64,000 nt of DNA from contig NZ_JAPDFL010000001.1 of NCBI RefSeq assembly GCF_025949695.1, positions 1,594,001 through 1,658,000 of the forward strand, in the 5' to 3' direction. Positions within the stretch are counted from its first letter, which is position 1. Every line of letters starts with the position of its first letter. Origin of the DNA: Pararhodobacter zhoushanensis. Its GTDB lineage: Bacteria; Pseudomonadota; Alphaproteobacteria; Rhodobacterales; Rhodobacteraceae. The notes beneath the pieces are model-generated. The model had not been told where the DNA came from. It worked only from the letters and a program-made list of their open reading frames with translations, and searched no databases. Positions 1-64,000 of this stretch are shown here, piece after piece. The translations under genes were made by a program, and so were the position numbers.

Positions 1-10
1 CAGACCCGCC

Positions 11-68
11 CGGGAGGATTTTCCATCCTCCCGAACCCTCCTGGAGGATACTTCCAGACAGAAAATGG
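11..68 (-). repeat. Intergenic terminator-like element, copy 1 (reverse)
   Basis: On the minus strand this begins CCATTTTCTGTCTGGAAG and ends in a perfect 9-bp hairpin (CGGGAGGAT at 11-19 against ATCCTCCCG at 25-33). It shares the ATTTTCTGTC start and the following ATCCTCC core with the elements at 94, 13231, 19813, 22551 and 25677. It lies head to head with the next copy, so the sequence between them is flanked by inverted CATTTTCTGTC arms. It probably ends transcription of a gene to the left of the window. Confidence 0.6.
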
Positions 69-93
69 GCTCGTTAATGTTCTGTTAAGGCTA

Positions 94-163
94 CATTTTC
101 TGTCTTCAAATATCCTCGGGGGTGAATTCGCTGAAAGCGAAGAGGGGGGCTGAAGGCCCCCTT
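94..163 (+). repeat. Intergenic terminator-like element, copy 2
   Basis: The element has three parts: CATTTTCTGTC, then CAAATATCCTCGGGGG, then two hairpins (TTCGC/GCGAA, and GGGGGC/GCCCCC at 145-161). The GC-rich hairpin lies 15 bases past the fabD stop on the minus strand and is followed there by TCTTC, so it can act as the fabD terminator. A nearly identical element follows hisA. Confidence 0.65.
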
Positions 164-176
164 GCCTGTTCAACCG

Positions 177-1106
177 TCAGGCCTTGAGGGCGGCGATGTC
201 CTCGGGCGTTCCGATGGCTTTGGTCACGCTGGCGCGCTCGATCCGTTTGATCATGCCAGACAGGGCCTTGCCCGCGCCGATCTCCCAAAATTCGGTCACC
301 CCTTGCGCGACCATCCAGGCGACGGATTCGCGCCAGCGCACCGAACCGGTCACCTGTTCGACCAGCAGCGCCCGCAACTGGTCGGGGTCGCTGACCGCCT
401 CGGCGCGGACATTGGCAACGACCGGCACGCGCGGCGCATTCAGCGTCACGCTGGCCAGCGCTTCGGCCATCGCCTCGGCGGCGGGTTGCATCAGCGCGCA
501 GTGGAACGGGGCCGAGACGGGCAGGAGCAGCGCGCGCTTGGCACCGCGCGCCTTGGCCAGCTCGACGGCGCGTTCGACGGCGGCCTTGTGCCCCGACACC
601 ACGACCTGCGCCGGGTCATTGTCATTGGCGGCCTGGCAGACGTCGCCCTGTGCCGCCTCGGCGGCGACCTCGGTTGCGGTGGCAAAATCGAGGCCCAGCA
701 GCGCTGCCATCGCCCCCACCCCCACCGGCACCGCCGATTGCATCGCCGTGCCGCGGATGCGCAGCAGGCGCGCTGTGTCGCTGATGCTGAGCGCACCCGC
801 CGCCGCCAGGGCCGAGTATTCGCCCAGGCTGTGCCCGGCGACAAAGGCGGCGTCGGTGATCGCGAAACCTTCAGCGTCGAGCGCGCGCAAGGCGGCCAGC
901 GAAGTCGCCATCAGCGCCGGCTGCGCGTTGGCGGTCAGGGTCAGTGCTTCGATCTCGCCGTCCCAGATCAGCGTCGACAGCGATTCGCCCAGGGCCGAAT
1001 CGACCTCGTCGAACACGGCACGGGCGGCGGGATAGGCCTCGGCCAGCGCGCGGCCCATGCCGATAGTCTGGGCCCCTTGGCCGGGGAACACGAAAGCACG
1101 GGTCAT
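177..1106 (-). CDS. fabD: Malonyl-CoA:ACP transacylase FabD
   Basis: Loads malonate from CoA onto acyl carrier protein, the entry step of type II fatty acid synthesis in the cytoplasm. The 309-residue protein has the N-terminal FPGQGAQ motif, the nucleophile elbow GHSLGEYSA with Ser93, a conserved Arg118 for the malonate carboxylate, and His202 in APFH; these match Ser92/Arg117/His201 of the E. coli enzyme. The ATG at 1106 is chosen over an in-frame TTG four codons upstream because GGAGG sits five bases before it. The gene is divergent from the chemoreceptor; fabG and acpP, common neighbours elsewhere, are not on the visible side. Confidence 0.95.
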   Translation of the reverse strand: MTRAFVFPGQGAQTIGMGRALAEAYPAARAVFDEVDSALGESLSTLIWDGEIEALTLTANAQPALMATSLAALRALDAEGFAITDAAFVAGHSLGEYSALAAAGALSISDTARLLRIRGTAMQSAVPVGVGAMAALLGLDFATATEVAAEAAQGDVCQAANDNDPAQVVVSGHKAAVERAVELAKARGAKRALLLPVSAPFHCALMQPAAEAMAEALASVTLNAPRVPVVANVRAEAVSDPDQLRALLVEQVTGSVRWRESVAWMVAQGVTEFWEIGAGKALSGMIKRIERASVTKAIGTPEDIAALKA

Positions 1107-1211
1107 GGTAACCTCCAATTAGGGTTTTTCCCGGCATATCGTCACGAAAGGGTCGGCGCAATCGTCTGGCCTTTGGGGCGCGGGTCCGGGGCTGTCGGTA
1201 CAAGGGAGTGC

Positions 1212-2648
1212 ATGATGCGAGACGACAGGGGCATGGGGAAGGGTCCGGTCAATGGCGACAGCACCGATGTGATCCGCTCGATGGCTGAGGATGCGGGCGA
1301 TCTGGCCGTGCAGATCGCGCAGGCGCACGGCCATGCCGATGCGATCTCGGCCGAACTGGCGCAACAGCGCAGCGTGTTCGACGGTCTCCACACCGAAGCG
1401 TCGCGGATGAATGAGGCCAGCGCAGCGGTCGAATCCGCGACGCGCACGGCGAAGCTGGCGACCGAGGCGGCGCATGAACGGCTGGATACGGCGCGCGCGG
1501 GCTTCTTGCGCGTCATGGATCAGGTACGCACCCTCACGCGGGAGGCCGACGGGATGGGCGACAGCGTCGATGCGCTGGCGCATGCGATCGAAGGTGTGCG
1601 CCGGTCGGTGGAGGATATTGCCGAAGTGGCGCAGCTGACCAACATGCTGGCGCTCAACGCACAGGTCGAGGCGGCGCGCGCCGGACAGTCGGGGCGCGGC
1701 TTCATGGTTGTCGCCGAAGAGGTGAAGGCGATGTCCGAACGCACCGCCGCCGCGACCTCGACAATCAACAAGACGCTGCAGAACCTGCGCGGCTCGGCAG
1801 ACGGCATTGCGAAGACCAATGCCGCCTTGTTGGCCCGCACGCTCAGCATTCGAGACGAAACCTCGGTATTTTCCGAGTCGATGGATGCCATCGACAGCGC
1901 GATGACCGAGGTCAACGCCCAGCAAGAGCAGATCGAGGCCGCCCGCCGCGACTCGGCGCGGGCGATAGGCGTGGTCGATCAAAGCATCCGGCGGATGGAC
2001 GAGAGTGTCGGCACGGCCGAGCGAGGCATCGCCGGGCTGCGCAGCGGCTTCGGCAAGATCGTGGAGACATCAGAAAGCCTCACGTCGGATTTTGCCATGC
2101 TTGGGGTCGAGACGGTGGACACGCCCTATGTCCGCGCCGTGCAGAACGCCGCGCGCGCCGTGAGTGAAGCCTTCGAGCAGGCGGTGGCGACCGGCGCGGT
2201 TACGCTCGAAGATCTCTTCGATACCCGCTACCGGCCTGTCCCCGGCAGCGACCCGCCGCAGATGACGACCCGCGCGCTTCCGCTGACCGACCAGTTGTTG
2301 CCCCGGATTCAAGAGCCCCTGTTGCAGCTGTCGCCGCAGGTGGTGTTTTGTGCGGCGGTCGATCGCAACGGCTATCTGCCGACGCATAACCGCAAATATT
2401 CCCAGCGTCAGCGCGCCGGCGATCCGGTGTGGAACGCCGTCCATTGCCGTAACCGGCGGATTTTTGGCGACCGTGTCGGGCTGGCGGCGGGCAAGAGCAC
2501 GCGCCCCTTTACGCTGCAAGCCTATCGGCGCGACATGGGGCAGGGCCAGTTCGTGATGATGAAGGACGTCTCGGCGCCGATCTATGTGCGCGGCAAGCAC
2601 TGGGGTGGCCTGCGGCTGGCCTACCGCGTGGAGGAGGCGAGCCTGTGA
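1212..2648 (+). CDS. Soluble methyl-accepting chemotaxis-type protein with C-terminal sensor domain
   Basis: A 478-residue protein without signal peptide or membrane segment, so a cytoplasmic chemoreceptor or related signalling protein. The middle carries the hairpin tip of an MCP signalling domain (LTNMLALNAQVEAARAG, then GRGFMVVAEEVKAMSERTA), flanked by long Ala/Glu/Asp-rich coiled coil. After it comes a globular region of about 170 residues with YLPTHNRKYSQRQR, CRNRRIF, FVMMKDVSAPI and a final HWGGLRLAY, which looks like a PAS/Cache-like ligand module placed after the signalling domain. Two adjacent ATGs (1212, 1215) follow AGGGAG; the second has better spacing. The 3' end overlaps the convergent cyclopropane synthase by 28 bases. 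Ligand unknown. Confidence 0.85.
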   Translation: MMRDDRGMGKGPVNGDSTDVIRSMAEDAGDLAVQIAQAHGHADAISAELAQQRSVFDGLHTEASRMNEASAAVESATRTAKLATEAAHERLDTARAGFLRVMDQVRTLTREADGMGDSVDALAHAIEGVRRSVEDIAEVAQLTNMLALNAQVEAARAGQSGRGFMVVAEEVKAMSERTAAATSTINKTLQNLRGSADGIAKTNAALLARTLSIRDETSVFSESMDAIDSAMTEVNAQQEQIEAARRDSARAIGVVDQSIRRMDESVGTAERGIAGLRSGFGKIVETSESLTSDFAMLGVETVDTPYVRAVQNAARAVSEAFEQAVATGAVTLEDLFDTRYRPVPGSDPPQMTTRALPLTDQLLPRIQEPLLQLSPQVVFCAAVDRNGYLPTHNRKYSQRQRAGDPVWNAVHCRNRRIFGDRVGLAAGKSTRPFTLQAYRRDMGQGQFVMMKDVSAPIYVRGKHWGGLRLAYRVEEASL

Positions 2649-3862
2649 TCGGTCGTCTGGGCGCGCAGGAGATAGTCACGGGTTTGCGGCACGGTCTGCA
2701 CGGTGCGGGCCAGCTGGATCTGGAAGACGTTCTGCCCGGCAAAGCGAAAGGTCTGTTCCGAGGCCGCCAGATAGAATTTCCACAGCCGCACAAAGCGGTC
2801 GTCATACAGCGCCGCCGCCGCATCCCGCTGCGCCATGAAGCGCGTGTACCAGTGCCGCAGGGTTTCAGCATAGTGCAGGCGCCAGATCTCGACATCGGTG
2901 GTGATCAGGCCGCTGCGCTCGATTGCCGCCGCGGTTTCGGACAGCGCGGGGATGTAGCCACCGGGAAAGATGTACTTGGTGATCCAGGGATTGGTCGATC
3001 CGGGCGGGGTAAAGCGCCCGATGGTGTGGATCAGCGCCACGCCATCTGCGGCAAGCAGACGGTTCACCGTGTTGAAGTAGGTCTGGAAATTCGGCGCGCC
3101 GACGTGCTCGAACATGCCCACCGACACGATCCTGTCGAACTGCCCCTGAACCGCCCGGTAGTCCATCAACTCGAACCGCACGCGGTCGGTCAGTCCCGCT
3201 GCCTGCGCGCGGGCGCGGGCGATCTTGAGCTGTTCTTCCGACAGGGTGACGCCCAGCACCTTGACCCCGTGCTCTTGCGCCAGCGTCAGGCCCATCCCGC
3301 CCCAGCCGCAGCCGATATCGAGCACCGACATCCCCGGCTTGAGCAGAAGTTTGCGGGCAATATGGGCCTTTTTCTGCACCTGAGCCTGCTCAAGCGTGTC
3401 CTGCGGCGTGCGGAAATAGGCGCAGGAATATTGCCGGTCGGCGTCAAGGAACAGATCGTACAGCTTTGCCGAAAGGTCATAGTGATGCGCCACGTTTCGC
3501 TTGGACCGCCGCGCCTGATTGCGCTGGCTGATCCCGCGGCTCAGATCGCGAACGCGCTCTCGCAGGCGCGACAGCCAGGAATCATGCCCCGCTGCGATGT
3601 TGCGCATCGCCAGTTCCAGCAGCCCGTGCAGGTCATCGTTTTCGATGGTCAGGGTCTGGTCCATATAGGACTCGCCCAGCGCAAGATGCGGGTTGAGCGC
3701 CAGCGCGCGCAGGGTCGCCGTATCATGGATGGCCACGCCGACCGTCGGAGCCTTGGCGTCCGGCACGCCAAAGTGGTGTGTTGTGCCGTCGGGAAGAGTG
3801 AGCGACAGGCTCCCCACCCGGATCAGCCGGTTCAGATACATGCCCAACAGCCGCTGCCACAT
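2621..3862 (-). CDS. Cyclopropane-fatty-acyl-phospholipid synthase family methyltransferase
   Basis: A 413-residue SAM-dependent enzyme of the CfaS family, expected to methylenate unsaturated acyl chains of membrane phospholipids. The SAM-binding glycine loop VLDIGCGWGGMG lies near residue 180, followed by GVTLSEEQ and the FDRIVSVGMFEHVG segment typical of CFA synthases. An N-terminal domain precedes the catalytic fold, as in E. coli Cfa, and the length is close to the family norm (about 380-410). Homologues with other outcomes (mycolic-acid-type or S-methyltransferases) cannot be excluded. Upstream (3899-3908) lies the palindrome TTAACGTTAA, a possible control site. Confidence 0.85.
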   Translation of the reverse strand: MWQRLLGMYLNRLIRVGSLSLTLPDGTTHHFGVPDAKAPTVGVAIHDTATLRALALNPHLALGESYMDQTLTIENDDLHGLLELAMRNIAAGHDSWLSRLRERVRDLSRGISQRNQARRSKRNVAHHYDLSAKLYDLFLDADRQYSCAYFRTPQDTLEQAQVQKKAHIARKLLLKPGMSVLDIGCGWGGMGLTLAQEHGVKVLGVTLSEEQLKIARARAQAAGLTDRVRFELMDYRAVQGQFDRIVSVGMFEHVGAPNFQTYFNTVNRLLAADGVALIHTIGRFTPPGSTNPWITKYIFPGGYIPALSETAAAIERSGLITTDVEIWRLHYAETLRHWYTRFMAQRDAAAALYDDRFVRLWKFYLAASEQTFRFAGQNVFQIQLARTVQTVPQTRDYLLRAQTTDHRLASSTR

Positions 3863-3898
3863 ACCGGACCTCCAAATCCGAAAGATTTACGCAACATG

Positions 3899-3908
3899 TT
3901 AACGTTAA
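3899..3908. promoter_or_regulatory. Palindrome upstream of the cfa-like gene
   Basis: TTAACGTTAA is a perfect 10-bp palindrome 36 bases before the start of the minus-strand cyclopropane synthase gene, inside an AT-rich patch that contrasts with the GC-rich surroundings. It could be an operator or part of the promoter; no regulator is identified. Confidence 0.35.
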
Positions 3909-3991
3909 TCTTTGATTGTCAGGCGTCAAGAGATCGGGTTGCGGCACGGGGCACAGCGCCCGGTATCCCCAGGCTGCGCTGGCATGAACCC

Positions 3992-4019
3992 TTGCGCCAC
4001 GCGACAATCCCGCTATAAG
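3992..4019 (+). promoter_or_regulatory. Probable sigma-70 promoter of rpsF-rpsR-rplI
   Basis: TTGCGC and TATAAG are separated by 16 bases, about 110 bases before rpsF. This fits a housekeeping promoter for the ribosomal protein operon. The 266 bases between the cfa-like gene and rpsF hold no other recognisable gene. Confidence 0.5.
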
Positions 4020-4128
4020 GCCGCATTCCCGTCGCATCCTACGAATCCGGCGCAGACTCTCGTGGGCGGGCCGCGACGGGGCGAAAAGCCCGCCTTATGA
4101 AATGCGCCCTGATAGAAATGGAGACCGC

Positions 4129-4542
4129 ATGCCTCTGTATGAGCATGTCATGATCGCGCGTCAGGATCTTTCCAACGCGCAGGCAGAAGGGCTCATCGAG
4201 CACTTCTCGACCGTGATTTCCGACAATGGCGGCACGATCGTCGGCACCGAATATTGGGGTGTCAAGACGATGGCTTACAAGATCAACAAGAACCGCAAGG
4301 GCCACTACATGTACCTGCGCACGGATGCTCCGTCGCCGGCGATCATGGAAATGGAACGCCTGGCGCGTCTGCATGACGACGCCATGCGTGTGCTGTCGAT
4401 CAAGGTCGACGCGCATGAGGATGGTCCGACCGTCCAGATGCAAAAGCGGGACGAGCGCAGTGAGCGTGGAGACCGGGGTGATCGTGGCGACCGCGGTGAT
4501 CGCGGTGACCGTGGCGACCGCGGCGACCGCCCGCGTCGTTGA
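4129..4542 (+). CDS. rpsF: 30S ribosomal protein S6
   Basis: S6 sits on the platform of the small subunit and pairs with S18, encoded next. The 137-residue protein opens with MPLYEHVMIARQDLS and contains the conserved YWGVKTMAYKINKNRKGHY segment. After the folded domain comes a charged tail of repeated Gly-Asp-Arg units (about six), encoded by a short imperfect GC-rich tandem repeat at 4470-4530, and ending PRR. The ATG at 4129 is taken because GGAG stands five bases before it; an in-frame ATG nine codons upstream lacks such a site. First gene of rpsF-rpsR-rplI. Confidence 0.97.
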   Translation: MPLYEHVMIARQDLSNAQAEGLIEHFSTVISDNGGTIVGTEYWGVKTMAYKINKNRKGHYMYLRTDAPSPAIMEMERLARLHDDAMRVLSIKVDAHEDGPTVQMQKRDERSERGDRGDRGDRGDRGDRGDRGDRPRR

Positions 4543-4568
4543 TCCAGGTAGGACAGGAGTAAGCCACC

Positions 4569-4796
4569 ATGGCCACCAAACCATTCTTCCGCCGCCGCAA
4601 GGTTTGCCCGTTCTCGGGCGATAACGCACCCGCCATCGACTACAAAGATGTGCGTCTGCTGCAGCGTTACGTTTCCGAGCGGGGCAAGATCGTGCCCGCC
4701 CGTATCACCGCCGTCTCGGCGAAGAAGCAGCGTGAGCTGGCCCGTGCCATCAAACGCGCCCGCTTCCTCGCCCTGCTGCCCTATGCCGTGAAGTGA
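4569..4796 (+). CDS. rpsR: 30S ribosomal protein S18
   Basis: A 75-residue small-subunit protein that forms a heterodimer with S6 on the 16S rRNA platform. It shows the family pattern: N-terminal [10 protein letters not shown], the central [19 protein letters not shown], and the basic C-terminal helix [18 protein letters not shown]. Length and start are typical, with AGGAG (4555-4559) upstream. It lies 26 bases after rpsF and 10 bases before rplI, in one transcription unit. Confidence 0.97.
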
Positions 4797-4806
4797 GGAT
4801 CCAGCC

Positions 4807-5388
4807 ATGCAAGTGATTCTTCTGGAACGCGTGGCCAAGCTGGGCCAGATGGGCGACGTCGTGAAAGTACGCGACGGCTTTGCCCGCAACTTCCTGCTGC
4901 CGCAAGGCAAGGCACTGCGCGCCACCGAAGCCAACAAGCAATCCTTCGAAGTCCAGAAAGCGCAACTCGAAGCGCGCAACCTGGAGACCAAGAAGGAAGC
5001 CGCCGCACTGGCCGAAAAGCTCGACGGGACGGTGTACATCGTCATCCGTTCGGCCTCGGACTCGGGCGCTCTGTACGGCTCGGTCACGCCGCGTGACATC
5101 GCCGACGCCGTCACCGCTGAGGGTTTCTCGGTCGATCGTCGTCAGGTTGTCCTGGTTGCGCCGATCAAGGCGCTGGGCGTTCACGGCCTGAGCGTCGTGC
5201 TGCACCCTGAAGTCGAAGCCAAGATCTCGGTCAACGTTGCTCGTTCGGTTGAAGAAGCCGAACTGCAAGCGTCGGGCAAGTCCATTCAGGAACTGGCCGC
5301 TGAAGCGGAAGCCGAAGCCGAATTCGAGATTTCGGAGCTGTTCGACGATATGGGCGGCGCTGTCGATGAGGACGCCGACCTGAGCTAA
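4807..5388 (+). CDS. rplI: 50S ribosomal protein L9
   Basis: L9 binds 23S rRNA near the base of the L1 stalk and limits frameshifting. The 193-residue product has the N-terminal domain with the L9 signature ([20 protein letters not shown]), the long connecting helix, and the C-terminal domain (GLYGSVT-type region, here [16 protein letters not shown]). It is about 40 residues longer than E. coli L9; the extra C-terminus is very acidic ([19 protein letters not shown] and beyond). It is the last gene of the operon, followed by a strong terminator. Confidence 0.97.
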
Positions 5389-5416
5389 CCCTCGGTTTGC
5401 GACGCTAAAGAACGAG

Positions 5417-5453
5417 CAGGGCGCGCTGTCAGATGACAGGGCGCCCTGTTTTT
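5417..5453 (+). terminator. Rho-independent terminator after rplI
   Basis: Two stacked perfect helices, CAGGGCGC/GCGCCCTG (5417-5424 with 5441-5448) and CTGTC/GACAG inside, separated by one G-G mismatch, are followed by TTTTT. This is a textbook intrinsic terminator closing the rpsF operon. Confidence 0.9.
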
Positions 5454-5543
5454 ATGGCAAACCCTTGCGAAAACCGGGTTTGCGACCTATCTTCGCCCAT
5501 AAGATCGCGATCTTTGCATTTGTTTTCATCTGGAGACGCACCT

Positions 5544-5960
5544 ATGGACGGGCCTGCTGTTTCGGAGAATGCTGATACGCTCGACACGTCCTTCGGCGTC
5601 GACGCGGTTGACGGGTCGGGCGACTGTGCGCAGCGTCCGGTCGACACCATGGTCGAACAGGCGCAGGCCGCAGCAGCGTTTCTCAAGGCGCTGGCGCATG
5701 AGGGGCGGTTGCTGATCCTGTGCTATCTCAGCACGGGTGAGAAATCGGTGACCGAGCTTGAGCAACTCTTGGGCTCACGTCAGGCGGCGGTCAGCCAACA
5801 GCTTGCGCGTCTGCGGCTGGAAGGGCTGGTCGTTTGTCGCCGTGAGGGCAAGACGATCTATTATGCGATGGGCGACGCCCGCGCGGGGCGCACCATTGGT
5901 CTGATGTACGACATGTTCTGCAGCGAGAGCGCGGGCGACGTCGCCGCCCCTGCCGGTTGA
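5544..5960 (+). CDS. ArsR-family regulator, SqrR/BigR-like persulfide sensor
   Basis: A 138-residue winged-helix repressor with the ArsR recognition helix SRQAAVSQQLARLRLEGLV and wing REGKTIYY. Cys60 (in LILCYL) and Cys126 (in YDMFC) lie in helices at the positions and with the exact 66-residue spacing of Cys41 and Cys107 of Rhodobacter capsulatus SqrR (from memory), which form a polysulfide bridge when sulfide is oxidised. Cys28 and Cys98 are extra. The start at 5544 follows GGAG (5532-5535); an upstream in-frame ATG would read through the rplI terminator. No sqr or sulfur genes lie next to it, so its targets are elsewhere or include the following transporter operon (inference). Confidence 0.8.
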   Translation: MDGPAVSENADTLDTSFGVDAVDGSGDCAQRPVDTMVEQAQAAAAFLKALAHEGRLLILCYLSTGEKSVTELEQLLGSRQAAVSQQLARLRLEGLVVCRREGKTIYYAMGDARAGRTIGLMYDMFCSESAGDVAAPAG

Positions 5961-6105
5961 GCCCGTCGCTTTGACAGATCCGTGACGCTTTCCGCACGGT
6001 TGTCTGCAGCACCCCCTTGCAAGACGCGGCGCGGGGGGCAAAGCTGGCCCGCATCAGGAGCTGAACCCGGATCATACCGGGCTTAACAGGGAAAGACGCG
6101 ACGCC

Positions 6106-6942
6106 ATGCCCGACAAAGTTCACCCCTTCCGCACCTTCGTTCTGGCCGCGCTGGCCGCCGTTTCCGTCGGCGTTGCCGCGCAGGCGCAAGACACCGGCAC
6201 GCCCGACGATGCACGCCTTGTCAATCCCGGCATGCTGACCGTTGGCACCTCGGACCCGGTCTATCCGCCCTGGATGATGAACGATGATCCGGCCAGCGGC
6301 GAAGGCTTTGAAAGCGCGCTGATCTATGCGCTGGCCGATGAGATGGGCTTTGCCGCGGATCAGGTGCAATGGGTGCGCCAGACCTTCGAGCAGATCATCG
6401 CGCCGGGTGACAAGCCCTTCGATTTCGCCATCAATCAGGTGTCGGTCACGCCCGCACGGGCCGAGGTGATGGGCTTCAGCCAAGTCTATTACCAGTCCGA
6501 CAAGGCAGTCATCGCGCTGCCCGGCTCGCCGGTGATCGGGGCTGCGTCCTTTGACGATCTGCGCAGCGCGCGCTGGGGCGCGGCGATCGGCACAACCGAT
6601 CTGGCCTATCTGGAGACCGTGATGGGGGTCGCGGATGTCGCTGTCTATGACGATCAGGTCGGCGTTTTTCAGGCGATGCAGGCCGGGCAGATCGACGCGA
6701 CCGTCGCCGCTGTGCCGACCGCGCTGTTCGCCACCGCCGTGCAGATCCCCGAGGCCAGCATCGTCGCCATTCTGCCGCCCGATGCGGCGGATGAGGGGCA
6801 TGGCCTGATCTTCGAGCAGGGCAGCCCGCTGATCCCTTGGGTTGATGCCGCGCTGAGCAGCCTGATCGCGGCAGGCACGGTGCAAGAGCTGGTCGAGACC
6901 TGGCTGGTCGCCGACCCGGATCTGCCGATCATCACCGAATGA
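6106..6942 (+). CDS. ABC transporter periplasmic binding protein, family 3 (polar amino acid type)
   Basis: A 278-residue solute-binding protein, with a Sec signal peptide ending near residue 27 (AAQAQ). It has the family-3 fold cues: LTVGTSDPVYPPW at the first strand, GEGFESALIYALADEMGF, and FDFAINQVSVTPARAEVMGFS. This family delivers polar amino acids, opines or similar compounds to the membrane complex. It is the first of three ABC genes and overlaps the permease by four bases. The 145 bases upstream include TTGACA at 5972 and an inverted CCCGG/CCGGG pair near 6070, but no clear promoter can be fixed. Substrate unknown. Confidence 0.85.
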   Translation: MPDKVHPFRTFVLAALAAVSVGVAAQAQDTGTPDDARLVNPGMLTVGTSDPVYPPWMMNDDPASGEGFESALIYALADEMGFAADQVQWVRQTFEQIIAPGDKPFDFAINQVSVTPARAEVMGFSQVYYQSDKAVIALPGSPVIGAASFDDLRSARWGAAIGTTDLAYLETVMGVADVAVYDDQVGVFQAMQAGQIDATVAAVPTALFATAVQIPEASIVAILPPDAADEGHGLIFEQGSPLIPWVDAALSSLIAAGTVQELVETWLVADPDLPIITE

Positions 6943-7793
6943 TCCCCAAACAGCCCGACACGCCCCCGCCGCCGCCCCGGCGACGGGGTTTTGACTGGCG
7001 CACCGCGCTGGTGCCCGGCCTGATTGGCGCGGGCAGTATCGCGCTGGTGTTTGGCGGGCTGGCCTGGCTGATCTCGCAGAACGAAAACTGGCCGCGCATT
7101 CAGCGGCAGTTTTTCAGCCTGGACCATATGCTGGCCGCGCTGCCGCGCGTGGCGTACGGGTTCCTCACCAACATGCAGGTCTGGCTGATCGCCATGCTCT
7201 GCATCGGCGTCTGGGCGCTGCTGCTGGCGGTGATCCGCAGCCTGCGCGGGCCGTGGTTCGCGCCGTTCCGGCTGATGGTGGTGCTCTATATCGACATCTT
7301 TCGCGGGTTGCCGGCGCTGCTCTTGGTCATCCTGTTCGGCTTTGGCATCCCGGCGCTGCGCATTGCGGGCCTGCCCAGCTCTGGCCTGTTCTGGGGCGGG
7401 GTGGCGATGGTGCTGAGCTATTCTGCCTATGTCTGCGAGATCTACCGCGCCGGGATCGACGCCGTGCACGAAGGCCAGCGCGCCGCCGCGCGGGCGCTGG
7501 GGCTGAATGAGTGGCAGGTGATGGTCTACGCGATCCTGCCGCAGGCGCTGCGCAACGCGATGCCGTCGCTGATGAACATCGTCGTGGCGCTGCAAAAAGA
7601 CGTGGCGCTGCTGTCGGTCATCGGCGTGCGCGACGCGGTGCGCGAGGCGCAGATCTATACCGCGACGACGTTCAACTACTCGGCGCTGGTGGTGGCGGCG
7701 CTGTTGTTTCTGCTGGCAACCATCCCGATGGCCCGGCTGGCCGACTGGATCACCCACCGCGACCGGGTGAAGCGTTTGCAGATGGCGGGTTAG
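6939..7793 (+). CDS. Amino-acid-type ABC transporter permease (HisM/GlnP family)
   Basis: A 284-residue inner-membrane permease. After a short proline-rich cytoplasmic start there are about five hydrophobic segments. The coupling-helix EAA motif reads EGQRAAARALGLNEWQVM, followed by ILPQALRNAMPSLMNIVV, both characteristic of polar amino acid permeases. Only one permease gene is present, so the transporter is probably a homodimer at the membrane level. Its ATG overlaps the binding-protein stop (ATGA), indicating coupled translation. Confidence 0.88.
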   Translation: MIPKQPDTPPPPPRRRGFDWRTALVPGLIGAGSIALVFGGLAWLISQNENWPRIQRQFFSLDHMLAALPRVAYGFLTNMQVWLIAMLCIGVWALLLAVIRSLRGPWFAPFRLMVVLYIDIFRGLPALLLVILFGFGIPALRIAGLPSSGLFWGGVAMVLSYSAYVCEIYRAGIDAVHEGQRAAARALGLNEWQVMVYAILPQALRNAMPSLMNIVVALQKDVALLSVIGVRDAVREAQIYTATTFNYSALVVAALLFLLATIPMARLADWITHRDRVKRLQMAG

Positions 7794-7797
7794 GGCG

Positions 7798-8535
7798 ATG
7801 ATCCGCATACGGGGGCTGACCAAGTATTTCGGCACGCATCTGGTTCTGGACCGGGTCGATCTGGACGTCGAGCGGCACGAGGTGGTCTGCCTGATCGGCG
7901 CCTCGGGCAGCGGGAAATCGACGCTGCTGCGCTGCATCAACCGGCTGATCGAGCCGGACTATGGCGAGATCGCGCTGGACGGGGTGTCGGTGAGCGATGC
8001 GTCCTTTGGCAAGACCGGGCTGCAACGCCGGGTCGGCATCGTGTTTCAAAGCTATAACCTGTTTCCGCATATGCGCGTCATCGACAACGTGACGCTGGCG
8101 CCGCGCAAGGTGCAGCGTCTGGCACGGGCAGCGGCCGAGGCGCGCGCGCTGGAGGTGCTGGCGCTGCTGGGGATGGAGAGCTTCGCCTATGCCTATCCCG
8201 AGCAACTGTCAGGCGGGCAGCAACAGCGCGTGGCACTGGCGCGGGCGCTGGCCGGGCAGCCGGATGTGCTGCTGCTGGACGAGGTGACGGCGGCGCTGGA
8301 TCCCGAGTTGGTCGGCGAGGTGATGGCGGCAATCCGCGGGTTGAAAGCGCGCGGCTTGACGATGGTGATCGTCACGCATGAAATGGGCTTTGCGCGGGGC
8401 TTGGCGGACCGGGTGTGTTTTCTGGACGGCGGCCGGATCATCGAGGAGGCGCCGCCCGAGCAGCTGTTCGCCGCGCCCGAGCATCCGCGCACGCAGGCGT
8501 TTCTGCATCGGTTGCTGGAGGCGGGTCGGCTTTAG
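7798..8535 (+). CDS. Amino-acid-type ABC transporter ATP-binding protein (GlnQ/HisP family)
   Basis: A 245-residue ATPase with Walker A GASGSGKST, Q-loop FQSYNLFPH, signature LSGGQQQRVALARAL, Walker B VLLLDEVTAAL and the H-loop VTHEM. FPHM after the Q-loop glutamine and the 245-residue size are typical of the polar amino acid subgroup. One slightly unusual residue is Val for Pro in the DEPT motif (DEVT). It lies four bases after the permease and closes the three-gene transporter; a cluster of GC-rich hairpins follows. Confidence 0.92.
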   Translation: MIRIRGLTKYFGTHLVLDRVDLDVERHEVVCLIGASGSGKSTLLRCINRLIEPDYGEIALDGVSVSDASFGKTGLQRRVGIVFQSYNLFPHMRVIDNVTLAPRKVQRLARAAAEARALEVLALLGMESFAYAYPEQLSGGQQQRVALARALAGQPDVLLLDEVTAALDPELVGEVMAAIRGLKARGLTMVIVTHEMGFARGLADRVCFLDGGRIIEEAPPEQLFAAPEHPRTQAFLHRLLEAGRL

Positions 8536-8545
8536 GCGGCGAGGG

Positions 8546-8645
8546 GCGCGCCTCGGGGGCATCGAGCCCCCTCGGCGCGCTCGGGGGTGTCCCACCCCCG
8601 CCGGCGCGTTGCGCCGCCCCCGGGGCGTATTTGAGGCAAGGTGAG
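8546..8645. repeat. Hairpin cluster between the ABC operon and the monooxygenase gene
   Basis: Three successive GC-rich hairpins: GCGCGCC/GGCGCGC enclosing GGGGGC/GCCCCC (8547-8580), GGGGGTG/CACCCCC (8583-8599), and GGCGC/GCGCC. Read on the minus strand the right end is CCTCAAATACGCCCCGGGGGC, a diverged form of the AAATATCC-CGGGGG element found elsewhere here. It probably attenuates or ends ABC transcription; downstream genes are on the same strand. Confidence 0.55.
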
Positions 8646-8657
8646 GGAGGGTGTGTT

Positions 8658-9953
8658 GTGCGTGACTTACCGATTGCGTTGATCGGGGCGGGGCCGATGG
8701 GGTTGGCCTGCGCCAAGCTGCTGGTCGAGCAGGGGATCGCGTTTCAGGGGTTCGAGTTGCATTCGGATGTCGGGGGGTTGTGGGACATCGAGGGGCCGCG
8801 CTCGACGATGTATGCGTCGGCGCATCTGATTTCCTCGAAGACCAAGACCGAATTCCGCGATTTCCCCATGGAGGCGGGGGTGGCGGATTATCCCAAGCAT
8901 TCGGTGCTGAAAGGCTATTTCCGCGCCTTTGCGGACCGGTTCGATCTGCGGCGGCACTTTCGGTTCGGGGCTGAGGTGCAGCGCTGTGAGCCGTTGGGTG
9001 CGGGGCATTGGCGGGTTGTGTGGCGTGAAGCGGGTGAGGAGCACGCGGGCGAATTCAGCGGCGTGATGATCGCCAATGGCACACTGTCCGAGCCGAACAT
9101 GCCGACGTTCCCCGGCGCGTTTACCGGGGAGCTGATCCATTCCGCGCAGTACCGTCACCCCGACCAGATGCGCGGCAAGCGGGTGTTGGTGATCGGCGGC
9201 GGCAACTCGGGCTGCGACATCGCCGTCGACGCGGCGCATCATGGCGAAGGGGCGGATCTGTCGCTGCGGCGGGGCTATCACTTTGTACCGAAATACATTT
9301 TCGGCAAACCGGCCGATACCATCGGCGGGGCGATCAAGCTGCCGATGTGGCTCAAGCGCCGTGTGGACGGGATGATCCTGCGCTGGTTTACCGGCGATCC
9401 GCAACGTGTGGGGTTCCCGGCACCGGATCACAAGCTGTATGAAAGCCATCCGGTGGTGAATTCGCTGGCGATCTTCCATGCGGGGCATGGGGATATCCGC
9501 GTGCGTCCCGATATTGCGCGCCTTGAGGGCAAGCGGGTGGTCTTCACCGATGGCACCAGCGACGACTACGATCTGATCATCGCCGCGACCGGCTATCTGC
9601 TGCATTACCCGTTCATCGACCGTGCCTTGCTCAACTGGCAGGGGGCCGCGCCGCATCTGTACCTGAACTGCCTGCACCCTGAGCGCGACGACCTTTTCGT
9701 GATGGGCATGATCGAGGCGACGGGTCTGGGTTGGCAGGGGCGGCACGAGCAGGCCGAGATGGTGGTGCGTTACCTCAAGGGCCTCCGCGCCGGCGATCCG
9801 GCGGCGCAGGCGATCAAGGCCCAGAAGGCGGCGGGCTTTGGCCGGCTGACCGGCGGGATGACCTATATCGACCTGCCGCGCATGGCCTATTACGTCGAGC
9901 GCGACACATACCGGGCGGCGCTGGCCAAGCATATTACGGCCTTGGGGGGCTGA
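8658..9953 (+). CDS. Flavin-containing monooxygenase (FMO-like)
   Basis: A 431-residue NADPH/FAD monooxygenase of the class B group, which oxygenates a soft nucleophile (N, S) or performs Baeyer-Villiger chemistry. Visible motifs: FAD loop GAGPMG near residue 10, GGLW, FMO-type FTGELIHSAQY (the final W/F of the classical signature is Tyr), NADPH loop VIGGGNSGCDIAVD, and DLIIAATGY. The GTG at 8658 is taken as start because GGGAGG lies seven bases before it and the FAD loop follows at once. It heads an operon with a BASS transporter and two dehydrogenases. Substrate unknown; not assignable to trimethylamine monooxygenase from motifs alone. Confidence 0.8.
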   Translation: MRDLPIALIGAGPMGLACAKLLVEQGIAFQGFELHSDVGGLWDIEGPRSTMYASAHLISSKTKTEFRDFPMEAGVADYPKHSVLKGYFRAFADRFDLRRHFRFGAEVQRCEPLGAGHWRVVWREAGEEHAGEFSGVMIANGTLSEPNMPTFPGAFTGELIHSAQYRHPDQMRGKRVLVIGGGNSGCDIAVDAAHHGEGADLSLRRGYHFVPKYIFGKPADTIGGAIKLPMWLKRRVDGMILRWFTGDPQRVGFPAPDHKLYESHPVVNSLAIFHAGHGDIRVRPDIARLEGKRVVFTDGTSDDYDLIIAATGYLLHYPFIDRALLNWQGAAPHLYLNCLHPERDDLFVMGMIEATGLGWQGRHEQAEMVVRYLKGLRAGDPAAQAIKAQKAAGFGRLTGGMTYIDLPRMAYYVERDTYRAALAKHITALGG

Positions 9954-9954
9954 G

Positions 9955-10851
9955 ATGGATCAGATCGACGACGTCATGCTGAACTTCAGCCCCGCGTCCC
10001 TGACGCTGCTGAACGCAATCCTTGCCGTGGTGATGTTCGCCATCGCGCTGGACCTTCGGCCCGCGCAATTCCGCGCGCTGGCGGCCGCGCCGCGCCCGGT
10101 GATCGCGGGGTTCCTGTCGCAGTTCGTGGCGCTGCCGGCGGCGACCTATCTCTTGGTGCTGGTCATGCAGCCGCGCCCGTCGATTGCCTTGGGGCTGATC
10201 GTGGTTGCGGCCTGTCCGGGCGGGAATATCTCGAATTTTCTGACGCATAGGGCCGGGGGCAATGCCGCACTCTCGGTCAGCCTGACGGCGATTGCCACGC
10301 TGGGGGCGATTGTGCTGACGCCGCTGAACATCGCGCTGTGGGGCGGGCTTTATGCGCCGACGCGCGAGATCCTGCACGCGACGACGATTGATCCCGTGCA
10401 GGTGGCGGTGACGGTGCTGTTCCTTCTGGTGCTGCCGCTGGCGCTGGGGATGCTGCTGAATGGCTATAAACCGGCGTTGGCCGCGCGTCTCCGCAAGCCG
10501 ATGCAGATCCTGTCGATGGTGATCTTTCTGGCCTTCATTCTGGCTGCGCTGGCCGGGAACTGGGCCTATTTCGTCGCCCTCGCCGGGCTGGTCGCCGGGC
10601 TGGTCATCGCCCATAACGCGCTGGCTCTGAGCTTGGGCTATGGCATTGCCACGCTGGCGCGGGTGGCCCCGGCGGACCGGCGGGCGATCACGATCGAGAC
10701 GGGGATTCAGAATTCGGGTCTGGGGCTGATCCTGATCTTCGCCTTCTTCGGCGGGTTGGGGGGCATGGCCGTGGTCGCCGCCTTCTGGGGCCTGTGGCAC
10801 GCGATCAGCGGGCTGGCGCTGGCGCTGGCCTGGGCGCGCAGGCCGCTATGA
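9955..10851 (+). CDS. Bile acid:sodium symporter (BASS) family transporter
   Basis: A 298-residue integral membrane protein with about nine to ten hydrophobic segments. The stretch VVAACPGGNISNFLTHRAGG matches the conserved CPGG-xxSN core of BASS transporters, and the second conserved region near the C-terminus reads ETGIQNSGLGLIL. These carriers import organic anions with sodium; bacterial members carry varied substrates such as pantoate or pyruvate, and the bile-acid name is historical. It begins one base after the monooxygenase stop and overlaps the next gene by four bases, so it likely imports the operon's substrate or a product. Confidence 0.85.
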   Translation: MDQIDDVMLNFSPASLTLLNAILAVVMFAIALDLRPAQFRALAAAPRPVIAGFLSQFVALPAATYLLVLVMQPRPSIALGLIVVAACPGGNISNFLTHRAGGNAALSVSLTAIATLGAIVLTPLNIALWGGLYAPTREILHATTIDPVQVAVTVLFLLVLPLALGMLLNGYKPALAARLRKPMQILSMVIFLAFILAALAGNWAYFVALAGLVAGLVIAHNALALSLGYGIATLARVAPADRRAITIETGIQNSGLGLILIFAFFGGLGGMAVVAAFWGLWHAISGLALALAWARRPL

Positions 10852-11756
10852 CCCGCATCCTGATCACCGGGGCGGCGGGCAATGTCGGTCGGGCGCTGAT
10901 CGCCGGGCTGGGCGCGCACGAGGTGCTGGCGACTGATGTCGCCCCCGGCTATGAGCGGATGGATGTGACCGGCGATGACCCGGCCCGCGTGATCGCCGCG
11001 TTCCGGCCCGAGGTGGTGGTGCATCTGGCCTCGATCGTCACGCCGCCCAAGGGATCGACGCGCGCTTTCGAATGGCGGGTGGATGTGCAGGGCACGCGCA
11101 ATGTGCTGGACGCCTGTGTGGCGCAGGGGGTGCGGCGGCTGGTGGTGACCTCGTCGGGTGCGGCCTATGGCTACCACGCCGACAACCCGGTGCCCTTGCG
11201 CGAAACGGACCCGCTGCGCGGCAACGTCGAATTCGCCTATGCCGACCACAAGCGTCAGGTCGAGGAAATGCTGGCCGAGGCGCGCGTTAACCATCCTGCG
11301 CTGGAGCAGGTGGTGCTGCGCATCGGCACCGTGCTGGGCGAGGGGGTCGAGAACCAGATCACCGCGCTGTTCCGGCGCAAGCGGGTGCTGGCGGTGGCGG
11401 GCGCGGACAGTCCGTTCGTGTTCATCTGGACGCAAGATCTGGCGCGTATCCTGATCCGCGCGACGACGGCGGGCCCGGCGGGGGTGTTCAACGTGGCCGG
11501 GGACGGGGCGATGAGCGTGCAGGATCTGGCAGCGGCGATGGGCAAGCCCTTGCTGGTGCTGCCAGCGTGGGTGCTTAAGGTCGCTCTGGGGGTGGCAAAG
11601 CCCCTCGGGCTGTCGCGGTATGGGCCCGAGCAGGTGCGGTTCCTGCAATACCGGCCCGTGCTGGATAACAGCGCGCTGAAAGAGCGCTTTGGCTATACGC
11701 CCGAACTGACCTCGGCGCAGGTCTTCGCGCTCTGGCAAGCATGGGCGCGGCCATGA
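10848..11756 (+). CDS. NAD(P)-dependent epimerase/dehydratase (extended SDR)
   Basis: A 302-residue extended short-chain dehydrogenase: N-terminal Rossmann loop TGAAGNVG, DVAPGYE-type strand end, VVHLAS, and FAYADHKRQVEE, where the usual catalytic YxxxK appears as YADHK. The C-terminal half contains the substrate domain. The ATG at 10848 overlaps the transporter stop as ATGA and begins the Rossmann strand directly, so a longer in-frame start 18 codons upstream is rejected. It is translationally coupled on both sides inside the monooxygenase operon. Substrate not predictable. Confidence 0.8.
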   Translation: MTRILITGAAGNVGRALIAGLGAHEVLATDVAPGYERMDVTGDDPARVIAAFRPEVVVHLASIVTPPKGSTRAFEWRVDVQGTRNVLDACVAQGVRRLVVTSSGAAYGYHADNPVPLRETDPLRGNVEFAYADHKRQVEEMLAEARVNHPALEQVVLRIGTVLGEGVENQITALFRRKRVLAVAGADSPFVFIWTQDLARILIRATTAGPAGVFNVAGDGAMSVQDLAAAMGKPLLVLPAWVLKVALGVAKPLGLSRYGPEQVRFLQYRPVLDNSALKERFGYTPELTSAQVFALWQAWARP

Positions 11757-13222
11757 GAACGGCGGTGATCACCGGCGGCGGCGGCGGTCTGGGCCGGGCG
11801 CTGGCTGCAGGGCTGCAGGCGCGCGGCTGGTTCTGCGCCTTGCTCGATCTGCCGGGCGGGTTCGGCGCGCTCAAAGAGGGGGCGCAGCAGAGCCTGCATG
11901 CCTGTGACGTGACCGACCCCGAACAGGTGGCGGCCACCGTTGCCGGGCTTCGGGCGGTGCGCCCGTCGCTGGATCTGGCGGTCTATAATGCGGGCGTCAC
12001 GCTGATCGCCCCCTTTGCCGCGATGGACCCGGCGGCGCATCGCCGGGCGTTCGAGATCAACTATTGGGGCGCGGTCAACCTCGCCGCGGCGTTGCTCCCC
12101 GACCTGCGCGCCGCGCGCGGCACGCATCTGGCGATCACCTCGGTCGCCGGGTTCGCGCCGCTCAAACACCGCACCGCCTATGCCGCGTCGAAACACGCGA
12201 TGACCGGGTTCTTCACCTCGCTCAGGGGCGAGGAAGCGCCGCACGGCGTCCGCGTCGCGCTTGCCGCACCGTCCTTCGTGGCCACCAATCCCGGTGCAGA
12301 ATACGCCGTCAGCGGCATCGGGCGACCGGGGGCGGCGACGGACGGGATCGACGCGATGACCCCGGATCAGGCGGCGGCGGTCATCCTCAAAGGCCTTGAC
12401 CACGGGCGCAGTTTCATCCCCGTCGGCCGCGTCGCCGCGCTGTCGGCCCTGATGATGCGGGTTGCGCCGGGCGTCTATGAACGCCAGATGTTGAAGAGGA
12501 TGGCGCGCGAGATCGTCTTGACGGCCAAGGGCTTGGGCCATGGGATAATCCCCATGCGCATCCTCTTCGCCCTCTTTGTGTTGCTGGCCGCCTGCGGTCG
12601 TCCCCTGACCGCGCCCGAGACCGATCTGGCCCACCGCCTCTTTGGCGACACGCTCGACCCCGCCGCCGTGCGCTTCTACCGCAACGGCTTTGTCGGCATG
12701 CGCCGCCACGCCTTCGCCACCCGCCCGCGCACCACCTGCCGCGAGCGCATCCTGCCGCCGCCCACCGCAGCGGTGGAATACGGCCGTGCGGCGGGGGTGG
12801 TGGTCTTCGAGACGATCCATGTTCGCCCCGATGTCCTGCAACCCGATTTCGCCCGCCGCCCCGACGGGACGATGACCCTTGGTGCAGCAATGTATCTGGT
12901 GCATGAACTGACCCATGTCTGGCAATGGCAGAACCGCGAGCGCACCGGCTATTCGCCCCTGCGCGTCGGGGCCGAACACACCGGCGGCGCTGACCCCTAT
13001 CTCTTTGACCCCGCTGACAACGCCCGCTTCCTCGACTTCGGCTACGAGCAGCAAGCCAGCCTCGTCGAGGAATACGTCTGCTGCGAAACCCTCGATCCCG
13101 ACGGTGCCCGCACCGCCCGTCTGCGCGCTCTGCTGGGGCAGGTGATGGAGCCGGGCGCGATGCCCGATGTCCCGGTCTGGCTCCCCTGGGATGGCCTGCA
13201 ACGCCGCGGCATCTGCAGCTGA
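11753..13222 (+). CDS. Short-chain dehydrogenase continuous in frame with a HExxH lipoprotein-like domain
   Basis: One open frame of 489 residues joins two unrelated proteins. Residues 1 to about 265 are a classical SDR: VITGGGGGLGRAL, NAGVTL, SVAGF and the catalytic YAASK. From residue 268 the sequence reads MRILFALFVLLAACG, a complete lipoprotein signal, followed by about 200 residues containing HELTHVWQWQ (HELTH at 384-388), a zinc-metallopeptidase-type motif. No stop separates them. A lipoprotein signal in mid-protein is not sensible, so either a stop has been lost by a small indel (TAA exists one frame away at 12545) or the downstream protein is made from its own start. The SDR ATG overlaps the previous stop (ATGA). 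Confidence 0.7.
   Translation: MRTAVITGGGGGLGRALAAGLQARGWFCALLDLPGGFGALKEGAQQSLHACDVTDPEQVAATVAGLRAVRPSLDLAVYNAGVTLIAPFAAMDPAAHRRAFEINYWGAVNLAAALLPDLRAARGTHLAITSVAGFAPLKHRTAYAASKHAMTGFFTSLRGEEAPHGVRVALAAPSFVATNPGAEYAVSGIGRPGAATDGIDAMTPDQAAAVILKGLDHGRSFIPVGRVAALSALMMRVAPGVYERQMLKRMAREIVLTAKGLGHGIIPMRILFALFVLLAACGRPLTAPETDLAHRLFGDTLDPAAVRFYRNGFVGMRRHAFATRPRTTCRERILPPPTAAVEYGRAAGVVVFETIHVRPDVLQPDFARRPDGTMTLGAAMYLVHELTHVWQWQNRERTGYSPLRVGAEHTGGADPYLFDPADNARFLDFGYEQQASLVEEYVCCETLDPDGARTARLRALLGQVMEPGAMPDVPVWLPWDGLQRRGICS
12554..13222 (+). CDS. Putative HExxH metallopeptidase-like lipoprotein (internal start)
   Basis: If translated from the internal ATG this is a 222-residue lipoprotein: signal MRILFALFVLLAAC with the lipidated Cys at 14 (lipobox LAAC). 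The mature part has HELTHVWQWQ at 117-126, then ADPYLFDP, a Tyr/Gln-rich FGYEQQASLVEEYVC where a Glu could be the third zinc ligand, and a closing LLGQVMEPGAMPDVPVW. The motif resembles secreted gluzincin-like or DUF4157-like domains, but the family is not certain and activity is unproven. No good ribosome site precedes the ATG, so coupling to the SDR or a true fusion are both possible. Confidence 0.6.
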   Translation: MRILFALFVLLAACGRPLTAPETDLAHRLFGDTLDPAAVRFYRNGFVGMRRHAFATRPRTTCRERILPPPTAAVEYGRAAGVVVFETIHVRPDVLQPDFARRPDGTMTLGAAMYLVHELTHVWQWQNRERTGYSPLRVGAEHTGGADPYLFDPADNARFLDFGYEQQASLVEEYVCCETLDPDGARTARLRALLGQVMEPGAMPDVPVWLPWDGLQRRGICS

Positions 13223-13230
13223 ACGCGCGT

Positions 13231-13320
13231 CATCATCTGTCCAAAAATATCCACGGGAGGATTTTCAAGGAGGGTACGTGTACCCTCCTTGAAGCAGGGG
13301 GCCCGGGGGCGGCAGCCCCC
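13231..13320 (+). repeat. Intergenic terminator-like element, copy 3
   Basis: It starts CATCATCTGTCC, then AAATATCCACGGGAGG, then a perfect 12-bp hairpin CAAGGAGGGTAC/GTACCCTCCTTG (13266-13291) and further C- and G-runs that can pair. It sits between the convergent lipoprotein and plsY genes and should stop transcription from both sides. The remaining bases to 13367 repeat the GGCGGCAGCCCCCCG motif twice and hold no gene. Confidence 0.65.
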
Positions 13321-13367
13321 CGGCACTAACAGTAATCGCGGGGCGGCAGCCCCCCGCAGTCCCAGCC

Positions 13368-13982
13368 TCAGGGCTTCTTGCGTCCGACCTTCGGTTCCGT
13401 CCCGCTCACCAGCCGCGCGATATTCGCCGCGTGCCGCACCCAGACCAGCGCCGCCAGCACCACTGCCAGCGCGATCAGGCTCTGCGGGCCCCAGAGCCAC
13501 AGATAGAGCGCCGCGATGGCCGAGGCGACCAGCGCCGAGGCCGAGGAAATCCGCGTCACCGCCAGCATCACCAGCCATGTGGCGCAGCAGGCCAGACCGA
13601 TGGGCCAGGCCAGCGCCAGCAGCGTGCCGAGGAAGGTCGCCACCCCTTTGCCGCCTTTGAACCCCAGCCAGACCGGGAACAGATGCCCCAGAAACGACAT
13701 CAGCGCCGCCACCTGTGCGGCATCCTCGCCCGCCACAGCCCGGGCGATCAGCACCGCGACCGCGCCTTTGCCGGCGTCCAGCAGCAGCGTCGCCAGTGCC
13801 GCCGCTTTGTTGCCGGTGCGCAGCACATTGGTCGCGCCGATGTTGCCCGACCCGATGGCGCGCACGTCGCCCAGCCCCATCGCCTTGGTAATCACCACGC
13901 CGAACGGGATCGAGCCCAGCAGGTACGATCCGATCGCGATGGCGATCAGCAACAGCGGCGCGGTGGTCATTTCGGGGAGCAT
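13368..13982 (-). CDS. plsY: Acyl-phosphate:glycerol-3-phosphate acyltransferase PlsY
   Basis: An inner-membrane enzyme of 204 residues that makes lysophosphatidic acid from acyl-phosphate, the first step of phospholipid synthesis. It shows the three PlsY motifs: GSIPFGVVITK near the start, GSGNIGATNVLRTGNK, and FPVWLGFKGGKGVATFLG. There are about five transmembrane segments, a basic end (KVGRKKP), and normal family length. The ATG shares one base with the stop of the dihydroorotase-like gene (TGATG), implying coupled translation. Confidence 0.95.
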   Translation of the reverse strand: MLPEMTTAPLLLIAIAIGSYLLGSIPFGVVITKAMGLGDVRAIGSGNIGATNVLRTGNKAAALATLLLDAGKGAVAVLIARAVAGEDAAQVAALMSFLGHLFPVWLGFKGGKGVATFLGTLLALAWPIGLACCATWLVMLAVTRISSASALVASAIAALYLWLWGPQSLIALAVVLAALVWVRHAANIARLVSGTEPKVGRKKP

Positions 13983-15259
13983 CAGGCAGCCTCGCGCTTG
14001 AAAACCGGTTTCCCGGCGACATAGGTTGCCAGAACCTTACCCTGCAGCCGTGCCCCGTCAAAGGGCGAGTTCTTGGACTTGGAGCGCAGCAGGAACCGGT
14101 CCAGCACGAACGGCGCATGGGCGTCAAACAGCACCAGATCGGCAGGCGCGCCCGCGCTCAGCCGCCCGGCGTCCAGACCCAGCCTGCGCGCCGGGTTCAG
14201 CGACAATGCGCGCCAGAGCTGGGGCAGGGTGAGCTGGTCGTTGTGATAGAGCCTGAGCGCTGCGGGAAGCAGGGTTTCCAGACCCACCGCGCCGGGGGCG
14301 GCCTCTTCATAGGGCAGGCGCTTGGATTCCTCGTCCTGCGGGGTGTGCATCGAGCAGATCACGTCGATCAGCCCGTCAGCGACGGCCTCGATCATCGCCA
14401 GCCGGTCCTCCTCGGCCCGCAGGGGCGGGGTCAGTTTGAAGAACGACCGGTAATCGCCGACATCGAATTCGTTCAGCGTCAGATGGTGGATCGAGATCCC
14501 CGCCGTCACATCCAGCCCGTTCTTCTTGGCGCGTTCCAGCGCGGGCAGGGTGCGCGCGCAGGTGATTTGGTCGGCGTGATAGCGCACGCCGGTCATCTCG
14601 ACCAAGGCCATGTCGCGGTCAAAACCCATGCGTTCGGCCATCGGCGAGACGCCCGGCAGCCCGCGCAGCGACGCGAACTTGCCCGAGGTCACGGCGGCTC
14701 CGGCGCTCAGCCCCGGGTCTTGCGGATGGCACACAACCAGCGCGCCCAGGGACCGCGCATAGGTCAGGCAGCGCGACAGCACCTTGGTGTCGCGGGTGAC
14801 GTGCTCGACGTCCGAAAAAGCGATGGCGCCGGCGTCCATCAGGAAGCCGATCTCGGCCATCTCGCGCCCCTCGCGGCCCCGGGTCAGGGCGGCCATGTGG
14901 CGCACGTTGACCGGAGCCTCGATGCTGGCGCGGCGGCTGAGGAAATCGAGCGATTCGGGCGTGTCGGTGGCCGGGGTGGTGTCGGGGCGGGTGATGAACG
15001 TGGTCACCCCGCCCGCCGCCGCGGCCTGACCCGCCGAGCGGTAGCTTTCCTTGTGGCGCGCGCCCGGTTCACCGACATGCACACCCCAATCGACGATCCC
15101 CGGCGCCAGACATTTGCCGCGCGCGTCGATCACCTCGGCCCCTTGGGGGGCGGGCGCGTTCAGCGCGGTTATGCGGCCATTCTCGACGGTCAGCGAGCCT
15201 GAGGCATCGGTGCCCGCCTCGGGGTCGATCAGCCGAGCGTTGGAAAAGTGAAGGATCAT
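13982..15259 (-). CDS. Dihydroorotase-like protein with degenerate metal site
   Basis: A 425-residue amidohydrolase of the class I dihydroorotase family (would-be PyrC, pyrimidine synthesis). The family landmarks are recognisable but altered. The HxH metal pair is GVH (Gly59, His61) in VDWGVHVGEPG, where active enzymes have DxHxHxREPG. The catalytic Asp region, usually TDHAPH, reads SMHTPQ. This resembles the inactive dihydroorotase homologues (PyrC'/PyrX) that serve as structural partners of aspartate transcarbamoylase. pyrB, the usual upstream neighbour of such proteins, is not in the window. Coupled to plsY downstream. Confidence 0.8.
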   Translation of the reverse strand: MILHFSNARLIDPEAGTDASGSLTVENGRITALNAPAPQGAEVIDARGKCLAPGIVDWGVHVGEPGARHKESYRSAGQAAAAGGVTTFITRPDTTPATDTPESLDFLSRRASIEAPVNVRHMAALTRGREGREMAEIGFLMDAGAIAFSDVEHVTRDTKVLSRCLTYARSLGALVVCHPQDPGLSAGAAVTSGKFASLRGLPGVSPMAERMGFDRDMALVEMTGVRYHADQITCARTLPALERAKKNGLDVTAGISIHHLTLNEFDVGDYRSFFKLTPPLRAEEDRLAMIEAVADGLIDVICSMHTPQDEESKRLPYEEAAPGAVGLETLLPAALRLYHNDQLTLPQLWRALSLNPARRLGLDAGRLSAGAPADLVLFDAHAPFVLDRFLLRSKSKNSPFDGARLQGKVLATYVAGKPVFKREAA

Positions 15260-15529
15260 GCGCGCCGCCTTGCTTGCCGTCCGGGCGGCCCTGAGGCCAC
15301 CGGGTTCGGGCGGGCTTATAACGCCGGATGGGCCGGGGCGCTACTGCTCAAGCGCGTGTCGGATCAGCCGAAAGCAAGGCCTCGGCGCGGGGGCTGGCCA
15401 GCACCACCAGCAGCGGGGCAGTCAAGCGGGCGGCGTGACTGCGGGTTGTGGCATGGCAGCGCCCCGGCGTCACAGGGTCCATGCTGCGCCGGTACGCTTT
15501 TGTCCCCTAGACGGTCCCCTTTGCGCGGT
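15260..15529. other. 270-bp gap without a recognised gene
   Basis: Between the divergence-free pair of minus-strand genes (PH-domain protein upstream, dihydroorotase-like gene downstream) lies GC-rich sequence with no convincing open frame, no tRNA-like fold and no intergenic element of the type seen elsewhere. A TATAAG at 15315-15320 on the minus strand could be a -10 box for the dihydroorotase-like gene, but no matching -35 is clear. Confidence 0.4.
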
Positions 15530-15985
15530 TCACGACGCGCGGCTTCTGGCGCGGGCATCGCGGGCGTTGATGATCTTGGTGATCACCTCGGTCTCATCGG
15601 CCAGAAACTTGAGCAGATGTTTGTCGCCCGATCTGGTGATCAGCTGCACATCGCCCAACAGGGGCCGCGCCTTGTCGATTTCAAGCAAAGTCACCGAGCT
15701 GACGCCACCGGCCAGAATGAGCCGCCGGTCGGTCAGCAGCCAGCGCATCTTGAAGGTCTCGCCCGCCAGATACAGCCCGCGCACCGCGACAGCCAGAACA
15801 GCGCCCAGCGAGCCGATGGCGGGGTAAGGCGAGCCGATCAGCCACAGCACACCACCTGCCAGCGCCATCAATCCGACCGCCATGATGCCGTGATCGCGCC
15901 AATAGCGGTTGCGGTCCGGGGCGAAGGTGACGAGCAGGCGCTCGTCCGGCTCCAGCAGCGGGTGGTCGATGTCGGCGGGGGTCAT
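15530..15985 (-). CDS. Small membrane protein with bacterial PH-like domain
   Basis: A 151-residue protein with two hydrophobic segments (GIMAVGLMALAGGVLWLIG and GSLGAVLAVAVRGLYLAG) followed by a compact region with RWLLTDRRLILAGGV, the strand pattern of bPH-type membrane proteins, and a basic C-terminus. The ATG at 15985 is preferred over an in-frame TTG four codons upstream. It follows hflC by 47 bases on the same strand and may be co-transcribed with hflK-hflC. Function unknown. Confidence 0.65.
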   Translation of the reverse strand: MTPADIDHPLLEPDERLLVTFAPDRNRYWRDHGIMAVGLMALAGGVLWLIGSPYPAIGSLGAVLAVAVRGLYLAGETFKMRWLLTDRRLILAGGVSSVTLLEIDKARPLLGDVQLITRSGDKHLLKFLADETEVITKIINARDARARSRAS

Positions 15986-16032
15986 GCGGGGGTCCAATAA
16001 GGCTGCGCCCCCGAAGCGGGGGCGCAGGAAGG

Positions 16033-17073
16033 TCAGTTTGCCGGAGCGGCTGCGGGTTCCTCGGCGGGCGTTTCAGCCGGTGCCGGAGCCGCCGGAGCGG
16101 CGTCCGCCGCAGGAGCCGGAGCGGCTTCCGCCGCAGGCGCCGGCGCTGCTTGCTCTGCCGCGGCGGCATCCTCCGCATTGTCAGCGGTGATCTGCGCGCC
16201 CGTCCCCGTAGGGTCGATCTGCCGCAGGAAGCGGAAGAAGTCGCTGTCCGGGCTCAGCACCATCGAGGAATTATCGCCCGTCAAAGCGCGCTCATACGAG
16301 GTAAGCGACCGCGAGAACGAGAAGAACTCAGGGTCCCGGCCGAAAGCGTCGGCATAGATCCGGTTCCGCGCCGCGTCTGCTTCACCGCGCACGATCTCGC
16401 TGTCGCGACGGGCGCTCGACACCAGTTCGACCACGGTACGGTCGGAAAGGGCACGCACCCGCTGCGCGGCTTCGTTGCCGCGCGCGATCTCGTCAGCGGC
16501 CTCGCGTTCCCGTTCAGCCCGCATCCGGGCATAGGTGGCGGCAAGGTTCTGCTCGGGCAGATCGGTGCGCGTCAGACGCACGTCAACCACATCCACACCC
16601 AGCGCCAGCGCTTCTTGCCGGGCCTGATCACGGATCTGGTTCATCAGCCCCGTACGATCCTCGGACAGCACCGCATTGGACGGCACCGACCCCAGAACCT
16701 CGCGGATGGCCGCGTTCAGGATCCGCTCGATGCGCCCCTGAGCCGCACGCACGCCTTCCACGCCGACGGCCTGACGGAAGCGTTGCACGTCCGAGATGCG
16801 CCAGCGCAGGAAGGCGTCGACGACCAGTCGGCGGTCATCGGCGGGCGTCACTTCCAGCGGTTGGGTTTGCAGGCCCAGAATACGCGCGTCATAGCGCACG
16901 ACTTCCTGGATCAGCGGGATGCGGAAATAGAGACCGGGTTCGGTGCGGACCTGTTTGACCTGACCGAACTGCAGCACCAGCACGTTTTCGCGCTCATCAA
17001 CGATGAACACGGACGACAGCGCCAGAGCGACGGCAATCACCAAAACGGGGATAAACAGCGTGAGACGTTTCAT
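16033..17073 (-). CDS. hflC: HflC, SPFH-domain modulator of FtsH protease
   Basis: HflC and HflK form a large membrane cage that encloses and moderates the FtsH protease. The 346-residue protein has an N-terminal membrane anchor (LTLFIPVLVIAVALALSSVFIV), then a band-7/SPFH domain beginning DERENVLVLQFGQVKQV, and a long Glu/Ala/Arg-rich helix with EREREAADEIARGNEAAQ. The last 60 residues are an Ala-Pro-Glu repeat tail ending PAN, not present in E. coli HflC. Its ATG shares one base with the hflK stop. Confidence 0.93.
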   Translation of the reverse strand: MKRLTLFIPVLVIAVALALSSVFIVDERENVLVLQFGQVKQVRTEPGLYFRIPLIQEVVRYDARILGLQTQPLEVTPADDRRLVVDAFLRWRISDVQRFRQAVGVEGVRAAQGRIERILNAAIREVLGSVPSNAVLSEDRTGLMNQIRDQARQEALALGVDVVDVRLTRTDLPEQNLAATYARMRAEREREAADEIARGNEAAQRVRALSDRTVVELVSSARRDSEIVRGEADAARNRIYADAFGRDPEFFSFSRSLTSYERALTGDNSSMVLSPDSDFFRFLRQIDPTGTGAQITADNAEDAAAAEQAAPAPAAEAAPAPAADAAPAAPAPAETPAEEPAAAPAN

Positions 17074-18242
17074 CAGTTGCTCCCCTGGTTCGTGGTGCGG
17101 CTGGAGGTGCCAGAGGGTGCATTGCGCACCATGTCGAGCGGCAGATAGGGCACGACGCCCTGTCCGTCAGAGCCGCCGACATTGTCGAGGATCGTCAGGT
17201 TCATGCCACCGAGCACACGCTCCATGGTTTCCAGATACATCCGCTCGCGGGTCACTTCGGGGGCGTTGCGGTACTCTTCCCACACGGCCAGGAAGCGGCT
17301 CGCTTCACCTTCGGCGTTGTTGACCACCTCGGCGCGGTAGGCCTCGGCTTCTTCCAACACCTGTGCCGCTTCACCGCGTGCGCCAGCGACGACGCGGTTG
17401 GCATAGGCATCGGCCTGCCGCTCAAGCCGGTCACGTTCCTGGCGCGCGGCCTGCACTTCACGGAAGCTGTCGATGACTTCACGCGGCGGATCGGCGCGGT
17501 CAAAGTTGATACGGATCACGTTGATGCCCGACTGATAGGTGTCGAGCACGCCCTGCACGGCCTGCAGCAATTCGGCTGCAATGGTGCCGCGATCGCGGTT
17601 GAGGATGGGCGACAGTTCCGAGCGCGCAATGATGTCGCGCATCGCCGATTCCGCGACAGCACGGACGGTGTTGGACGGATCCGCCAGATTGAACAGATAG
17701 TTGCTGGGATCGCGTACGTTCCAGACGACCTGGAATTCGATATCGACCACGGCTTCGTCGCGGGTCAGCATCAGGCCGGTATCCAGCGCCGAGCGTCCGG
17801 TGCCGACTTCGGTCACCCGTTCGGTCGTGACCTGCACGATCTCGGCCGAAATGAACGGCCAGGGCGCAAAGTTCAGACCCGACGTGCCGGTGCTGTATTC
17901 CTGCCCGAACAGCAACTCGACCGAGCGCTCTTCCGGGCGCACGGAATAGACCGAGACGTAAAGCCACAGCGCGGCCAGTGCCAGAGCACCCAGCGCGATA
18001 CCCCGCCCTGACAGGCCCGGGCCGCCCGGGCCACGCCCGCCGCCCGATCCATTGCTGCTGCCACCGCCGTTACCGCCCATCAGGACTTTCAGCCGTTGCT
18101 GGCCCTTTTTCACCAAATCCTCGATTTCGGGGATCTGCGGGCGTTGGGGATCATTGCCGCCGCCGTTGGGTCGGTTCCCCCCACCCGAGCTGCCACGGTT
18201 TCCACCGCCGCCGCCCCACGGGCCTCCACTGTTGCCTGACAT
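17073..18242 (-). CDS. hflK: HflK, SPFH-domain modulator of FtsH protease
   Basis: The 389-residue partner of HflC. A Gly/Asn/Ser-rich cytoplasmic leader (many GGG and GGN units) precedes a single membrane segment (GRGIALGALALAALWLYV), then the SPFH domain (VYSVRPEERSVELLFG) and the coiled-coil region (AARQERDRLERQADAYANRV). The ATG at 18242 is chosen since AAGGAGA lies just before it; a start ten codons upstream lacks one. The usual order hflK then hflC is kept, but degP-like protease genes that often follow in this group are absent. Confidence 0.93.
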   Translation of the reverse strand: MSGNSGGPWGGGGGNRGSSGGGNRPNGGGNDPQRPQIPEIEDLVKKGQQRLKVLMGGNGGGSSNGSGGGRGPGGPGLSGRGIALGALALAALWLYVSVYSVRPEERSVELLFGQEYSTGTSGLNFAPWPFISAEIVQVTTERVTEVGTGRSALDTGLMLTRDEAVVDIEFQVVWNVRDPSNYLFNLADPSNTVRAVAESAMRDIIARSELSPILNRDRGTIAAELLQAVQGVLDTYQSGINVIRINFDRADPPREVIDSFREVQAARQERDRLERQADAYANRVVAGARGEAAQVLEEAEAYRAEVVNNAEGEASRFLAVWEEYRNAPEVTRERMYLETMERVLGGMNLTILDNVGGSDGQGVVPYLPLDMVRNAPSGTSSRTTNQGSN

Positions 18243-18381
18243 GGCCTCTCCTTGGTTCAGGTCTGTCATCATCTCGGTATCACCGACTCAATTGGGCACT
18301 AAGGGCGCGGATTCAAGCGCAATCGCCCCCGGTTCCCTGCGGCTGACTGTCATAGTACCCGCGCAAGCGGCGCGGGACCAG

Positions 18382-19737
18382 TCAACGAGTCGGCTTGCGC
18401 ATCAACACCAGTTCTTCGCTCATCGTCGGATGAACGGCCATTGTGGCGTCGAAATCGTCTTTTGTCGCGCCCATCTTGACCGCGACGGCGGCAATCTGGA
18501 TCAACTCACCGGCGCCGGGTGCGACGATGTGACAACCCAGAACCCGGCGCGAGGCCTTGTCGACGACCAGCTTGAACAGCGCCTTGGTGTCGGTGCCGAT
18601 GAAGGCGGTCTGCATGGGCCGGAAGCTGGCGAGATAGACCTCGATCTCGCCCTGCGCGCGCGCCTCGTCTTCGCTCAGCCCCACCGTGCCTGCCTCGGGC
18701 CGGGTGAAAACGGCGCTGGGGACGTTGGTGTGGTCCACCTTGACGGGGGTGCCGCCAAAGACGGTATCGGCAAAGGCGTGGCCTTCACGGATGGCGACCG
18801 GCGTCAGCTGGATGCGGTTGGTGACATCACCCACGGCAAAGATCGACGGCACGTTGGTCTGGGACCAGTCATCTACCGTCACCGCGCCCTTGTCCAGCAC
18901 GACACCCGCCTCTTCCAGCCCCAGCCCCTGCGTATTGGGCACCCGACCGGTGGCAAAGAGCACGGCTTCAAAGATCCGCTCGCGACCCTGCGTGTCGCAG
19001 GCGCGGAACCGGCCATCGTCCAGTTTCTCCAGCGCGGTCAAGTCGGTGTTCACTTCCAGCGCGATGCCCTGCTGGGTCAGCGCGGCGGCGACATGGTCCT
19101 GCAGATCGGCGTCAAACCCGCGCAGAACTTGCTGTCCGCGGTACATCTGCGTGACGCTGGACCCCAGCCCTTGCAGGATGCCCGCCATCTCGCAGGCAAT
19201 GAACCCGCCGCCCAGCACCAGCACCGAGGCGGGCAGGCGGTCCATCAGGAAAATCTCGTTCGACGTCATCGCGCCGACACCGCGATACGGCTCGGGAATG
19301 AACGGCGTGCCGCCGGTGGCGATCAGGATGTGCTTGGTGGTCACCCGCCGCCCATCGGCCAGCACGACAGTATGCGGATCGGCCACGGTGGCGCGCTGGT
19401 GGTAGATCGTCACGCCCGCAGTTTCGGCGTTGCGGGTGTAGATGCTCTCCAACCGGTTCAGCTCGGCATCCAGCCGGTGCCGGAACCTGGTCCAGTCAAA
19501 CCGGCCCTTTTCAACCTGCCAACCGTAAGCCGCGCCCTCGTCGATCGAGGCCCCATGCCCGGCGGCGAACACCATCAGCTTCTTGGGCACACAGCCCCGG
19601 ATCACACAGGTGCCACCCATGCGGAACTCTTCGGCCATCGCAACCTTTGCGCCGTGATCGCTCGACGCAATCCGCGCCGCGCGCACCCCGCCCGAGCCAC
19701 CGCCGATGACGAAAAGATCATAGTCGAAATCGGGCAT
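18382..19737 (-). CDS. gor: Glutathione-disulfide reductase
   Basis: A 451-residue FAD/NADPH enzyme that reduces GSSG to GSH. Motifs in order: FAD loop VIGGGSGGVRAAR, redox pair Cys44-Cys49 in GGTCVIRGCVPKK, NADPH loop VLVLGGGFIACEMAGI, ATGRVPNT, the second FAD motif IFAVGDVTNRIQLTPVA, and the C-terminal interface ending with HPTMSEELV that supplies the active-site His-Glu pair. VIRGCVPKK is the glutathione-reductase form; lipoamide dehydrogenases have LNxGCIPSK. The ATG at 19737 follows GGAGACCC. The gene is transcribed apart from hflK, 139 bases away. Confidence 0.93.
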   Translation of the reverse strand: MPDFDYDLFVIGGGSGGVRAARIASSDHGAKVAMAEEFRMGGTCVIRGCVPKKLMVFAAGHGASIDEGAAYGWQVEKGRFDWTRFRHRLDAELNRLESIYTRNAETAGVTIYHQRATVADPHTVVLADGRRVTTKHILIATGGTPFIPEPYRGVGAMTSNEIFLMDRLPASVLVLGGGFIACEMAGILQGLGSSVTQMYRGQQVLRGFDADLQDHVAAALTQQGIALEVNTDLTALEKLDDGRFRACDTQGRERIFEAVLFATGRVPNTQGLGLEEAGVVLDKGAVTVDDWSQTNVPSIFAVGDVTNRIQLTPVAIREGHAFADTVFGGTPVKVDHTNVPSAVFTRPEAGTVGLSEDEARAQGEIEVYLASFRPMQTAFIGTDTKALFKLVVDKASRRVLGCHIVAPGAGELIQIAAVAVKMGATKDDFDATMAVHPTMSEELVLMRKPTR

Positions 19738-19812
19738 GCTGGGTCTCCGTCGCATCAGGTTTCGCCCTTACCTAAGCGGCCCACCCCGCAAGGGCAAGCG
19801 CGGGTGCCGGGC

Positions 19813-19882
19813 CATTTTCTGTCCCTAAATATCCTCGGGGGTGAATTCGGCGTCAGCCGAAGAGGGGGTCCGAGGACCCCTT
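19813..19882 (+). repeat. Intergenic terminator-like element, copy 4
   Basis: CATTTTCTGTCC, then TAAATATCCTCGGGGG, then hairpins TTCGGC/GCCGAA (19846-19861) and GGGGTC/GACCCC (19865-19880). It lies between hisA and gor, both on the minus strand; read from hisA the GC hairpin comes first. It is nearly the mirror copy of the element at 25677, including the GTCA loop. Confidence 0.7.
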
Positions 19883-19965
19883 CTTGCGCGCCGCGCCAGC
19901 GGCGCGCCGGGTCGCCCGAGGGCGCGGCGGCGGCAGCCGTCTCGGCCGAGGGCGAAACCGCCCGC

Positions 19966-20688
19966 TTATGCCTTCAACGTCGCCAGCGCCTCGGCCAGAT
20001 CCAGCTTGCCATCATAGAGCGCCCGCCCCGAGATCGCCCCATCCAGCGGCGCACCGCTGTCGCGCAGCGCGATCAGGTCGGCCAGCGACGACACCCCACC
20101 CGACGCGATCACCGGGATCGAGGTCGCCCGCGCCAGCGCTGCCGTCGCCTCGACATTCGGCCCCTGCATCGCGCCGTCGCGGTCGATGTCGGTGTAGATG
20201 ATCGCGGCCACCCCGGCATCCTCGAAGGCGCGGGCAAGATCGGTCACCATCACGTCGGTCTCTTCCGCCCAGCCCTTGGTCGCCACCCGCCCCTTGCGCG
20301 CGTCGATGCCTACGGCCACCTGACCCGGGAACGCCCGTGCCGCCTCGCGCACCAGCGCCGGGTTTTCCACCGCCACCGTGCCCAGAATGACCCGGCGCAG
20401 GCCCTTGCTCAGCCACGCTTCGATCGTTGCCATATCGCGGATGCCGCCGCCCAGCTGGCAGGGTACGCTGACCGTCTGGAGGATGCTCTCCACCGCGCCC
20501 GCATTGACCGGTTTACCGGCGAAAGCACCATTGAGGTCAACCAGATGGATCCACTCGGCCCCCTGATCGGCAAAGGCCTTGGCCTGCGCCGCCGGATCGT
20601 CGTTGAACACGGTCGCCTGCTCCATCGCGCCTTTGTACAGGCGCACGCATTGGCCGTCTTTCAGGTCGATGGCAGGGTAAAGGATCAT
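19966..20688 (-). CDS. hisA: ProFAR isomerase HisA
   Basis: Phosphoribosylformimino-5-aminoimidazole carboxamide ribotide isomerase, the fourth step of histidine synthesis. The 240-residue TIM barrel starts [17 protein letters not shown] (catalytic Asp8), has [22 protein letters not shown], the second catalytic Asp in [14 protein letters not shown], and the phosphate loops VIASGGVSS and DGAISGRAL. Normal length. A longer in-frame extension upstream is rejected because the protein begins precisely with the canonical motif. No hisF or hisH lies beside it in this window. Confidence 0.95.
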
Positions 20689-20768
20689 GGGCTCGCTCCG
20701 GGGTTGCTCGGGCGTCGGTTTAGCGCCGCGCCGCGCCGGATGCAAACCCTGACTGCCGGGACAATTGC

Positions 20769-20833
20769 TTGACCGTATAGTCAAAAACCAAGCAAATTCA
20801 AAGAGAAAGCCGTTTACTGCTTGCACGGCTTTC
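20769..20833 (+). promoter_or_regulatory. Inverted repeats upstream of the symporter operon
   Basis: Two perfect inverted repeats lie 50-120 bases before the small membrane-protein gene: TTGAC-N6-GTCAA (20769-20784), whose left arm could also serve as a -35 box, and GAAAGCCGT-N11-ACGGCTTTC (20805-20833), which could fold in the leader mRNA. Together they suggest an operator and a leader stem-loop; the regulator is unknown. Confidence 0.4.
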
Positions 20834-20885
20834 CGCGCCCTCCTAAACCACCCCATCCCGAAAGACGGGCAAGGAGAGTGGAACG

Positions 20886-21074
20886 ATGAACACTGGTCGC
20901 AACTTCGGTCCCTGGCTGGCCGCCCTGGCCATTCTGGTCGTGGCCGGGGGGTTTGTCCCCTACGGCCTGCTTGCCGGTCACCGGGGCTGGTTCACCACGC
21001 TTTTCTGGGGCGGCTTTGGTCTGGCCGTGGTGGTGCTGATCGCCGCGGGTGTCAAAGGCTGGAAGGACGAATGA
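20886..21074 (+). CDS. Small two-helix membrane protein, symporter partner
   Basis: A 62-residue protein made almost wholly of two hydrophobic segments ([20 protein letters not shown] and [18 protein letters not shown]) with a charged tail KGWKDE. GGAGAG stands ahead of the ATG, and its stop overlaps the start of the sodium:solute symporter gene. Small membrane partners before symporter genes are known, for example YhdT before PanF in enterobacteria; whether this one is an orthologue is not clear. Confidence 0.75.
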
Positions 21075-22540
21075 TGCTGTCACCTCTCACACTCTGGGCC
21101 GCGATTGCCGCGTTCGCCGTCTTCGGGCTCGGCCTTGCCTGGCGCGCCACGCGCGAAAACACCGGCACGGCCGAGGATTACTACCTCGGCGGCCGCAGCT
21201 TTGGCGGCCTCGTTGCCGGGCTCAGCTATGCGGCCACCACCTATTCCGCCTTCATGCTGGTCGTGCTGACCGGCCTCACCTATCGCGGCGGCATTGGCGC
21301 GCTGGGGTTCGAGCTGATCTATTTCGCCGGTCTCGGCCTGCTGGTCATCTTCGCCCCCCGTTTCTGGCTGGCCGCCAAGCGCTGGGGCTTCATCTCGCCC
21401 GCTGAAATGCTCGGCGCACGCTACGGGTCGGTCTGGGTCGCGCGGGCGGCGGCGCTGGTCGGGCTGATCTTCCTGATGCCCTATTGCACGACGCAGATGG
21501 CCGGCATCGGGTTGCTGCTGTCGGGGGTCACCGGCGGCGAGATTTCGCTCTTTCAGGCCGTGGCCACCGGCGCGCTGCTGGCGGCGATCTGGACCCTGTT
21601 CGCCGGTCTGCGCTCGGTCGCCTGGACGGATGCGGTGCAGGCAGTGGTGATGCTGGTCTCGGCCGCGCTGGCAATCGGCTTCGCCGTGGCGGCCATCGGC
21701 GGCTGGGGTGAATTCGCCCGCGTCTCGATGGAAACGCAAAGCGAGCGGCTCAGCGTCCCCGGTCCGGGCCTGTGGAGCCTCAACACCTTCGTCGCCCTGT
21801 CGCTGCCGTGGTTCTTCTTCGCCATCTCCAACCCGCAGGTCAGTCAGCGGCTGTTCATCCTGCGCGATATGGCGTCGATGAAGCGGATGATCTTCTGGGT
21901 GCTGGGCTTCGGTCTGATCTTCACCCTGATCGCCGTGATCTGGGGCTTTGCCGCGCTGCAACTGGCACCGGGGCTCGAGAACACCGCAACCGCCACGCCC
22001 GCACTGCTGATCTCGGGCGCGATCCCGGCACCGGTTGCCGTGCTCTTGATCCTCGGCATCCTCGCCGCCGCCGTCTCGACCCTCGACAGCATCGCTCTGA
22101 CGCTGGCGGCCATGGTCGCGCGCGATCTGATGACCGACGCCCAGCCCAAGGCGCAGATCCTGACCGGGCGCATCGTGGTGATCTTTGTCATTCTCTTCGC
22201 CAGCCTCTTCGCGCTGCAGAAGGTGCAGATCGTCGACCAGTTGGCCGCCTTGTCTGCTGCCGGTCTGATGGTCACCGTCCCGGCGATCATCGGCGCCTTC
22301 TTCTGGCGCCGGGCAACAGCGGCGGGGGCGCTGGCGTCGATCCTCGGCGGTGCGGCGCTGGCGGTGTGGATGGCAATGATCCAGGGCGTGAGCGTGTTCA
22401 ATCCGGTGCTGGCGCTCAGTGTCGGCGGCGCATGCCTTGTGCTGTTCGTGCTGGTCTCGCTGCTCACCAAACCCAAAGCCAAGGCGCTGGATTTCGCCAC
22501 CGAACTGCGTGCCGATCTGGACAAACACGGCGCGTGGTAA
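21071..22540 (+). CDS. Sodium:solute symporter family protein
   Basis: A 489-residue inner-membrane protein with about 12-13 hydrophobic segments. It has the SSS-family cues: an early AEDYYLGGRSFGGLVAGLSYAAT region, the WTLFAGLRSVAWTDAVQ segment corresponding to the conserved GGxxAVxxTD region, and a later ISNPQVSQRLF. Members import solutes such as pantothenate, proline, sugars or carboxylates with sodium. The ATG at 21071 overlaps the upstream small gene by four bases. Substrate unknown; a PanF-like role is only suggested by the small partner gene. Confidence 0.85.
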   Translation: MMLSPLTLWAAIAAFAVFGLGLAWRATRENTGTAEDYYLGGRSFGGLVAGLSYAATTYSAFMLVVLTGLTYRGGIGALGFELIYFAGLGLLVIFAPRFWLAAKRWGFISPAEMLGARYGSVWVARAAALVGLIFLMPYCTTQMAGIGLLLSGVTGGEISLFQAVATGALLAAIWTLFAGLRSVAWTDAVQAVVMLVSAALAIGFAVAAIGGWGEFARVSMETQSERLSVPGPGLWSLNTFVALSLPWFFFAISNPQVSQRLFILRDMASMKRMIFWVLGFGLIFTLIAVIWGFAALQLAPGLENTATATPALLISGAIPAPVAVLLILGILAAAVSTLDSIALTLAAMVARDLMTDAQPKAQILTGRIVVIFVILFASLFALQKVQIVDQLAALSAAGLMVTVPAIIGAFFWRRATAAGALASILGGAALAVWMAMIQGVSVFNPVLALSVGGACLVLFVLVSLLTKPKAKALDFATELRADLDKHGAW

Positions 22541-22550
22541 ACCGCGCGCC

Positions 22551-22634
22551 CATCATCTGTCCCTAAATATCCACGGGGTTTCCAAAGGGGGCGTGCCCCC
22601 TTTGGCGCAGGGGTGCGGGGGCGCGCAGCCCCCC
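22551..22634 (+). repeat. Intergenic terminator-like element, copy 5
   Basis: CATCATCTGTCC, TAAATATCCACGGGG, then a perfect 11-bp hairpin CCAAAGGGGGC/GCCCCCTTTGG (22582-22605) and a second G/C pairing. It sits between the convergent symporter and DMT transporter genes and should act in both directions. Confidence 0.7.
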
Positions 22635-22638
22635 GCCC

Positions 22639-23517
22639 TTACCCGCGCAACCGCCGCCAGATCCGCCCGTCGATCACCGCCAGTCCCAGCGCGATCAGCG
22701 CCATGCCCGCAACCTGACGGGCCAGCAATGTCTCGCCCAGAACCAACACGCCCAAAGCAATCGCACTGACCGGAATGAGGAAGGTCACCAGAAACGCATT
22801 CACCGCCCCGGCGCTGGCGATCAGGCCGAAGTAAAGCTGATAGGCCAAGGCCGTCGACAGCACCGCCAGCCCCACCAGCGCCGCCAGAACCGGCCAGCCG
22901 GGCATCGGCAGGGTCCACGGTTGATCCACCACCAGCACCACCGGCAGCAGCATCAGCGCCGCACAACTGACCTGCCCGAAAGCCGCGCTCAGTGGCGGCA
23001 TGCCGCGAAACCGCCGCCCCCAGACCCCGGCCAGCGCATAGCTCAGCGCAGCGCCCAGACAGGCCGCCTGCGCCAGCACGGTGCCCGAGCCCCAGGCCCC
23101 GCCCATCATCACCGCCACACCGGCAAACCCCGCCAGCACGCCCAGCGCCTTGGGCCAGCTCAACCGCTCGTCCCGCGTCGCCAGATGCGCGACGACCACG
23201 CCCCAGAGCGGAGTCGTGGCGTTCAGGATCGAGGCCAGCCCGCTGGAAATCTGCCCCTGCGCCACGACGAACAGGGTGAAGGGCACGACGTTGTTGAAAA
23301 ACCCCATCACCGCCAGCGCCGCCCAGACCCGCCAACCTTTGGGCCACGGCACCCGGATCAGCGGCAAGACCCCCGCCAGCACCAGCGCCGCCAGCCCCAC
23401 ACGTGCCAGCACGATGGTCAGTGGCGGCAGGACCGGCACGGTGACACCGACAAAGAAAAACGACCCGCCCCACAGGACGGACAGGACAATCAGCCGCAGC
23501 CAGTCGGGACCGGACAT
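22639..23517 (-). CDS. DMT superfamily transporter (EamA domains)
   Basis: A 292-residue inner-membrane protein with ten hydrophobic segments arranged as two EamA repeats, the second after about residue 145. It opens with LSVLWGGSFFFVGVTV, the usual first-helix WGGSFF of this family, and has the repeat-end motifs NATTPLWGVVVAHL and VTFLIPVSAIALGVLVLGE. Such proteins mostly export amino acids or other metabolites. It stands alone between two terminator-like regions. Substrate unknown. Confidence 0.85.
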   Translation of the reverse strand: MSGPDWLRLIVLSVLWGGSFFFVGVTVPVLPPLTIVLARVGLAALVLAGVLPLIRVPWPKGWRVWAALAVMGFFNNVVPFTLFVVAQGQISSGLASILNATTPLWGVVVAHLATRDERLSWPKALGVLAGFAGVAVMMGGAWGSGTVLAQAACLGAALSYALAGVWGRRFRGMPPLSAAFGQVSCAALMLLPVVLVVDQPWTLPMPGWPVLAALVGLAVLSTALAYQLYFGLIASAGAVNAFLVTFLIPVSAIALGVLVLGETLLARQVAGMALIALGLAVIDGRIWRRLRG

Positions 23518-23568
23518 TCAAACCCCCAAAGGTGATCAGGGCGTCAGACTGCCCGCGTCCCTTGTGCG

Positions 23569-23599
23569 GGTTCCGGGCCGCTGCCCGCGACCCGGAACC
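23569..23599. terminator. Stem-loop downstream of the DUF2147 gene
   Basis: GGTTCCGGG (23569-23577) and CCCGGAACC (23591-23599) form a perfect 9-bp stem with a 13-base loop just past the DUF2147 stop on the minus strand. No T-run follows, so it is a weak candidate terminator or an mRNA-stabilising stem. Confidence 0.4.
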
Positions 23600-23609
23600 T
23601 GCGCAAAGC

Positions 23610-24002
23610 TCAGTCGGCGCGCGTCCAGATCTGGTCGCGGCAGATGAACAGCACGCAGCCCGCCACGGTCAGCTGGCTGCCCGCCAGATCCATCCGGGCG
23701 CGGTAGGTCTGGTCGCGGTCGGGCGCATAGATCTGCCCATCGCGGTATTCGCCATTGCCGCGCGGCTCCATGTCCCAGACGATCTGGCGTCCGGCATTGG
23801 CCGAGGCAAAGGCCTCGCCGCTGGCATTGCGCGACTCGGTCAGCGTGCCGCACAGCCGGTCACCACACATCGAGATGGTGATGATGCCGGAATTGCCGTT
23901 GTCATCGGGTTGCGTGGCCCAGCGGCCCTCGGCCGGGTCGGCCAGCGCGGCGCTGCCGCAAAGGGTCAATGCGGCGGCCAAAGTGAGTGTCATGGTCTTC
24001 AT
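23610..24002 (-). CDS. DUF2147 family secreted protein
   Basis: A 130-residue protein with a signal peptide (MKTMTLTLAAALTLCGSAALA) and a small beta-barrel-like body: GRWATQPDDNGNSGIITISMC at the start, CGTLTESRN, and DQTYRARMDLAGSQLTVAGCV near the end. The opening W and the ISxCG-LCG pattern are typical of DUF2147, whose members are thought to be periplasmic. Four Cys residues in the mature part (two near ISMCGDRLCG, two near AGCVLFIC) could form disulfides. The ATG follows GAGGGAGGG. Function unknown. Confidence 0.75.
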   Translation of the reverse strand: MKTMTLTLAAALTLCGSAALADPAEGRWATQPDDNGNSGIITISMCGDRLCGTLTESRNASGEAFASANAGRQIVWDMEPRGNGEYRDGQIYAPDRDQTYRARMDLAGSQLTVAGCVLFICRDQIWTRAD

Positions 24003-24085
24003 GGTGAACGTCCCTCCCTCGTGCGCGAAATCATCGGGCCTGGCCCTGCGTCTGGCAAGAGCCGCGATAGCGCCCTGCCGCGCCG

Positions 24086-24508
24086 TCAGCTTGAGACCGC
24101 GCACATCGCCTCTTCGATCAGGTCCATGTCCGAGGCGGGGATCTCGAACAGCCCGTACCGGAACCGCGCGCCCCAGGTCGGACCGCCAAAGGACAGATGC
24201 GCCAGCAGGGGCCGGATCGGCGCATCGCGGGTCGCGTGCCAGTGCACGTCGCGGCGGAACGGCTGAAAATCGCCGCTCATCACCCCGACATAGGGCGCGC
24301 CCTCGGCCACCACCCCCAGCGCGGTGAAGGCCTGAACCGGCGCCCCGGCGCGGATCTGTTCATGCGGCGAATAATAGACCACGCGGTCGCCCGGGGTCAG
24401 GCGGCGCAGCGGCGCCGCCTTCCCGTGGTTGACCTGCATGAACCCGCCCGCGCGCCCGATCCGGACATGGTCGGCCGAGGCGACGGCGATCCAGCAGCGC
24501 GCGCTCAT
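24086..24508 (-). CDS. EVE domain-containing protein
   Basis: A 140-residue EVE-fold protein. It begins with the typical [19 protein letters not shown], followed by a basic [20 protein letters not shown] and a PFRRDV segment. EVE domains are related to PUA and YTH folds and are thought to read modified bases in DNA or RNA. Its start overlaps the stop of the VOC gene (ATGA), so the two are co-translated; the order YafY, VOC, EVE suggests one transcription unit. Confidence 0.8.
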
Positions 24509-24879
24509 CGCGGGCTCGGGACATAGGGGCGCAGGCGGTGGCCATCGGGATCGGCAGCGGTGAAGTTCAGACCAAAGTCGAGCTGGGTGACGGGCTGCAG
24601 GATGGTGACGCCCTCGGCCTTGAGCCGGTCGTGCAGCGCCTGCAGCGCACCGGCATCGGGCAGCGTCACCGCCAGCTCGGACGAGGCCGGGGTGACAGCG
24701 TCCGCCGCCGGGGTGACTTCACGGGTCCGCCACAGCCCCAGCTGGACGCCGTTGCCCAGAACCAGCAGCGCGAAATCGGGCGCGTCATGGATCACCGGCG
24801 CGCCCAGTGCCCCGGCATAGAAACGGGCGCTGGCCGATGGGTTGCTGACATAAAGGATGAACATTGAGCTGCGTTGCAT
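24505..24879 (-). CDS. VOC (glyoxalase/bleomycin-resistance fold) protein
   Basis: A 124-residue protein with paired VOC modules: [21 protein letters not shown] at the start and [16 protein letters not shown] at the end, the latter being the usual DPDGH metal-site region. It is probably cytoplasmic and metal-dependent, but the substrate of this superfamily cannot be read from sequence. The ATG at 24879 is chosen because it places the first beta strand directly after the start; longer upstream reading overlaps the YafY gene. Coupled to the EVE gene. Confidence 0.78.
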
Positions 24880-24925
24880 GGGGTATCTCCAGGGTTTCGA
24901 TGACCCCTTGTCGCGCAGGCCAGTG

Positions 24926-25630
24926 TCAAACCATGTCAGCATCCCCCGCCAGCCGCACCTTTTCCGCATCACGCCAGTCGCGCAGCAGCCGCAAGCGGCG
25001 CACCGGATAGCGCTGGTCGCTGACGGTGCAGGCGGCGATGCGGTCATTGCGGAAATGGCGCACGGACTGGCGCAGCTCGCACCAGGCAACGATGACCTGA
25101 GTTGTGTCGAAGAACCCCATGGCAAAAGGCCAGATCACGCGCTGGCTTTGCGTGTCGGCCTTGTCGCGGTAGAGGATCTCGGCCTTGCGCTCGTCCCGGA
25201 TCGCACCGCGCAGCGCGGGCATGAAGGGGGCCGATACACTCGGCGCGCGCGGCACCAGCAAGGGCGAGGTGTCGACGAAGAGCCGCAGATCCTCGGGCAG
25301 CACCGCACCGATGCGCGCCAGAGCCTCGCTCGCCGCCCCGGCCAGTGCCGGGTCGCCGCGCCCGGCAACCAGCCGCGCGCCCAGCACCAGCGCTTCCAGC
25401 TCATCGCGCGAGAACATCAGCGGCGGCAGCAGGAAACCGGGGCGCAGGACATAACCGACCCCGGCCTCGCCCTCGATCACCGCGCCCTGTGCCCGCAAGG
25501 CGTCGATATCGCGGTAGACGGTGCGCAGCGAGGTGCCGGTTTCCTCGGCGATGCGCGTTGCCGCCAGCGGACGGCGATGGCGGCGCAGGATCTGCAGCAC
25601 GGCAAGGAGGCGTTCAGAGCGGGTGGTCAT
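24926..25630 (-). CDS. YafY/DeoR-type regulator with WYL domain
   Basis: A 234-residue regulator. The N-terminal winged helix reads MTTRSERLLAVLQILRRHR then TRIAEETGTSLRTVYRDIDAL, the standard YafY/HTH_11 pattern. The rest is a WYL-type ligand domain with LRGAIRDERKAEILYRD and WPFAMGFFDTTQVIVAWCELR, followed by the RHFRNDRI segment. WYL proteins often sense nucleic acids or nucleotides. A start 12 codons upstream is possible but MTTRSERLL is the family start. It probably controls the VOC-EVE pair downstream, 46 bases away. Confidence 0.82.
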   Translation of the reverse strand: MTTRSERLLAVLQILRRHRRPLAATRIAEETGTSLRTVYRDIDALRAQGAVIEGEAGVGYVLRPGFLLPPLMFSRDELEALVLGARLVAGRGDPALAGAASEALARIGAVLPEDLRLFVDTSPLLVPRAPSVSAPFMPALRGAIRDERKAEILYRDKADTQSQRVIWPFAMGFFDTTQVIVAWCELRQSVRHFRNDRIAACTVSDQRYPVRRLRLLRDWRDAEKVRLAGDADMV

Positions 25631-25676
25631 GGCGCGCAGGATCGCGCAGGCGGCGGGCGACCACAAGCGGTAGAGC

Positions 25677-25745
25677 AGGGGGCCTTCCGCCCCCCTCTTC
25701 GGCTGACGCCGAATTCACCCCCGAGGATATTTAGGGACAGATGAT
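25677..25745 (-). repeat. Intergenic terminator-like element, copy 6 (reverse)
   Basis: On the minus strand it reads ATCATCTGTCCCTAAATATCC, then TCGGGGGTGAATTCGGC with GTCA loop, then GGGGGGC/GCCCCC. It is almost the same as the element at 19813. It lies just past the stop of the pobR-like gene. Confidence 0.7.
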
Positions 25746-25752
25746 CGGGCGC

Positions 25753-26649
25753 TCAGGCGGTGTCTTCGAGGCGTCGACGAAAGGCGCGCGGCGAGAGGCC
25801 GGTGGCACGGGTGAAGACGCGGGTGAAATAGGCCGGGTCTTCGTATCCCAGCGCGTAGGCGATGCGCGATACGGGCAAGTTCGTGTACACGAGGTTGCGG
25901 CGGGCCTCGCGGATCAGGCGATCCTCGATCAGGACCGAGGCCGGGCGGCCGGTGGCCGCGCGGGTGACGCGCGACAGGTGGGCGGCGCTGACGGACAGCG
26001 CCTTGGCATAGTCGGCCACGCCCCAGTGCCGCAGATACTGCGCGTCGATCAGCGATTCGAACCGGGCGAGCAATGCCGGGCTGGCGTTGGGACCGGCCAC
26101 CGTGCCCCGCTGAGCCAGCGCGCGGGCGGTCTGGCCCAGCAGCAACCCCGCCAGCGACCGCAGGATCTGCGCGCGGGCAAAATCGCGCCCGTCATAGGCG
26201 CTGAAGATCGCGGCCATGGTGGGGGGGATGTCGGCCTGAACCGTCAGGATCGCCGGTTTTGCGAGGATTTCACGCAGGCCTTCGCCGGTTTGCAGGCTCT
26301 GGTCCAGCATCTCGGCGGCGAAGGTGACGACAAAGCCATGGGTTTCGGGTGTAAAGGAAAACCCGTGCACCACGCCGACCGGCACATTGACCAGCGAGCC
26401 GGGCGGCAGCGCGTGGCGCTGGCCATCCAGCGTGGCCGTGCCGCCACCGCTTTGCAACAACAGCAACTGGTGCAGGCGGGCATGGCGGTGCACGCTGAGT
26501 TCCCAGTCGTGCAGGCGCGAGCGGATGCCGATGGTTTCGCAATGCACCACGTCGGGCAGGTCGTCGGCCTCGCCAAAGAGGTTGAAGTTGGGGATCGGGG
26601 GGCAGGGGCGCGGGTCATGCGCGATTTGTACAAGTTTTGGCTCGCCCAA
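25753..26649 (-). CDS. pobR: AraC-family regulator, PobR-like
   Basis: A protein of about 298 residues: N-terminal cupin-like domain with HDWELSVHRHARLHQLLLL and GSLVNVPVGVVHGF, and a C-terminal pair of AraC helix-turn-helix motifs ending YEDPAYFTRVFTRATGLSPRAFRRR. The gene is divergent from pobA, the standard arrangement for the AraC-type PobR that activates 4-hydroxybenzoate hydroxylase when the substrate is present. The start is uncertain: the first in-frame codon is a TTG, and no ATG lies close to the conserved region beginning IPNFNLFGEADDLPDVVHCE. Confidence 0.82.
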   Translation of the reverse strand: MGEPKLVQIAHDPRPCPPIPNFNLFGEADDLPDVVHCETIGIRSRLHDWELSVHRHARLHQLLLLQSGGGTATLDGQRHALPPGSLVNVPVGVVHGFSFTPETHGFVVTFAAEMLDQSLQTGEGLREILAKPAILTVQADIPPTMAAIFSAYDGRDFARAQILRSLAGLLLGQTARALAQRGTVAGPNASPALLARFESLIDAQYLRHWGVADYAKALSVSAAHLSRVTRAATGRPASVLIEDRLIREARRNLVYTNLPVSRIAYALGYEDPAYFTRVFTRATGLSPRAFRRRLEDTA

Positions 26650-26683
26650 GCCATTTCAAATATCGCGCATGTGCCTAATCTGA

Positions 26684-27907
<1,224 letters not shown>

Positions 27908-27971
27908 GGGATGTCCCACGATGGGACAGACCTGCGGTTCGTGAGATAACAACGGCTTGACCCGTCGCATT

Positions 27972-28006
27972 AACCCGGCCTTAGGCTTTGTCCCAAGGCC
28001 GGGTTT
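27972..28006. terminator. Bidirectional terminator between pobA and the TRAP permease gene
   Basis: AACCCGGCCTT (27972-27982) pairs perfectly with AAGGCCGGGTT (27995-28005) over 11 bp and is followed by T-rich sequence; it lies between convergent genes, 8 bases from the TRAP stop. Confidence 0.85.
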
Positions 28007-28013
28007 CTTGCGC

Positions 28014-29930
28014 CTACGCCGGTTTGCGGGTCTGGCGGAAGATCAGCACGCCGACCAGCGCCAGCCCGACAAGGCGGGCGGCGATGATCTGCGGTTCGCT
28101 GTCCGTGACCGGACTGGGCCAGATGACCAGCGCCGAGCCGACAGCCAGCCCCAGCCGCTCGACCCCCGACAGCGTCGCCAGAAACCAGCCGCCAAAAGCC
28201 AGCGTCAAACCGCTGACGCCGACGGCGGCCATAGCGGCAGAGAGGGTGATCTCGGTCGCGGTGCCGACCATCAACAGGCCCGGCATGGTGGCAAAGAGGA
28301 AGGGCACCAGCAGTTTCACAAAGCCCAGACGCACGGCTTCCACGGCGGTCTTGTTGGCATCCCCGCCCGAGATCGACGCCGCCGCATAGGCGGCCAGCGC
28401 GACCGGCGGCGTGATCGCGGAGACCAGCCCGTAATAGAAGATGAACATATGGGCGACTATGGGCTCCATCCCCATGCGGGTCAGCGCGGGGGCGACCAGC
28501 ACGGCGAGCAACAAATACGCCGCCGAGGTCGGCAGGCCCATGCCCAGAAAGAACGACACCAAGGCGGTGAGCGCCAGCAGGCCAAACAGGCTGCCCCCGG
28601 CGACATCGACGATCAGGCCCGAGAGCATCAGCGCCAACCCGGTCAGGTTGAGCACGCCGATCACCACCCCGGCGGCGGCAACGGCAACGACGATGGGCAG
28701 CGTGGCCATCAGCGTGTCACGGCAGACGAGGGCGAGGGCGACGAGGCCGACCCGCGTCTCGGCCCGCCACGGCGAGATCACCAGCGCGACGACCATGCAC
28801 ATCACGGCGGCGCGGGTGGGGGTGTAGCCCATCGCCAGAAACCCGATCAGGCCCAGCAGCGGCAGCAGCAGATAGCCGCGCCGGATCAGCACGTCCTTGA
28901 GCAGATGCAGACCGGCGGAGGTGTCGCGCGCAAGGTTCAGACGGCCTGCTTCCAGCCAGACGGCGATCATCAGCGCCAGCACATAGAGCAGACCGGGGAT
29001 CAGCGCGGCCAGCGCGATGGTGGCATAGGGAACGCCGATGATCTCGGCCATCAGGAAGGCGGCAGCGCCCATCACCGGGGGCAGGATCTGCCCGGCGGAT
29101 GACGCCGCAGCCTCGATCGCGCCGGCCAGATTGGCCGAATAGCCTGCGCGTTTCATGAGCGGGATGGTGAAGGTGCCGGTGGTCACCACATTGGCCACAG
29201 CCGAGCCGTTGATCGTGCCCAGCATGGTCGAGGACAGCGCCGCCGTCAGGCCCGGCCCGCCGCGCATCCGCCCGGTGAGGCCGCGCGCGAGATCGACGAA
29301 AACCTCGCCGGTGCCGATCTTCATCAGCAGATTGCCGAGCAGGGCGAAGAGGAAGATATACTGCACGGCCACGCCCATCGGGACGCCGTAAATGCCTTCG
29401 GTCGAGAGCATCAGCATCGAGGCAAGGCGGCGCAGGGTATAGCCGCGATGGCCGTATTCGCCGGGGATCAGGTGGCCCAGCATGGCATAGCCGACAGCCA
29501 GCACGACCAGAACCAGCAGCGCCCAGCCGACGCTGCGAATGACCAGAAGGACCAGCGCGGCCATCAGCCCGGCGAAGATCCACATATCAATGGATTGCGC
29601 CATGCCGCCGCGCATGACGATGGCCATGTAGCTGTCCTGGATATGCAGGCCCGGCAGCAAGGCCAGCGGCGCCAACGCGTAGCTGAGGGCGCGCAGCCAG
29701 AGCCATTTGCTTTTGAGCCCCACCACCAGCAGGCCCCCCGCCGCGATCAGCGAGAAGAACATCGCCCGCAGAACGAGCGCGGTGATCAGGCCGAAATACG
29801 CGCCGTAAATCACCAGTGTCGTGGCCGCCACCGCAAGGGTGGCGACCATGAGAGAGATCAGCGTGGTCTCGGCGGTCGAGCGGTGTGGCGCTTCAAGTCT
29901 GAGCGCCGAGATCCAGTCGTTGATCATCAT
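28014..29930 (-). CDS. TRAP transporter fused permease (TAXI type)
   Basis: A 638-residue membrane protein in which the small (about four-helix) and large (about twelve-helix) TRAP permease subunits are fused. The large domain shows the TRAP-T landmarks NGSAVANVVTTGTFTIPLMKRAGY, AAASSAGQILPPVMGAAAFLMAE and GMGLPTSAAYLLLAVLVAP, which are characteristic of TAXI-family fusions. It uses an ion gradient with the periplasmic binding protein encoded just upstream (10 bases apart). TAXI systems have been linked to glutamate, 2-oxoglutarate and other acids; the substrate here is unknown, though pobA is the next gene. Confidence 0.9.
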   Translation of the reverse strand: MMINDWISALRLEAPHRSTAETTLISLMVATLAVAATTLVIYGAYFGLITALVLRAMFFSLIAAGGLLVVGLKSKWLWLRALSYALAPLALLPGLHIQDSYMAIVMRGGMAQSIDMWIFAGLMAALVLLVIRSVGWALLVLVVLAVGYAMLGHLIPGEYGHRGYTLRRLASMLMLSTEGIYGVPMGVAVQYIFLFALLGNLLMKIGTGEVFVDLARGLTGRMRGGPGLTAALSSTMLGTINGSAVANVVTTGTFTIPLMKRAGYSANLAGAIEAAASSAGQILPPVMGAAAFLMAEIIGVPYATIALAALIPGLLYVLALMIAVWLEAGRLNLARDTSAGLHLLKDVLIRRGYLLLPLLGLIGFLAMGYTPTRAAVMCMVVALVISPWRAETRVGLVALALVCRDTLMATLPIVVAVAAAGVVIGVLNLTGLALMLSGLIVDVAGGSLFGLLALTALVSFFLGMGLPTSAAYLLLAVLVAPALTRMGMEPIVAHMFIFYYGLVSAITPPVALAAYAAASISGGDANKTAVEAVRLGFVKLLVPFLFATMPGLLMVGTATEITLSAAMAAVGVSGLTLAFGGWFLATLSGVERLGLAVGSALVIWPSPVTDSEPQIIAARLVGLALVGVLIFRQTRKPA

Positions 29931-29940
29931 TCCGTTCCGT

Positions 29941-30867
29941 TTACTGGGCGTCGAAATAAGCAGCCGCGCCCGGGTGCATCGGGATCGGCACGTTCAGCGC
30001 GTCGGTGTTGTTGATCCGGCGGGCGATGCCGTGGACCTGGATCAGCTGGTCGAGGTGATCGAAGATGGCGGCGGTCATGCCCTCAACCAGCGCCGGGTCG
30101 GCGTCGGTGCGGGTGAAGATCGTCGCCGGGTCGTTGATCACGGTGATGTCCTGCGTCACATCCGGGTAGGTGCCGGCAGGGATGTCGTAAAGCTGGTAGA
30201 AAGGGAACTCTTCGAGCATGCCCGCAACGGTGGCGGCATCGACGCTGAGCAGCACCATATCGGCGCGCGCATCAAGGTCGATCAGCGCCGCGACCGGCGC
30301 ACCGGCCAGCACGACAGCCGCATCCACGGTGCCATTGGTCAGCGCATCGACGCCCTCGCTGTAGGACAGGAACTGTGCATTGTTGGCATCAAAGACGCCG
30401 TAGGCTTCGAGCAGGCGCATGGCCAGAACGGCTGCGTTCGACCCCGGAGGGCCCATGCTGACCGGGTGCCCGGCGAGATCCGAAAGCGAGGTGATGCCGG
30501 TCTGCGCCGTGGTCGCGATCTGCAGCACGGCGGGGTAGAGATACGCCATCGAGGCGACATCCTGCGGATCGCCCTCGAACGCGCCGATGCCGTTGGCGGC
30601 CTCGTACAGCGTCGAGGACGACGAGAAGCCCATCTCCATCTCACCAGCGGCGGTGCGGCGGATGTTCTCGACCGAAGCGCCGGTGACTTCGGCGCGGGCG
30701 GTGGTGTCGGGCATGTGCTCGGTGATCAGGTCTGCCATGCCGGCGCCCAGCACGTAGAACAGCCCGCCGGTGCCGCCGGTGCCGATGGAGACGCGTTGCT
30801 GCGCCGTGGCGGGGACGGCGAGCGCGGTCGCCAGTGCCGCAAGGGCGAGAGTTTTGGTGAAATTCAT
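29941..30867 (-). CDS. TAXI-family TRAP solute-binding protein
   Basis: A 308-residue periplasmic receptor with a signal peptide (ending ALAVPATAQ) and the TAXI signature VSIGTGGTGGLFYVLGAGMADLI, followed by ARAEVTGASVENIRRTAAGE and HPVSMGPPGSNAA. It feeds the fused permease downstream. The ATG follows GGGAGGACACC. The divergent region to the dienelactone hydrolase gene (30868-31004) holds the likely promoter of both, without a distinct operator. Confidence 0.92.
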   Translation of the reverse strand: MNFTKTLALAALATALAVPATAQQRVSIGTGGTGGLFYVLGAGMADLITEHMPDTTARAEVTGASVENIRRTAAGEMEMGFSSSSTLYEAANGIGAFEGDPQDVASMAYLYPAVLQIATTAQTGITSLSDLAGHPVSMGPPGSNAAVLAMRLLEAYGVFDANNAQFLSYSEGVDALTNGTVDAAVVLAGAPVAALIDLDARADMVLLSVDAATVAGMLEEFPFYQLYDIPAGTYPDVTQDITVINDPATIFTRTDADPALVEGMTAAIFDHLDQLIQVHGIARRINNTDALNVPIPMHPGAAAYFDAQ

Positions 30868-31004
30868 GGTGTCCTCCCTGGGGTTGCAGAGCGTTCGGCT
30901 TGCGGGCCGGTGGGGCTCGGCGTGTCGGGCGAGTTAGTCGGAAATCGTTGCGCTTGTCCAGTTTCCCACGACATATGGGGGCCATAAGCGCAAGGGAGCG
31001 GGCC

Positions 31005-31655
31005 ATGTTCAAGACAGTGACGGCAACGGACGGGCACAGCTTTGCGTGCTGGATGGAACCGGCGCAGGGGGTGCGGCGGGGCGGGCTGGTGATCTTGCAG
31101 GAGATCTTTGGCGTTACCGATCAGCTCAAGGGCGTCGCGCGGCAGTATGCGGCGCAGGGGATCGAGGTGGCGATTCCGGCGTTGTTCGACCGGCAGGAGC
31201 GCGACGCGGTGATTCCGTTCGATCAGGGCGCGCGCGGGCGCGCGCTGATGCTGGCCTCGGATCTGGAAGCGACGATGCGCGATGTGGCGGCGGCGGTGGC
31301 GGCGCTGGGCGGTCCGGTGGCGGTGATGGGGTTTTGCTGGGGCGGCGGGTTGGCGCTGCGGGCGGCGCAGGTGCTGGATATTGCCTGCGGCGTGTCCTTC
31401 TATGGCACAAGCCTGCCGCGGTATCTGGACAAACCGCTGGTCAAGCCGATGCAGGGGCATTTCGGCCTGAGCGACGACCACACCCCGCCCGAGGTGCTGG
31501 CGCAGGTGCGGGCGGCGATGCCGGGGTTCGGGATGCATCTGTATGAGGCCGGTCACGCCTTTGCCAATGACGCGCGGCCAGCCTCGTATGTCGCCGGGGC
31601 GGCGGAGCTGGCGCATGAGCGGACGGCGGCGTTTCTGGCGCAGCATCTGGGCTGA
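31005..31655 (+). CDS. Dienelactone hydrolase family protein
   Basis: A 216-residue alpha/beta hydrolase. The nucleophile is Cys111 in GFCWGGG, as in dienelactone hydrolase, with Asp157 or 158 (LSDDHT) and His184 (EAGHAF) completing the triad; QEIFG near residue 32 is the conserved oxyanion and Glu region. The classical enzyme converts dienelactone to maleylacetate, which would fit the maleylacetate reductase at 53 kb, but many paralogues have other esters or lactones as substrate. GGGAG stands ahead of the ATG at 31005. It converges with no gap on the TauE gene. Confidence 0.85.
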   Translation: MFKTVTATDGHSFACWMEPAQGVRRGGLVILQEIFGVTDQLKGVARQYAAQGIEVAIPALFDRQERDAVIPFDQGARGRALMLASDLEATMRDVAAAVAALGGPVAVMGFCWGGGLALRAAQVLDIACGVSFYGTSLPRYLDKPLVKPMQGHFGLSDDHTPPEVLAQVRAAMPGFGMHLYEAGHAFANDARPASYVAGAAELAHERTAAFLAQHLG

Positions 31656-32411
31656 TCAGAGCAGGGGCTCGATCCCCGACCAGATCAGCTGCAGCGCCAG
31701 CAGGAACAGGATGATGTCCAGCGCCTGTTTGAAGCGGGCATCGGTCAGGCGGTTGAGCACCCGCTTGCCGGTCCAGGTTCCGGCCAGCCCGCACAGGATC
31801 AGGGCAGCGATGAGCGGGGCCCAGACGGCATAGGCGAAGCCGAGCACGCCGAAGGCCACCGATTTGAGCAGGTGTTGCAGCGTCAGCAGCGATGCAGCGG
31901 TCGCCACATGGCTGTGGCGATCCATGTCGAGCGATTTGACGTAGGTGTTCACGAAGGGGCCTGAGGCGCCAAAGACCATCGACAGGATGCTGGTGACGGT
32001 GCCGGTCACCAGCGGCCAGTCGCGCATCCATGCCGGGGGCCTGGCCAGCACCGTCCAGATCAGGAACAGCCCGACGCCGATCAGCACGACAGAGGGCGGG
32101 ATGGAGATCACAAGGGACGCGCCGATGGCGATGCCAAGGATGATCCCGGCGCCGAAGCCCCAGACCGCGCTCCAGCGGATGTAGCGGGCCATCATCGCCG
32201 TGCGCCCTGCGTTCGAGCCGAATTGCACCACGCCATGCACCGGCACCAGAGCCAGTGGCGGCAGCAGCGAGGCCATGACCGCCAGCATCAACCCTCCGCC
32301 GCCGATGCCGAGAGAGATGGTGATGAAGCTGGCGATAAAGCTCGTCGCCATGAGCGCGAGCGCGACGGCGAGCGTGACATCGGGCGGCAGGTAGGGGGCG
32401 ATCAGGTCCAT
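31656..32411 (-). CDS. TauE/SafE family sulfite exporter-like permease
   Basis: A 251-residue membrane protein with seven to eight hydrophobic segments in two repeats. The first has GIGGGGLMLAVMASLLPPLALVPVHGVVQ and the second GASGPFVNTYVKSL, the conserved glycine-rich cores of the TauE family. These proteins export sulfite, sulfoacetate or other sulfonates, or have unknown cargo. It stands alone on the minus strand; 120 bases without a gene separate it from the gamma-glutamyltransferase gene. Confidence 0.82.
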   Translation of the reverse strand: MDLIAPYLPPDVTLAVALALMATSFIASFITISLGIGGGGLMLAVMASLLPPLALVPVHGVVQFGSNAGRTAMMARYIRWSAVWGFGAGIILGIAIGASLVISIPPSVVLIGVGLFLIWTVLARPPAWMRDWPLVTGTVTSILSMVFGASGPFVNTYVKSLDMDRHSHVATAASLLTLQHLLKSVAFGVLGFAYAVWAPLIAALILCGLAGTWTGKRVLNRLTDARFKQALDIILFLLALQLIWSGIEPLL

Positions 32412-32531
32412 CGCGGGGATCCGGTTGGCAAAAGATCAGACATTGGGCGCGTTGCAAAATCAGGTTGGTTTTGTGGCAGGTTTCGGACCACTCACCCGGT
32501 CAAGCCGGTCAGGAATGTTGGATAACTGCGA

Positions 32532-34325
32532 TCACCGCCCCACCGCATAGGCCTGCATCAGGCGCGGCGTCGCGGCGGCGCGCAGCAACCCGTCCGGGCG
32601 GCGGCTGACGGCGGTCAGGCGGCCGGCAGACCACGGGGCGGCAACTTGCAGATCGTGTCCGGCATCGCGCAGGGCTTGCAGAGTCGCCTCGGGGAAAGCC
32701 GGTTCGGCCAGCAGATGCGCCGCGCGAAAGCCGCGCGGATCGAAGCTGGCCTGCAGGTGTTCGGTGTGGAACAGCGGCGCGTCGATGGCCTCTTGCAGGT
32801 TCATTCCGTGATGGATGAGGCGCAGCAGGAAGGCCGATTGCCATTGATCCTGCTGGTCGCCTCCGGGCGTGCCGAAAGCCACGCGCGTGCCATCGGGCCC
32901 CCGCGCAAACGACGGCGACAGCGTGGTGCGCGGGCGGCGACCGGGGGCGAGAGAGCTGGGCAGGCCGTCATCCAGCCAGAACATCTGTGCGCGCGAATTG
33001 AGCGGCATGCCCAGCCCCGGCACGACGGGCGAGCTTTGCAGCCAGCCGCCCGAGGGCGTGGCGCTGACCATGTTGCCCCAGCGGTCCACCACGTCCAGAT
33101 GCACGGTGTCGCCGGGGGCCTTCAGGTGGCCCATCGTCGGCTCGCCGATCCCCGGGCCGGTGTTGTCGGCCCGCTTGGCCAGCCAGCGCTGGCGGAAGAC
33201 GGCAGCATCGGCCTGCCCTTCGAACCCGTGCAGCATCGAGGGGCGCAGCTGGTCCGAGGCGCGCTCGGTTATCAGCGCGCGGCGCTCAAGGCCATGGGCG
33301 CGCGACAGCAGGATCTCGGCCGGGATCTCGGCATCGGCGGGGTCGCCGTAATGCGCCTCGCGGTCGGCAAAGGCGAGTTTCAGCGCCTCGGTGACAAGGT
33401 GGACGAATTGCGGGCCGGTGGGGTCCATCGCGGCCAGCGGGTCGGCGGCGAGGGTTTGCAGCACCTGCAGCAGCACCGGCCCTTGCGACCAGAAGCCGCC
33501 CTTGTAGACCTGCCAACCGGCGTGGCGCACGGTGAGCGCGGGCTCATAGCTGGCCGACCATCCGGCCATATCCTGCCCGGTGAGCACGCCCTTGTGGCGC
33601 GCGCCGCTGGCGTCCATCACATGCGCATCGCGCATCCAGTCATCAATCGCCTGCGCGATGAAGCCTTGCGAGAACACTTTGCGGGCGGCGTCGATCTGCG
33701 CCTCGCGGCCTGTTGTCCCGGCGACTTCGGCGCACAGACGCTCCCATGTCGCGGCAAGATCGGGGTTGCAAAACAACGCGCCCGCCTTGGGCACGGCGTT
33801 GTCCGGCAGCCAGACGGCGGCCGAGGTCGGCCATTCGTCGCGGAAGAAATCGGCAAGGCCGGCGATGGCGGCGGTCGCATTGGCCAGCATCGGCACGCCG
33901 TTGCGCGCATAGTCGATGGCGGGGGCAAGGACATCGGCCAGCGGCCATGTGCCATGGTCGCGCAGCATCAGCATCCACGCATCGAAGGCGCCGGGAATGA
34001 CCGTGGCCAGCAGACCCGAGCCGGGGATCAGGTCCAGCCCCTGATCGCGGTAATGGGTGATCGTGGCCCCGGCGGGGGCGGTGGCCTGACCGCAGATCAT
34101 GGTCGGCTGGTCGTCATCGGCGGGCCAGATCATCGCGGGCATGTCGCCCAGCGGGCCGTTCAGATGCGGTTCGCAGACATGCAGCGTGAAGCCCATGGCG
34201 ACGGCGGCGTCATACGCGTTTCCGCCGCGCTCCAGCACCGACATGCCGACCGCCGAGGCGATCCAGTGGGTCGAGGACGTCATGCCGAAAGTGCCGGAGA
34301 GTTCGGGCCGGGTGGTGAAGCTCAT
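32532..34325 (-). CDS. Gamma-glutamyltransferase family protein
   Basis: A 597-residue Ntn-hydrolase that would self-cleave into two chains. The likely nucleophile is Thr407 in GDTVHLDVVD, followed by the conserved DRWGNMVSATPS and GLGMPLNSRAQMFW regions; the early part has ASAVGMSVLERGGNAYDAAVAM and a PGAFDAW motif. No signal peptide is visible, unlike periplasmic GGT, so it is probably cytoplasmic, as in GGT-like acylases or amidases. Its ATG overlaps the AbrB-like gene stop by four bases; the pair is divergent from a GntR regulator that probably controls it. Confidence 0.85.
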   Translation of the reverse strand: MSFTTRPELSGTFGMTSSTHWIASAVGMSVLERGGNAYDAAVAMGFTLHVCEPHLNGPLGDMPAMIWPADDDQPTMICGQATAPAGATITHYRDQGLDLIPGSGLLATVIPGAFDAWMLMLRDHGTWPLADVLAPAIDYARNGVPMLANATAAIAGLADFFRDEWPTSAAVWLPDNAVPKAGALFCNPDLAATWERLCAEVAGTTGREAQIDAARKVFSQGFIAQAIDDWMRDAHVMDASGARHKGVLTGQDMAGWSASYEPALTVRHAGWQVYKGGFWSQGPVLLQVLQTLAADPLAAMDPTGPQFVHLVTEALKLAFADREAHYGDPADAEIPAEILLSRAHGLERRALITERASDQLRPSMLHGFEGQADAAVFRQRWLAKRADNTGPGIGEPTMGHLKAPGDTVHLDVVDRWGNMVSATPSGGWLQSSPVVPGLGMPLNSRAQMFWLDDGLPSSLAPGRRPRTTLSPSFARGPDGTRVAFGTPGGDQQDQWQSAFLLRLIHHGMNLQEAIDAPLFHTEHLQASFDPRGFRAAHLLAEPAFPEATLQALRDAGHDLQVAAPWSAGRLTAVSRRPDGLLRAAATPRLMQAYAVGR

Positions 34326-35389
34326 GGCGCGTCCTTTTGACGGATGCGCATCAGGCGGGCGGCGATGGGGGCGCCGGTGATCACCAGAAGGATGCGCAGG
34401 ATATGGTGGACAACCACATAGCCCAGATCCGCGCCCGCGACGATGGCCAAGACGGTCATCTCGGCCTGACCGCCGGGCGCAAAGGCCAGAAACGCCTCGA
34501 CCGAGGGGGCGAGACCCAGCGCGTAGACGATTTCCGACATGATCGCGGCGAGCAGGGCAAGGATCAGCACGAAGCCGACGCCCGCCGCCACATCGCGCTT
34601 GATCTCGTGCAGGGTGACGCCGGTGTAGCCGACGCCGATGGCCGAGCCGATGAAGAACTGCGCGACATAGATCGCCTCGGCGGGCGGGCGGTGGTGGATG
34701 AACCCGGCCAGCGACAGCGCCCCGGTGACGATCAGCGGGCCAAGAATGGAGGCCCCGAAGAGGCCGATCTTCTCGCCGCCCTTCCAGCCGATCAGCCCGG
34801 CGGCGGCCATGATCAGCATCTCGCCGACCGGCAGATCGCGGGCGGGTTCGCCGACCGGGTGGGACATCGACGCGCCAAAGACCTGCGTGATCAGGATCGG
34901 GGCCAGCGTGACGATGATCAGCACGCGGGTGGCATGGATCAGCGACAGGGTGCGGGGGTTGGCCCCGGCCTCGGCCCCGAAAATGATCATGTCCTGCAAC
35001 CCGCCGGGCATGGCTGAATACCACGCGGTCGCCGCGTCATAGCCGCAGACCTTGCGGAAGAACGGCACGCCGATCAGGCCGATCAGCGCGATGTAGACCG
35101 GGATCAGGGCGATGGAGCCGATCATCGAGGGCAGGGTGGCGATCAGCGCCGGGGTCAGCGCGGCACCGACGGCAATGCCAAGAATGGTGCGCGCGCCGAC
35201 GCCGATCTGTCCGGTGCCGCGCAGGGGCATGCCCAGCAGCGCGGCGAGAAGGCAGGCGAACATCGGGCCGAAGAGGAAAGGCAGCGGCAGGCCGATCAGG
35301 ATAAACGCGACGGCGCCGACCATGGCCAGCACCAATGTCAGCGCGCTGCGTTGCCAGGGTGAGAGCGAGGTGAGGCGGGGGGTGGGCAT
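34322..35389 (-). CDS. AbrB-family membrane protein
   Basis: A 355-residue membrane protein with about ten hydrophobic segments in two repeated halves of the AbrB/PF05145 family (often mislabelled ammonia monooxygenase). Both halves carry the FGP/GP-rich turn (LPFLFGPMFACLLAALLGMP and LFGASILGPLIVTGAL) and an APGG motif (YSAMPGGLQDMIIFGAEAG and FAPGGQAEMTVLA). Function is unproven; its coupling to a gamma-glutamyltransferase-type enzyme suggests transport of the peptide or amide that the enzyme cleaves (inference). Confidence 0.75.
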   Translation of the reverse strand: MPTPRLTSLSPWQRSALTLVLAMVGAVAFILIGLPLPFLFGPMFACLLAALLGMPLRGTGQIGVGARTILGIAVGAALTPALIATLPSMIGSIALIPVYIALIGLIGVPFFRKVCGYDAATAWYSAMPGGLQDMIIFGAEAGANPRTLSLIHATRVLIIVTLAPILITQVFGASMSHPVGEPARDLPVGEMLIMAAAGLIGWKGGEKIGLFGASILGPLIVTGALSLAGFIHHRPPAEAIYVAQFFIGSAIGVGYTGVTLHEIKRDVAAGVGFVLILALLAAIMSEIVYALGLAPSVEAFLAFAPGGQAEMTVLAIVAGADLGYVVVHHILRILLVITGAPIAARLMRIRQKDAP

Positions 35390-35398
35390 GACAGCGTT

Positions 35399-35447
35399 CC
35401 TTGACGGGTGTTGTGTCCTTGACGGGTGTTGTGTGCGATTGTATACC
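35399..35447 (+). promoter_or_regulatory. GntR promoter with tandem 18-bp repeat
   Basis: CCTTGACGGGTGTTGTGT occurs twice head to tail (35399-35416, 35417-35434). Each copy carries TTGACG. The second copy's TTGACG (35419-35424) is 17 bases from TATACC (35442-35447), a good sigma-70 promoter. The palindrome GTATAC at 35441-35446 overlaps the -10 and is a plausible GntR-family operator. Confidence 0.6.
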
Positions 35448-35472
35448 TATGGATGCAATCTGCAAGGTGCCT

Positions 35473-36153
35473 ATGAAACATTCCGAACCCAGTGCCGATC
35501 TGCCGCAAGGTCAGGACGCTTACCGCCGCTTGTTGGCCGAAATCCGCGCCGGGTCGCTGGTGCCCGGCGACCGGCTGCTTGAGGTGGATCTGGCGCGCCG
35601 ACTGGGGATCTCTCGCACCCCGGTGCGCGAGGCGATCCGCCAGCTTGAGGCGGACGGGCTGGTGATCCATGTCGCGCGTGTCGGCGCGGCGGTGCGCAGT
35701 CTGGATCCGGGCGAAGTCACTGAACTCTATGAGATGCGCGGCGTGCTGGAGGGGACGGCGGCGCGGCTGGCGGCGCGGGCGGCCTCGGTTGTCGAGCTGG
35801 ACGAGCTGGCGGCGATCAATGCCGAGATGGCGGCGGGGTTTGGCAATCCTGCGCGGCTGTACGAGCTGAACCGGCAGTTCCACGCCGCCCTCTTGGACGC
35901 GGCGCGCAACCGCTATCTGGCGCGCTCGCTGGCCGGGTTGCAAAAGACGCTGTTGCTGCTGGGCCCGACGACGCTGGAAGAGGATGAGCGCGCCCGCAAT
36001 GCGGTGACCGAACATGAGTCGGTGCTGACCGCGCTGCGCGCGCGCGATGAGCTGGGCGCGGAAAGCGCGATGCGGGCGCATGTCGCCGCCGCGCATTCGA
36101 TCCGGCTGCGCCAGTTCCGCAACCGGGCGGCGGGCGCGGATCTGGAAAGCTGA
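35473..36153 (+). CDS. GntR-family regulator, FCD type
   Basis: A 226-residue repressor. N-terminal winged helix: AYRRLLAEIRAGSLVPGDRL, then EVDLARRLGISRTPVREAIRQLEADGLV, the classical GntR recognition helix. C-terminal FCD domain with YEMRGVLEGTAARLAARAA, LNRQFHAALLDAARN and HESVLTALRARD, where His/Asp residues can bind a metal and a carboxylate ligand. It is divergent from the AbrB-GGT operon and probably regulates it and itself. The ATG at 35473 is chosen (AAGGTG upstream); an ATG at 35449 is possible. Confidence 0.85.
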   Translation: MKHSEPSADLPQGQDAYRRLLAEIRAGSLVPGDRLLEVDLARRLGISRTPVREAIRQLEADGLVIHVARVGAAVRSLDPGEVTELYEMRGVLEGTAARLAARAASVVELDELAAINAEMAAGFGNPARLYELNRQFHAALLDAARNRYLARSLAGLQKTLLLLGPTTLEEDERARNAVTEHESVLTALRARDELGAESAMRAHVAAAHSIRLRQFRNRAAGADLES

Positions 36154-36191
36154 GCGAAAGGACCGGTGCCAGTGCGCTGGGTGGACATGCA

Positions 36192-36222
36192 AAAGGCGCC
36201 CGGCGGGGTGCCGGGCGCCTTT
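36192..36222. terminator. Bidirectional terminator between gntR and nitroreductase genes
   Basis: AAAGGCGCCCGGC (36192-36204) pairs perfectly with GCCGGGCGCCTTT (36210-36222), loop GGGGT; A-run on one side and T-run on the other let it work in both directions. Confidence 0.9.
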
Positions 36223-36280
36223 CAGGGTTTTCAAAAGCAGTGAGGGGCTGCCTAACGGTGCCGTGGCAGCCGGGCTCAGC

Positions 36281-36922
36281 TCAGTCCAGCTGCGAGACGA
36301 GGGACTCGCGCGATTTGCGGACCTTGGCCATCGGCAGCAACCAGTCGCCAGCGGGCTCGCGGTAGCCCAAGGGCAGCAGCACCACCGAGCGCAGACCGCG
36401 CTCGCGCAGGCCAAGGATCGCGTCCACCGCGTCCGGGCTGAAGCCTTCCATCGGCGTGCTGTCGACTTCCTGTTCCGCAGCGGCCACCAGCGCAACACCC
36501 AGCGCGATATAGGCCTGACGCGCAGCGTGGGCATAGTTCACGTCGGCGTCACGGGGCAGGTAAGCGGCTTTCAGGCCTTCATAATAGCCTTGCAGCGTCG
36601 GCGATTCGCCACGCGCGTCGACGTTCAGCGCCAGCACTTCGTCGATGCGCTCGGCGGTGTAGTTGTCCCATGCCGCGAAGACCAGAACATGCGAGCCGTC
36701 GGTGATCTGCGTCTGACCGCCCGCCGCTGTCGCGATCTGGGCCCGCAGCTCGGGGTTGGTCACGACGATCACTTCGAACGGCTGCACGCCGCTCGAGGTC
36801 GGGGCCATGCGGATCGCCTCGACAATGGCGTCGACCTTGTCTTGCGGCACTGCTTTCGCCGGGTCCATTTTCTTGGTTGCGTAGCGCCAGTTCAGGTGGT
36901 CGCTCAGGGTCTTGGTCGTCAT
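36281..36922 (-). CDS. NAD(P)H-dependent nitroreductase/quinone reductase family
   Basis: A 213-residue FMN enzyme of the NfsB-like group: N-terminal WRYATKKMDPAKAVP, IRMAPTSSGVQPFEVIVV for FMN contacts, the later ARQAYIALGVALVAAAEQEVDSTPMEGF segment with ST-PMEGF, and a final LGYREPAGDWL. Probable role is reduction of quinones or nitro compounds. It is divergent from an HxlR-type regulator with a mirrored TCGGTTACAAAA site in front of each gene, an arrangement known for electrophile- or quinone-responsive reductases. Confidence 0.88.
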   Translation of the reverse strand: MTTKTLSDHLNWRYATKKMDPAKAVPQDKVDAIVEAIRMAPTSSGVQPFEVIVVTNPELRAQIATAAGGQTQITDGSHVLVFAAWDNYTAERIDEVLALNVDARGESPTLQGYYEGLKAAYLPRDADVNYAHAARQAYIALGVALVAAAEQEVDSTPMEGFSPDAVDAILGLRERGLRSVVLLPLGYREPAGDWLLPMAKVRKSRESLVSQLD

Positions 36923-36963
36923 GTCTTGGTTCCGATTGTCAAAGCCCGCAATGGGCGGTATTC

Positions 36964-37036
36964 TTTTGTAACCGACGATGTATTGAGAACCGAAGCGTGC
37001 TTCAAGAAGGCACAGGTTTGACCCTCGGTTACAAAA
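36964..37036. promoter_or_regulatory. Mirrored operator pair between nitroreductase and hxlR genes
   Basis: TTTTGTAACCGA (36964-36975) and TCGGTTACAAAA (37025-37036) are perfect 12-bp inverted copies 49 bases apart. Each reads TCGGTTACAAAA towards its own gene, one about 42 bases before the nitroreductase start and the other 11 bases before the hxlR ATG. These are likely binding sites of the HxlR protein. Confidence 0.65.
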
Positions 37037-37047
37037 AGGGAACCACC

Positions 37048-37413
37048 ATGCTGGACAGCGAACAATGCCCTGACTGCAAGCGGATCGGCGCCGTTCTGTC
37101 GCGGGTGGGCGACCGGTGGAGCGTGCTTGTCGTCGTCTCGCTGGCCGAACACGGGACGTTGCGCTTCAATGAGCTCAAGCGCACGCTGGGCATCTCGCAG
37201 CGCATGCTGAGCCTGACGCTGAAGGAAATGGAGCGCGACGGGCTGGTGAGCCGGACCTATCATCCGACCATCCCGCCCAAGGTGGAATACACGCTGACCG
37301 CGCTGGGCCAGTCGTTTCGCCAGCCGGTGACGGCGCTGAGCCGCTGGGCCATCGAAAATCTGGGCCGGATCGATGCGGCGCGGACGGCCTATGACGCGGG
37401 CACGGCGCAATAA
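37048..37413 (+). CDS. HxlR-family regulator with N-terminal Cys pair
   Basis: A 121-residue winged-helix protein of the HxlR family: VLSRVGDRWSVLVVVSLAEHG, LRFNELKRTLGISQRMLSLTLKEMERDGLV and the wing HPTIPPKVEYTLTALG. Cys7 and Cys10 (QCPDCKRIG) precede the DNA-binding domain; N-terminal cysteines in relatives such as HypR and YodB sense quinones, aldehydes or disulfide stress. The ATG at 37048 follows a GGTTACAAAAAGGG stretch. It probably controls the divergent nitroreductase gene and itself. Confidence 0.85.
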   Translation: MLDSEQCPDCKRIGAVLSRVGDRWSVLVVVSLAEHGTLRFNELKRTLGISQRMLSLTLKEMERDGLVSRTYHPTIPPKVEYTLTALGQSFRQPVTALSRWAIENLGRIDAARTAYDAGTAQ

Positions 37414-37544
37414 GGCGTGGGCCGGGCAGGGGTGACGCGCTGTCGGCGCGGCTTGCCGGGGTGCGGCTGACAAGGGACGGGCGGACCCCCTCGCCTGTGG
37501 CTGGTTGCCGTGTTAACCAACCCTGAAACCAGCCGGAAACTGCC

Positions 37545-38481
37545 ATGATCCAGATCTTTTTGACCACGCTGCCGATCTATCTGATGATCGTTTTCGGCTA
37601 TGTCGCCGTGCGCAGTGGCTATGTCGCGCAGGCGCATATCGGTGCGCTGGCGCAGTTCGCGCTCAAGATCTGTCTGCCCGCGCTGATCGTCTTTGCCGTG
37701 GCGATGCCGCATGGCGAGGACGGGCTGAACCCGTCGTTCTTTCTGGCCTATATGGGCGGCTCGGTGATCACGCTGCTGCTGGGCTACGCGGCGATGCGGC
37801 TGTTGCTGCGTCAGGCCGCGCCGGATCTCGTGGATTCTGGCGCTGGGCATGGCGAATTCCAATTCGGGCTTTCTGGGTTTTCCGATTGCCAGCCTGATCT
37901 TTGGCCCGCAGGGCGCGGTGGTTTTCGCGATGACCATGACGGTCGAGAACGCGGTGATCATTCCACTGGTGCAGATCCTGACCGGGGTTTCAGGCTCGAA
38001 CGAGCGCAAGCTGGGCGCGGTGCTGCGCGAAGCGCTGGGGCGGATCATCGCCAACCCGCTGCTGATCGCCGTGGCACTGGCGCTGGTCTGGCGCGCGACC
38101 GGGCTGTCGATGGGCGTGCCGGTCGAGCGGGCGGTAACGTCCTTGGCGATGGCGGCGGCCCCCGTGGCGCTGTTCGTGATCGGCGGCACGGTGGCGTCGA
38201 TGTCGGTGAGCGGGCATTGGCGGCGGGTCTCGGCGGTGAGCATCGGCAAGCTGGTGGTGCATCCGCTGCTGGTGGCGGTGCTGCTGTTTACCCTGCCCGG
38301 AGTGCCTGCCGATCTGATTCCGGTGGGGATCTTGTTCGCTGCCGTGCCGATGCTGACGATCTATCCGATCCTCGCCGCGCCTTTTGGCCTGCGCGAGGTC
38401 TGCTCGACGGCGCTGATCGTGGCGACGGGTCTGTCGGTGGTGACGGTGACCGGGGTGCTGGTGCTGCTCAACGCGCTCTGA
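37545..38481 (+). pseudogene. AEC-family (auxin efflux carrier-like) transporter, frameshifted
   Basis: The first part (37545 to about 37825) encodes FLTTLPIYLMIVFGYVAVRSG and several helices, ending LLLRQAAP. The rest of the family sequence continues one frame later: RISWILALGMANSNSGFLGFP and the C-terminal helices to VLVLLNAL at 38481. Together they make a normal AEC transporter of about 311 residues. A one-base insertion, or a two-base loss, in the GGCCGCGCCGG stretch near 37815-37825 explains the break. It is either a real inactivation or a sequencing error; a slippery site is not evident. Confidence 0.8.
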
Positions 38482-38554
38482 GCCCGCCTGCCGCCGTATT
38501 GCGCGATCGGCCGGGCCGTGCCACCCTGCTAGCGATAACGCAGGGAGGGGCGGG

Positions 38555-39889
38555 ATGCGGATCTGGGTGAGCGGCGTGGTCGTGGTGGTTGCCGGGGGCT
38601 TGGGCCTGCAGGCCGGGGGCACGGCGGGCACCGGGTTGCCCGCGCCGCTGAGCGACGCCGATTTCCGCCCGGTCGATCCGGCGGCGGCGGCGCTGGGGCA
38701 GCTGTTGTTCTACGATCCGATCTTGTCTGGCAACCGCGAGGTCGCCTGCGCAACCTGTCATCATCCGGCCTTCGGCACCTCGGACGGGGTGTCGCTGGGG
38801 CTGGGCGACGGCGGGATCGGTTTGGGGCCGTTGCGGCGGGCGGATGCGGACAATCTGCCCGAAGAACGCGTGCCCCGGAACGCGCAGGCGTTGTGGAATC
38901 TGGGCGCGGTCGAGTATCGCTCGATGTTTCATGACGGGCGGGTCGAGGTGGACCCATCGCGGCCCAACGGCATGCGCACACCGCTGGATGACGACATGCT
39001 GGTCGGGTTCGACTCGCTCTTGTCGGCGCAGACGATGTTCCCCGTGATCTCACCGGATGAGATGGCCGGGCATTATCAGGAGAACGAGATTTCCACCGCC
39101 GTGCGGCTGGGCATGCTGACCGGGCCGGACGGGGCCTGGGCGCGGCTGGCGGCGCGGGTGGCGGCGGTGCCGGGCTATGCCGAACGCTTCGCCGCCGTTT
39201 ACCCTGAGATCGCGGCGGGGCGGGCGATCGGGTTCACTGACGTAAGCAACGCGATTGCGGCCTTCATGGAGGTCGAGTTCCGCAGTGACAGCGCGCCGTT
39301 TGATGCCGTGCTGCGCGGCGAGGCGACGATGGGGCCGCAGGCGGCCGAGGGGATGGCGCTGTTTTATGGGCCTGCGGGCTGTTCGGGGTGCCATTCGGGG
39401 CCGTTCCTGACCGATCACAGCTTTCACGCGATGGGCGAGCCGCAGCTGGGGCCGGGCAAGGGCGCGCGGTTCGAGACGCATCACCGCGACGAGGGGCGCT
39501 ACCGGGTGACCGGGGCGGCGGCCGACTGGTATGCGTTCCGCACGCCCGCGCTGCGCAATGTCGCGCTGACCGCGCCCTATGGGCACGCGGGCGCGCACCG
39601 GACGCTGGAGTCGTTTCTGGCCGGGCACGGACAGGGCGCGGCGCTGGCGGTGTATGAGCGCGCCGAGGCGGTGTTGCCCGCGCTGGACGGGGCGGATTGG
39701 GCGGTGATGGACGACCCGGCGCAGGTGGCGGCGATTGCGGCGGCGGCCGAGGGCGGGCCGGTGCTGGCGGCAGGGCAGATCGCGGCGCTGGTGGCGTTCT
39801 TGCAGACGCTGACCGATCCGGTGGCGGTTGAGGGACGGTTGGGGGTGCCGGACGCGGTGCCTTCGGGTCTGGTGGTGCCCAACCCCTAG
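38555..39889 (+). CDS. Di-heme cytochrome c peroxidase/MauG family protein
   Basis: A 444-residue exported protein with a hydrophobic N-terminal signal and two c-type heme sites: CATCH at residues 65-69 and CSGCH at 276-280. The first is followed by HPAFGTSDG and the middle contains HDGRVEVDP, as in bacterial di-heme peroxidases and MauG-like enzymes. It should act in the periplasm. The convergent neighbour is a CRTAC1-type repeat protein. No amicyanin or methylamine dehydrogenase genes lie nearby, so a MauG role in cofactor maturation is not supported. Confidence 0.88.
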   Translation: MRIWVSGVVVVVAGGLGLQAGGTAGTGLPAPLSDADFRPVDPAAAALGQLLFYDPILSGNREVACATCHHPAFGTSDGVSLGLGDGGIGLGPLRRADADNLPEERVPRNAQALWNLGAVEYRSMFHDGRVEVDPSRPNGMRTPLDDDMLVGFDSLLSAQTMFPVISPDEMAGHYQENEISTAVRLGMLTGPDGAWARLAARVAAVPGYAERFAAVYPEIAAGRAIGFTDVSNAIAAFMEVEFRSDSAPFDAVLRGEATMGPQAAEGMALFYGPAGCSGCHSGPFLTDHSFHAMGEPQLGPGKGARFETHHRDEGRYRVTGAAADWYAFRTPALRNVALTAPYGHAGAHRTLESFLAGHGQGAALAVYERAEAVLPALDGADWAVMDDPAQVAAIAAAAEGGPVLAAGQIAALVAFLQTLTDPVAVEGRLGVPDAVPSGLVVPNP

Positions 39890-39890
39890 G

Positions 39891-39942
39891 GCCGGGGCGG
39901 GTCGCCTGCGCGGCCTTGGGCCGCGACACCCGCCCGCCCGGC
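39891..39942. terminator. Convergent hairpin between the peroxidase and CRTAC1 genes
   Basis: An inner 7-bp stem CGCGGCC/GGCCGCG (39909-39925) sits within an outer, bulged stem GCCGGGGCGGGT against ACCCGCCCGCCCGGC (39891-39902 with 39928-39942). It fills the gap between two convergent genes and could block read-through; no long T-run. Confidence 0.5.
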
Positions 39943-39951
39943 CAGCGCCTT

Positions 39952-41424
39952 TCAGCGCGTCAGGGTGAGCGATTGGTTGGTTGTCGCGTCGGTTTGCGTG
40001 GTGGTGCCATCCGGCCAGTCGACACGGATCTGTGCCGTGGTGGCGGGGCCGAGGCCGAAGTGGAGCGGCACCGATTGCCCCCCGGCGTGGCCGCCCCCGA
40101 CGGTGACCTGTTGCGACTGGCTGCCGCTGTCGGTGGTGACGGTGACGCGCGCGCCGATGGCGCGGGTGTTGCCGCCGGGTTGGCGCAGATCCACGGCGAG
40201 CCAGTGGCCGGTGTCGGCGGTGGTGTTGCGGTACAGCTCCAAAGGGGCGCGGCGGTTGACGACGATCAGGTCGAGGCGGCCGTCCCTGTCCAGATCGACC
40301 AGCGCCGCACCGCGTGCGCGTTCGCGGGTGGCGATGCCCGCCTCGGTCGCGTGTTGGTGGAACGTGCCGTCCGGGGATTGCATCAGCAGGTCGTTGGGGT
40401 CGTGGATGGCGTTCGTCGGCATCTGGTCGACATTGCCCTTGGCGATGAAAAGGTCTGACAATCCGTCATTATCCACATCGCCGAATTGCGCGTGCCAGCC
40501 GGTCGAGGGGCGGCCATCGCTGCCATCATGCGGCAAGGTTGCATAAGTGCCAATCGAGTAGGGTGCTGCCGCGTAGGTTCCGTCGGGTTGTGCGATTTGT
40601 AGCAGTTGGTCGCCCATCGAGGTAAGCATGACCTCATCGCGCCCATCGCCGGTCAGGTCGCGCGAGGCGATGCCCATGCCCCAGAGCGAGACGTGTTGCC
40701 AGCCGTCCTCGGGCGTCAGAAAGCGGTGCCCGGCGATGTCATACATCTGCTCGTAGCCGCCGCGTACATAGTAATGCCGGTCGTTGGAGATGCGCAGCGT
40801 GGGGCGGTCGCGGGCGTCGCGGGCGGCGAGCATGGAGAGGGCGCAGAAGCCGGGGTCAAGCGGTTCAGCGCGCCAGGTCTGGGCTTGCGGGATCAGGAGG
40901 GTGTTGGAGTCGCAGGCCTGAAACGGGCCGGTGGGATTGCTGCGGTCGACATAATGGCCGATGGCGAGGGTGGGGCGCTCGCCCTCCCACCAGGCGGTGA
41001 AGGCGGTGGTCCAGCGGTCCTCTTGCGGCAGGTTCCAGGCGTCGGTCACGTCCTCAAAACTGCAATCAAGACCGCCGCGCAACACGCGGTCGGCACCGGC
41101 GCGCAGGATGTAGAGATCAAGGATGTCGTCGCCGTCCATGTCCAGCGGGTAGGCGCCGGTGCTGTCGGTGATTGTTGGAAAAGGTGCAGGGGTGAACGCC
41201 ATGCCCCCGCTGTTTAGCAGAAACAGCATCGGATTTGTGCCACCGGCGGCGAGCACTTCAGGCAGCGCGTCGCCGTTGCAGTCAAAGACGGCGACGCCAC
41301 CGCCGACGAAATGCTCCCAGCCGCCCGCGTAGATATGCTCGGGCAGGGTGGCGGACAGATCCGCAAACTGCGGGGTGGCGAGGGCCGGGGAGGCCAGCAG
41401 GATCAAACCAAAGCGCCAGATCAT
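39952..41424 (-). CDS. CRTAC1-like FG-GAP repeat protein with ASPIC/UnbV domain
   Basis: A 490-residue secreted protein with a signal peptide (MIWRFGLILLASPALA). Repeated FG-GAP/VCBS calcium-loop units are visible as Asp-rich strings: FDCNGDALPEVLAAG, LDMDGDDILDLYIL, DLTGDGRDEVML, DVDNDGLSDLFIA and DLDRDGRLDLIVV, fitting a beta-propeller. The C-terminus has the ASPIC/UnbV domain with NTTADTGHWLAVDL, the GARVTVTT turn and VDWPDGTTTQ. Such proteins bind polymers or metals; role unknown. The start overlaps the ROK regulator stop by four bases, which is unusual. Confidence 0.85.
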   Translation of the reverse strand: MIWRFGLILLASPALATPQFADLSATLPEHIYAGGWEHFVGGGVAVFDCNGDALPEVLAAGGTNPMLFLLNSGGMAFTPAPFPTITDSTGAYPLDMDGDDILDLYILRAGADRVLRGGLDCSFEDVTDAWNLPQEDRWTTAFTAWWEGERPTLAIGHYVDRSNPTGPFQACDSNTLLIPQAQTWRAEPLDPGFCALSMLAARDARDRPTLRISNDRHYYVRGGYEQMYDIAGHRFLTPEDGWQHVSLWGMGIASRDLTGDGRDEVMLTSMGDQLLQIAQPDGTYAAAPYSIGTYATLPHDGSDGRPSTGWHAQFGDVDNDGLSDLFIAKGNVDQMPTNAIHDPNDLLMQSPDGTFHQHATEAGIATRERARGAALVDLDRDGRLDLIVVNRRAPLELYRNTTADTGHWLAVDLRQPGGNTRAIGARVTVTTDSGSQSQQVTVGGGHAGGQSVPLHFGLGPATTAQIRVDWPDGTTTQTDATTNQSLTLTR

Positions 41425-42713
41425 GCCACGGCCCCCTGACCGAGTGCTGTGTCCGTGACGTAGCTGAGCGCCAGCGCGGCGGCACCCCGGGCCCAGACCA
41501 TGTCACCCCAGTTGTGGATCTCGATCCGGCACGCGGTGCGGCCGTGGTTCAGGGTCAGCGCGAGGGTTTCGGCGATGACCTCGTCGGCGTAAAGATAGTC
41601 ATAGCGCATGCGTTCGCCCGACAGGATGATCAGCTCAGGGTCGAAGATCTGGATGACATTCGACAGCCCCAGCGCCAGATAACGCCCGGCACGACGAAAG
41701 ATCGAACGGGCGGCGATGTTGCCGGTCTTGGCCTCGGCGAACAGAGCTTCGAGCATCGCTTGCGGGCTGGCCTGATTGCGCGGGTTGCGGCCCAGCGCGG
41801 TGGCAGCTTCGCGGGCGAGGGCGTAATCGGCGAGATAGGCTTCAAGGCAGCCGCGCTGGCCGCAGCGGCAGAGCGCGCCGTCGAGATGCACCTTGGTGTG
41901 GCCCAGTTCCATCCCCATGCCGCGCGTGCCTCGATAGAGACGGTTGCCGACCACCAGTCCCATACCGACGCCGTGCTCGATGGTGACGACGGCGAAATCG
42001 GACATGGCGCGCCCGGCACCGAACCACAGTTCGGCCAGCGTCAGCATGTTGGCATCGTTTTCGATCAGGACCGGACGGCCCAGACGCTGCGTCAGGGCGT
42101 CGCGGGCGGGCAGGTCGGTGCCGATGAGCAGCGGCGACCACGGGACGGCGCCGGTTTCAGGCTCGACCAGACCCGACAGGCCGATGCCGATGGCCGAGAT
42201 GGCGTCGAGGGGCAGGTCGGCTTCGGCCAGCAGGCGCGTGACCAGTTCGGCGGTTTCGTCGCAGATCTGGTCGAGCGATTTGCGCACCGGCGGGGTGGGC
42301 AGCATGGCTTCGGCCAGAATGGTGCCCGAGAAATCGGCCAGAACAGCGGTGTGGCGTTCGTCCGACAGCTTGATGCCGATGACGCGGTGCGCCTTGGGCA
42401 CGACGGCAAGCGAGACGGCGGGCCGCCCGCGCGCCGGTTCGCGGCGGTCGCGGGTAATTTCAGCGGTCTCGCACAGATAGCCCTGAGCGATCAGGTCCGA
42501 GGTCAGCTGCGTCACCGACCCGGCGCTGATCCCCAGCGCGCGCGAGACATCGGCGCGGGCGGCGATGCCGGTGGCGCGGACATGTTCGAACACGCGCTGG
42601 CGCAGGGGTTTGGTGTCGGTGGCGGGGCCGGGCAGCAGGGGGCCGCAGCCCGCGTATCCCTCGGGCGCGTTGACAACCGGAGGCAGAGGCACGGGGGACA
42701 TATGTTCATTCAT
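41421..42713 (-). CDS. ROK-family transcriptional regulator (sugar-responsive, XylR/NagC-like)
   Basis: A 430-residue ROK protein: N-terminal winged helix with LRQRVFEHVRATGIAARADVSRALGISAGSVTQL, then the ROK fold with VIGIKLSD, IGIGLSGLVEP, ENDANMLTLAELWFGAG, and the zinc site CRCGQRGCLEAY. The zinc site and the DNA-binding head mark it as a regulator, not a kinase. It is divergent from xylF, so it most likely represses the xylose operon. The ATG at 42713 is preceded at some distance by GAGGG. It overlaps the CRTAC1 gene (ATGA). Confidence 0.87.
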   Translation of the reverse strand: MNEHMSPVPLPPVVNAPEGYAGCGPLLPGPATDTKPLRQRVFEHVRATGIAARADVSRALGISAGSVTQLTSDLIAQGYLCETAEITRDRREPARGRPAVSLAVVPKAHRVIGIKLSDERHTAVLADFSGTILAEAMLPTPPVRKSLDQICDETAELVTRLLAEADLPLDAISAIGIGLSGLVEPETGAVPWSPLLIGTDLPARDALTQRLGRPVLIENDANMLTLAELWFGAGRAMSDFAVVTIEHGVGMGLVVGNRLYRGTRGMGMELGHTKVHLDGALCRCGQRGCLEAYLADYALAREAATALGRNPRNQASPQAMLEALFAEAKTGNIAARSIFRRAGRYLALGLSNVIQIFDPELIILSGERMRYDYLYADEVIAETLALTLNHGRTACRIEIHNWGDMVWARGAAALALSYVTDTALGQGAVA

Positions 42714-42831
42714 CGAATTATTAACCCTCGCTGCGCTGCGGCGGAAACGCGATTGGCGTATTGTTCGCGCAAACTTATGGCGTATCACGCTAATCCGGTG
42801 AGATTCGTAAGGCAATAAGGGAATATTTATT

Positions 42832-42859
42832 TTGACAGGTGAAAAAAAGAACCTATGCT
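42832..42859 (+). promoter_or_regulatory. Probable promoter of xylFHGB
   Basis: TTGACA (42832-42837), a 16-base spacer with an A7 run, and TATGCT (42854-42859), 58 bases before xylF. The AT-rich block just before it (GGGAATATTTATTT) is a candidate ROK operator. Between -10 and the gene lies a GC-rich hairpin CCCCG/CGGGG. Confidence 0.55.
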
Positions 42860-42916
42860 TTTGCTGTCGGGTCAACCCCGCACCCCGGATTCGGGGCATC
42901 ACCAGGGAGGAGATGC

Positions 42917-43942
42917 ATGCGTAAAGCAGTATTCGCCGCTGTCGTTGCGACAGCGGGTATCACCACATCATTCGCAGCTCAGGCAATCACGGTTGGCGTC
43001 AGCTGGTCCAACTTTCAAGAGGAGCGCTGGCGCACCGACGAGGCGGCGATTGTCGCCGCGCTGGAAGCCGCAGGGGCCGAGTATGTGTCGTCGGACGCGC
43101 AGTCGTCCTCGGCCAAGCAGCTCAGCGACATCGAGGCGCTGATCGCGCAGGGTGTGGACGCGCTGATCGTGCTGGCGCAGGACGCGCAAGCCATCGGTCC
43201 GGCCGTGCAGGCCGCAGCGGATGAGGGCATCCCGGTCGTCGCCTATGACCGTCTGATCGAGGATCTGCGCGCCTTCTACCTGACCTTTGACAACGTCGAG
43301 GTTGGCCGGATGCAGGCCGAAGCCGTGTTCGCCGCGGCCCCCACGGGCCGTTACGTGATGATCAAGGGCTCGCCCACCGATCCGAACGCGGACTTCCTGC
43401 GCGGCGGCCAGCAAGAAGTGCTGCAGGCTGCGATCGACAGCGGTGCGATCACCATCGTCGGTGAAGCCTATACCGACGGTTGGCTGCCTGCCAACGCGCA
43501 GCGCAACATGGAGCAGATCCTGACCGCTGCCGACAACGGCGTCGACGCGGTTGTCGCCTCGAACGACGGCACCGCTGGCGGTGTTGTCGCGGCGCTGACG
43601 GCGCAGGGGATGCAGGGCATTCCCGTCTCGGGTCAGGACGGCGACCATGCCGCGCTGAACCGTGTCGCGCTGGGCACGCAGACCGTGTCGGTGTGGAAAG
43701 ACGCGCGTGATCTGGGCCGTGTGGCCGCCGAGATCGCCGTCGCCATGGCCAACGGCACCGCGATGGCCGACATCGAGGGCGCGCAGGCCTGGACCTCGCC
43801 GTCGGGCACGGAAATGGTGTCGCGCTTCCTGGCGCCGGTGCCGATCACCGCTGACAACCTGGATGTGGTCGTCGATGCCGGCTGGATCACGCAAGAGGCC
43901 CTGTGCCAAGGCGTGAGCAACGGCCCGGCGCCGTGCAACTGA
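42917..43942 (+). CDS. xylF: D-xylose ABC transporter substrate-binding protein
   Basis: A 341-residue periplasmic binding protein (peripla_BP_4 type) with a signal peptide cut near residue 24 (FAAQA). It has the sugar-family strand ITVGVSWSNFQEERW, IEALIAQGVDALIVLAQDAQAI, and the xylose-type VMIKGSPTDPNADFLRGGQ, as well as VVASNDGTAGGVV. A pair of Cys near the C-terminus (Cys332 and Cys340) could form a disulfide. GGGAGGAG stands ahead of the ATG. It opens a four-gene xylose module and is followed by an attenuating hairpin. Confidence 0.88.
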   Translation: MRKAVFAAVVATAGITTSFAAQAITVGVSWSNFQEERWRTDEAAIVAALEAAGAEYVSSDAQSSSAKQLSDIEALIAQGVDALIVLAQDAQAIGPAVQAAADEGIPVVAYDRLIEDLRAFYLTFDNVEVGRMQAEAVFAAAPTGRYVMIKGSPTDPNADFLRGGQQEVLQAAIDSGAITIVGEAYTDGWLPANAQRNMEQILTAADNGVDAVVASNDGTAGGVVAALTAQGMQGIPVSGQDGDHAALNRVALGTQTVSVWKDARDLGRVAAEIAVAMANGTAMADIEGAQAWTSPSGTEMVSRFLAPVPITADNLDVVVDAGWITQEALCQGVSNGPAPCN

Positions 43943-43953
43943 TCTGACTGTCT

Positions 43954-43984
43954 GGCCCCGGCGATTGTTGTCGCCGGGGCCTTT
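43954..43984 (+). terminator. Attenuator-like hairpin between xylF and xylH
   Basis: GGCCCCGGCGA (43954-43964) pairs perfectly with TCGCCGGGGCC (43971-43981), loop TTGTTG, followed by TTT. A partial terminator after the binding-protein gene would yield more binding protein than permease, a common pattern in ABC operons. Confidence 0.8.
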
Positions 43985-44043
43985 CCCTGACGCACCGTGG
44001 CTTTGCCGGTGCCCGTCCGCCCCCCTGTGTGAGAGAGACCGCC

Positions 44044-45468
44044 ATGAGCGATACCGCGCGCCCCGTCGAGCAACCCCGGCGCCGCTCGCTGCTCGATTCC
44101 CTTGAGATCGACACGCGCCTGCTGGGCATGCTTCTTGCCTTTCTGGTGATCTGCCTTGCCTTCAACTACATGACCGGCGGGCGTTTCCTGAGCCCGCGCA
44201 ACATTTTCAACCTGTCGATCCAGACGGTCAGCGTGGCGATCATGGCCACCGGGATGGTGTTCGTCATCGTGACGCGGCACATCGACCTGTCGGTCGGCGC
44301 GTTGCTGGCCACCTGTTCGGCTTTCATGGCAATGACGCAGCAAAACTGGTTGCCGGGGTATCTGGGGCTGGAGCTGGGCAGCCCGCTGATCGCGCCGGTT
44401 GCCATTGCCGTGGGGCTGGTTGCCGGAACGGTGATCGGGGCGGCGCAGGGCTGGTTGATCGGCTATCTGACGATCCCGTCCTTTATCGTGACACTGGGCG
44501 GCTTGCTCGTCTGGCGCAACGTGGCGTGGTATCTGACCGGCGGTCAGACCATCGGCCCGCTGGATGAAACGTTTCAGCTGTTTGGCGGCATCAACGGCAC
44601 GTTGGGCGTGACGCTCAGCTGGGTGCTGGCGGTGCTCGCAGCGGCGGCGGCGGTGTGGTCGGTCTTCTCGGCCCGGCGCGCCAAGCTGGCGCATGAATTC
44701 CCGGTCAAGCCGCTGTGGGCCGAGGTCGTCATGGCGGCGATCTTTGCCGGTGCGATCCTTGGCTTTGTGGCGATCCTGAACGCCTATCAGGTGCCCGTTG
44801 GCCGGTTGCGCCGGATTTTTGAGGAACGCGGCGAGGTGCTGCCGGATGATTTCACCATGGGTTATGGCCTGCCGATTTCGGTCCTGCTTCTGATCGTGCT
44901 GGCCGTGGTGATGACGGTGATCGCCCGCAAGACGCGGCTGGGCCGCTATATCTTTGCCACCGGCGGCAACCCGGATTCGGCCGAGCTGTCGGGGATCAAC
45001 ACCCGCCTGCTGACGGTCAAGGTCTTTGCCCTGATGGGGTTTCTGTGCGGGCTGTCGGCGGTTGTCGCCTCGGCCCGTCTGACCAACCATGCCAATGACA
45101 TCGGCACGCTGGACGAGCTGCGGGTGATCGCGGCGGCGGTGATCGGCGGCACGGCGCTGTCGGGCGGTATCGGCACGATCTATGGCGCGATCCTGGGGGC
45201 GCTGATCATGCAGTCGCTGCAATCGGGCATGGCGATGGTCGGTGTGGACGCGCCGTTCCAGAACATCGTTGTCGGTGTCGTGCTGGTCGAGGCCGTGCTG
45301 TTGGACATCGCCTACCGGGTGGCCGCGATCCGGCCCAAGGTGCTGGCCGTGCATCTGATCGTGCTGCCCGTGCTGATGTGGCTGTGGTTTGGCTGGCCGT
45401 TCGGGCTGGGGGCTGCCGTTGTGGCGGTGCTCGCCTGGCAGTGGATGCGCAAGAAAGGGGTGATGTGA
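44044..45468 (+). CDS. xylH: Xylose ABC transporter permease
   Basis: A 474-residue inner-membrane permease of the CUT2 (BPD_transp_2) family, larger than the usual 320-residue sugar permeases because of extra helices inserted in the middle (from [15 protein letters not shown] to [10 protein letters not shown]), as in XylH. It has the family signature [16 protein letters not shown] early and [35 protein letters not shown] region late, then [20 protein letters not shown]. The ATG at 44044 follows GAGAGAGACC. Coupled to xylG by a TGATG overlap. Confidence 0.9.
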
Positions 45469-46229
45469 TGACCCGGACGGATACTCCTTTGATCGAGATG
45501 CGCGATATCTCGGTGTCGTTTGGCGGGATCAAGGCGGTCGACCGCGTGAGTGTGGATCTCTATCCCGGTGAGGTTGTCGGCCTGCTGGGCCACAATGGCG
45601 CGGGCAAATCGACGCTGATCAAGTGCCTGTCGGGCGCGTATCGCAAGGATGCGGGTCAGATCTTTGTCGACGGTGTCGAGGTCGACATCCAGAACCCCCG
45701 CGACGCGCGGGAGTACAATATCGAGACGATCTATCAGACGCTGGCGCTGGCCGATAACCTCGACGCGGCGGCGAACCTGTTTCTGGGCCGCGAGCTGACG
45801 ACAAAGCTGGGTTTTGTCGATGACGGCCGCATGGAGGCCGAGACGCGCAAGATCTTTGCCCGGCTCAACCCCAATTTCCGCAAGTTCAAGGCGCCGGTAT
45901 CGGCGCTGTCGGGCGGGCAGCGGCAATCGGTGGCGATTGCGCGTGCGGTCTATTTCAACGCGCGCGTGCTGATCATGGACGAACCGACCGCCGCGCTGGG
46001 TCCGCAAGAGACGCAGATGGTGGCCGATCTGATCAAGGAGCTGAAAAAGCAGGGCCTTGGCATCTTCCTGATCGACCACGATGTGCATGCGGTGAAAAAG
46101 CTGTGCGACCGGGCGGCGGTGATGAAAAACGGCGAGCTGGTCGGCGTGGTCAAAGTCGATGAAGTGACCGAGGATGACATTCTGGGAATGATCATTCTGG
46201 GCAAGAAACCTGACCATCTGGCGGCCTGA
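45468..46229 (+). CDS. xylG: Xylose ABC transporter ATP-binding protein, single domain
   Basis: A 253-residue ATPase with Walker [10 protein letters not shown], signature [14 protein letters not shown], Walker [11 protein letters not shown] and an H-loop LIDHDVHAV. Most CUT2 sugar ATPases have two ABC domains in about 500 residues; this one has a single domain, as in FrcA or the XylG type of some alphaproteobacteria, so the active unit would be a dimer. It shares one base with the xylH stop and is three bases before xylB. Confidence 0.9.
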
Positions 46230-46232
46230 CTT

Positions 46233-47666
46233 ATGTATATCGGATTGGATCTGGGGACGTCGCCGCTCAAGGCGATCCTGATGGATGATGACCAGCGCGT
46301 GCTGGCCGAGCATACCGTTGCGCTGAGCGTGCAGCGGCCGCATGACGGCTGGTCCGAGCAAGACCCCGCCTCGTGGGAGCGTGCGGCGATTGATGCGCTC
46401 AGGGCGATCCGGCAGCAGAACGACTGCCGGGGACTGCGCGGCATCGGGCTGTCGGGGCACATGCACGGCGCGGTTCTGCTGGACAAGAACGGCGACGTGC
46501 TGCGCCCCTGCATGCTGTGGAACGACACCCGCAGCCATGCCGAGGCCGCTGAGATGGACGCCGATCCCCGGTTCCGGGCGGTGACGGGGAATATCGTGTT
46601 CCCCGGCTTCACCGCGCCCAAGGTGGAATGGGTGCGGCGGCACGAGCCCGAGATCTTCGACAAGATCGCGATGATCCTGCTGCCCAAGGACTACCTGCGC
46701 TATGTGCTGACAGGCGAGTATGTGGCCGAGATGTCGGACGCGGCGGGGACCAGCTGGCTGGACACCGGCGCGCGCGACTGGTCGGACGATTTGCTGGCTG
46801 CGTGCGGTCTGTCGCGGGCGCAGATGCCGCGTCTGATCGAGGGCAGCGCGCCCAGCGGCGATCTGCGCGACAAGCTGGGGATTGAGCTTGACCTGCCGAT
46901 GCTGGTGGTGGCCGGTGGCGGCGGTGACAACGCGGCGGCGGCGATCGGTGCGGGCGTGGTGAAGGATGGCTCGGCGTTTCTGAGCCTTGGCACCTCGGGC
47001 GTGCTGTTTGCCGCGAATGACGGCTACCGGCCTGACCCGGCGACGGCGGTGCACACGTTCTGCCACGCGCTGCCGGGGACATGGCATCAGATGGGGGTCA
47101 TTCTGGCGGCGACGGATGCGCTGAACTGGCTGTCGAAGCTGACCGGGCAGTCGGCGGCGCAGCTGACGCACGGCCTGGGCGATCTGCGCGCGCCGTCGCG
47201 CACGCTGTTTCTGCCCTATCTGGGGGGCGAGCGGACGCCGCATAATGACAGCGCCATGCGCGGGCAGTTCCTGCATCTGGACCACGCGACCGACGCGCAG
47301 GCGGCGGCGCGGGCGGTGATGGAGGGGGTCAGCTATGCCTTCGCCGATTGCCGCGACGCGCTGGGCGCGACCGGCACGCGGATCGACCGGGCGCTGGCAC
47401 TTGGCGGCGGGGCGCGGTCGGGGCACTGGCTGGACATGCTGGCGACGGTTCTGGGTTTCCCGCTGGACGTGCCCGAACAGGGCGAGTTCGGCGCGGCGCT
47501 GGGCGCGGCACGGTTGGGGATGATGGCGGCGACGGGCGCGGGGGCCGAGATTGCCACGCAACCGCCCGTCGCGCGCAGCCACGAGCCGGACACGGCGCTG
47601 GCCCCGGCCTTTGCCGAGGGGCTGGCGCGGTATCGGGCGGCCTATGGGGCGTTGAAGGCGCTTTAA
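46233..47666 (+). CDS. xylB: Xylulokinase
   Basis: A 477-residue FGGY-family kinase that phosphorylates D-xylulose for the pentose phosphate pathway. It begins [18 protein letters not shown], has [14 protein letters not shown] and [13 protein letters not shown] (characteristic of XylB, where Asp/His contact xylulose), [24 protein letters not shown], and the second FGGY signature region [18 protein letters not shown]. It closes the xylose module and its stop overlaps the convergent oxidoreductase by four bases. No xylA (xylose isomerase) lies in the window. Confidence 0.92.
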
Positions 47667-48604
47667 CTCAGGCGCAGCAAGGGTTTGCGGCCACCGGGGC
47701 GTTGGGACTCGGTGACGGCGGCGCGCCAGTCGGTCAGGGCGAATTCGGTGGTCTCCGGCAGGGGTGCCGCGCGCAGCAGTGGCCAGAGCCGGGCGAAGCG
47801 CTCTTGCCACGCGGCAGGGGTCAGCGCGGCGAGGCTGTCGCGCAGGTGAAACCGCGCGTGCCGCGCGCGGACCGGGCCTGCGGGGCGCAGCGGTTGGCCG
47901 GTCAGCAACCCGTAGCCGATGAGCGTGGCCTCGGGGGGCAGGGCTTCCAGCACAGCGGTGGCGACCGGGCCGCCCAAGGCATCGAACACCAGATCGGCAC
48001 GGTGGGCGGCGGTCAGCACAGCGGCGGTGTCGGTCTGTGCGACGGGGGTTATCCCCAGCGCTTGCAGGCGCGGGACACGGGACGGCGAGCGGTAAAGGCC
48101 GGTGACCGAGGCCGCGCCCTGGGCCAGTGCCCAGAGGCCGAGATAATCGGCGCAGCTGGACCCCGCACCGCTGAGCAGCACGTGACGCCCTTGGACGGGC
48201 CAGAGGTCGAGCAGGGTCAGCGCGGCGAGCGGGTTGATATAGGCGCGCGCGGCGGTGGTATCGGGGATGTCACCCGGCACCGGGATCGCCAGCGCGGGGT
48301 CGCTGTTCAGATGCGTCTGCCACGTGCCCTCGCCGCGCAGGGGCAGGACGCGCTGGCCGATCAGGGCCTTGTGCGCGGGCGGGGCGGCGATGACGCGGCC
48401 AAGGCCCTCATAGCCCGCAGCCAGCGGTGGGGTGATGCGGTGGGCATAGGCGCCGGTGATCGGGATCAGGTCCGAGGGGTTCACCGGCGCGAGGGACATC
48501 GCGACGGTGAGCGCACCGGGCACAGAGGGCAGCTCGGTTTCGTCCAGCGTCAACTGGTCGAGCGGCTGCCCGAAGGCGCGGTAGAGGAGGGACTGGCGGC
48601 GCAT
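47663..48604 (-). CDS. MDR-family oxidoreductase (quinone/enoyl-thioester reductase-like)
   Basis: A 313-residue medium-chain dehydrogenase without the catalytic zinc residues. The GroES-like N-terminal half has LAPVNPSDLIPITGAY and GYEGLGRVI; the cofactor half has HVLLSGAGSSCADYLGL (altered glycine loop) and ADLVFDALGG. NPSDL and the lack of Cys/His ligands point to quinone reductase or mitochondrial-type 2-enoyl thioester reductase relatives. It lies 37 bases downstream of pcaF on the same strand and may be the last gene of that operon, though no step there needs it. Confidence 0.7.
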   Translation of the reverse strand: MRRQSLLYRAFGQPLDQLTLDETELPSVPGALTVAMSLAPVNPSDLIPITGAYAHRITPPLAAGYEGLGRVIAAPPAHKALIGQRVLPLRGEGTWQTHLNSDPALAIPVPGDIPDTTAARAYINPLAALTLLDLWPVQGRHVLLSGAGSSCADYLGLWALAQGAASVTGLYRSPSRVPRLQALGITPVAQTDTAAVLTAAHRADLVFDALGGPVATAVLEALPPEATLIGYGLLTGQPLRPAGPVRARHARFHLRDSLAALTPAAWQERFARLWPLLRAAPLPETTEFALTDWRAAVTESQRPGGRKPLLRLS

Positions 48605-48641
48605 GGGCGCGGTGTCGCGCCCCGCGCCGCCGGGGTCAAGG

Positions 48642-49844
48642 TCAGACGCGTTCCAGCGCGATGGCGATGCCCTGACCGACGCCGATGCACATGGTGGCCA
48701 GCGCGCGACGCCCGCCGGTTTCCATCAGCTCCAGCGCCGCCGAGCCGGTGATGCGGGTGCCCGACATGCCCAGCGGGTGCCCCAGCGCAATCGCCCCGCC
48801 GTTGCGGTTCACGCGGGCGTCGTCATCGGCGATGCCGAGTTGGCGCAGGGTGGCGAGGCCTTGTGATGCGAAAGCCTCGTTCAGCTCGATCACGTCGAAA
48901 TCAGCGGCGGTCAGGCCCAGCCGGTCCATCAGCGCCTGCGACGCCGGGGCAGGCCCGATGCCCATGATGCGCGGCGGCACGCCCGCTGTTGCACCGCCGA
49001 GGATGCGCGCAATGGGGGTGAGGCCGTATTTGCGCGCGGCAGCTTCGGACGCGATGATCACCGCCGCCGCGCCGTCATTGACGCCCGAGGCGTTGCCCGC
49101 CGTGACCGTGCCATCTGCGCGGACGATGGGTTTCAGGCGCTCCAGATCGGTCAGCGTGGTCTGCGGGCGCAGGTGCTCGTCGGCGTCCACGGTGGTGACG
49201 CCCTTGCGGGTCTTGATCTCGACCGGCGTGATTTCGCGCGCCAGACGGCCCGAGGCCTGCGCCGCGCCTGCCTTTTGCTGCGAGCGCAGGGCGAAGGCGT
49301 CCTGATCGGCGCGGCTGATGCCGAAATCCTGCGCGACGTTCTCGCCGGTTTCGGGCATGGATTCCACGCCATACGCCGCCTTCATCGCCGGGTTGATGAA
49401 GCGCCAGCCAATCGTGGTGTCATAGACCGCGTTGGTGCGCGAAAAGGCGCTGTCGGCCTTGGGCATCACGAAAGGCGCGCGGGTCATGCTTTCGACGCCG
49501 CCGGCGATCATCAACTCGGCCTCGCCTGCCTTGATGGCGCGGGCGGCGGTGATGATCGCATCCATCCCTGACCCGCAGAGCCGGTTGATCGTGGTGCCGG
49601 GCACGCTCACCGGCAGGCCCGCCAGCAGCGCGGCCATGCGGGCGACGTTGCGGTTATCCTCACCGGCCTGATTGGCACAGCCGAGGATCAGGTCACCCAC
49701 CGCGTCCCAATCAACGCCGGGGTTGCGGGCGGCCAGCGCGCGCAGCGGGATCGCGGCCAGATCATCGGGGCGCACGGGGGCCAGCGCGCCGCCGAAGCGG
49801 CCAATGGGGGTGCGGATGTAGTCGCAGAGATAGGCGTCGGTCAT
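48642..49844 (-). CDS. pcaF: 3-oxoadipyl-CoA thiolase
   Basis: Cleaves 3-oxoadipyl-CoA to succinyl-CoA and acetyl-CoA, the last step of the beta-ketoadipate pathway. The 400-residue thiolase has the acyl-accepting Cys90 in NRLCGSGMDA, the GGVESMTRAPFVM signature, NEAFASQGLA, GGAIALGHPLGMSG with the catalytic His, and a C-terminal TMCIGVGQG with the second Cys. It abuts the pcaJ stop without a gap. Family members such as acetyl-CoA C-acetyltransferase look alike; the pcaIJ context decides. Confidence 0.93.
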   Translation of the reverse strand: MTDAYLCDYIRTPIGRFGGALAPVRPDDLAAIPLRALAARNPGVDWDAVGDLILGCANQAGEDNRNVARMAALLAGLPVSVPGTTINRLCGSGMDAIITAARAIKAGEAELMIAGGVESMTRAPFVMPKADSAFSRTNAVYDTTIGWRFINPAMKAAYGVESMPETGENVAQDFGISRADQDAFALRSQQKAGAAQASGRLAREITPVEIKTRKGVTTVDADEHLRPQTTLTDLERLKPIVRADGTVTAGNASGVNDGAAAVIIASEAAARKYGLTPIARILGGATAGVPPRIMGIGPAPASQALMDRLGLTAADFDVIELNEAFASQGLATLRQLGIADDDARVNRNGGAIALGHPLGMSGTRITGSAALELMETGGRRALATMCIGVGQGIAIALERV

Positions 49845-50528
49845 TTACAGCTCCGGGACGGTCAGGTCTTGGACGGGGGCGTCGATGTGCAGCGGGGCAC
49901 CGGTGACGGCTTGCAGGTCGTCGAGCGACAGCGCCGCCAGTTTCTCGCGCAAAACAAAGCGCCCGGCGTCGATATCAATCACGGCGAGCGAGGTATAGAC
50001 CCGCGTGACGCAGGCCACCCCGGTCAGGGGCAGGGTGCAGTGCGCGACCAGCTTGGGTTCGCCCTTTTTGGTGGTGTGTTCGGTGATCACGGCGACGCGC
50101 TTTGCCCCGTGGACCAGATCCATCGCGCCACCGACGGCGGGCACGCCGCCCGGCCCTGTGGACCAGTTCGCCAGATCGCCCGATTGCGCGACCTGATACG
50201 CGCCAAGGATCGCCACATCCAGATGCCCGCCGCGCACCATGGCAAAGCTGTCGGCGTGGTGGAAGAACGAGGCGCCGGGGTTCAGCGTCACGGCGCGTTT
50301 GCCGGCGTTGATCAGATCCCAGTCTTCCTGCCCCGCTGCGGGGGGCTGGCCGAAATCGAGCAGGCCGTTCTCGGTGTGATAGATCGCGCGGCGACCGGCG
50401 ACCTGAAAACGCGCGACCATCTCGGGGAAACCGATGCCGAGGTTGACGTAGGCGCCATCCTCGATGTCCTGCGCCGCACGCCAGGCGATCTGGGCGCTGG
50501 TGAGTTTGACGGTGTCGAGCGTGCTCAT
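49845..50528 (-). CDS. pcaJ: 3-oxoadipate CoA-transferase subunit B
   Basis: The 227-residue subunit with the active-site Glu53 in the YHTENGLLDFG signature; YVNLGIGFPEMVARF near residue 27 and HADSFAMVRGGHLDVAILGAYQV are standard for CoA-transferase B chains. Together with the A chain it moves CoA from succinyl-CoA to 3-oxoadipate. Its start overlaps pcaI (ATGA). Acetoacetate:succinyl-CoA transferases are close relatives; neighbouring pcaF and the IclR gene favour the oxoadipate role. Confidence 0.92.
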   Translation of the reverse strand: MSTLDTVKLTSAQIAWRAAQDIEDGAYVNLGIGFPEMVARFQVAGRRAIYHTENGLLDFGQPPAAGQEDWDLINAGKRAVTLNPGASFFHHADSFAMVRGGHLDVAILGAYQVAQSGDLANWSTGPGGVPAVGGAMDLVHGAKRVAVITEHTTKKGEPKLVAHCTLPLTGVACVTRVYTSLAVIDIDAGRFVLREKLAALSLDDLQAVTGAPLHIDAPVQDLTVPEL

Positions 50529-51232
50529 GGATAGACCACCTGTTCGCGCGTCAGGACTTCTTCCTGCGCGGGGTTGGGAACGGCGACCACGGCATTCACA
50601 AAGATGCCGGGGGTGATGACGTGCTCGGGGTTGATCTGGCCCAAAGGCACGATGCGGCTGGCCTGCACGATGGTCTGCGCGGCGGCCATCGCCATCAGGG
50701 GCGCGAAATTGCGCGCAGCCATGCGGTAGGTGAGGTTGCCGTGGGGGTCGGCGTCCTCGGCCTTGATCAGCGCGATGTCGGCTTTCAGCCAGCGCTCTTG
50801 CACATACATCCGCCCGTCGAAGTCGTGCTGGGGTTTGCCCTTGGCCAGATCGGTGCCATAGCCGGTGGGGGTGTAGAAGGCAGGAATGCCCGCACCCCCG
50901 GCGCGGATGCGTTCGGCCAGCGTGCCTTGCGGGACCAGTTCCAGCTCGATCTGACCGGCGAGATAGGCTTCGTTGAACACCTCGGCATTGGCCGAGCGGG
51001 GGAACGAGCAGATCATCTTGCGCACGCGGCCCTGTTCGATCAGGGCGGCCAGCCCGGCGTGGCCGGTGCCGGCGTTGTTGTTGATCACCGTGAGGTCGCG
51101 CGCGCCGTGGTCGATCAGCGCATGGATCAGCTCGATGGGTGAGCCAGCGCCGCCGAAGCCGCCGATCATCACCGTCATGCCATCGCGGATATCCGCCACG
51201 GCGGCGGCGAGCGAGTCGCGTGTCTTGTCCAT
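50525..51232 (-). CDS. pcaI: 3-oxoadipate CoA-transferase subunit A
   Basis: The 235-residue A chain: DGMTVMIGGFGGAGSPIELI near the start, INNNAGTGHAGLAALIEQGRVRKMICSFPRS, and the LVPQGTLAERIRAGGAGIPAFYTPTG segment typical of subunit A. The ATG at 51232 is chosen because GAGG (minus strand) is just upstream and earlier in-frame ATGs would run into the pcaR promoter. First gene of the pcaIJF unit, divergent from the IclR-type regulator. Confidence 0.92.
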   Translation of the reverse strand: MDKTRDSLAAAVADIRDGMTVMIGGFGGAGSPIELIHALIDHGARDLTVINNNAGTGHAGLAALIEQGRVRKMICSFPRSANAEVFNEAYLAGQIELELVPQGTLAERIRAGGAGIPAFYTPTGYGTDLAKGKPQHDFDGRMYVQERWLKADIALIKAEDADPHGNLTYRMAARNFAPLMAMAAAQTIVQASRIVPLGQINPEHVITPGIFVNAVVAVPNPAQEEVLTREQVVYP

Positions 51233-51294
51233 AGAGGGCTCCTCTGAAACTGGCTCAGCGATAGCGCGCGGGGGTTGACGGACAAAGCGGATTA

Positions 51295-51346
51295 TTCGGA
51301 TAGTGAACTTTGTTCGGATTATGAAGGTTAATGTTCGCATGGCGAT
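51295..51346. promoter_or_regulatory. Repeated IclR-type operator between pcaI and the regulator
   Basis: TTCGGATAGTGAA (51295-51307) and TTCGGATTATGAA (51313-51325) are near-identical 13-mers 18 bases apart; a weaker third copy, TTCGCATGGCGA, starts at 51334 and overlaps the regulator start. Spacing near two helical turns suits cooperative binding by an IclR-type protein such as PcaR/PcaU. Confidence 0.6.
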
Positions 51347-52100
51347 CAAATCCACCGATTTCATCGGCTCGCTGGCCAAGGGGTTGGCGGTGCTGGAGGG
51401 GTTCGGCGCGCAGGGGGCGCGGTTGTCAGTGTCGCAAGCCGCCGAGGCGGCGGGGCTGGACCGCGCCGGGGCGCGCCGCTGTCTGCTGACGCTGGCCGAG
51501 CTGGGCTACCTGCAACATGACGGCAAGTTCTTTACCCTGACGCCCAAGGTCTTGCGGTTGGGGATCGGGGCTTTGGCGGCGATGCCCTTGGCGCAGGTGG
51601 TGCAGCCGTGGCTGGAACAACTGTCGGAACGGATCGGCGAAAGCGTTTCGGTCAGCGTGCTGGACGAGACCGAGATCGTTTATGTCGCGCGGGCGGCGCA
51701 ACGCCGGGTGATGTCGATCGGGCTGATGCCCGGCTCGCGCCTGCCGGCGCATTGCACGTCGATGGGGCGGGTGCTGCTGGCGGCGCTGCCCGAGGGGCAG
51801 GCGTGGGGGCTGCTTGAACGCTCGGATCTGGCACCGAGGACGGTCTATAGCGTGACGGATCTTGAGGCGCTGAAGGCGCTGCTGGTGCAGGTGCGCGGGC
51901 AGGGTTTCGCGCTGGTGGATCAGGAGGTCGAGATCGGCCTGCGCAGTTTGGCGGTGCCGCTGCGCAACGGGCACGGAACGGTGGTGGCGGCGCTGAATGT
52001 CGGCGTGGCGGCGGCGCAGCGCAGCGCGGCTGAGCTGGTGGAGCAGGTGCTGCCGCAGCTGAAGGCGGTGCAGGACGGCGTCGCGCGGGTGTTGTTCTAG
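51339..52100 (+). CDS. pcaR: IclR-family regulator, PcaR-like
   Basis: A 253-residue regulator with an N-terminal winged helix (SLAKGLAVLEGFG, then LSVSQAAEAAGLDRAGARRCLLTLAELGYL) and an IclR effector domain (SVSVSVLDETEIVYVARA, GSRLPAHCTSMGRVLLAALP, LVDQEVEIGLRSLAVPL). YVARAA and LVDQEVE are typical of the PcaR/PcaU/PobR subgroup that responds to beta-ketoadipate or protocatechuate. Divergent from pcaIJF. In-frame ATGs also occur at 51303 and 51321; 51339 is preferred by homology of the MAIKSTDFI start, without a strong ribosome site. Confidence 0.85.
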   Translation: MAIKSTDFIGSLAKGLAVLEGFGAQGARLSVSQAAEAAGLDRAGARRCLLTLAELGYLQHDGKFFTLTPKVLRLGIGALAAMPLAQVVQPWLEQLSERIGESVSVSVLDETEIVYVARAAQRRVMSIGLMPGSRLPAHCTSMGRVLLAALPEGQAWGLLERSDLAPRTVYSVTDLEALKALLVQVRGQGFALVDQEVEIGLRSLAVPLRNGHGTVVAALNVGVAAAQRSAAELVEQVLPQLKAVQDGVARVLF

Positions 52101-52108
52101 GCCGTGCG

Positions 52109-53029
52109 TCAGACCGGCGCGTTCCAGCGGCCATCAAAGGCATGAGCGCGGAAATGTTCGACCAGCGCGTCGATGAACAGGCGGGTGCGCGCGGGCAGGT
52201 GGACCCGCGAGGGGAAGACCACATTGGTGGTCAGGCGTGGCAGATCCCAGTCGGGCAGCACGCGTACCAGCCGCCCGGCATCGAGATCGGCGTCGATCAC
52301 ATAGATCGGCTGGGACAGGATGCCGATCCCGTCCAGCGCCGCGCGGCGCAGCAGCCGGCCGTCATTGGCGGTGATGCGGCCCTTGACCGGCAGGCGCAGG
52401 GTCTCGGACCCGCGGGTGAAGGACAGGTGCTCCCAGTCATCCGACAAGGTGTAGAGCAGCAGGTCATGCGCGGCCAGATCGGCGGGGGATTGCGGCGTGC
52501 CGTGGGTCTTGAGGTAGTCGGGCGAGGCGGCCAGCACCCGCGGGATCTCGGCCAGTTTGCGGATGGTGACCGAGCTGTCCATCTCGACCCGGCGGATGCG
52601 GATCGCCAGATCGAGGTCGCTGTCGATCACGTCCAGATAGCGGTTCGAGATCTGCAGATCGACGTCGACTTGCGGATAGCGGCGGGTAAAGGCGCGGATC
52701 ACCGGCATCAGGTGGATCTGCGCGAAGGACAGCGAGGCCCCGACGCGCAAAACCCCGCGCGGCTCGACCGAGACAAGGCTGATGCTCTCTTCTGCCTGTG
52801 ACAGCGTGGCGAGGATGTCGCGGGCATGCTCGGCGAAGCGCTCGCCCTCGGGCGTGAGCGACAGATGGCGGGTGGTACGCTGGACCAGCCGCACGCCCAG
52901 CCGGTTTTCCAACCCGCTGAGGTGACGGCTGACGCCCGAGACCGACATGCCCAGCGTATCGGCGGCGCGGGTCAGGCTGCGTTCGTCTGCGACACGCACA
53001 AAAGCAGTCAGTTCCGAGAAGCGGTCCAT
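52109..53029 (-). CDS. LysR-family transcriptional regulator
   Basis: A 306-residue LysR protein of the CrgA/DsdC-like group: MDRFSELTAFVRVADERSLTRAADTLGMSVSGVSRHLSGLENRLGVRLVQRTT-type helix-turn-helix head (Ser-Gly-Val-Ser in the recognition helix), then a periplasmic-binding-like effector domain with ILSQPIYVIDADLDAG-type late segment. GAGG lies before the ATG. It is divergent from the maleylacetate reductase operon and converges on pcaR with 8 bases between. It most likely activates the hydroxyquinol operon; the inducer is unknown. Confidence 0.87.
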   Translation of the reverse strand: MDRFSELTAFVRVADERSLTRAADTLGMSVSGVSRHLSGLENRLGVRLVQRTTRHLSLTPEGERFAEHARDILATLSQAEESISLVSVEPRGVLRVGASLSFAQIHLMPVIRAFTRRYPQVDVDLQISNRYLDVIDSDLDLAIRIRRVEMDSSVTIRKLAEIPRVLAASPDYLKTHGTPQSPADLAAHDLLLYTLSDDWEHLSFTRGSETLRLPVKGRITANDGRLLRRAALDGIGILSQPIYVIDADLDAGRLVRVLPDWDLPRLTTNVVFPSRVHLPARTRLFIDALVEHFRAHAFDGRWNAPV

Positions 53030-53056
53030 TGTTGACCTCAGCGCAAGAAATTTAAG

Positions 53057-53071
53057 GGAATATTCACATAA
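53057..53071. promoter_or_regulatory. Operator-like site in the lysR/maleylacetate reductase gap
   Basis: GGAATATTCACATAA matches the right half and centre of three sites before the iac-type operon (GGTAATaTTCACGTA). It lies 28 bases before the lysR start, in the 180-base divergent promoter region, and could be either a LysR site or a copy of the shared operator. Confidence 0.45.
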
Positions 53072-53209
53072 AGCGGCGCGGCACTCAAGCCGCAGGTCTG
53101 ACGGGGCGTGGAATTCTTGCGTGTGTTGCAAAAGTGTTTCCCAATTAACGTGATTTATCCCGCAACTATGCAGTGCCACACTCGGCCACCTGAGTTTGGT
53201 CTGGACCCG

Positions 53210-54340
53210 ATGACGCAAGACAACGCCCCCCTTCACGCCACTGGCCCCGCGCCCCTTCCGGGATACGATGGCCGGGGCTTCACCTATGTTGCGCGTCCCG
53301 GACGCGTGGTGTTCGGCACAGGCACGCTGGCGCAACTGCCTGCCGAGGTGGACGCGCTGGGGGCCAGCCGCGCGCTGATCCTGTCAACGCCGCAGCAACG
53401 CGGGCAAGCCGAAGCGGTGGCGCAGTTGCTGGGCGCGCGGGCGGTGGGCATCTTTGACGGCGCGGCCATGCACACGCCGGTCGAGGTGACGCAAACCGCG
53501 CTGGCTGTGCTGGGCGATATCAAGGCGGATGTGCTGGTCGCGATTGGCGGCGGTTCGACGACCGGGCTGGGCAAAGCCTTGGCCCTGCGCACGGATTTGC
53601 CGCAGGTGGTGCTGCCGACGACCTATGCCGGGTCCGAGATGACGCCGATCTTGGGCGAGACCGAGGGCGGCGTGAAGCGCACGCAGAGCAGCGACAGGGT
53701 GCTGCCCGAGGTGGTGATCTATGATGTGGCGCTGACGCTGGGCCTGCCGGTGGCGATGTCGGTGACCAGCGGGCTGAACGCCATCGCCCACGCGGTCGAG
53801 GCGCTCTATGCCCAGAACGCCAATCCGGTGGTCGATCTGATGGCGCTTGAGGCGATCGGCGCGATCAGCGCCGCGCTGCCGGTGATCGTGCGCGAGCCGG
53901 GCAACGGGCAGGCTCGGTCGCAGGCGCTGTATGGTGCGTGGCTGTGCGGCATCTGTCTGGGGGCGGTCGGCATGGCGCTGCATCACAAGCTTTGTCACAC
54001 GCTGGGCGGCAGCTTCGGGCTGCCCCACGCCGAAACCCACACCGTCATCCTGCCGCACGCGCTGGCATATAACGCCCCGGCGATCCCCGGCGTGATGGCG
54101 CGTCTGGCGCGGGTGCTGGGGCCGGACCCGGCGCGGGCGCTGTTCACGCTGGCGGCTGAAGGGGGTGTGCCGACCTCGCTTGCGGCGCTGGGCATGCCCG
54201 GGGACGGGCTGGACCGCGCCACCGCGCTGGCGCTGGCCAATCCCTATTGGAACCCGCGCGCGCTGGAGGCGGCCCCCTTGCGGGCGTTGCTGGCCCGCGC
54301 GCAGGCGGGCGCACCGCCGATGCTGGAGGAGAGAGCATGA
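53210..54340 (+). CDS. Maleylacetate reductase
   Basis: A 376-residue member of the iron-alcohol-dehydrogenase fold that reduces maleylacetate to 3-oxoadipate with NADH. It has RPGRVVFGTGTLAQLPAEV, the NAD loop AIGGGSTTGLGKALAL, LPTTYAGSEMTPILGETEGG (family hallmark), and LHHKLCHTLGGSFGLPHAETH, where histidines line the active site. ATG 53210 is taken since the conserved region follows; an ATG at 53168 is also in frame and no good ribosome site marks either. Overlaps the dioxygenase gene by four bases; together they process hydroxyquinol. Confidence 0.9.
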   Translation: MTQDNAPLHATGPAPLPGYDGRGFTYVARPGRVVFGTGTLAQLPAEVDALGASRALILSTPQQRGQAEAVAQLLGARAVGIFDGAAMHTPVEVTQTALAVLGDIKADVLVAIGGGSTTGLGKALALRTDLPQVVLPTTYAGSEMTPILGETEGGVKRTQSSDRVLPEVVIYDVALTLGLPVAMSVTSGLNAIAHAVEALYAQNANPVVDLMALEAIGAISAALPVIVREPGNGQARSQALYGAWLCGICLGAVGMALHHKLCHTLGGSFGLPHAETHTVILPHALAYNAPAIPGVMARLARVLGPDPARALFTLAAEGGVPTSLAALGMPGDGLDRATALALANPYWNPRALEAAPLRALLARAQAGAPPMLEERA

Positions 54341-55176
54341 GCGCGTATTTGACCGAAGAAACCTCGACCCAGACCGTCAACGCCCGGATGGACACCAGCG
54401 CGGACCCGCGGCTGCGCCGGGTGATGGGGGCACTGGTCGAACACCTGCACGCCTTCATCAAGGACGTCGAGCTGACCGAAGAGGAATGGGGCGTCGCCAT
54501 CGATTTCCTCACCAAGACCGGCCAGATCTGCGGCGACACGCGGCAGGAATTCGTGCTGTTGTCGGACGTGCTGGGCGTGTCGATGCTGGTCGACGCGATC
54601 AACCACCGCTTCGAGCAGGGCGCGACGCCAACCACGGTTTTCGGCCCGTTCCACGTCGAGGGCGCGCCTGAGCGGGCGATGGGCGCGTGTATCAGCGCCG
54701 ATGGCAAGGGCGAGATTTGTCTGTTCGAGGGGCGGGTGACCGATCTGGACGGCAACCCGGTCGAAGGCGCCTGTCTGGATGTGTGGTCCGACAATGCCGA
54801 CGGGTTCTATGACGTGCAGCAGCCCGGCATCCAGCCGCAATGGAACAACCGCGGGATTTTCCGCACCGGGCCGGACGGGCGCTATGCGTTTCGCGGCATC
54901 CGTCCGATCTCGTACCCGATCCCCGATGACGGGCCGGTCGGCAAGATGCTGGCGGCGCTGGGGCGGCATCCGTGGCGGCCTGCGCATATGCATTTTCTGG
55001 TCTCGGCCCCGGGCTTTCGCCGGGTGATCACCCACACCTTCGTGGCGGGCGATCCCTATCTGACCTCGGACGCCGTGTTCGGCGTCAAGGATGCTCTGAT
55101 CGTCGATTTCGAGCGGGTCGAGACCGCGTCCGAGATCTGGCGCGCGCCGTTCGATTTCATTTTGCAGCGCGCCTGA
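54337..55176 (+). CDS. Intradiol ring-cleavage dioxygenase, hydroxyquinol 1,2-dioxygenase type
   Basis: A 279-residue non-heme iron(III) enzyme. The four iron ligands are visible: Tyr158 (GFYDVQ), Tyr193 (SYPIPDDGPVG), His217 and His219 (RPAHMHF), closely matching Tyr164/Tyr197/His221/His223 of the Nocardioides hydroxyquinol enzyme (from memory). The N-terminal helical dimer domain is present, so it is the catechol/hydroxyquinol group and not protocatechuate 3,4-dioxygenase. SDAVFGVKDALIV and the coupled maleylacetate reductase gene point to hydroxyquinol; activity on catechol is possible. The ATG overlaps the previous stop (ATGA). Confidence 0.88.
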   Translation: MSAYLTEETSTQTVNARMDTSADPRLRRVMGALVEHLHAFIKDVELTEEEWGVAIDFLTKTGQICGDTRQEFVLLSDVLGVSMLVDAINHRFEQGATPTTVFGPFHVEGAPERAMGACISADGKGEICLFEGRVTDLDGNPVEGACLDVWSDNADGFYDVQQPGIQPQWNNRGIFRTGPDGRYAFRGIRPISYPIPDDGPVGKMLAALGRHPWRPAHMHFLVSAPGFRRVITHTFVAGDPYLTSDAVFGVKDALIVDFERVETASEIWRAPFDFILQRA

Positions 55177-55217
55177 GCGCTGCGGTTTCCCATCCCTCTG
55201 TACAGAAAGACAGCGAC

Positions 55218-56726
55218 ATGAAGATCAGCCCCCCTGACGCCCTCGTTTCGGCTATCGCGCCGGCGGTTGCCGATTTCCTCAAGGCCCCCAAGATGCTGAT
55301 CGGACGCGATCAGGTCGCGGCGGCCAAGGGCGCGACCTATCCGGTCTATAACCCCGCAACCGGGCTGGAGCTGGCGCAGGTGCCCGCCGGCACGGCCGAG
55401 GATGTGGATCTGGCCGTGCGCGCGGCGCAGGCGGCATTCACCGGGCCGTGGTCGCAGATGCTGCCGGTCACGCGGCAGAACCTGATGTTGAAACTGGCGC
55501 AGCTGATCGAGGATAACGGCGAGGAACTGGCGCAGCTCGAGACGCTGAACAACGGCAAATCGATCATGCTGTCGCGTCTGGTCGAGGTGCAATCCTCGGC
55601 CGAATACATCCGCTACATGGCGGGCTGGGCGACCAAGATCCAAGGGTCGACGCTGGATGTGTCCATCGCGATCCCGCCGGGCATGCAGTATCAGGCCTAT
55701 ACCCGCAAAGAGGCGGTCGGCGTGGTGGCGGCGATCACGCCGTGGAACTTCCCGCTGAACATGGCGGTGTGGAAGATCGCGCCCGCGCTGGCGGCGGGGT
55801 GCACGGTGGTGCTGAAACCGGCGGAGGAGACGCCGCTGACCTCGATGCGTCTGGCGCAGCTGTGTCTTGAGGCCGGGTTCCCCGAGGGCGTGGTCAACGT
55901 GATCACCGGCATGGGCGAGGATGCGGGCGCGCCGCTGGTGGCGCATCCGGGCATCGCGAAGATCACCTTCACCGGCTCGACCGAGACCGGCAAGCTGATC
56001 GGCGTTCAGGCGATGAAGGACATGAAGCGCGTCACGCTGGAGCTGGGCGGCAAGGCCCCGATGGTGATGTTCGACGATATGGATCTGGACCTGCTGGGGG
56101 CGGCGGCGGGGATCGGCGCGTTCTTCAACTCGGGCCAGACCTGCTGCGCCGGGACGCGGATCTATGCGCAAAAGGGCATCTACGAGAAGGCGCTCGAGGT
56201 GATCGCCAATGTCACCCGCAGCCTGCCGATCGGCCCCGGCCTGAACCCCGGCAACCAGATCAACCCGGTGGTCTCGGCCCGGCATCAGGCGCATGTCAAA
56301 GCCTGCATCGCGCGCGGCATCGAGCAGGGGGCGAAGCCTGTCATCGGTGGCAGCGCGCCCGAGGCCGGCTTCTACGTCGCACCCGAGCTGTTCACCGATG
56401 TGCGTCAGGATATGGGTCTGATGCAGGAAGAGATTTTCGGCCCCGTCGTCACCATGACGCCCTTTGACGACCCCGAGGACGCGATCCGCATGGCCAATGA
56501 CACGCGCTATGGTCTGGGCGCGTCGATCTGGACCAGCGATCTGAACAAGATGATGCGCTATGTGCCGCGCATTCAGGCCGGGACGGTCTGGGTCAACAGC
56601 CACAATATTCCCGACCAGAACATGCCGTTTGGGGGCGTCAAGCAATCGGGCATCGGGCGCGAGCACGGGGCGGGGGCGCTGGACAACTACCTCGAAACCA
56701 AGTCGGTCTGCATCGCATACCGTTGA
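55218..56726 (+). CDS. NAD(P)-dependent aldehyde dehydrogenase
   Basis: A 502-residue ALDH-superfamily enzyme: ITPWNFPLNMAVWKIAPALAAGCTVVLKP (cofactor and Asn-oxyanion region), FTGSTETGK, the general base Glu in LELGGKAP, catalytic Cys309 in SGQTCCAG, and EEIFGPV. The class resembles phenylacetaldehyde/betaine-aldehyde-type dehydrogenases. It is the third gene of the maleylacetate reductase operon, 41 bases on, and is followed by a strong terminator. An arylacetaldehyde (for example indole-3-acetaldehyde to indole-3-acetate) would fit the iac-type cluster next door, but that is inference. Confidence 0.85.
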   Translation: MKISPPDALVSAIAPAVADFLKAPKMLIGRDQVAAAKGATYPVYNPATGLELAQVPAGTAEDVDLAVRAAQAAFTGPWSQMLPVTRQNLMLKLAQLIEDNGEELAQLETLNNGKSIMLSRLVEVQSSAEYIRYMAGWATKIQGSTLDVSIAIPPGMQYQAYTRKEAVGVVAAITPWNFPLNMAVWKIAPALAAGCTVVLKPAEETPLTSMRLAQLCLEAGFPEGVVNVITGMGEDAGAPLVAHPGIAKITFTGSTETGKLIGVQAMKDMKRVTLELGGKAPMVMFDDMDLDLLGAAAGIGAFFNSGQTCCAGTRIYAQKGIYEKALEVIANVTRSLPIGPGLNPGNQINPVVSARHQAHVKACIARGIEQGAKPVIGGSAPEAGFYVAPELFTDVRQDMGLMQEEIFGPVVTMTPFDDPEDAIRMANDTRYGLGASIWTSDLNKMMRYVPRIQAGTVWVNSHNIPDQNMPFGGVKQSGIGREHGAGALDNYLETKSVCIAYR

Positions 56727-56730
56727 CAAC

Positions 56731-56760
56731 AAAAGGGGCGGCCTGCGGGCCGCCCCTTTT
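56731..56760. terminator. Bidirectional terminator after the aldehyde dehydrogenase gene
   Basis: AAAAGGGGCGGCC (56731-56743) pairs perfectly with GGCCGCCCCTTTT (56748-56760), loop TGCG; A- and T-runs on the two sides let it stop both the dehydrogenase operon and the convergent NTF2-like gene. Confidence 0.93.
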
Positions 56761-56778
56761 GCTGCGTGTCGTGTGACC

Positions 56779-57345
56779 TCAGGGTTTCATCAGCATCGAT
56801 TTGGACGGGTAGTCCGACGCCCAGGTCGCGGGCAGGGGGGCGACGAAGACGTTCTCGGTCCGGGTCCGGGTGATGCGCCACTGGCCGTCGGCCTCTTTGC
56901 GGAACCCGTTGAACAGCCGCGACGAGCGCAGCAGCGCCTTGCCGTCGGAAAAGAGCCAGGGCTGCATATGGACCCATTGGCCATCCGCCGTGACGCCATC
57001 GGCGTTCACGTAGATCTGCTCGGACGTCAGGTAGTGACAGTTCAGGATCAGCGCCGGGTCTTGCTTGCCGCCCCAGAAACCCTCGAAGTGCTTGCGGATC
57101 GCGGGCGCTCCGACGGCGCGGCCAAACTGGTTGTCGTAGTATTCGCCCACGCCTTCCCAGACGGCGTCTTCGGTATAAAGCGCCATGATCAGGTCGATGC
57201 GCTCGGCATCGTCGGCGACGCCGAATTCCGGCATCGGCGTGTCGCACAGAAACATGTAGCGGGCTTGAATGCGGCGGATCTCGGCCTCGGCTTCGAGGAT
57301 CTCGATGCGGCGGGTGAGGGCGGCGAGTTGGGTGTCTTGGGTCAT
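56779..57345 (-). CDS. NTF2/SnoaL-like protein
   Basis: A 188-residue cone-fold protein. After an N-terminal coiled helix (LAALTRRIEILEAEAEIRRIQARYMFLCDT) come the typical SnoaL elements: IDLIMALYTEDAVWEGVG, GAPAIRKHFEGFWGG, HYLTSEQIYVNADGVTADG and a GQWRITRTRTENVFVAP end. No clear catalytic pair can be assigned. GGAGGTCCC precedes the ATG. It is divergent from the iac-type operon and shares its control region; iac clusters elsewhere include a small accessory gene iacI, and this could fill that place, but identity is not shown. Confidence 0.75.
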   Translation of the reverse strand: MTQDTQLAALTRRIEILEAEAEIRRIQARYMFLCDTPMPEFGVADDAERIDLIMALYTEDAVWEGVGEYYDNQFGRAVGAPAIRKHFEGFWGGKQDPALILNCHYLTSEQIYVNADGVTADGQWVHMQPWLFSDGKALLRSSRLFNGFRKEADGQWRITRTRTENVFVAPLPATWASDYPSKSMLMKP

Positions 57346-57421
57346 GGGACCTCCTGAGCATCGGCCATCGGGGGCCGGGGTACGATGCGGGAACGGTAAA
57401 GACACTGGGCTTCGGGTCAAG

Positions 57422-57440
57422 CGGTAATATTCACGTAATT
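57422..57440. promoter_or_regulatory. Operator-like site A before the iac-type operon
   Basis: CGGTAATATTCACGTAATT. The core GGTAATATTCAC is a near-palindrome centred on AATATT (its reverse complement is GTGAATATTACC). It lies 77 bases before the NTF2-like gene start. The same 12-mer, with one change or two, recurs at 57488 and 57653. Confidence 0.65.
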
Positions 57441-57482
57441 CCGATCGTACCGCCGCAAAACAGTCTTGCGAATTTCGCAAAA

Positions 57483-57506
57483 GATAACGGTAATATTCAT
57501 GTTATC
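57483..57506. promoter_or_regulatory. Operator-like site B before the iac-type operon
   Basis: The second copy of the core reads CGGTAATATTCATG (57488-57501) and is framed by a perfect GATAAC/GTTATC inverted repeat (57483-57488 and 57501-57506), which gives a 24-base dyad, the size of a TetR- or GntR-type operator. It lies about midway in the 354-base gap between the divergent genes; the stretch between 57507 and 57650 holds no gene that can be supported. Confidence 0.65.
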
Positions 57507-57652
57507 GTTACACGGATGAGCGCCCGGCGACAGGACGCTCCCTGGCTGGTCCGCCACAGGCGACCGGCCCGCGATGCTGCGCGCGCATCTGTGTAAGGCA
57601 CTGTAAAAACTGCAGATCACGCGAAATTTGTGCTTGATCGCTTTTCGTTTTA

Positions 57653-57671
57653 CGGTAATTTTCACGTAGTA
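57653..57671. promoter_or_regulatory. Operator-like site C before the iac-type operon
   Basis: CGGTAATTTTCACGTAGTA, 29 bases before the amidase start, framed by TTTAC and GTAGTAAA. With one base changed in the core it matches site A closely. Its position, overlapping the probable start of transcription, fits repression. Confidence 0.65.
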
Positions 57672-57699
57672 AATCACGCAATGAAAAGCCGACTCACCC

Positions 57700-58863
57700 A
57701 TGTCCGTCCCTCCGACTGTTGCAAAACACGCCCTTGTCGCCCCGCTGGATCTGGGCGGTGACGGCCTGCGCGTGGTGGTCAAAGATTGCATTGATATTGC
57801 CGGTTACGCGACGCGCTGCGGCTCTCGCGCCTTTGACGACGCAGTGCCTGCGGACCGTCATGCCGAGGTGGTGCAGGCGCTGCTGGACGCCGGGTGCCGG
57901 ATCACCGGCAAGACCAACATGCACGAGCTGGCATACGGCATGACCGGGGTGAACGAGGCTTACGGCACGCCGGTCAACCCGCGCTGGCCGGACCGGATTC
58001 CGGGTGGCTCGTCCTCGGGCTCGGCGGTGGCGGTGGCGGCGGGGATCTGCGATTTCGGCGTTGGCACCGATACCGGCGGTTCGGTGCGCCAACCGGCGAT
58101 CTGTTGCGGCGTCTACGGTATCAAGCCGACCTATGGGCGGATCTCGCGCAAGGGGCTCAGCCCGGCGGCATCGTCGCTGGATTGCGTCGGCGCTTTCGCC
58201 CGCGACATGGACATGCTGATCGCCGCGATGCAGGCGATGGACCCAAGCTTTGCGCCCGTCACCCTGACCACCGCACCGCGTCTGGCGCGCATCAAGGCCG
58301 AGCTGGACGACGAGGTCGGTCAAGCGCTGGTCTATGCCCTGATGGAGGGCGCTCCCGAGGTCGACTACGTGACGCTGCCCTCGCTGGAGGCGGCGTTTGC
58401 GGCGGGCATGACGGTGATCGGCGCGGAAACCGTCGCGGCCTTCGGGCATCTGCTGGATGAGGGCGCGCCTCTGGGCGCTGACATCCGTGCCCGCCTGACG
58501 GCCAGCCGCGCGATCACCCCCGACCAACTGGCGCAGGCCGAAGCCGTGCGCGCGGCGTTCACCGCCGAGGTCGACGCGGTGCTCGCCACAGCCGAGGCGC
58601 TGATCACCCCGGCGCTGCCGATGGTGCCGCCGACCCTGACCGAGGCGCAAGACCCCAAGACCGTGCTGCCGCTGACGCGCTTTCTGCGCCCGTTCAATCT
58701 GAGCGGCCACCCCGCGATCGTGATCCCCTCGCGCCGCCCGTCCGACGGGCTGCCGGTCGGGCTGCAACTGGTGGGGCGCAAGTATGACGATGCCCGGCTG
58801 TGCGCCATTGCGAAATGGCTGGCCGAAAGCCTTCCGGCCTTCAAGGAAAAGGACGCTGTTTGA
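57700..58863 (+). CDS. Amidase, IacH-like
   Basis: A 387-residue amidase-signature hydrolase with the Ser-cisSer-Lys triad: Lys28 in VVVKDCID, the GGSSSGSAVAVAAG loop with cis-Ser104/105, and nucleophile Ser128 in GTDTGGSVRQP. It is shorter than GatA (about 480), so not a tRNA amidotransferase. In iac clusters (indole-3-acetate degradation) an amidase of this kind, IacH, is a constant member and is thought to open an amide or lactam intermediate. First gene of the operon here; its stop overlaps the next ATG (TGATG). Confidence 0.8.
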   Translation: MSVPPTVAKHALVAPLDLGGDGLRVVVKDCIDIAGYATRCGSRAFDDAVPADRHAEVVQALLDAGCRITGKTNMHELAYGMTGVNEAYGTPVNPRWPDRIPGGSSSGSAVAVAAGICDFGVGTDTGGSVRQPAICCGVYGIKPTYGRISRKGLSPAASSLDCVGAFARDMDMLIAAMQAMDPSFAPVTLTTAPRLARIKAELDDEVGQALVYALMEGAPEVDYVTLPSLEAAFAAGMTVIGAETVAAFGHLLDEGAPLGADIRARLTASRAITPDQLAQAEAVRAAFTAEVDAVLATAEALITPALPMVPPTLTEAQDPKTVLPLTRFLRPFNLSGHPAIVIPSRRPSDGLPVGLQLVGRKYDDARLCAIAKWLAESLPAFKEKDAV

Positions 58864-60008
58864 TGAGTGTGACAACCGAGCTGAAACCCGATCTGGCGGC
58901 CGAGAAAGCCCGCGTGCTGGCACAGATCCGCGCCCGGCGGGCCGAGTTCACCGCGCTGCGCCATGTGCCGGTCGATATGGTGGCCGAGCTGAAGAAGATC
59001 GGTGTTTACCGCGCCTTTGTGCCCGAGCGGTTTGGCGGCGACGGGCTGACCCCGTCGCAGTTCTGCCGCCTGATCGAGGATATCTCTGCCGCCGACGCCT
59101 CGACCGGCTGGGTGGCCAGCTTCGGGGTTTCGGCGACCTATCTGGCCGCGCTGCCGGTCGATACCTATGCCCAGATCTTCGGCAAGAACCCTGACACGGT
59201 ATTCGCGGGCGCGATGTTCCCGCCGCAACCGGCCGAGATCGTCGACGGCGGGTTCAAGGTGCGGGGGCGCTGGCCGTGGTGCTCGGGCGTGATGGGGGCC
59301 GATATCGTCGGTGCCGGGATCAAGGTGAGCGGCGACAACAGCCCGCTGCCGCGCGTCGCGGTGATGCCGCGCAGCAAGGTGACGGTGGACGAGACCTGGC
59401 GTTCGGTTGGTCTGTCGGCGACCGGCAGCCACGACACGGTGGTCGAAGATGTGGTGGTCGCGCCCGAGTGGACCTTTATCCGCGGTGGCAAGCCGATGAT
59501 GGAGGACCGCGTGTTCCACTATCCGGCGATGGCGCTGGCGGCGCAGGTGCTGGCCGTTGTCGCGCTGGGCACCGCGCGCGAGGCGCTGGACTGGCTGCAC
59601 GGCGACGCGATGCGCCGGGCCTCGATCACCGGTGCCCCCAGCCCGGGCGCGCGCCCCTATGTGCAGGCCGAATACGCCAAGGCCGAGAGTCTGCTGATGG
59701 GCGCGCGGGCGGCATTTTACGACACGATTGACCAGGCCTGGGAGCAGATGCTCACCCAAGGCGCGGTCGACCGCCAGACCCATGTGCGTCTGCGGATGGT
59801 CGCCAGCAAGGCCGCGCATGACGGGGCCGAGGCGGCGCGGCTGGCTTTCGTTCTGGGCGGCTCGGACGCGATGTTCACCGGGCATCCGCTGGGTCGCTGC
59901 ATGATCGACGCGGCCTGCGTCGCCCAGCACGCCTTTATGGGCGAGGGCACCTGGACCGCTGCCGGGGCCACGCTGTTCGAGCAGCCCACCGTGCCCGGCT
60001 TCCCCTGA
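58863..60008 (+). CDS. Acyl-CoA dehydrogenase-fold flavin monooxygenase, IacA-like
   Basis: A 381-residue protein with the acyl-CoA dehydrogenase fold: N-terminal helical part (VDMVAELKKIGVYRAFVPERFGGDGL), beta domain (GFKVRGRWPWCSGVMGADIVGAG) and C-terminal helices (EYAKAESLLMGARAAFYDTIDQAW). WPWCSG and the lack of the dehydrogenase catalytic Glu setting are typical of group D two-component monooxygenases, which use reduced FAD or FMN from a separate reductase. The flavin reductase-like gene at the window end would supply it. IacA performs the first indole-ring oxidation of indole-3-acetate. Confidence 0.8.
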   Translation: MSVTTELKPDLAAEKARVLAQIRARRAEFTALRHVPVDMVAELKKIGVYRAFVPERFGGDGLTPSQFCRLIEDISAADASTGWVASFGVSATYLAALPVDTYAQIFGKNPDTVFAGAMFPPQPAEIVDGGFKVRGRWPWCSGVMGADIVGAGIKVSGDNSPLPRVAVMPRSKVTVDETWRSVGLSATGSHDTVVEDVVVAPEWTFIRGGKPMMEDRVFHYPAMALAAQVLAVVALGTAREALDWLHGDAMRRASITGAPSPGARPYVQAEYAKAESLLMGARAAFYDTIDQAWEQMLTQGAVDRQTHVRLRMVASKAAHDGAEAARLAFVLGGSDAMFTGHPLGRCMIDAACVAQHAFMGEGTWTAAGATLFEQPTVPGFP

Positions 60009-60054
60009 TCCGCCCCCTGCGGGCTGCCCCTGATTTTCCGAAAAGGACCGTTTC

Positions 60055-60426
60055 ATGACTGACCAGACCCCGATCCGCACCTTGTTGTGCATGAACAACC
60101 ACCAAAGCTTTTTCGATCTGCCCTTTGACCAGATCGGCAAGGTCTGGAAGGCAACGCAGGCCTATATGTCGGGTGTCGCCGGTATCGAGGGCGCCACGAT
60201 CATCGGCACCTTCGATGACGACCAGACGATGGTCGGCACCTCGCGCGGGTTTCCCTTCACCTGGTACATGCTGGTCGATTTCCCCAACCGCGACGCGGTC
60301 AAGGCTGCCTGCAACCTGCTGCGCACCATCGAGGTGGGCGACGACGGTCACCGCCTTTGGAAATACATGAGCGTCGAGGCCCGTCTGGGCCGCGCGCTGG
60401 AAATCCCTCAAGCCCACAGGAGCTGA
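60055..60426 (+). CDS. Small conserved protein, IacB-like position
   Basis: A 123-residue soluble protein with no familiar motif: TLLCMNNHQSFFDLPFDQIGKVWKA at the start, VAGIEGATIIGTFDDDQTMVG, and a WYMLVDFPNRDAVKAACNLLR segment. The alternating strands and helices suggest a dimeric alpha-beta barrel (ferredoxin-like) fold. In iac clusters a protein of this size (IacB) follows iacA, and its role is not firmly known; the match is by position and size, not by confirmed homology. The 46 bases before it are untranslated, with GGACC upstream. Confidence 0.6.
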   Translation: MTDQTPIRTLLCMNNHQSFFDLPFDQIGKVWKATQAYMSGVAGIEGATIIGTFDDDQTMVGTSRGFPFTWYMLVDFPNRDAVKAACNLLRTIEVGDDGHRLWKYMSVEARLGRALEIPQAHRS

Positions 60427-60430
60427 ACCC

Positions 60431-61705
60431 ATGTCCCTGGACACGCCGAAATTCAGCGATCTCGACGCGCTTTACAGTGCCGACTCCAAAGTCGCGACCG
60501 CGATGTACGAAGACCCTGACCTGTTCGCCGAAGAGATGGAGCGCATCTTCAAGCGGACCTGGGTCTGGGTCGCGCATGAAAGCGAATTCCCCGACAAGGG
60601 CTCGTTCAAGCTGTCCACTGTCGGGCTTGAGCCGGTCATCGTGGTGCGCGACCGCAAGGACAAGATCCACGTCATGGTCAACCGCTGCCGCCACCGGGCG
60701 GCGACGGTCTGCGAGGTCAAGAAGGGCAAGACCAGCTCGTTCCAGTGCCCGTACCACGGCTGGGGCTATGGTCTGGACGGCAGCCTGCGTGCCTTGCCGT
60801 ACCCTGAGCAATACGGCGACGATTTCGACAAGGCGCAGCATGGTCTGCTCAAGCTGCGGGCCGAAAGCTACAACGGCATGGTGTTCGCGACCTTCAACGA
60901 GGACGCCGAGCCGCTGGTCGATTTCCTTGGCCCGCAGGTGTGCCGCTACATCGACCTGTTCATGAAGCAGGGCGGCGGGTTCCCGATCAAGGTCTTGGGC
61001 GAGCATCAGTTCACCGTGCCGATGAACTGGAAGGTTCAGCTGGAGAACACCACCGACGGCTACCACTTCCCGGTCGTGCACAAGAGCTTCATGCAGACGC
61101 TCGACGGCGAGACGAACGACATGTTCGACTTTCTGGAAAAGGGCAAAGGCTGGGTCGAGGATCTGGGCAACGGCCATTCGGTGATGGTGATGATCCCCGA
61201 GCTGATCGATCTGGATGACAACCTCGACGCGCCGATCCCCGACCGCTTTGCCGAGCTGGCGCAGGAGCTGCGTGACGACGGGTATCCCGAGGATCAGGTC
61301 AAGAAGATCGTGCGCGCTGTTGGCGGGGCCGGGTTCAACCTGAACCTGTTCCCCAACGTGTCCTTCAGTCTGGCCTTCTTCCGCGTGCTGACCCCGGTCA
61401 CCGTCGAGCGCACCGATATCCGCCACATGGCGCTGGGCATGGACGGCGGCCCTGCCGCCGCCAACCGGATGCGTCTGCGGCTGCATGAGCATTTTCAGGG
61501 GCCGATGGGCTTTGGATCGCCCGATGACGCCGAGGTCTGGGAACGCGTGCAGCGCGGGACCAAGGGCGGCGAGGCGCTGCCGATTCTGGTGAACCGCGGT
61601 CTGATCGACGAAGTGCCCGGCGAAGCGGGGCCGAAGGGGCATATCAGCGCCGAAACCGGCATGCGCGCGGCCTACACGATGTGGAAAAGGATGATGGCGC
61701 AATGA
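60431..61705 (+). CDS. Rieske ring-hydroxylating oxygenase alpha subunit, IacC-like
   Basis: A 424-residue catalytic subunit. Rieske [2Fe-2S] ligands Cys86/His88 (NRCRHRA) and Cys106/His109 (CPYHGW); mononuclear iron site Asp209, His212, His217 in NTTDGYHFPVVHKS. The aromatic dioxygenase layout (Rieske head, then a helix-grip catalytic domain) and length are normal. With the beta subunit encoded next and the ferredoxin reductase further on, it forms an oxygenase that dihydroxylates the aromatic ring of the intermediate, as IacC does. Its stop overlaps the beta-subunit ATG. Confidence 0.88.
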   Translation: MSLDTPKFSDLDALYSADSKVATAMYEDPDLFAEEMERIFKRTWVWVAHESEFPDKGSFKLSTVGLEPVIVVRDRKDKIHVMVNRCRHRAATVCEVKKGKTSSFQCPYHGWGYGLDGSLRALPYPEQYGDDFDKAQHGLLKLRAESYNGMVFATFNEDAEPLVDFLGPQVCRYIDLFMKQGGGFPIKVLGEHQFTVPMNWKVQLENTTDGYHFPVVHKSFMQTLDGETNDMFDFLEKGKGWVEDLGNGHSVMVMIPELIDLDDNLDAPIPDRFAELAQELRDDGYPEDQVKKIVRAVGGAGFNLNLFPNVSFSLAFFRVLTPVTVERTDIRHMALGMDGGPAAANRMRLRLHEHFQGPMGFGSPDDAEVWERVQRGTKGGEALPILVNRGLIDEVPGEAGPKGHISAETGMRAAYTMWKRMMAQ

Positions 61706-62199
61706 AGGACGTGACCAACACTCAGGATCTGGCGCTGCTGTCGCAGGTCAGCGCCTTCATCTGGGCCGAGGCCGATATGCTCGACGCCAAGGCCTATGAG
61801 GACTGGCTGGAGCTGTGGACCAGGGATGGGCTCTACATCATGCCGATGGGCGAGGGCGAGGATTACGCCAACAGCCTGAACCTGTGCTACGACAACGACA
61901 AGATGCGGCGCGATCGCATCGGGCGGTTCCGGCAGGGGTTCTCGATCTCGTCCGCGCCTGCGGCGCAGACGGTGCGGGCGATGTCGCGCTTCGTGATCGA
62001 AAAGGTCGAGGGCGATACAGTCACCGTCCGCTGCGCCGAGCAGCTGGTCGAGGACAAGTTCGGCCGCCAGCGCCTGTTCGCCGCCAACACCACCTACACG
62101 CTGATCCGCCAGCCCGAGGGCGGTTTCAGGATCGCGCAGAAGGTGGCGCGGTTGCTCAATTCTGACGGGATGCTGACCTCGCTCAGCTATCTGTTCTGA
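61702..62199 (+). CDS. Ring-hydroxylating oxygenase beta subunit, IacD-like
   Basis: A 165-residue small subunit with the NTF2-type cone fold: FIWAEADMLDAKAYEDWLELWTRDGLYIMP at the start, RIGRFRQGFSISSAPAAQTVRAMSRF in the middle and an ending YTLIRQPEGGFRIAQKVARLLNSDG. These match ring-hydroxylating beta chains, which shape the alpha3beta3 complex. The ATG at 61702 overlaps the alpha-subunit stop as ATGA; its stop in turn gives one base to the SDR start. Confidence 0.88.
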   Translation: MKDVTNTQDLALLSQVSAFIWAEADMLDAKAYEDWLELWTRDGLYIMPMGEGEDYANSLNLCYDNDKMRRDRIGRFRQGFSISSAPAAQTVRAMSRFVIEKVEGDTVTVRCAEQLVEDKFGRQRLFAANTTYTLIRQPEGGFRIAQKVARLLNSDGMLTSLSYLF

Positions 62200-62957
62200 T
62201 GGGGGCCCCTTTGCCAGAGCAAATCCAGACCGCCGTGATCACCGGTGCGGCGAACGGTTTTGGTGCCGTTGCCGCCCGCGCGCTGCACCGCGCGGGCTAC
62301 CGCGTCATCATCACCGACATCGTGCACGAACCGGCGCTGGCACTGGCCAACGCGCTGGATCTGGCGGGCGACACGGCGGTTGCCGCGACGCTGGACGTCA
62401 CAAAGCCTGAGGATTTTCAGGCGGTGCTGGACAAGGTGGTGGATCGCTGGGGCTCGGTCGAGGTGTTGGTCAACAACGCCGCGCGCACGGCGGTCAAGCC
62501 GGTGCTCGACATCGACCCGGCCGATTTCAACGCCATCCTGACCACCAATGCGGGCGGCACCTTTGCCGGCAGCCAGATCTTTGGCCGCTATTTCAAGACA
62601 CGCGGCTATGGGCGGATCGTCAACATGGCCTCGCTGGCCGGACAGAACGGCGGCACCGCGACGGGCGCGCATTATGCCGCCTCGAAAGGCGCGATCCTGA
62701 CGCTGACCAAGGTTTTCGCCCGCGATCTGGCGGCGTTCGGGGTGACCTGCAACGCCATCGCGCCGGGGCCGATGGACACGCCGCTGGTGCGTGAGGTGCT
62801 GGGCGACGGCATCGACAAGGCCATGGCGGCCATTCCGGTCGGCCGGTTGGGCGATCCTGACTTCGTGGCCGAGATGGTGGTGATGCTGGCCAGCCCCAAG
62901 GCGGCGTTCGTCAACGGCGCGTGCTGGGACGTGAACGGCGGGATCTATCCGCGATGA
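62199..62957 (+). CDS. Short-chain dehydrogenase, IacE-like
   Basis: A 252-residue classical SDR: TGAANGFG (15-22), NNAART, SLAGQNGG with the catalytic Ser, YAASK (about 159-163) and APGPMDTPLV. IacE, an SDR of this size, is present in iac clusters and is thought to act on an oxidised indole-acetate intermediate. The start codon shares its A with the beta-subunit stop (TGATG); the stop overlaps the next gene by four bases. Substrate remains inference. Confidence 0.85.
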   Translation: MGAPLPEQIQTAVITGAANGFGAVAARALHRAGYRVIITDIVHEPALALANALDLAGDTAVAATLDVTKPEDFQAVLDKVVDRWGSVEVLVNNAARTAVKPVLDIDPADFNAILTTNAGGTFAGSQIFGRYFKTRGYGRIVNMASLAGQNGGTATGAHYAASKGAILTLTKVFARDLAAFGVTCNAIAPGPMDTPLVREVLGDGIDKAMAAIPVGRLGDPDFVAEMVVMLASPKAAFVNGACWDVNGGIYPR

Positions 62958-63922
62958 GCACTGGCACCCCCCTGACCCTGCGCGTCACCGAGCGGCTGGA
63001 TGACCGCGGCGCAATCGCCCGTATCCGGCTGGAGCCGGTGCAGGGCACCTTGGTGCCGTTCACCGCAGGCGCGCATCTGGACCTGCATCTGGTCGAGAAC
63101 ACGCTCGATCTGTGGCGGCAATATTCGCTGTGCTCGGACCCGGCGGAAACCGGGTTTTACGAGATCGGCGTGCTGAAAGACCCGGTCAGCCGGGGTGGCT
63201 CGGAGGCTGTACACCGGCTGGCGGTCGTCGGGGCCGAGCTGAGCGTCGAAGGTCCGCGCAACCATTTCCCGCTGGCCGAGGACGCCGCGCAATCGGTGCT
63301 GATCGGCGGCGGGATCGGCATCACGCCGATGATCGCCATGGCCAAGCGGCTGCACGCGCTGGGCCGCGATTTCGTGCTGCATTACTGCACGCGCTCTGAG
63401 AGCGTCACGGCGTTTCTGGACACGCTGCGCGCGGCGCCCTTTGCCGACCGGGTTGTGTTCCACTTCGACGATGGCGCGGCAGACCAGAAGCTGGATCTGG
63501 CCCGCGATCTGCCCGCCCCGGCGGCTGACACGCATCTTTACGTATGCGGGCCGCAGGGCTTCATGGACTGGGTGCTGGGCGCGGCCGAGACGGCAGGGCA
63601 CGCCAGCGGGCAGGTGCACCGCGAGTATTTCTCGGCGGATGTGGATCTGACCGGCGAGGGGTTCGAGGTCGAGGCGCGCGCCTCGGGGATCACGGTCAAG
63701 GTTGGCCCCAAGGACACCATCGCCAAGGCGCTGATGGCGGCGGGCGTGAAGCTTGAGGTCAAATGCGAAGAGGGCGTCTGCGGCACCTGTGTCACCGACG
63801 TGCTCGAGGGCGAGATCGACCACCGGGACCAGTTTCTGACCGACGACGAACGCGAAGACGGCGATCTGATTTGCGCCTGCTGTTCGCGCGCCAAGGGTGC
63901 GCGGCTGGTGCTGGACATCTGA
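62954..63922 (+). CDS. Ferredoxin-NAD(P)H reductase with C-terminal [2Fe-2S] domain, IacF-like
   Basis: A 322-residue electron-transfer protein for the Rieske oxygenase. Order: FMN/flavin domain with RQYSLCS, NAD domain with IGGGIGITPMIAMAK and YVCGPQGFM, then a plant-type [2Fe-2S] domain with CEEGVCGTC (three ligands) and a fourth Cys in LICACCSR. This is the phthalate dioxygenase reductase/vanillate demethylase reductase architecture. It overlaps the SDR by four bases. Confidence 0.9.
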   Translation: MSTGTPLTLRVTERLDDRGAIARIRLEPVQGTLVPFTAGAHLDLHLVENTLDLWRQYSLCSDPAETGFYEIGVLKDPVSRGGSEAVHRLAVVGAELSVEGPRNHFPLAEDAAQSVLIGGGIGITPMIAMAKRLHALGRDFVLHYCTRSESVTAFLDTLRAAPFADRVVFHFDDGAADQKLDLARDLPAPAADTHLYVCGPQGFMDWVLGAAETAGHASGQVHREYFSADVDLTGEGFEVEARASGITVKVGPKDTIAKALMAAGVKLEVKCEEGVCGTCVTDVLEGEIDHRDQFLTDDEREDGDLICACCSRAKGARLVLDI

Positions 63923-63936
63923 AAGGGGACAGCGCG

Positions 63937-64000
63937 ATGGAACTGACCGAAACACAACAGGCGTTCCGCGAGGGCATGAGCCGTCTGGGCGCTGCGGTGA
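63937..64000 (+). CDS. Start of a RutF-like flavin reductase gene (IacG-like), cut by the window end
   Basis: The ATG at 63937, with GGGGA upstream, opens a frame encoding MELTETQQAFREGMSRLGAA and one more Val before the window ends. FREGMSRLGAAV is the characteristic start of HpaC/RutF-type flavin reductases, which reduce FMN or FAD for two-component monooxygenases such as the IacA-like protein here. Only 21 residues are visible, so the assignment rests on this motif and position. Confidence 0.6.
   Translation, partial: MELTETQQAFREGMSRLGAAV

Follow-up and report, generated by a model that had tools for sequence, protein, structure and literature searches.

In Pararhodobacter zhoushanensis, an Iac-type operon lies beside the genes of a hydroxyquinol lower pathway, within a window of 64,000 nucleotides (contig NZ_JAPDFL010000001.1), the whole stretch of DNA analysed here, to which the coordinates below refer. 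Comparison of loci across genomes lends good support to a coupling of iac with hydroxyquinol genes, and as an overall explanation we lean towards one coupled unit that would act on a ring-hydroxylated indole-3-acetate; the identity of this substrate and every enzymatic step are predictions from the encoded proteins. In the iac systems of Pseudomonas putida 1290, Caballeronia glathei and Acinetobacter, indole-3-acetate is converted to catechol.

Open reading frames, Pfam matches and sequence identities uphold the claim of an earlier note that iacH, iacA, iacB, iacC, iacD, iacE, iacF and the start of iacG follow each other on the plus strand. The operon begins with the amidase gene iacH (57700..58863; Pfam Amidase) and continues with iacA, encoding a flavin monooxygenase of acyl-CoA dehydrogenase fold (58863..60008; Pfam, 43-46% identity to Klebsiella and Acinetobacter iacA), and iacB (60055..60426), several homologues of which are named IacB. 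These are followed by the Rieske oxygenase alpha subunit gene iacC (60431..61705; Rieske and iron motifs, 63% identity to Klebsiella and Acinetobacter), the beta subunit gene iacD (61702..62199; Pfam), the short-chain dehydrogenase gene iacE (62199..62957; Pfam), the reductase gene iacF (62954..63922; ORF, related to a Klebsiella PDR/VanB-type reductase) and the flavin reductase gene iacG, of which only the start falls in the window (63937..64000; its end is at contig position 1658434). The reference for identities was the Klebsiella variicola locus L096 and not the P. putida proteins, and the values were 45% for IacH, 43% for IacA, 47-49% for IacB, 33% for IacI, 63% for IacC, 41% for IacD, 52% for IacE, 47% for IacF, 57% for IacG and 37% for IacR. 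PMC9613470 gives iacA and iacB as marker genes of iac-like loci; both are present here, as judged by Pfam, homologue names and the Klebsiella identities, and iacC and iacD are neighbours, as in iac-like loci.

The amidase-first order had been regarded as unusual, but it also occurs in the type I loci of Klebsiella, Acinetobacter and Thioclava. The real oddity of the gene order is a displaced iacI on the minus strand: the iacI marker of iac-type loci is present in a different position, as a divergent SnoaL_4 gene (56779..57345, minus strand; Pfam SnoaL_4), whose product is 33% identical to that of the Klebsiella gene and 37% to that of the Thioclava gene, both of them located between iacB and iacC, and which is likely the iacI orthologue. 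Neither this gene nor the amine transaminase and TRAP/Tct transporters beyond the window featured in the earlier account. A lack of an adjacent iacR had also been noted, which is explained by the window ending before a MarR gene that lies next to iacG, 450 bp past the window edge (L004:3450-3911, contig positions 1658450-1658911). The best solved relatives of this MarR protein are 7kua (92 bits) and 7l19 (87 bits), which we take to be IacR structures, against 28 bits for 7kfo, presumably an IadR structure; these scores place it in the predicted IacR group and outside the IadR group. Beyond iacG the order is MarR/iacR, TRAP transporter, AraC, class III aminotransferase (L004:8033-9406, a family assignment only) and Tct transporter.

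On the other side of the SnoaL gene, the maleylacetate reductase (MAR) gene (53210..54340, plus strand; Fe-ADH Pfam) had been correctly recognised, its nearest solved relatives including the maleylacetate reductases 3hl0 (423 bits) and 3w5s (421 bits). It lies directly next to a gene for an intradiol dioxygenase of the hydroxyquinol 1,2-dioxygenase type (HQD; 54337..55176, plus strand), matching the gene set of the hydroxyquinol pathway. The iron ligands of HQD are exactly those proposed before, Tyr158, Tyr193, His217 and His219, and this Tyr2His2 site together with its relatives predicts activity on hydroxyquinol. Among solved structures the hydroxyquinol group scores 239-437 bits (8r2x 437, 3n9t PnpC 285, 1tmx 278), compared with 145 for the best catechol 1,2-dioxygenase and 142 for chlorocatechol dioxygenase. 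HQD was rejected as a catA product, as it reaches 175 bits against a cut-off of 392, which the Rhizobium lemnae enzyme (L046) passes with 456. That the best NCBIfam match is chlorocatechol 1,2-dioxygenase (177 bits, below the cut-off of 359) and the nearest solved relative a 6-chlorohydroxyquinol dioxygenase could suggest that HQD and MAR act on catechol-like or chlorinated products, in a chlorocatechol-type pathway for halogenated auxins. We consider this scarcely probable and rejected such a lower pathway, given the structural relatives and the fact that no cycloisomerase or dienelactone hydrolase was recognised among the ORFs of the 47-64 kb region, ten of which were scanned by profile.

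The nearby pcaIJF genes of the earlier note correspond, by resemblance, to minus-strand ORFs at 48642-51232: a pcaF-like 3-oxoadipyl-CoA thiolase (48642..49844), the enzyme of the final step of the 3-oxoadipate route, and pcaJ-like (49845..50528) and pcaI-like (50525..51232, start trimmed) CoA-transferase subunits. Divergent from them is an IclR-type regulator gene (51303..52100, plus strand), which at 58-66% identity is also found next to pcaI in the Shinella (L091) and Thioclava (L028) locus maps, and divergent from the hydroxyquinol genes is a LysR-type regulator gene (52109..53029, minus strand), relatives of which (58-67% identity) adjoin HQD or aldehyde dehydrogenase genes in many related locus maps.

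The earlier note had left open whether hydroxyquinol is the final aromatic, reached by a route of another kind, or whether two catabolic units are independent neighbours. On sequence grounds, hydroxyquinol is the better-supported end product over catechol, and two independent units are the less likely arrangement. A profile search of the P. zhoushanensis genome found no muconolactone isomerase (PF02426). The curated cut-off for catechol 1,2-dioxygenase is not reached by either of the two PF04444 dioxygenases, nor that for catechol 2,3-dioxygenase by any of the six TIGR03211 matches; extradiol genes below the cut-off could still cleave catechol. By contrast, the type I iac locus of Acinetobacter adjoins catC, muconate cycloisomerase and CoA-transferase genes.

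Across 54 scored type II loci, HQD (at least 60% identity, within 20 kb of iacC) is linked to iacC in 29, in about seven arrangements that place it upstream, downstream or inverted, and these loci span four alphaproteobacterial groups: Rhodobacterales, Hyphomicrobiales, Azospirillum and Acidocella. The table of 54 includes several near-duplicates and excludes three loci (L011, L044, L069) whose contigs stop within the region; flanks were shorter for L008 (10 kb) and the plasmid loci (20 kb). Locus L075 fell below the first IacC threshold for type II and was reassigned on account of its divergent SnoaL (70%), and the tree leaves out eight of 90 loci that have no iacC in the stretch. The set of 80 loci comprises the best 80 of 257 matches to iacB and is therefore biased towards relatives, the sample of genomes of the order being less so. 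In this sample, the three genomes that have both iac and HQD carry them 6-10 kb apart, whereas 13 of the 16 genomes with a close HQD homologue (63% identity or more) have no iac, so the dioxygenase also serves other pathways.

The last count is in keeping with two unrelated neighbours, an auxin iac operon leading to catechol and a hydroxyquinol pathway for another aromatic, as are the hydroxyquinol genes having a LysR regulator of their own and Paracoccus litorisediminis (L197), in which the amine-hydroxyquinol block and iac are on different contigs. We nevertheless judge this arrangement improbable in view of the missing muconolactone isomerase, the constant proximity in the order and the linkage in rearranged orders elsewhere. 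Further evidence comes from an operator-like motif, modelled on 51 SnoaL/iacH intergenic regions, which precedes both the iac and the hydroxyquinol units in 20 of the 29 HQD-linked loci. At 16 bits or more it was found in all 24 divergent LysR regions, before MAR/HQD genes in 20 and before the aldehyde dehydrogenase gene alone in four, as well as upstream of the relocated aldehyde dehydrogenase gene in three Celeribacter loci and in four AraC/APC-permease promoters; 8.78 Mb of first-order Markov sequence gave no match. The window holds four sites (0.16 expected), all within two promoter regions and given on the plus strand: one in the LysR/MAR region (53054..53069; three mismatches to ACGGTAATWTTCACGT, weak on its own), and three in the divergent SnoaL/iacH region, upstream of the SnoaL gene (57421..57436; one mismatch), in the middle (57487..57502; one mismatch) and upstream of iacH (57652..57667; no mismatch in the 16-bp core, itself a training site).

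The motif is not a general feature of hydroxyquinol genes. Genomes with HQD apart from iac (L197, L198) have no site of at least 14 bits on those contigs, and four loci with the order aminotransferase-MAR-HQD-Tct (L009, L010, L018, L088) show only 10-13-bit matches near the hydroxyquinol genes; in Celeribacter the motif stands before the aldehyde dehydrogenase gene and not before MAR/HQD, and in Acidocella before iac only. Searches of the promoter region for simple inverted repeats gave nothing uniform. The motif is a candidate operator for an IacR-type regulator. On the strength of linkage and motif we rejected chance neighbours, and we favour one unit because the linkage is conserved in rearranged orders and the promoter motif is common to most, not all, of the loci.

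The unit also contains genes at family level for turning an amine into an aldehyde and an aldehyde into an acid, namely the class III aminotransferase and an arylacetaldehyde dehydrogenase-like protein (ALDH; 55200..56726, plus strand). The best NCBIfam match of the latter is the phenylacetaldehyde dehydrogenase StyD (685 bits, below the cut-off of 850), and it scores 530 bits against the phenylacetaldehyde dehydrogenase 4o5h. Related loci instead carry an amine-oxidase-like module of a tyramine-oxidase-subunit-B-like gene, Rid and an FAD oxidase. A decarboxylase-like gene downstream in P. zhoushanensis was kept out of the evidence because none is seen near iac in the other mapped loci. An amine oxidase or transaminase is present in 28 of the 29 HQD-linked loci, as is an ALDH of at least 65% identity, the exception for ALDH being Pannonibacter L072. 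Over the 54 type II loci, 28 have both HQD and the amine module, one HQD only, five the amine module only and 20 neither (Fisher 3e-9, uncorrected for kinship), with L092 scored amine-positive solely from an FAD-oxidase gene at the edge of its stretch; a kinship-aware test had only four well-supported independent pairs (mean 2.4 in the same direction, 0 opposite) and was not significant. Four Rhizobiaceae loci (L041, L048, L056, L058) combine amine module, ALDH and motif, but no MAR or HQD lies within about 15 kb; catC is found within 20 kb in three of the four, and every one of these genomes encodes, at another site, an HQD homologue with 54-65% identity.

Known Iac chemistry leads from indole-3-acetate to catechol by placing hydroxyls on the ring-fusion carbons C3a and C7a; if C5 (or C6) is hydroxylated beforehand, these reactions would give 1,2,4-trihydroxybenzene directly, with no new enzyme needed. 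A serotonin-type amine would be converted to the aldehyde by the class III aminotransferase or, in relatives, the amine-oxidase-like gene set, and the aldehyde to the acid, most likely 5-hydroxyindole-3-acetate, by the arylacetaldehyde dehydrogenase. IacA and IacE could then yield a 3-hydroxy-2-oxindole, the lactam of which IacH would open, and IacCDF, perhaps helped by IacB and the SnoaL protein, would dioxygenate C3a/C7a, releasing ammonia and the side chain. The resulting hydroxyquinol (benzene-1,2,4-triol) would be opened to maleylacetate by HQD, reduced to 3-oxoadipate by MAR and converted to succinyl-CoA and acetyl-CoA by PcaIJF, with IacR (MarR) probably repressing these promoters until the acid is present. 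No feature but the hydroxyquinol end distinguishes serotonin from tryptamine. With chances close to even, we tentatively propose a complete serotonin-type mineralisation pathway across Alphaproteobacteria, comprising importer, amine oxidase or transaminase, ALDH, Iac enzymes acting on 5-hydroxyindoleacetate and HQD leading to 3-oxoadipate, under one IacR-type operator in most lineages.

Alternatively, the substrate could be indole-3-acetate or tryptamine, and an Iac enzyme, the SnoaL protein or an accessory protein would add the third hydroxyl, making this a new Iac variant. The Iac gene set, linkage and motif are also compatible with such a scheme. Residue 215 of IacC, located between the two histidines that bind iron, is Val in 28 of 30 HQD-linked and five of six amine-only loci; in the remaining type II loci it is Ile in 17 of 21, and in type I or other loci Ile or Leu in 19 of 25, so the oxygenase may differ. 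However, this residue was chosen post hoc from nine Iac protein alignments, none of which contains a site that tracks the hydroxyquinol module perfectly, and it partly follows phylogeny; as evidence Val/Ile215, by the iron, is suggestive at best. In many loci HQD is accompanied by a Dabb protein weakly similar to antibiotic-biosynthesis monooxygenases, but its gene was not found in the P. zhoushanensis, Thioclava, Celeribacter, Phaeobacter and Sagittula maps, and a P450 downstream is present in Sagittula alone among the three annotated plasmid maps with linked hydroxyquinol genes. Among gene families present in at least five loci within 10 kb, inspected mostly by eye, we recognised no ring hydroxylase that goes with HQD. 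Three combinations are seen with type II Iac sets: catC but no HQD, HQD but no catC, and both. Since 15 of 49 type II genomes lack an HQD homologue at E 1e-80, and two of these (L011, L067) have catC, hydroxyquinol is not an inherent type II product. Formation of hydroxyquinol from indole-3-acetate is possible and less parsimonious than a ring-hydroxylated substrate, and we hold a third-hydroxyl addition to be rather unlikely.

As in classic iac systems, the full set of iacA-I and iacR can be recognised in P. zhoushanensis; here iacI is divergent and does not stand between iacB and iacC, the hydroxyquinol module, ALDH and amine genes occupy the place of the Acinetobacter cat genes, and a promoter motif is common to the parts. 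Type I iac of Marinomonas and of marine Rhodobacterales such as Thioclava GXIMD2076 shares with P. zhoushanensis the genes iacHABICDEFG, transporters and an IacR (PMC11373566). This type also has ketopantoate-reductase-like and class II aldolase genes, and unlike P. zhoushanensis the Thioclava stretch contains no HQD, MAR, ALDH or amine module. The hydroxyquinol pathway is otherwise found in clusters for resorcinol (gra), 4-nitrophenol (pnp) and chlorophenol (tft). They too use HQD and MAR to reach 3-oxoadipate, whereas here no phenol hydroxylase was recognised adjacent and the coupling is to Iac enzymes. The iad system of Variovorax takes indole-3-acetate via isatin to anthranilate. Like iac, iad loci are described in PMC9613470 as MarR-controlled, of indole-3-acetate type and with iacC/iacD-type oxygenase genes; P. 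zhoushanensis differs in its iacA, iacB and iacI markers and in a MarR protein far from 7kfo.

Among the matches listed, at the level of open-access titles and abstract beginnings (subscription papers falling mostly outside this scope), no iac-hydroxyquinol or serotonin-hydroxyquinol pathway was described. In PMC11630574 and PMC11373566, iac loci are used to mark auxin degraders among plant-associated and marine bacteria. If a large iac subgroup is tied to hydroxyquinol and amine genes, this marker would conflate two functions, and loci annotated as auxin degraders would include degraders of serotonin or 5-hydroxyindoles that can be told apart by their lower pathway. Such a coupling would also yield a prediction about ring hydroxyl placement in the middle of the Iac pathway, and a route from serotonin into central metabolism would bear on the chemistry between microbes and plants and between microbes and animals.

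By its open reading frames and protein families, the window (C1:1594001-1658000 of a 4.65-Mb genome) carries, from left to right, pcaF, pcaJ and pcaI (minus strand), an IclR gene (plus), a LysR gene (minus) and, on the plus strand, genes for a maleylacetate reductase (MAR; 53210-54340), a hydroxyquinol-type dioxygenase (HQD; 54337-55176) and an arylacetaldehyde-dehydrogenase-like protein (ALDH; 55200-56726). These are followed by a SnoaL_4 gene (56779-57345, minus strand), the likely displaced iacI, and by iacH, A, B, C, D, E, F and G (plus strand, from 57700), with a MarR gene (minus), a TRAP transporter, an AraC gene (minus), a class III aminotransferase and a Tct transporter past the window end. 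The predicted marker genes make this an iac-like locus resembling the known ones, but its predicted lower pathway is a different one. The HQD iron ligands proposed in an earlier note (Tyr158, Tyr193, His217 and His219) match the protein exactly, and the closest relatives of HQD and MAR are hydroxyquinol enzymes and maleylacetate reductases, respectively. IacB shares 98% identity with its counterpart in L008, a near twin locus from Pararhodobacter zhoushanensis, in which the other mapped genes are 96-100% identical to ours except for the fragment of a frame-broken permease; a Pararhodobacter is therefore the probable source. Close to iacG and iacR, the TRAP large permease gene (L004:5570-6855, C1:1660570-1661855) is seemingly split across two frames by a lesion or an assembly error. 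A similar apparent split affects a group II pyridoxal-dependent decarboxylase-like gene (PF00282; L004:14031-15438) downstream of the Tct genes, which has no relatives near iac among the other mapped loci.

The supposed lack of an adjacent iacR does not hold, as the MarR gene lies 450 bp beyond the window end; its product shares 37% identity with the MarR protein from the iac locus of Klebsiella and is closest, among solved structures, to 7kua and 7l19. Nor is the amidase-first order unusual, being shared by type I loci of Thioclava, Acinetobacter and Klebsiella. What is unusual is the position of the likely iacI: type I loci place the SnoaL gene between iacB and iacC, whereas ours is divergent and 33-37% identical to the type I genes. 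The best 80 of 257 iacB loci, together with nine plasmid loci, fall into two types: in type I, iacI sits between iacB and iacC, and type II is marked by SnoaL proteins that are 65-88% identical and mostly divergent from iacH. In a quick IacC tree of 82 rows (8 of 90 loci, having no iacC in the stretch, were left out), 56 type II rows form one branch (SH-aLRT 93), outside which fall Acidocella L075 and two Martelella rows with type II-like SnoaL.

L019 (G011), L031 (G020) and L073 (G048) each hold two iacC copies, one of type II and the other 64-66% identical. L086, a Longimicrobiales metagenome bin outside Pseudomonadota, has iacA-B-I-C-D-E and a MarR gene, which could be a binning error. The plasmid cluster of Acinetobacter sp. 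SH20PTE14 (L094; no iacB annotated) adjoins catC, muconate cycloisomerase and CoA-transferase genes, and that of Klebsiella variicola (L096) lies on a plasmid typed as conjugative. Between the iron-binding histidines of IacC, residue 215 (window 61073-61075) is Val at 28 of the 30 loci linked to hydroxyquinol genes; Ile stands there in 17 of the 21 type II loci that have neither a nearby HQD nor the amine module, and Ile or Leu in 19 of 25 type I or other loci.

With the flanks of 48 loci lengthened towards 30 kb per side within contig limits, 29 of the 54 scored type II loci proved to have an HQD gene (at least 60% identity) no more than 20 kb from iacC, and 28 of these 29 maps also contain ALDH. 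The arrangements vary. LysR-MAR-HQD-ALDH lies upstream in our genome, Rhizobium, Thioclava and Gemmobacter, is inverted in Azospirillum, and is both inverted and downstream in Agrobacterium tumefaciens L070. Celeribacter has MAR-HQD downstream and ALDH-GMC far upstream, Phaeobacter, Sagittula, Roseibium and Stappia have aminotransferase-MAR-HQD-Tct-ALDH upstream, Acidocella has ALDH-MAR-HQD downstream, and Pannonibacter has MAR-HQD upstream without ALDH; Martelella L090 has HQD and no MAR match in the stretch. The tree requires at least nine changes in HQD linkage and six or more in the amine module. Of 390 genomes of the order, 11 have iacC and 63 an HQD homologue (16 at 63% identity or more); the three genomes with both have them 6-10 kb apart.

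In most of the arrangements, though not in all, the two gene sets also share a promoter motif. Training on 51 intergenic regions between SnoaL and iacH gave a 20-bp model (consensus TTACGGTAATtTTCACGTAA). At a threshold of 16 bits it finds 161 sites across 2.93 Mb and none across 8.78 Mb of sequence from a first-order Markov model. Of the 161, 113 lie within 0.9 kb of SnoaL/iacH promoters and 24 fall in divergent LysR regions (24 of 24 such regions; 20 preceding MAR/HQD genes and 4 preceding ALDH only). Three stand ahead of the relocated ALDH in Celeribacter. The other 21 include 10 at dctP, 4 at AraC/APC and 2 at ketopantoate-reductase-like genes, with one at a separate LysR gene (L046). Counting against a general link, matches near the hydroxyquinol genes of the aminotransferase-Tct arrangement (L009, L010, L018, L088) reach 10-13 bits; Acidocella showed no motif other than at iac, and no site of at least 14 bits occurs on L197 and L198, where HQD lies on a contig apart from iac. 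In the window, the 16-bp core (up to three mismatches) occurs four times against 0.16 expected, confined to two promoter regions; the site at 53054 has three mismatches and is weak alone, and that at 57652 belonged to the training set. The MarR protein is more likely to be the binder, because the motif also precedes iac operons with no mapped LysR neighbour (e.g., L012, L024).

In our genome muconolactone isomerase is absent, the second PF04444 enzyme is nearest to hydroxyquinol-type structures and well under the catA cut-off, and the two top-scoring extradiol genes reach 205 and 158 bits, below the catechol 2,3-dioxygenase cut-off of 320 bits (the 158-bit gene, C1:1692186-1693061, lies ~34 kb past the window). 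Across genomes (49 type II and 29 others, L075 counted with the latter, L008 and L036 left out) the lower-pathway picture is mixed, with PF02426 in 19/49 and 8/29 and an HQD homologue (E <= 1e-80) in 34/49 and 9/29, respectively. Both catC and HQD lie near iac in L046, L057, L059, L060 and L075, and two type II genomes, L011 and L067, have catC without an HQD homologue at that threshold. Rhodobacterales-type iac loci, both of type II (L011-L015, L024, L026, L037, L055) and of type I (L033, L064), have a ketopantoate-reductase-like gene, often along with one for a class II aldolase; none of these eleven genomes has an HQD homologue at E 1e-80, and only L011 has muconolactone isomerase.

For the amine module, Gemmobacter and Martelella annotations list 'tyramine oxidase subunit B' (727 bits against NF004848), a Rid hydrolase, an FAD oxidoreductase and an APC permease; other loci, including ours, have instead a class III aminotransferase, whose nearest solved relative is an omega-transaminase and which outside L008 is 72-81% identical to ours. 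HQD and the amine module co-occur in 28 loci, with HQD alone in 1, the module alone in 5 and neither in 20 (Fisher p = 3e-9, uncorrected for kinship; an independent-pairs test rested on too few pairs for a verdict). The tyramine-oxidase-B-like gene is present in 8 of the 390 order genomes, three of them with iac, 8-16 kb distant in each. In Paracoccus litorisediminis (L197), aminotransferase-APC-AraC-LysR-Dabb-MAR-HQD-ALDH is intact on a contig separate from iac, so this block behaves as a module. In Martelella AD-3 (L090:8852-16158), genes for a GMC oxidoreductase and a class II histone-deacetylase-like protein stand between the hydroxyquinol and iac genes; through their products, alcohols and N-acetyl amines might enter the same route. 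That the Iac and hydroxyquinol genes form one coupled pathway is well supported.

According to PMC7225977, PMC9613470, PMC11373566 and PMC11630574, IacA and IacE convert indole-3-acetate to 3-hydroxy-2-oxindole-3-acetate, and IacCDF, perhaps with IacI, lead on to catechol, the middle of the pathway being unresolved there. IacA/IacE were assayed on 11 indoles differing at position 3 (PMC7225977), and a term search of that paper's main text returned no 5-hydroxy substrate. Atom mapping would place the catechol hydroxyls on C3a and C7a, so that an indole hydroxylated at C5 or C6 would yield 1,2,4-trihydroxybenzene. Given one coupled pathway, a hydroxylated indole is the favoured substrate; here, it is solely the end product that would single out serotonin over tryptamine. 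The mapping would account for three things: one set of upper genes accompanied by lower modules for catechol, for hydroxyquinol or for both; the lack of a ring hydroxylase linked to HQD among the inspected gene families that five or more loci share within 10 kb; and the membership of amine-to-aldehyde and aldehyde-to-acid genes in the unit.
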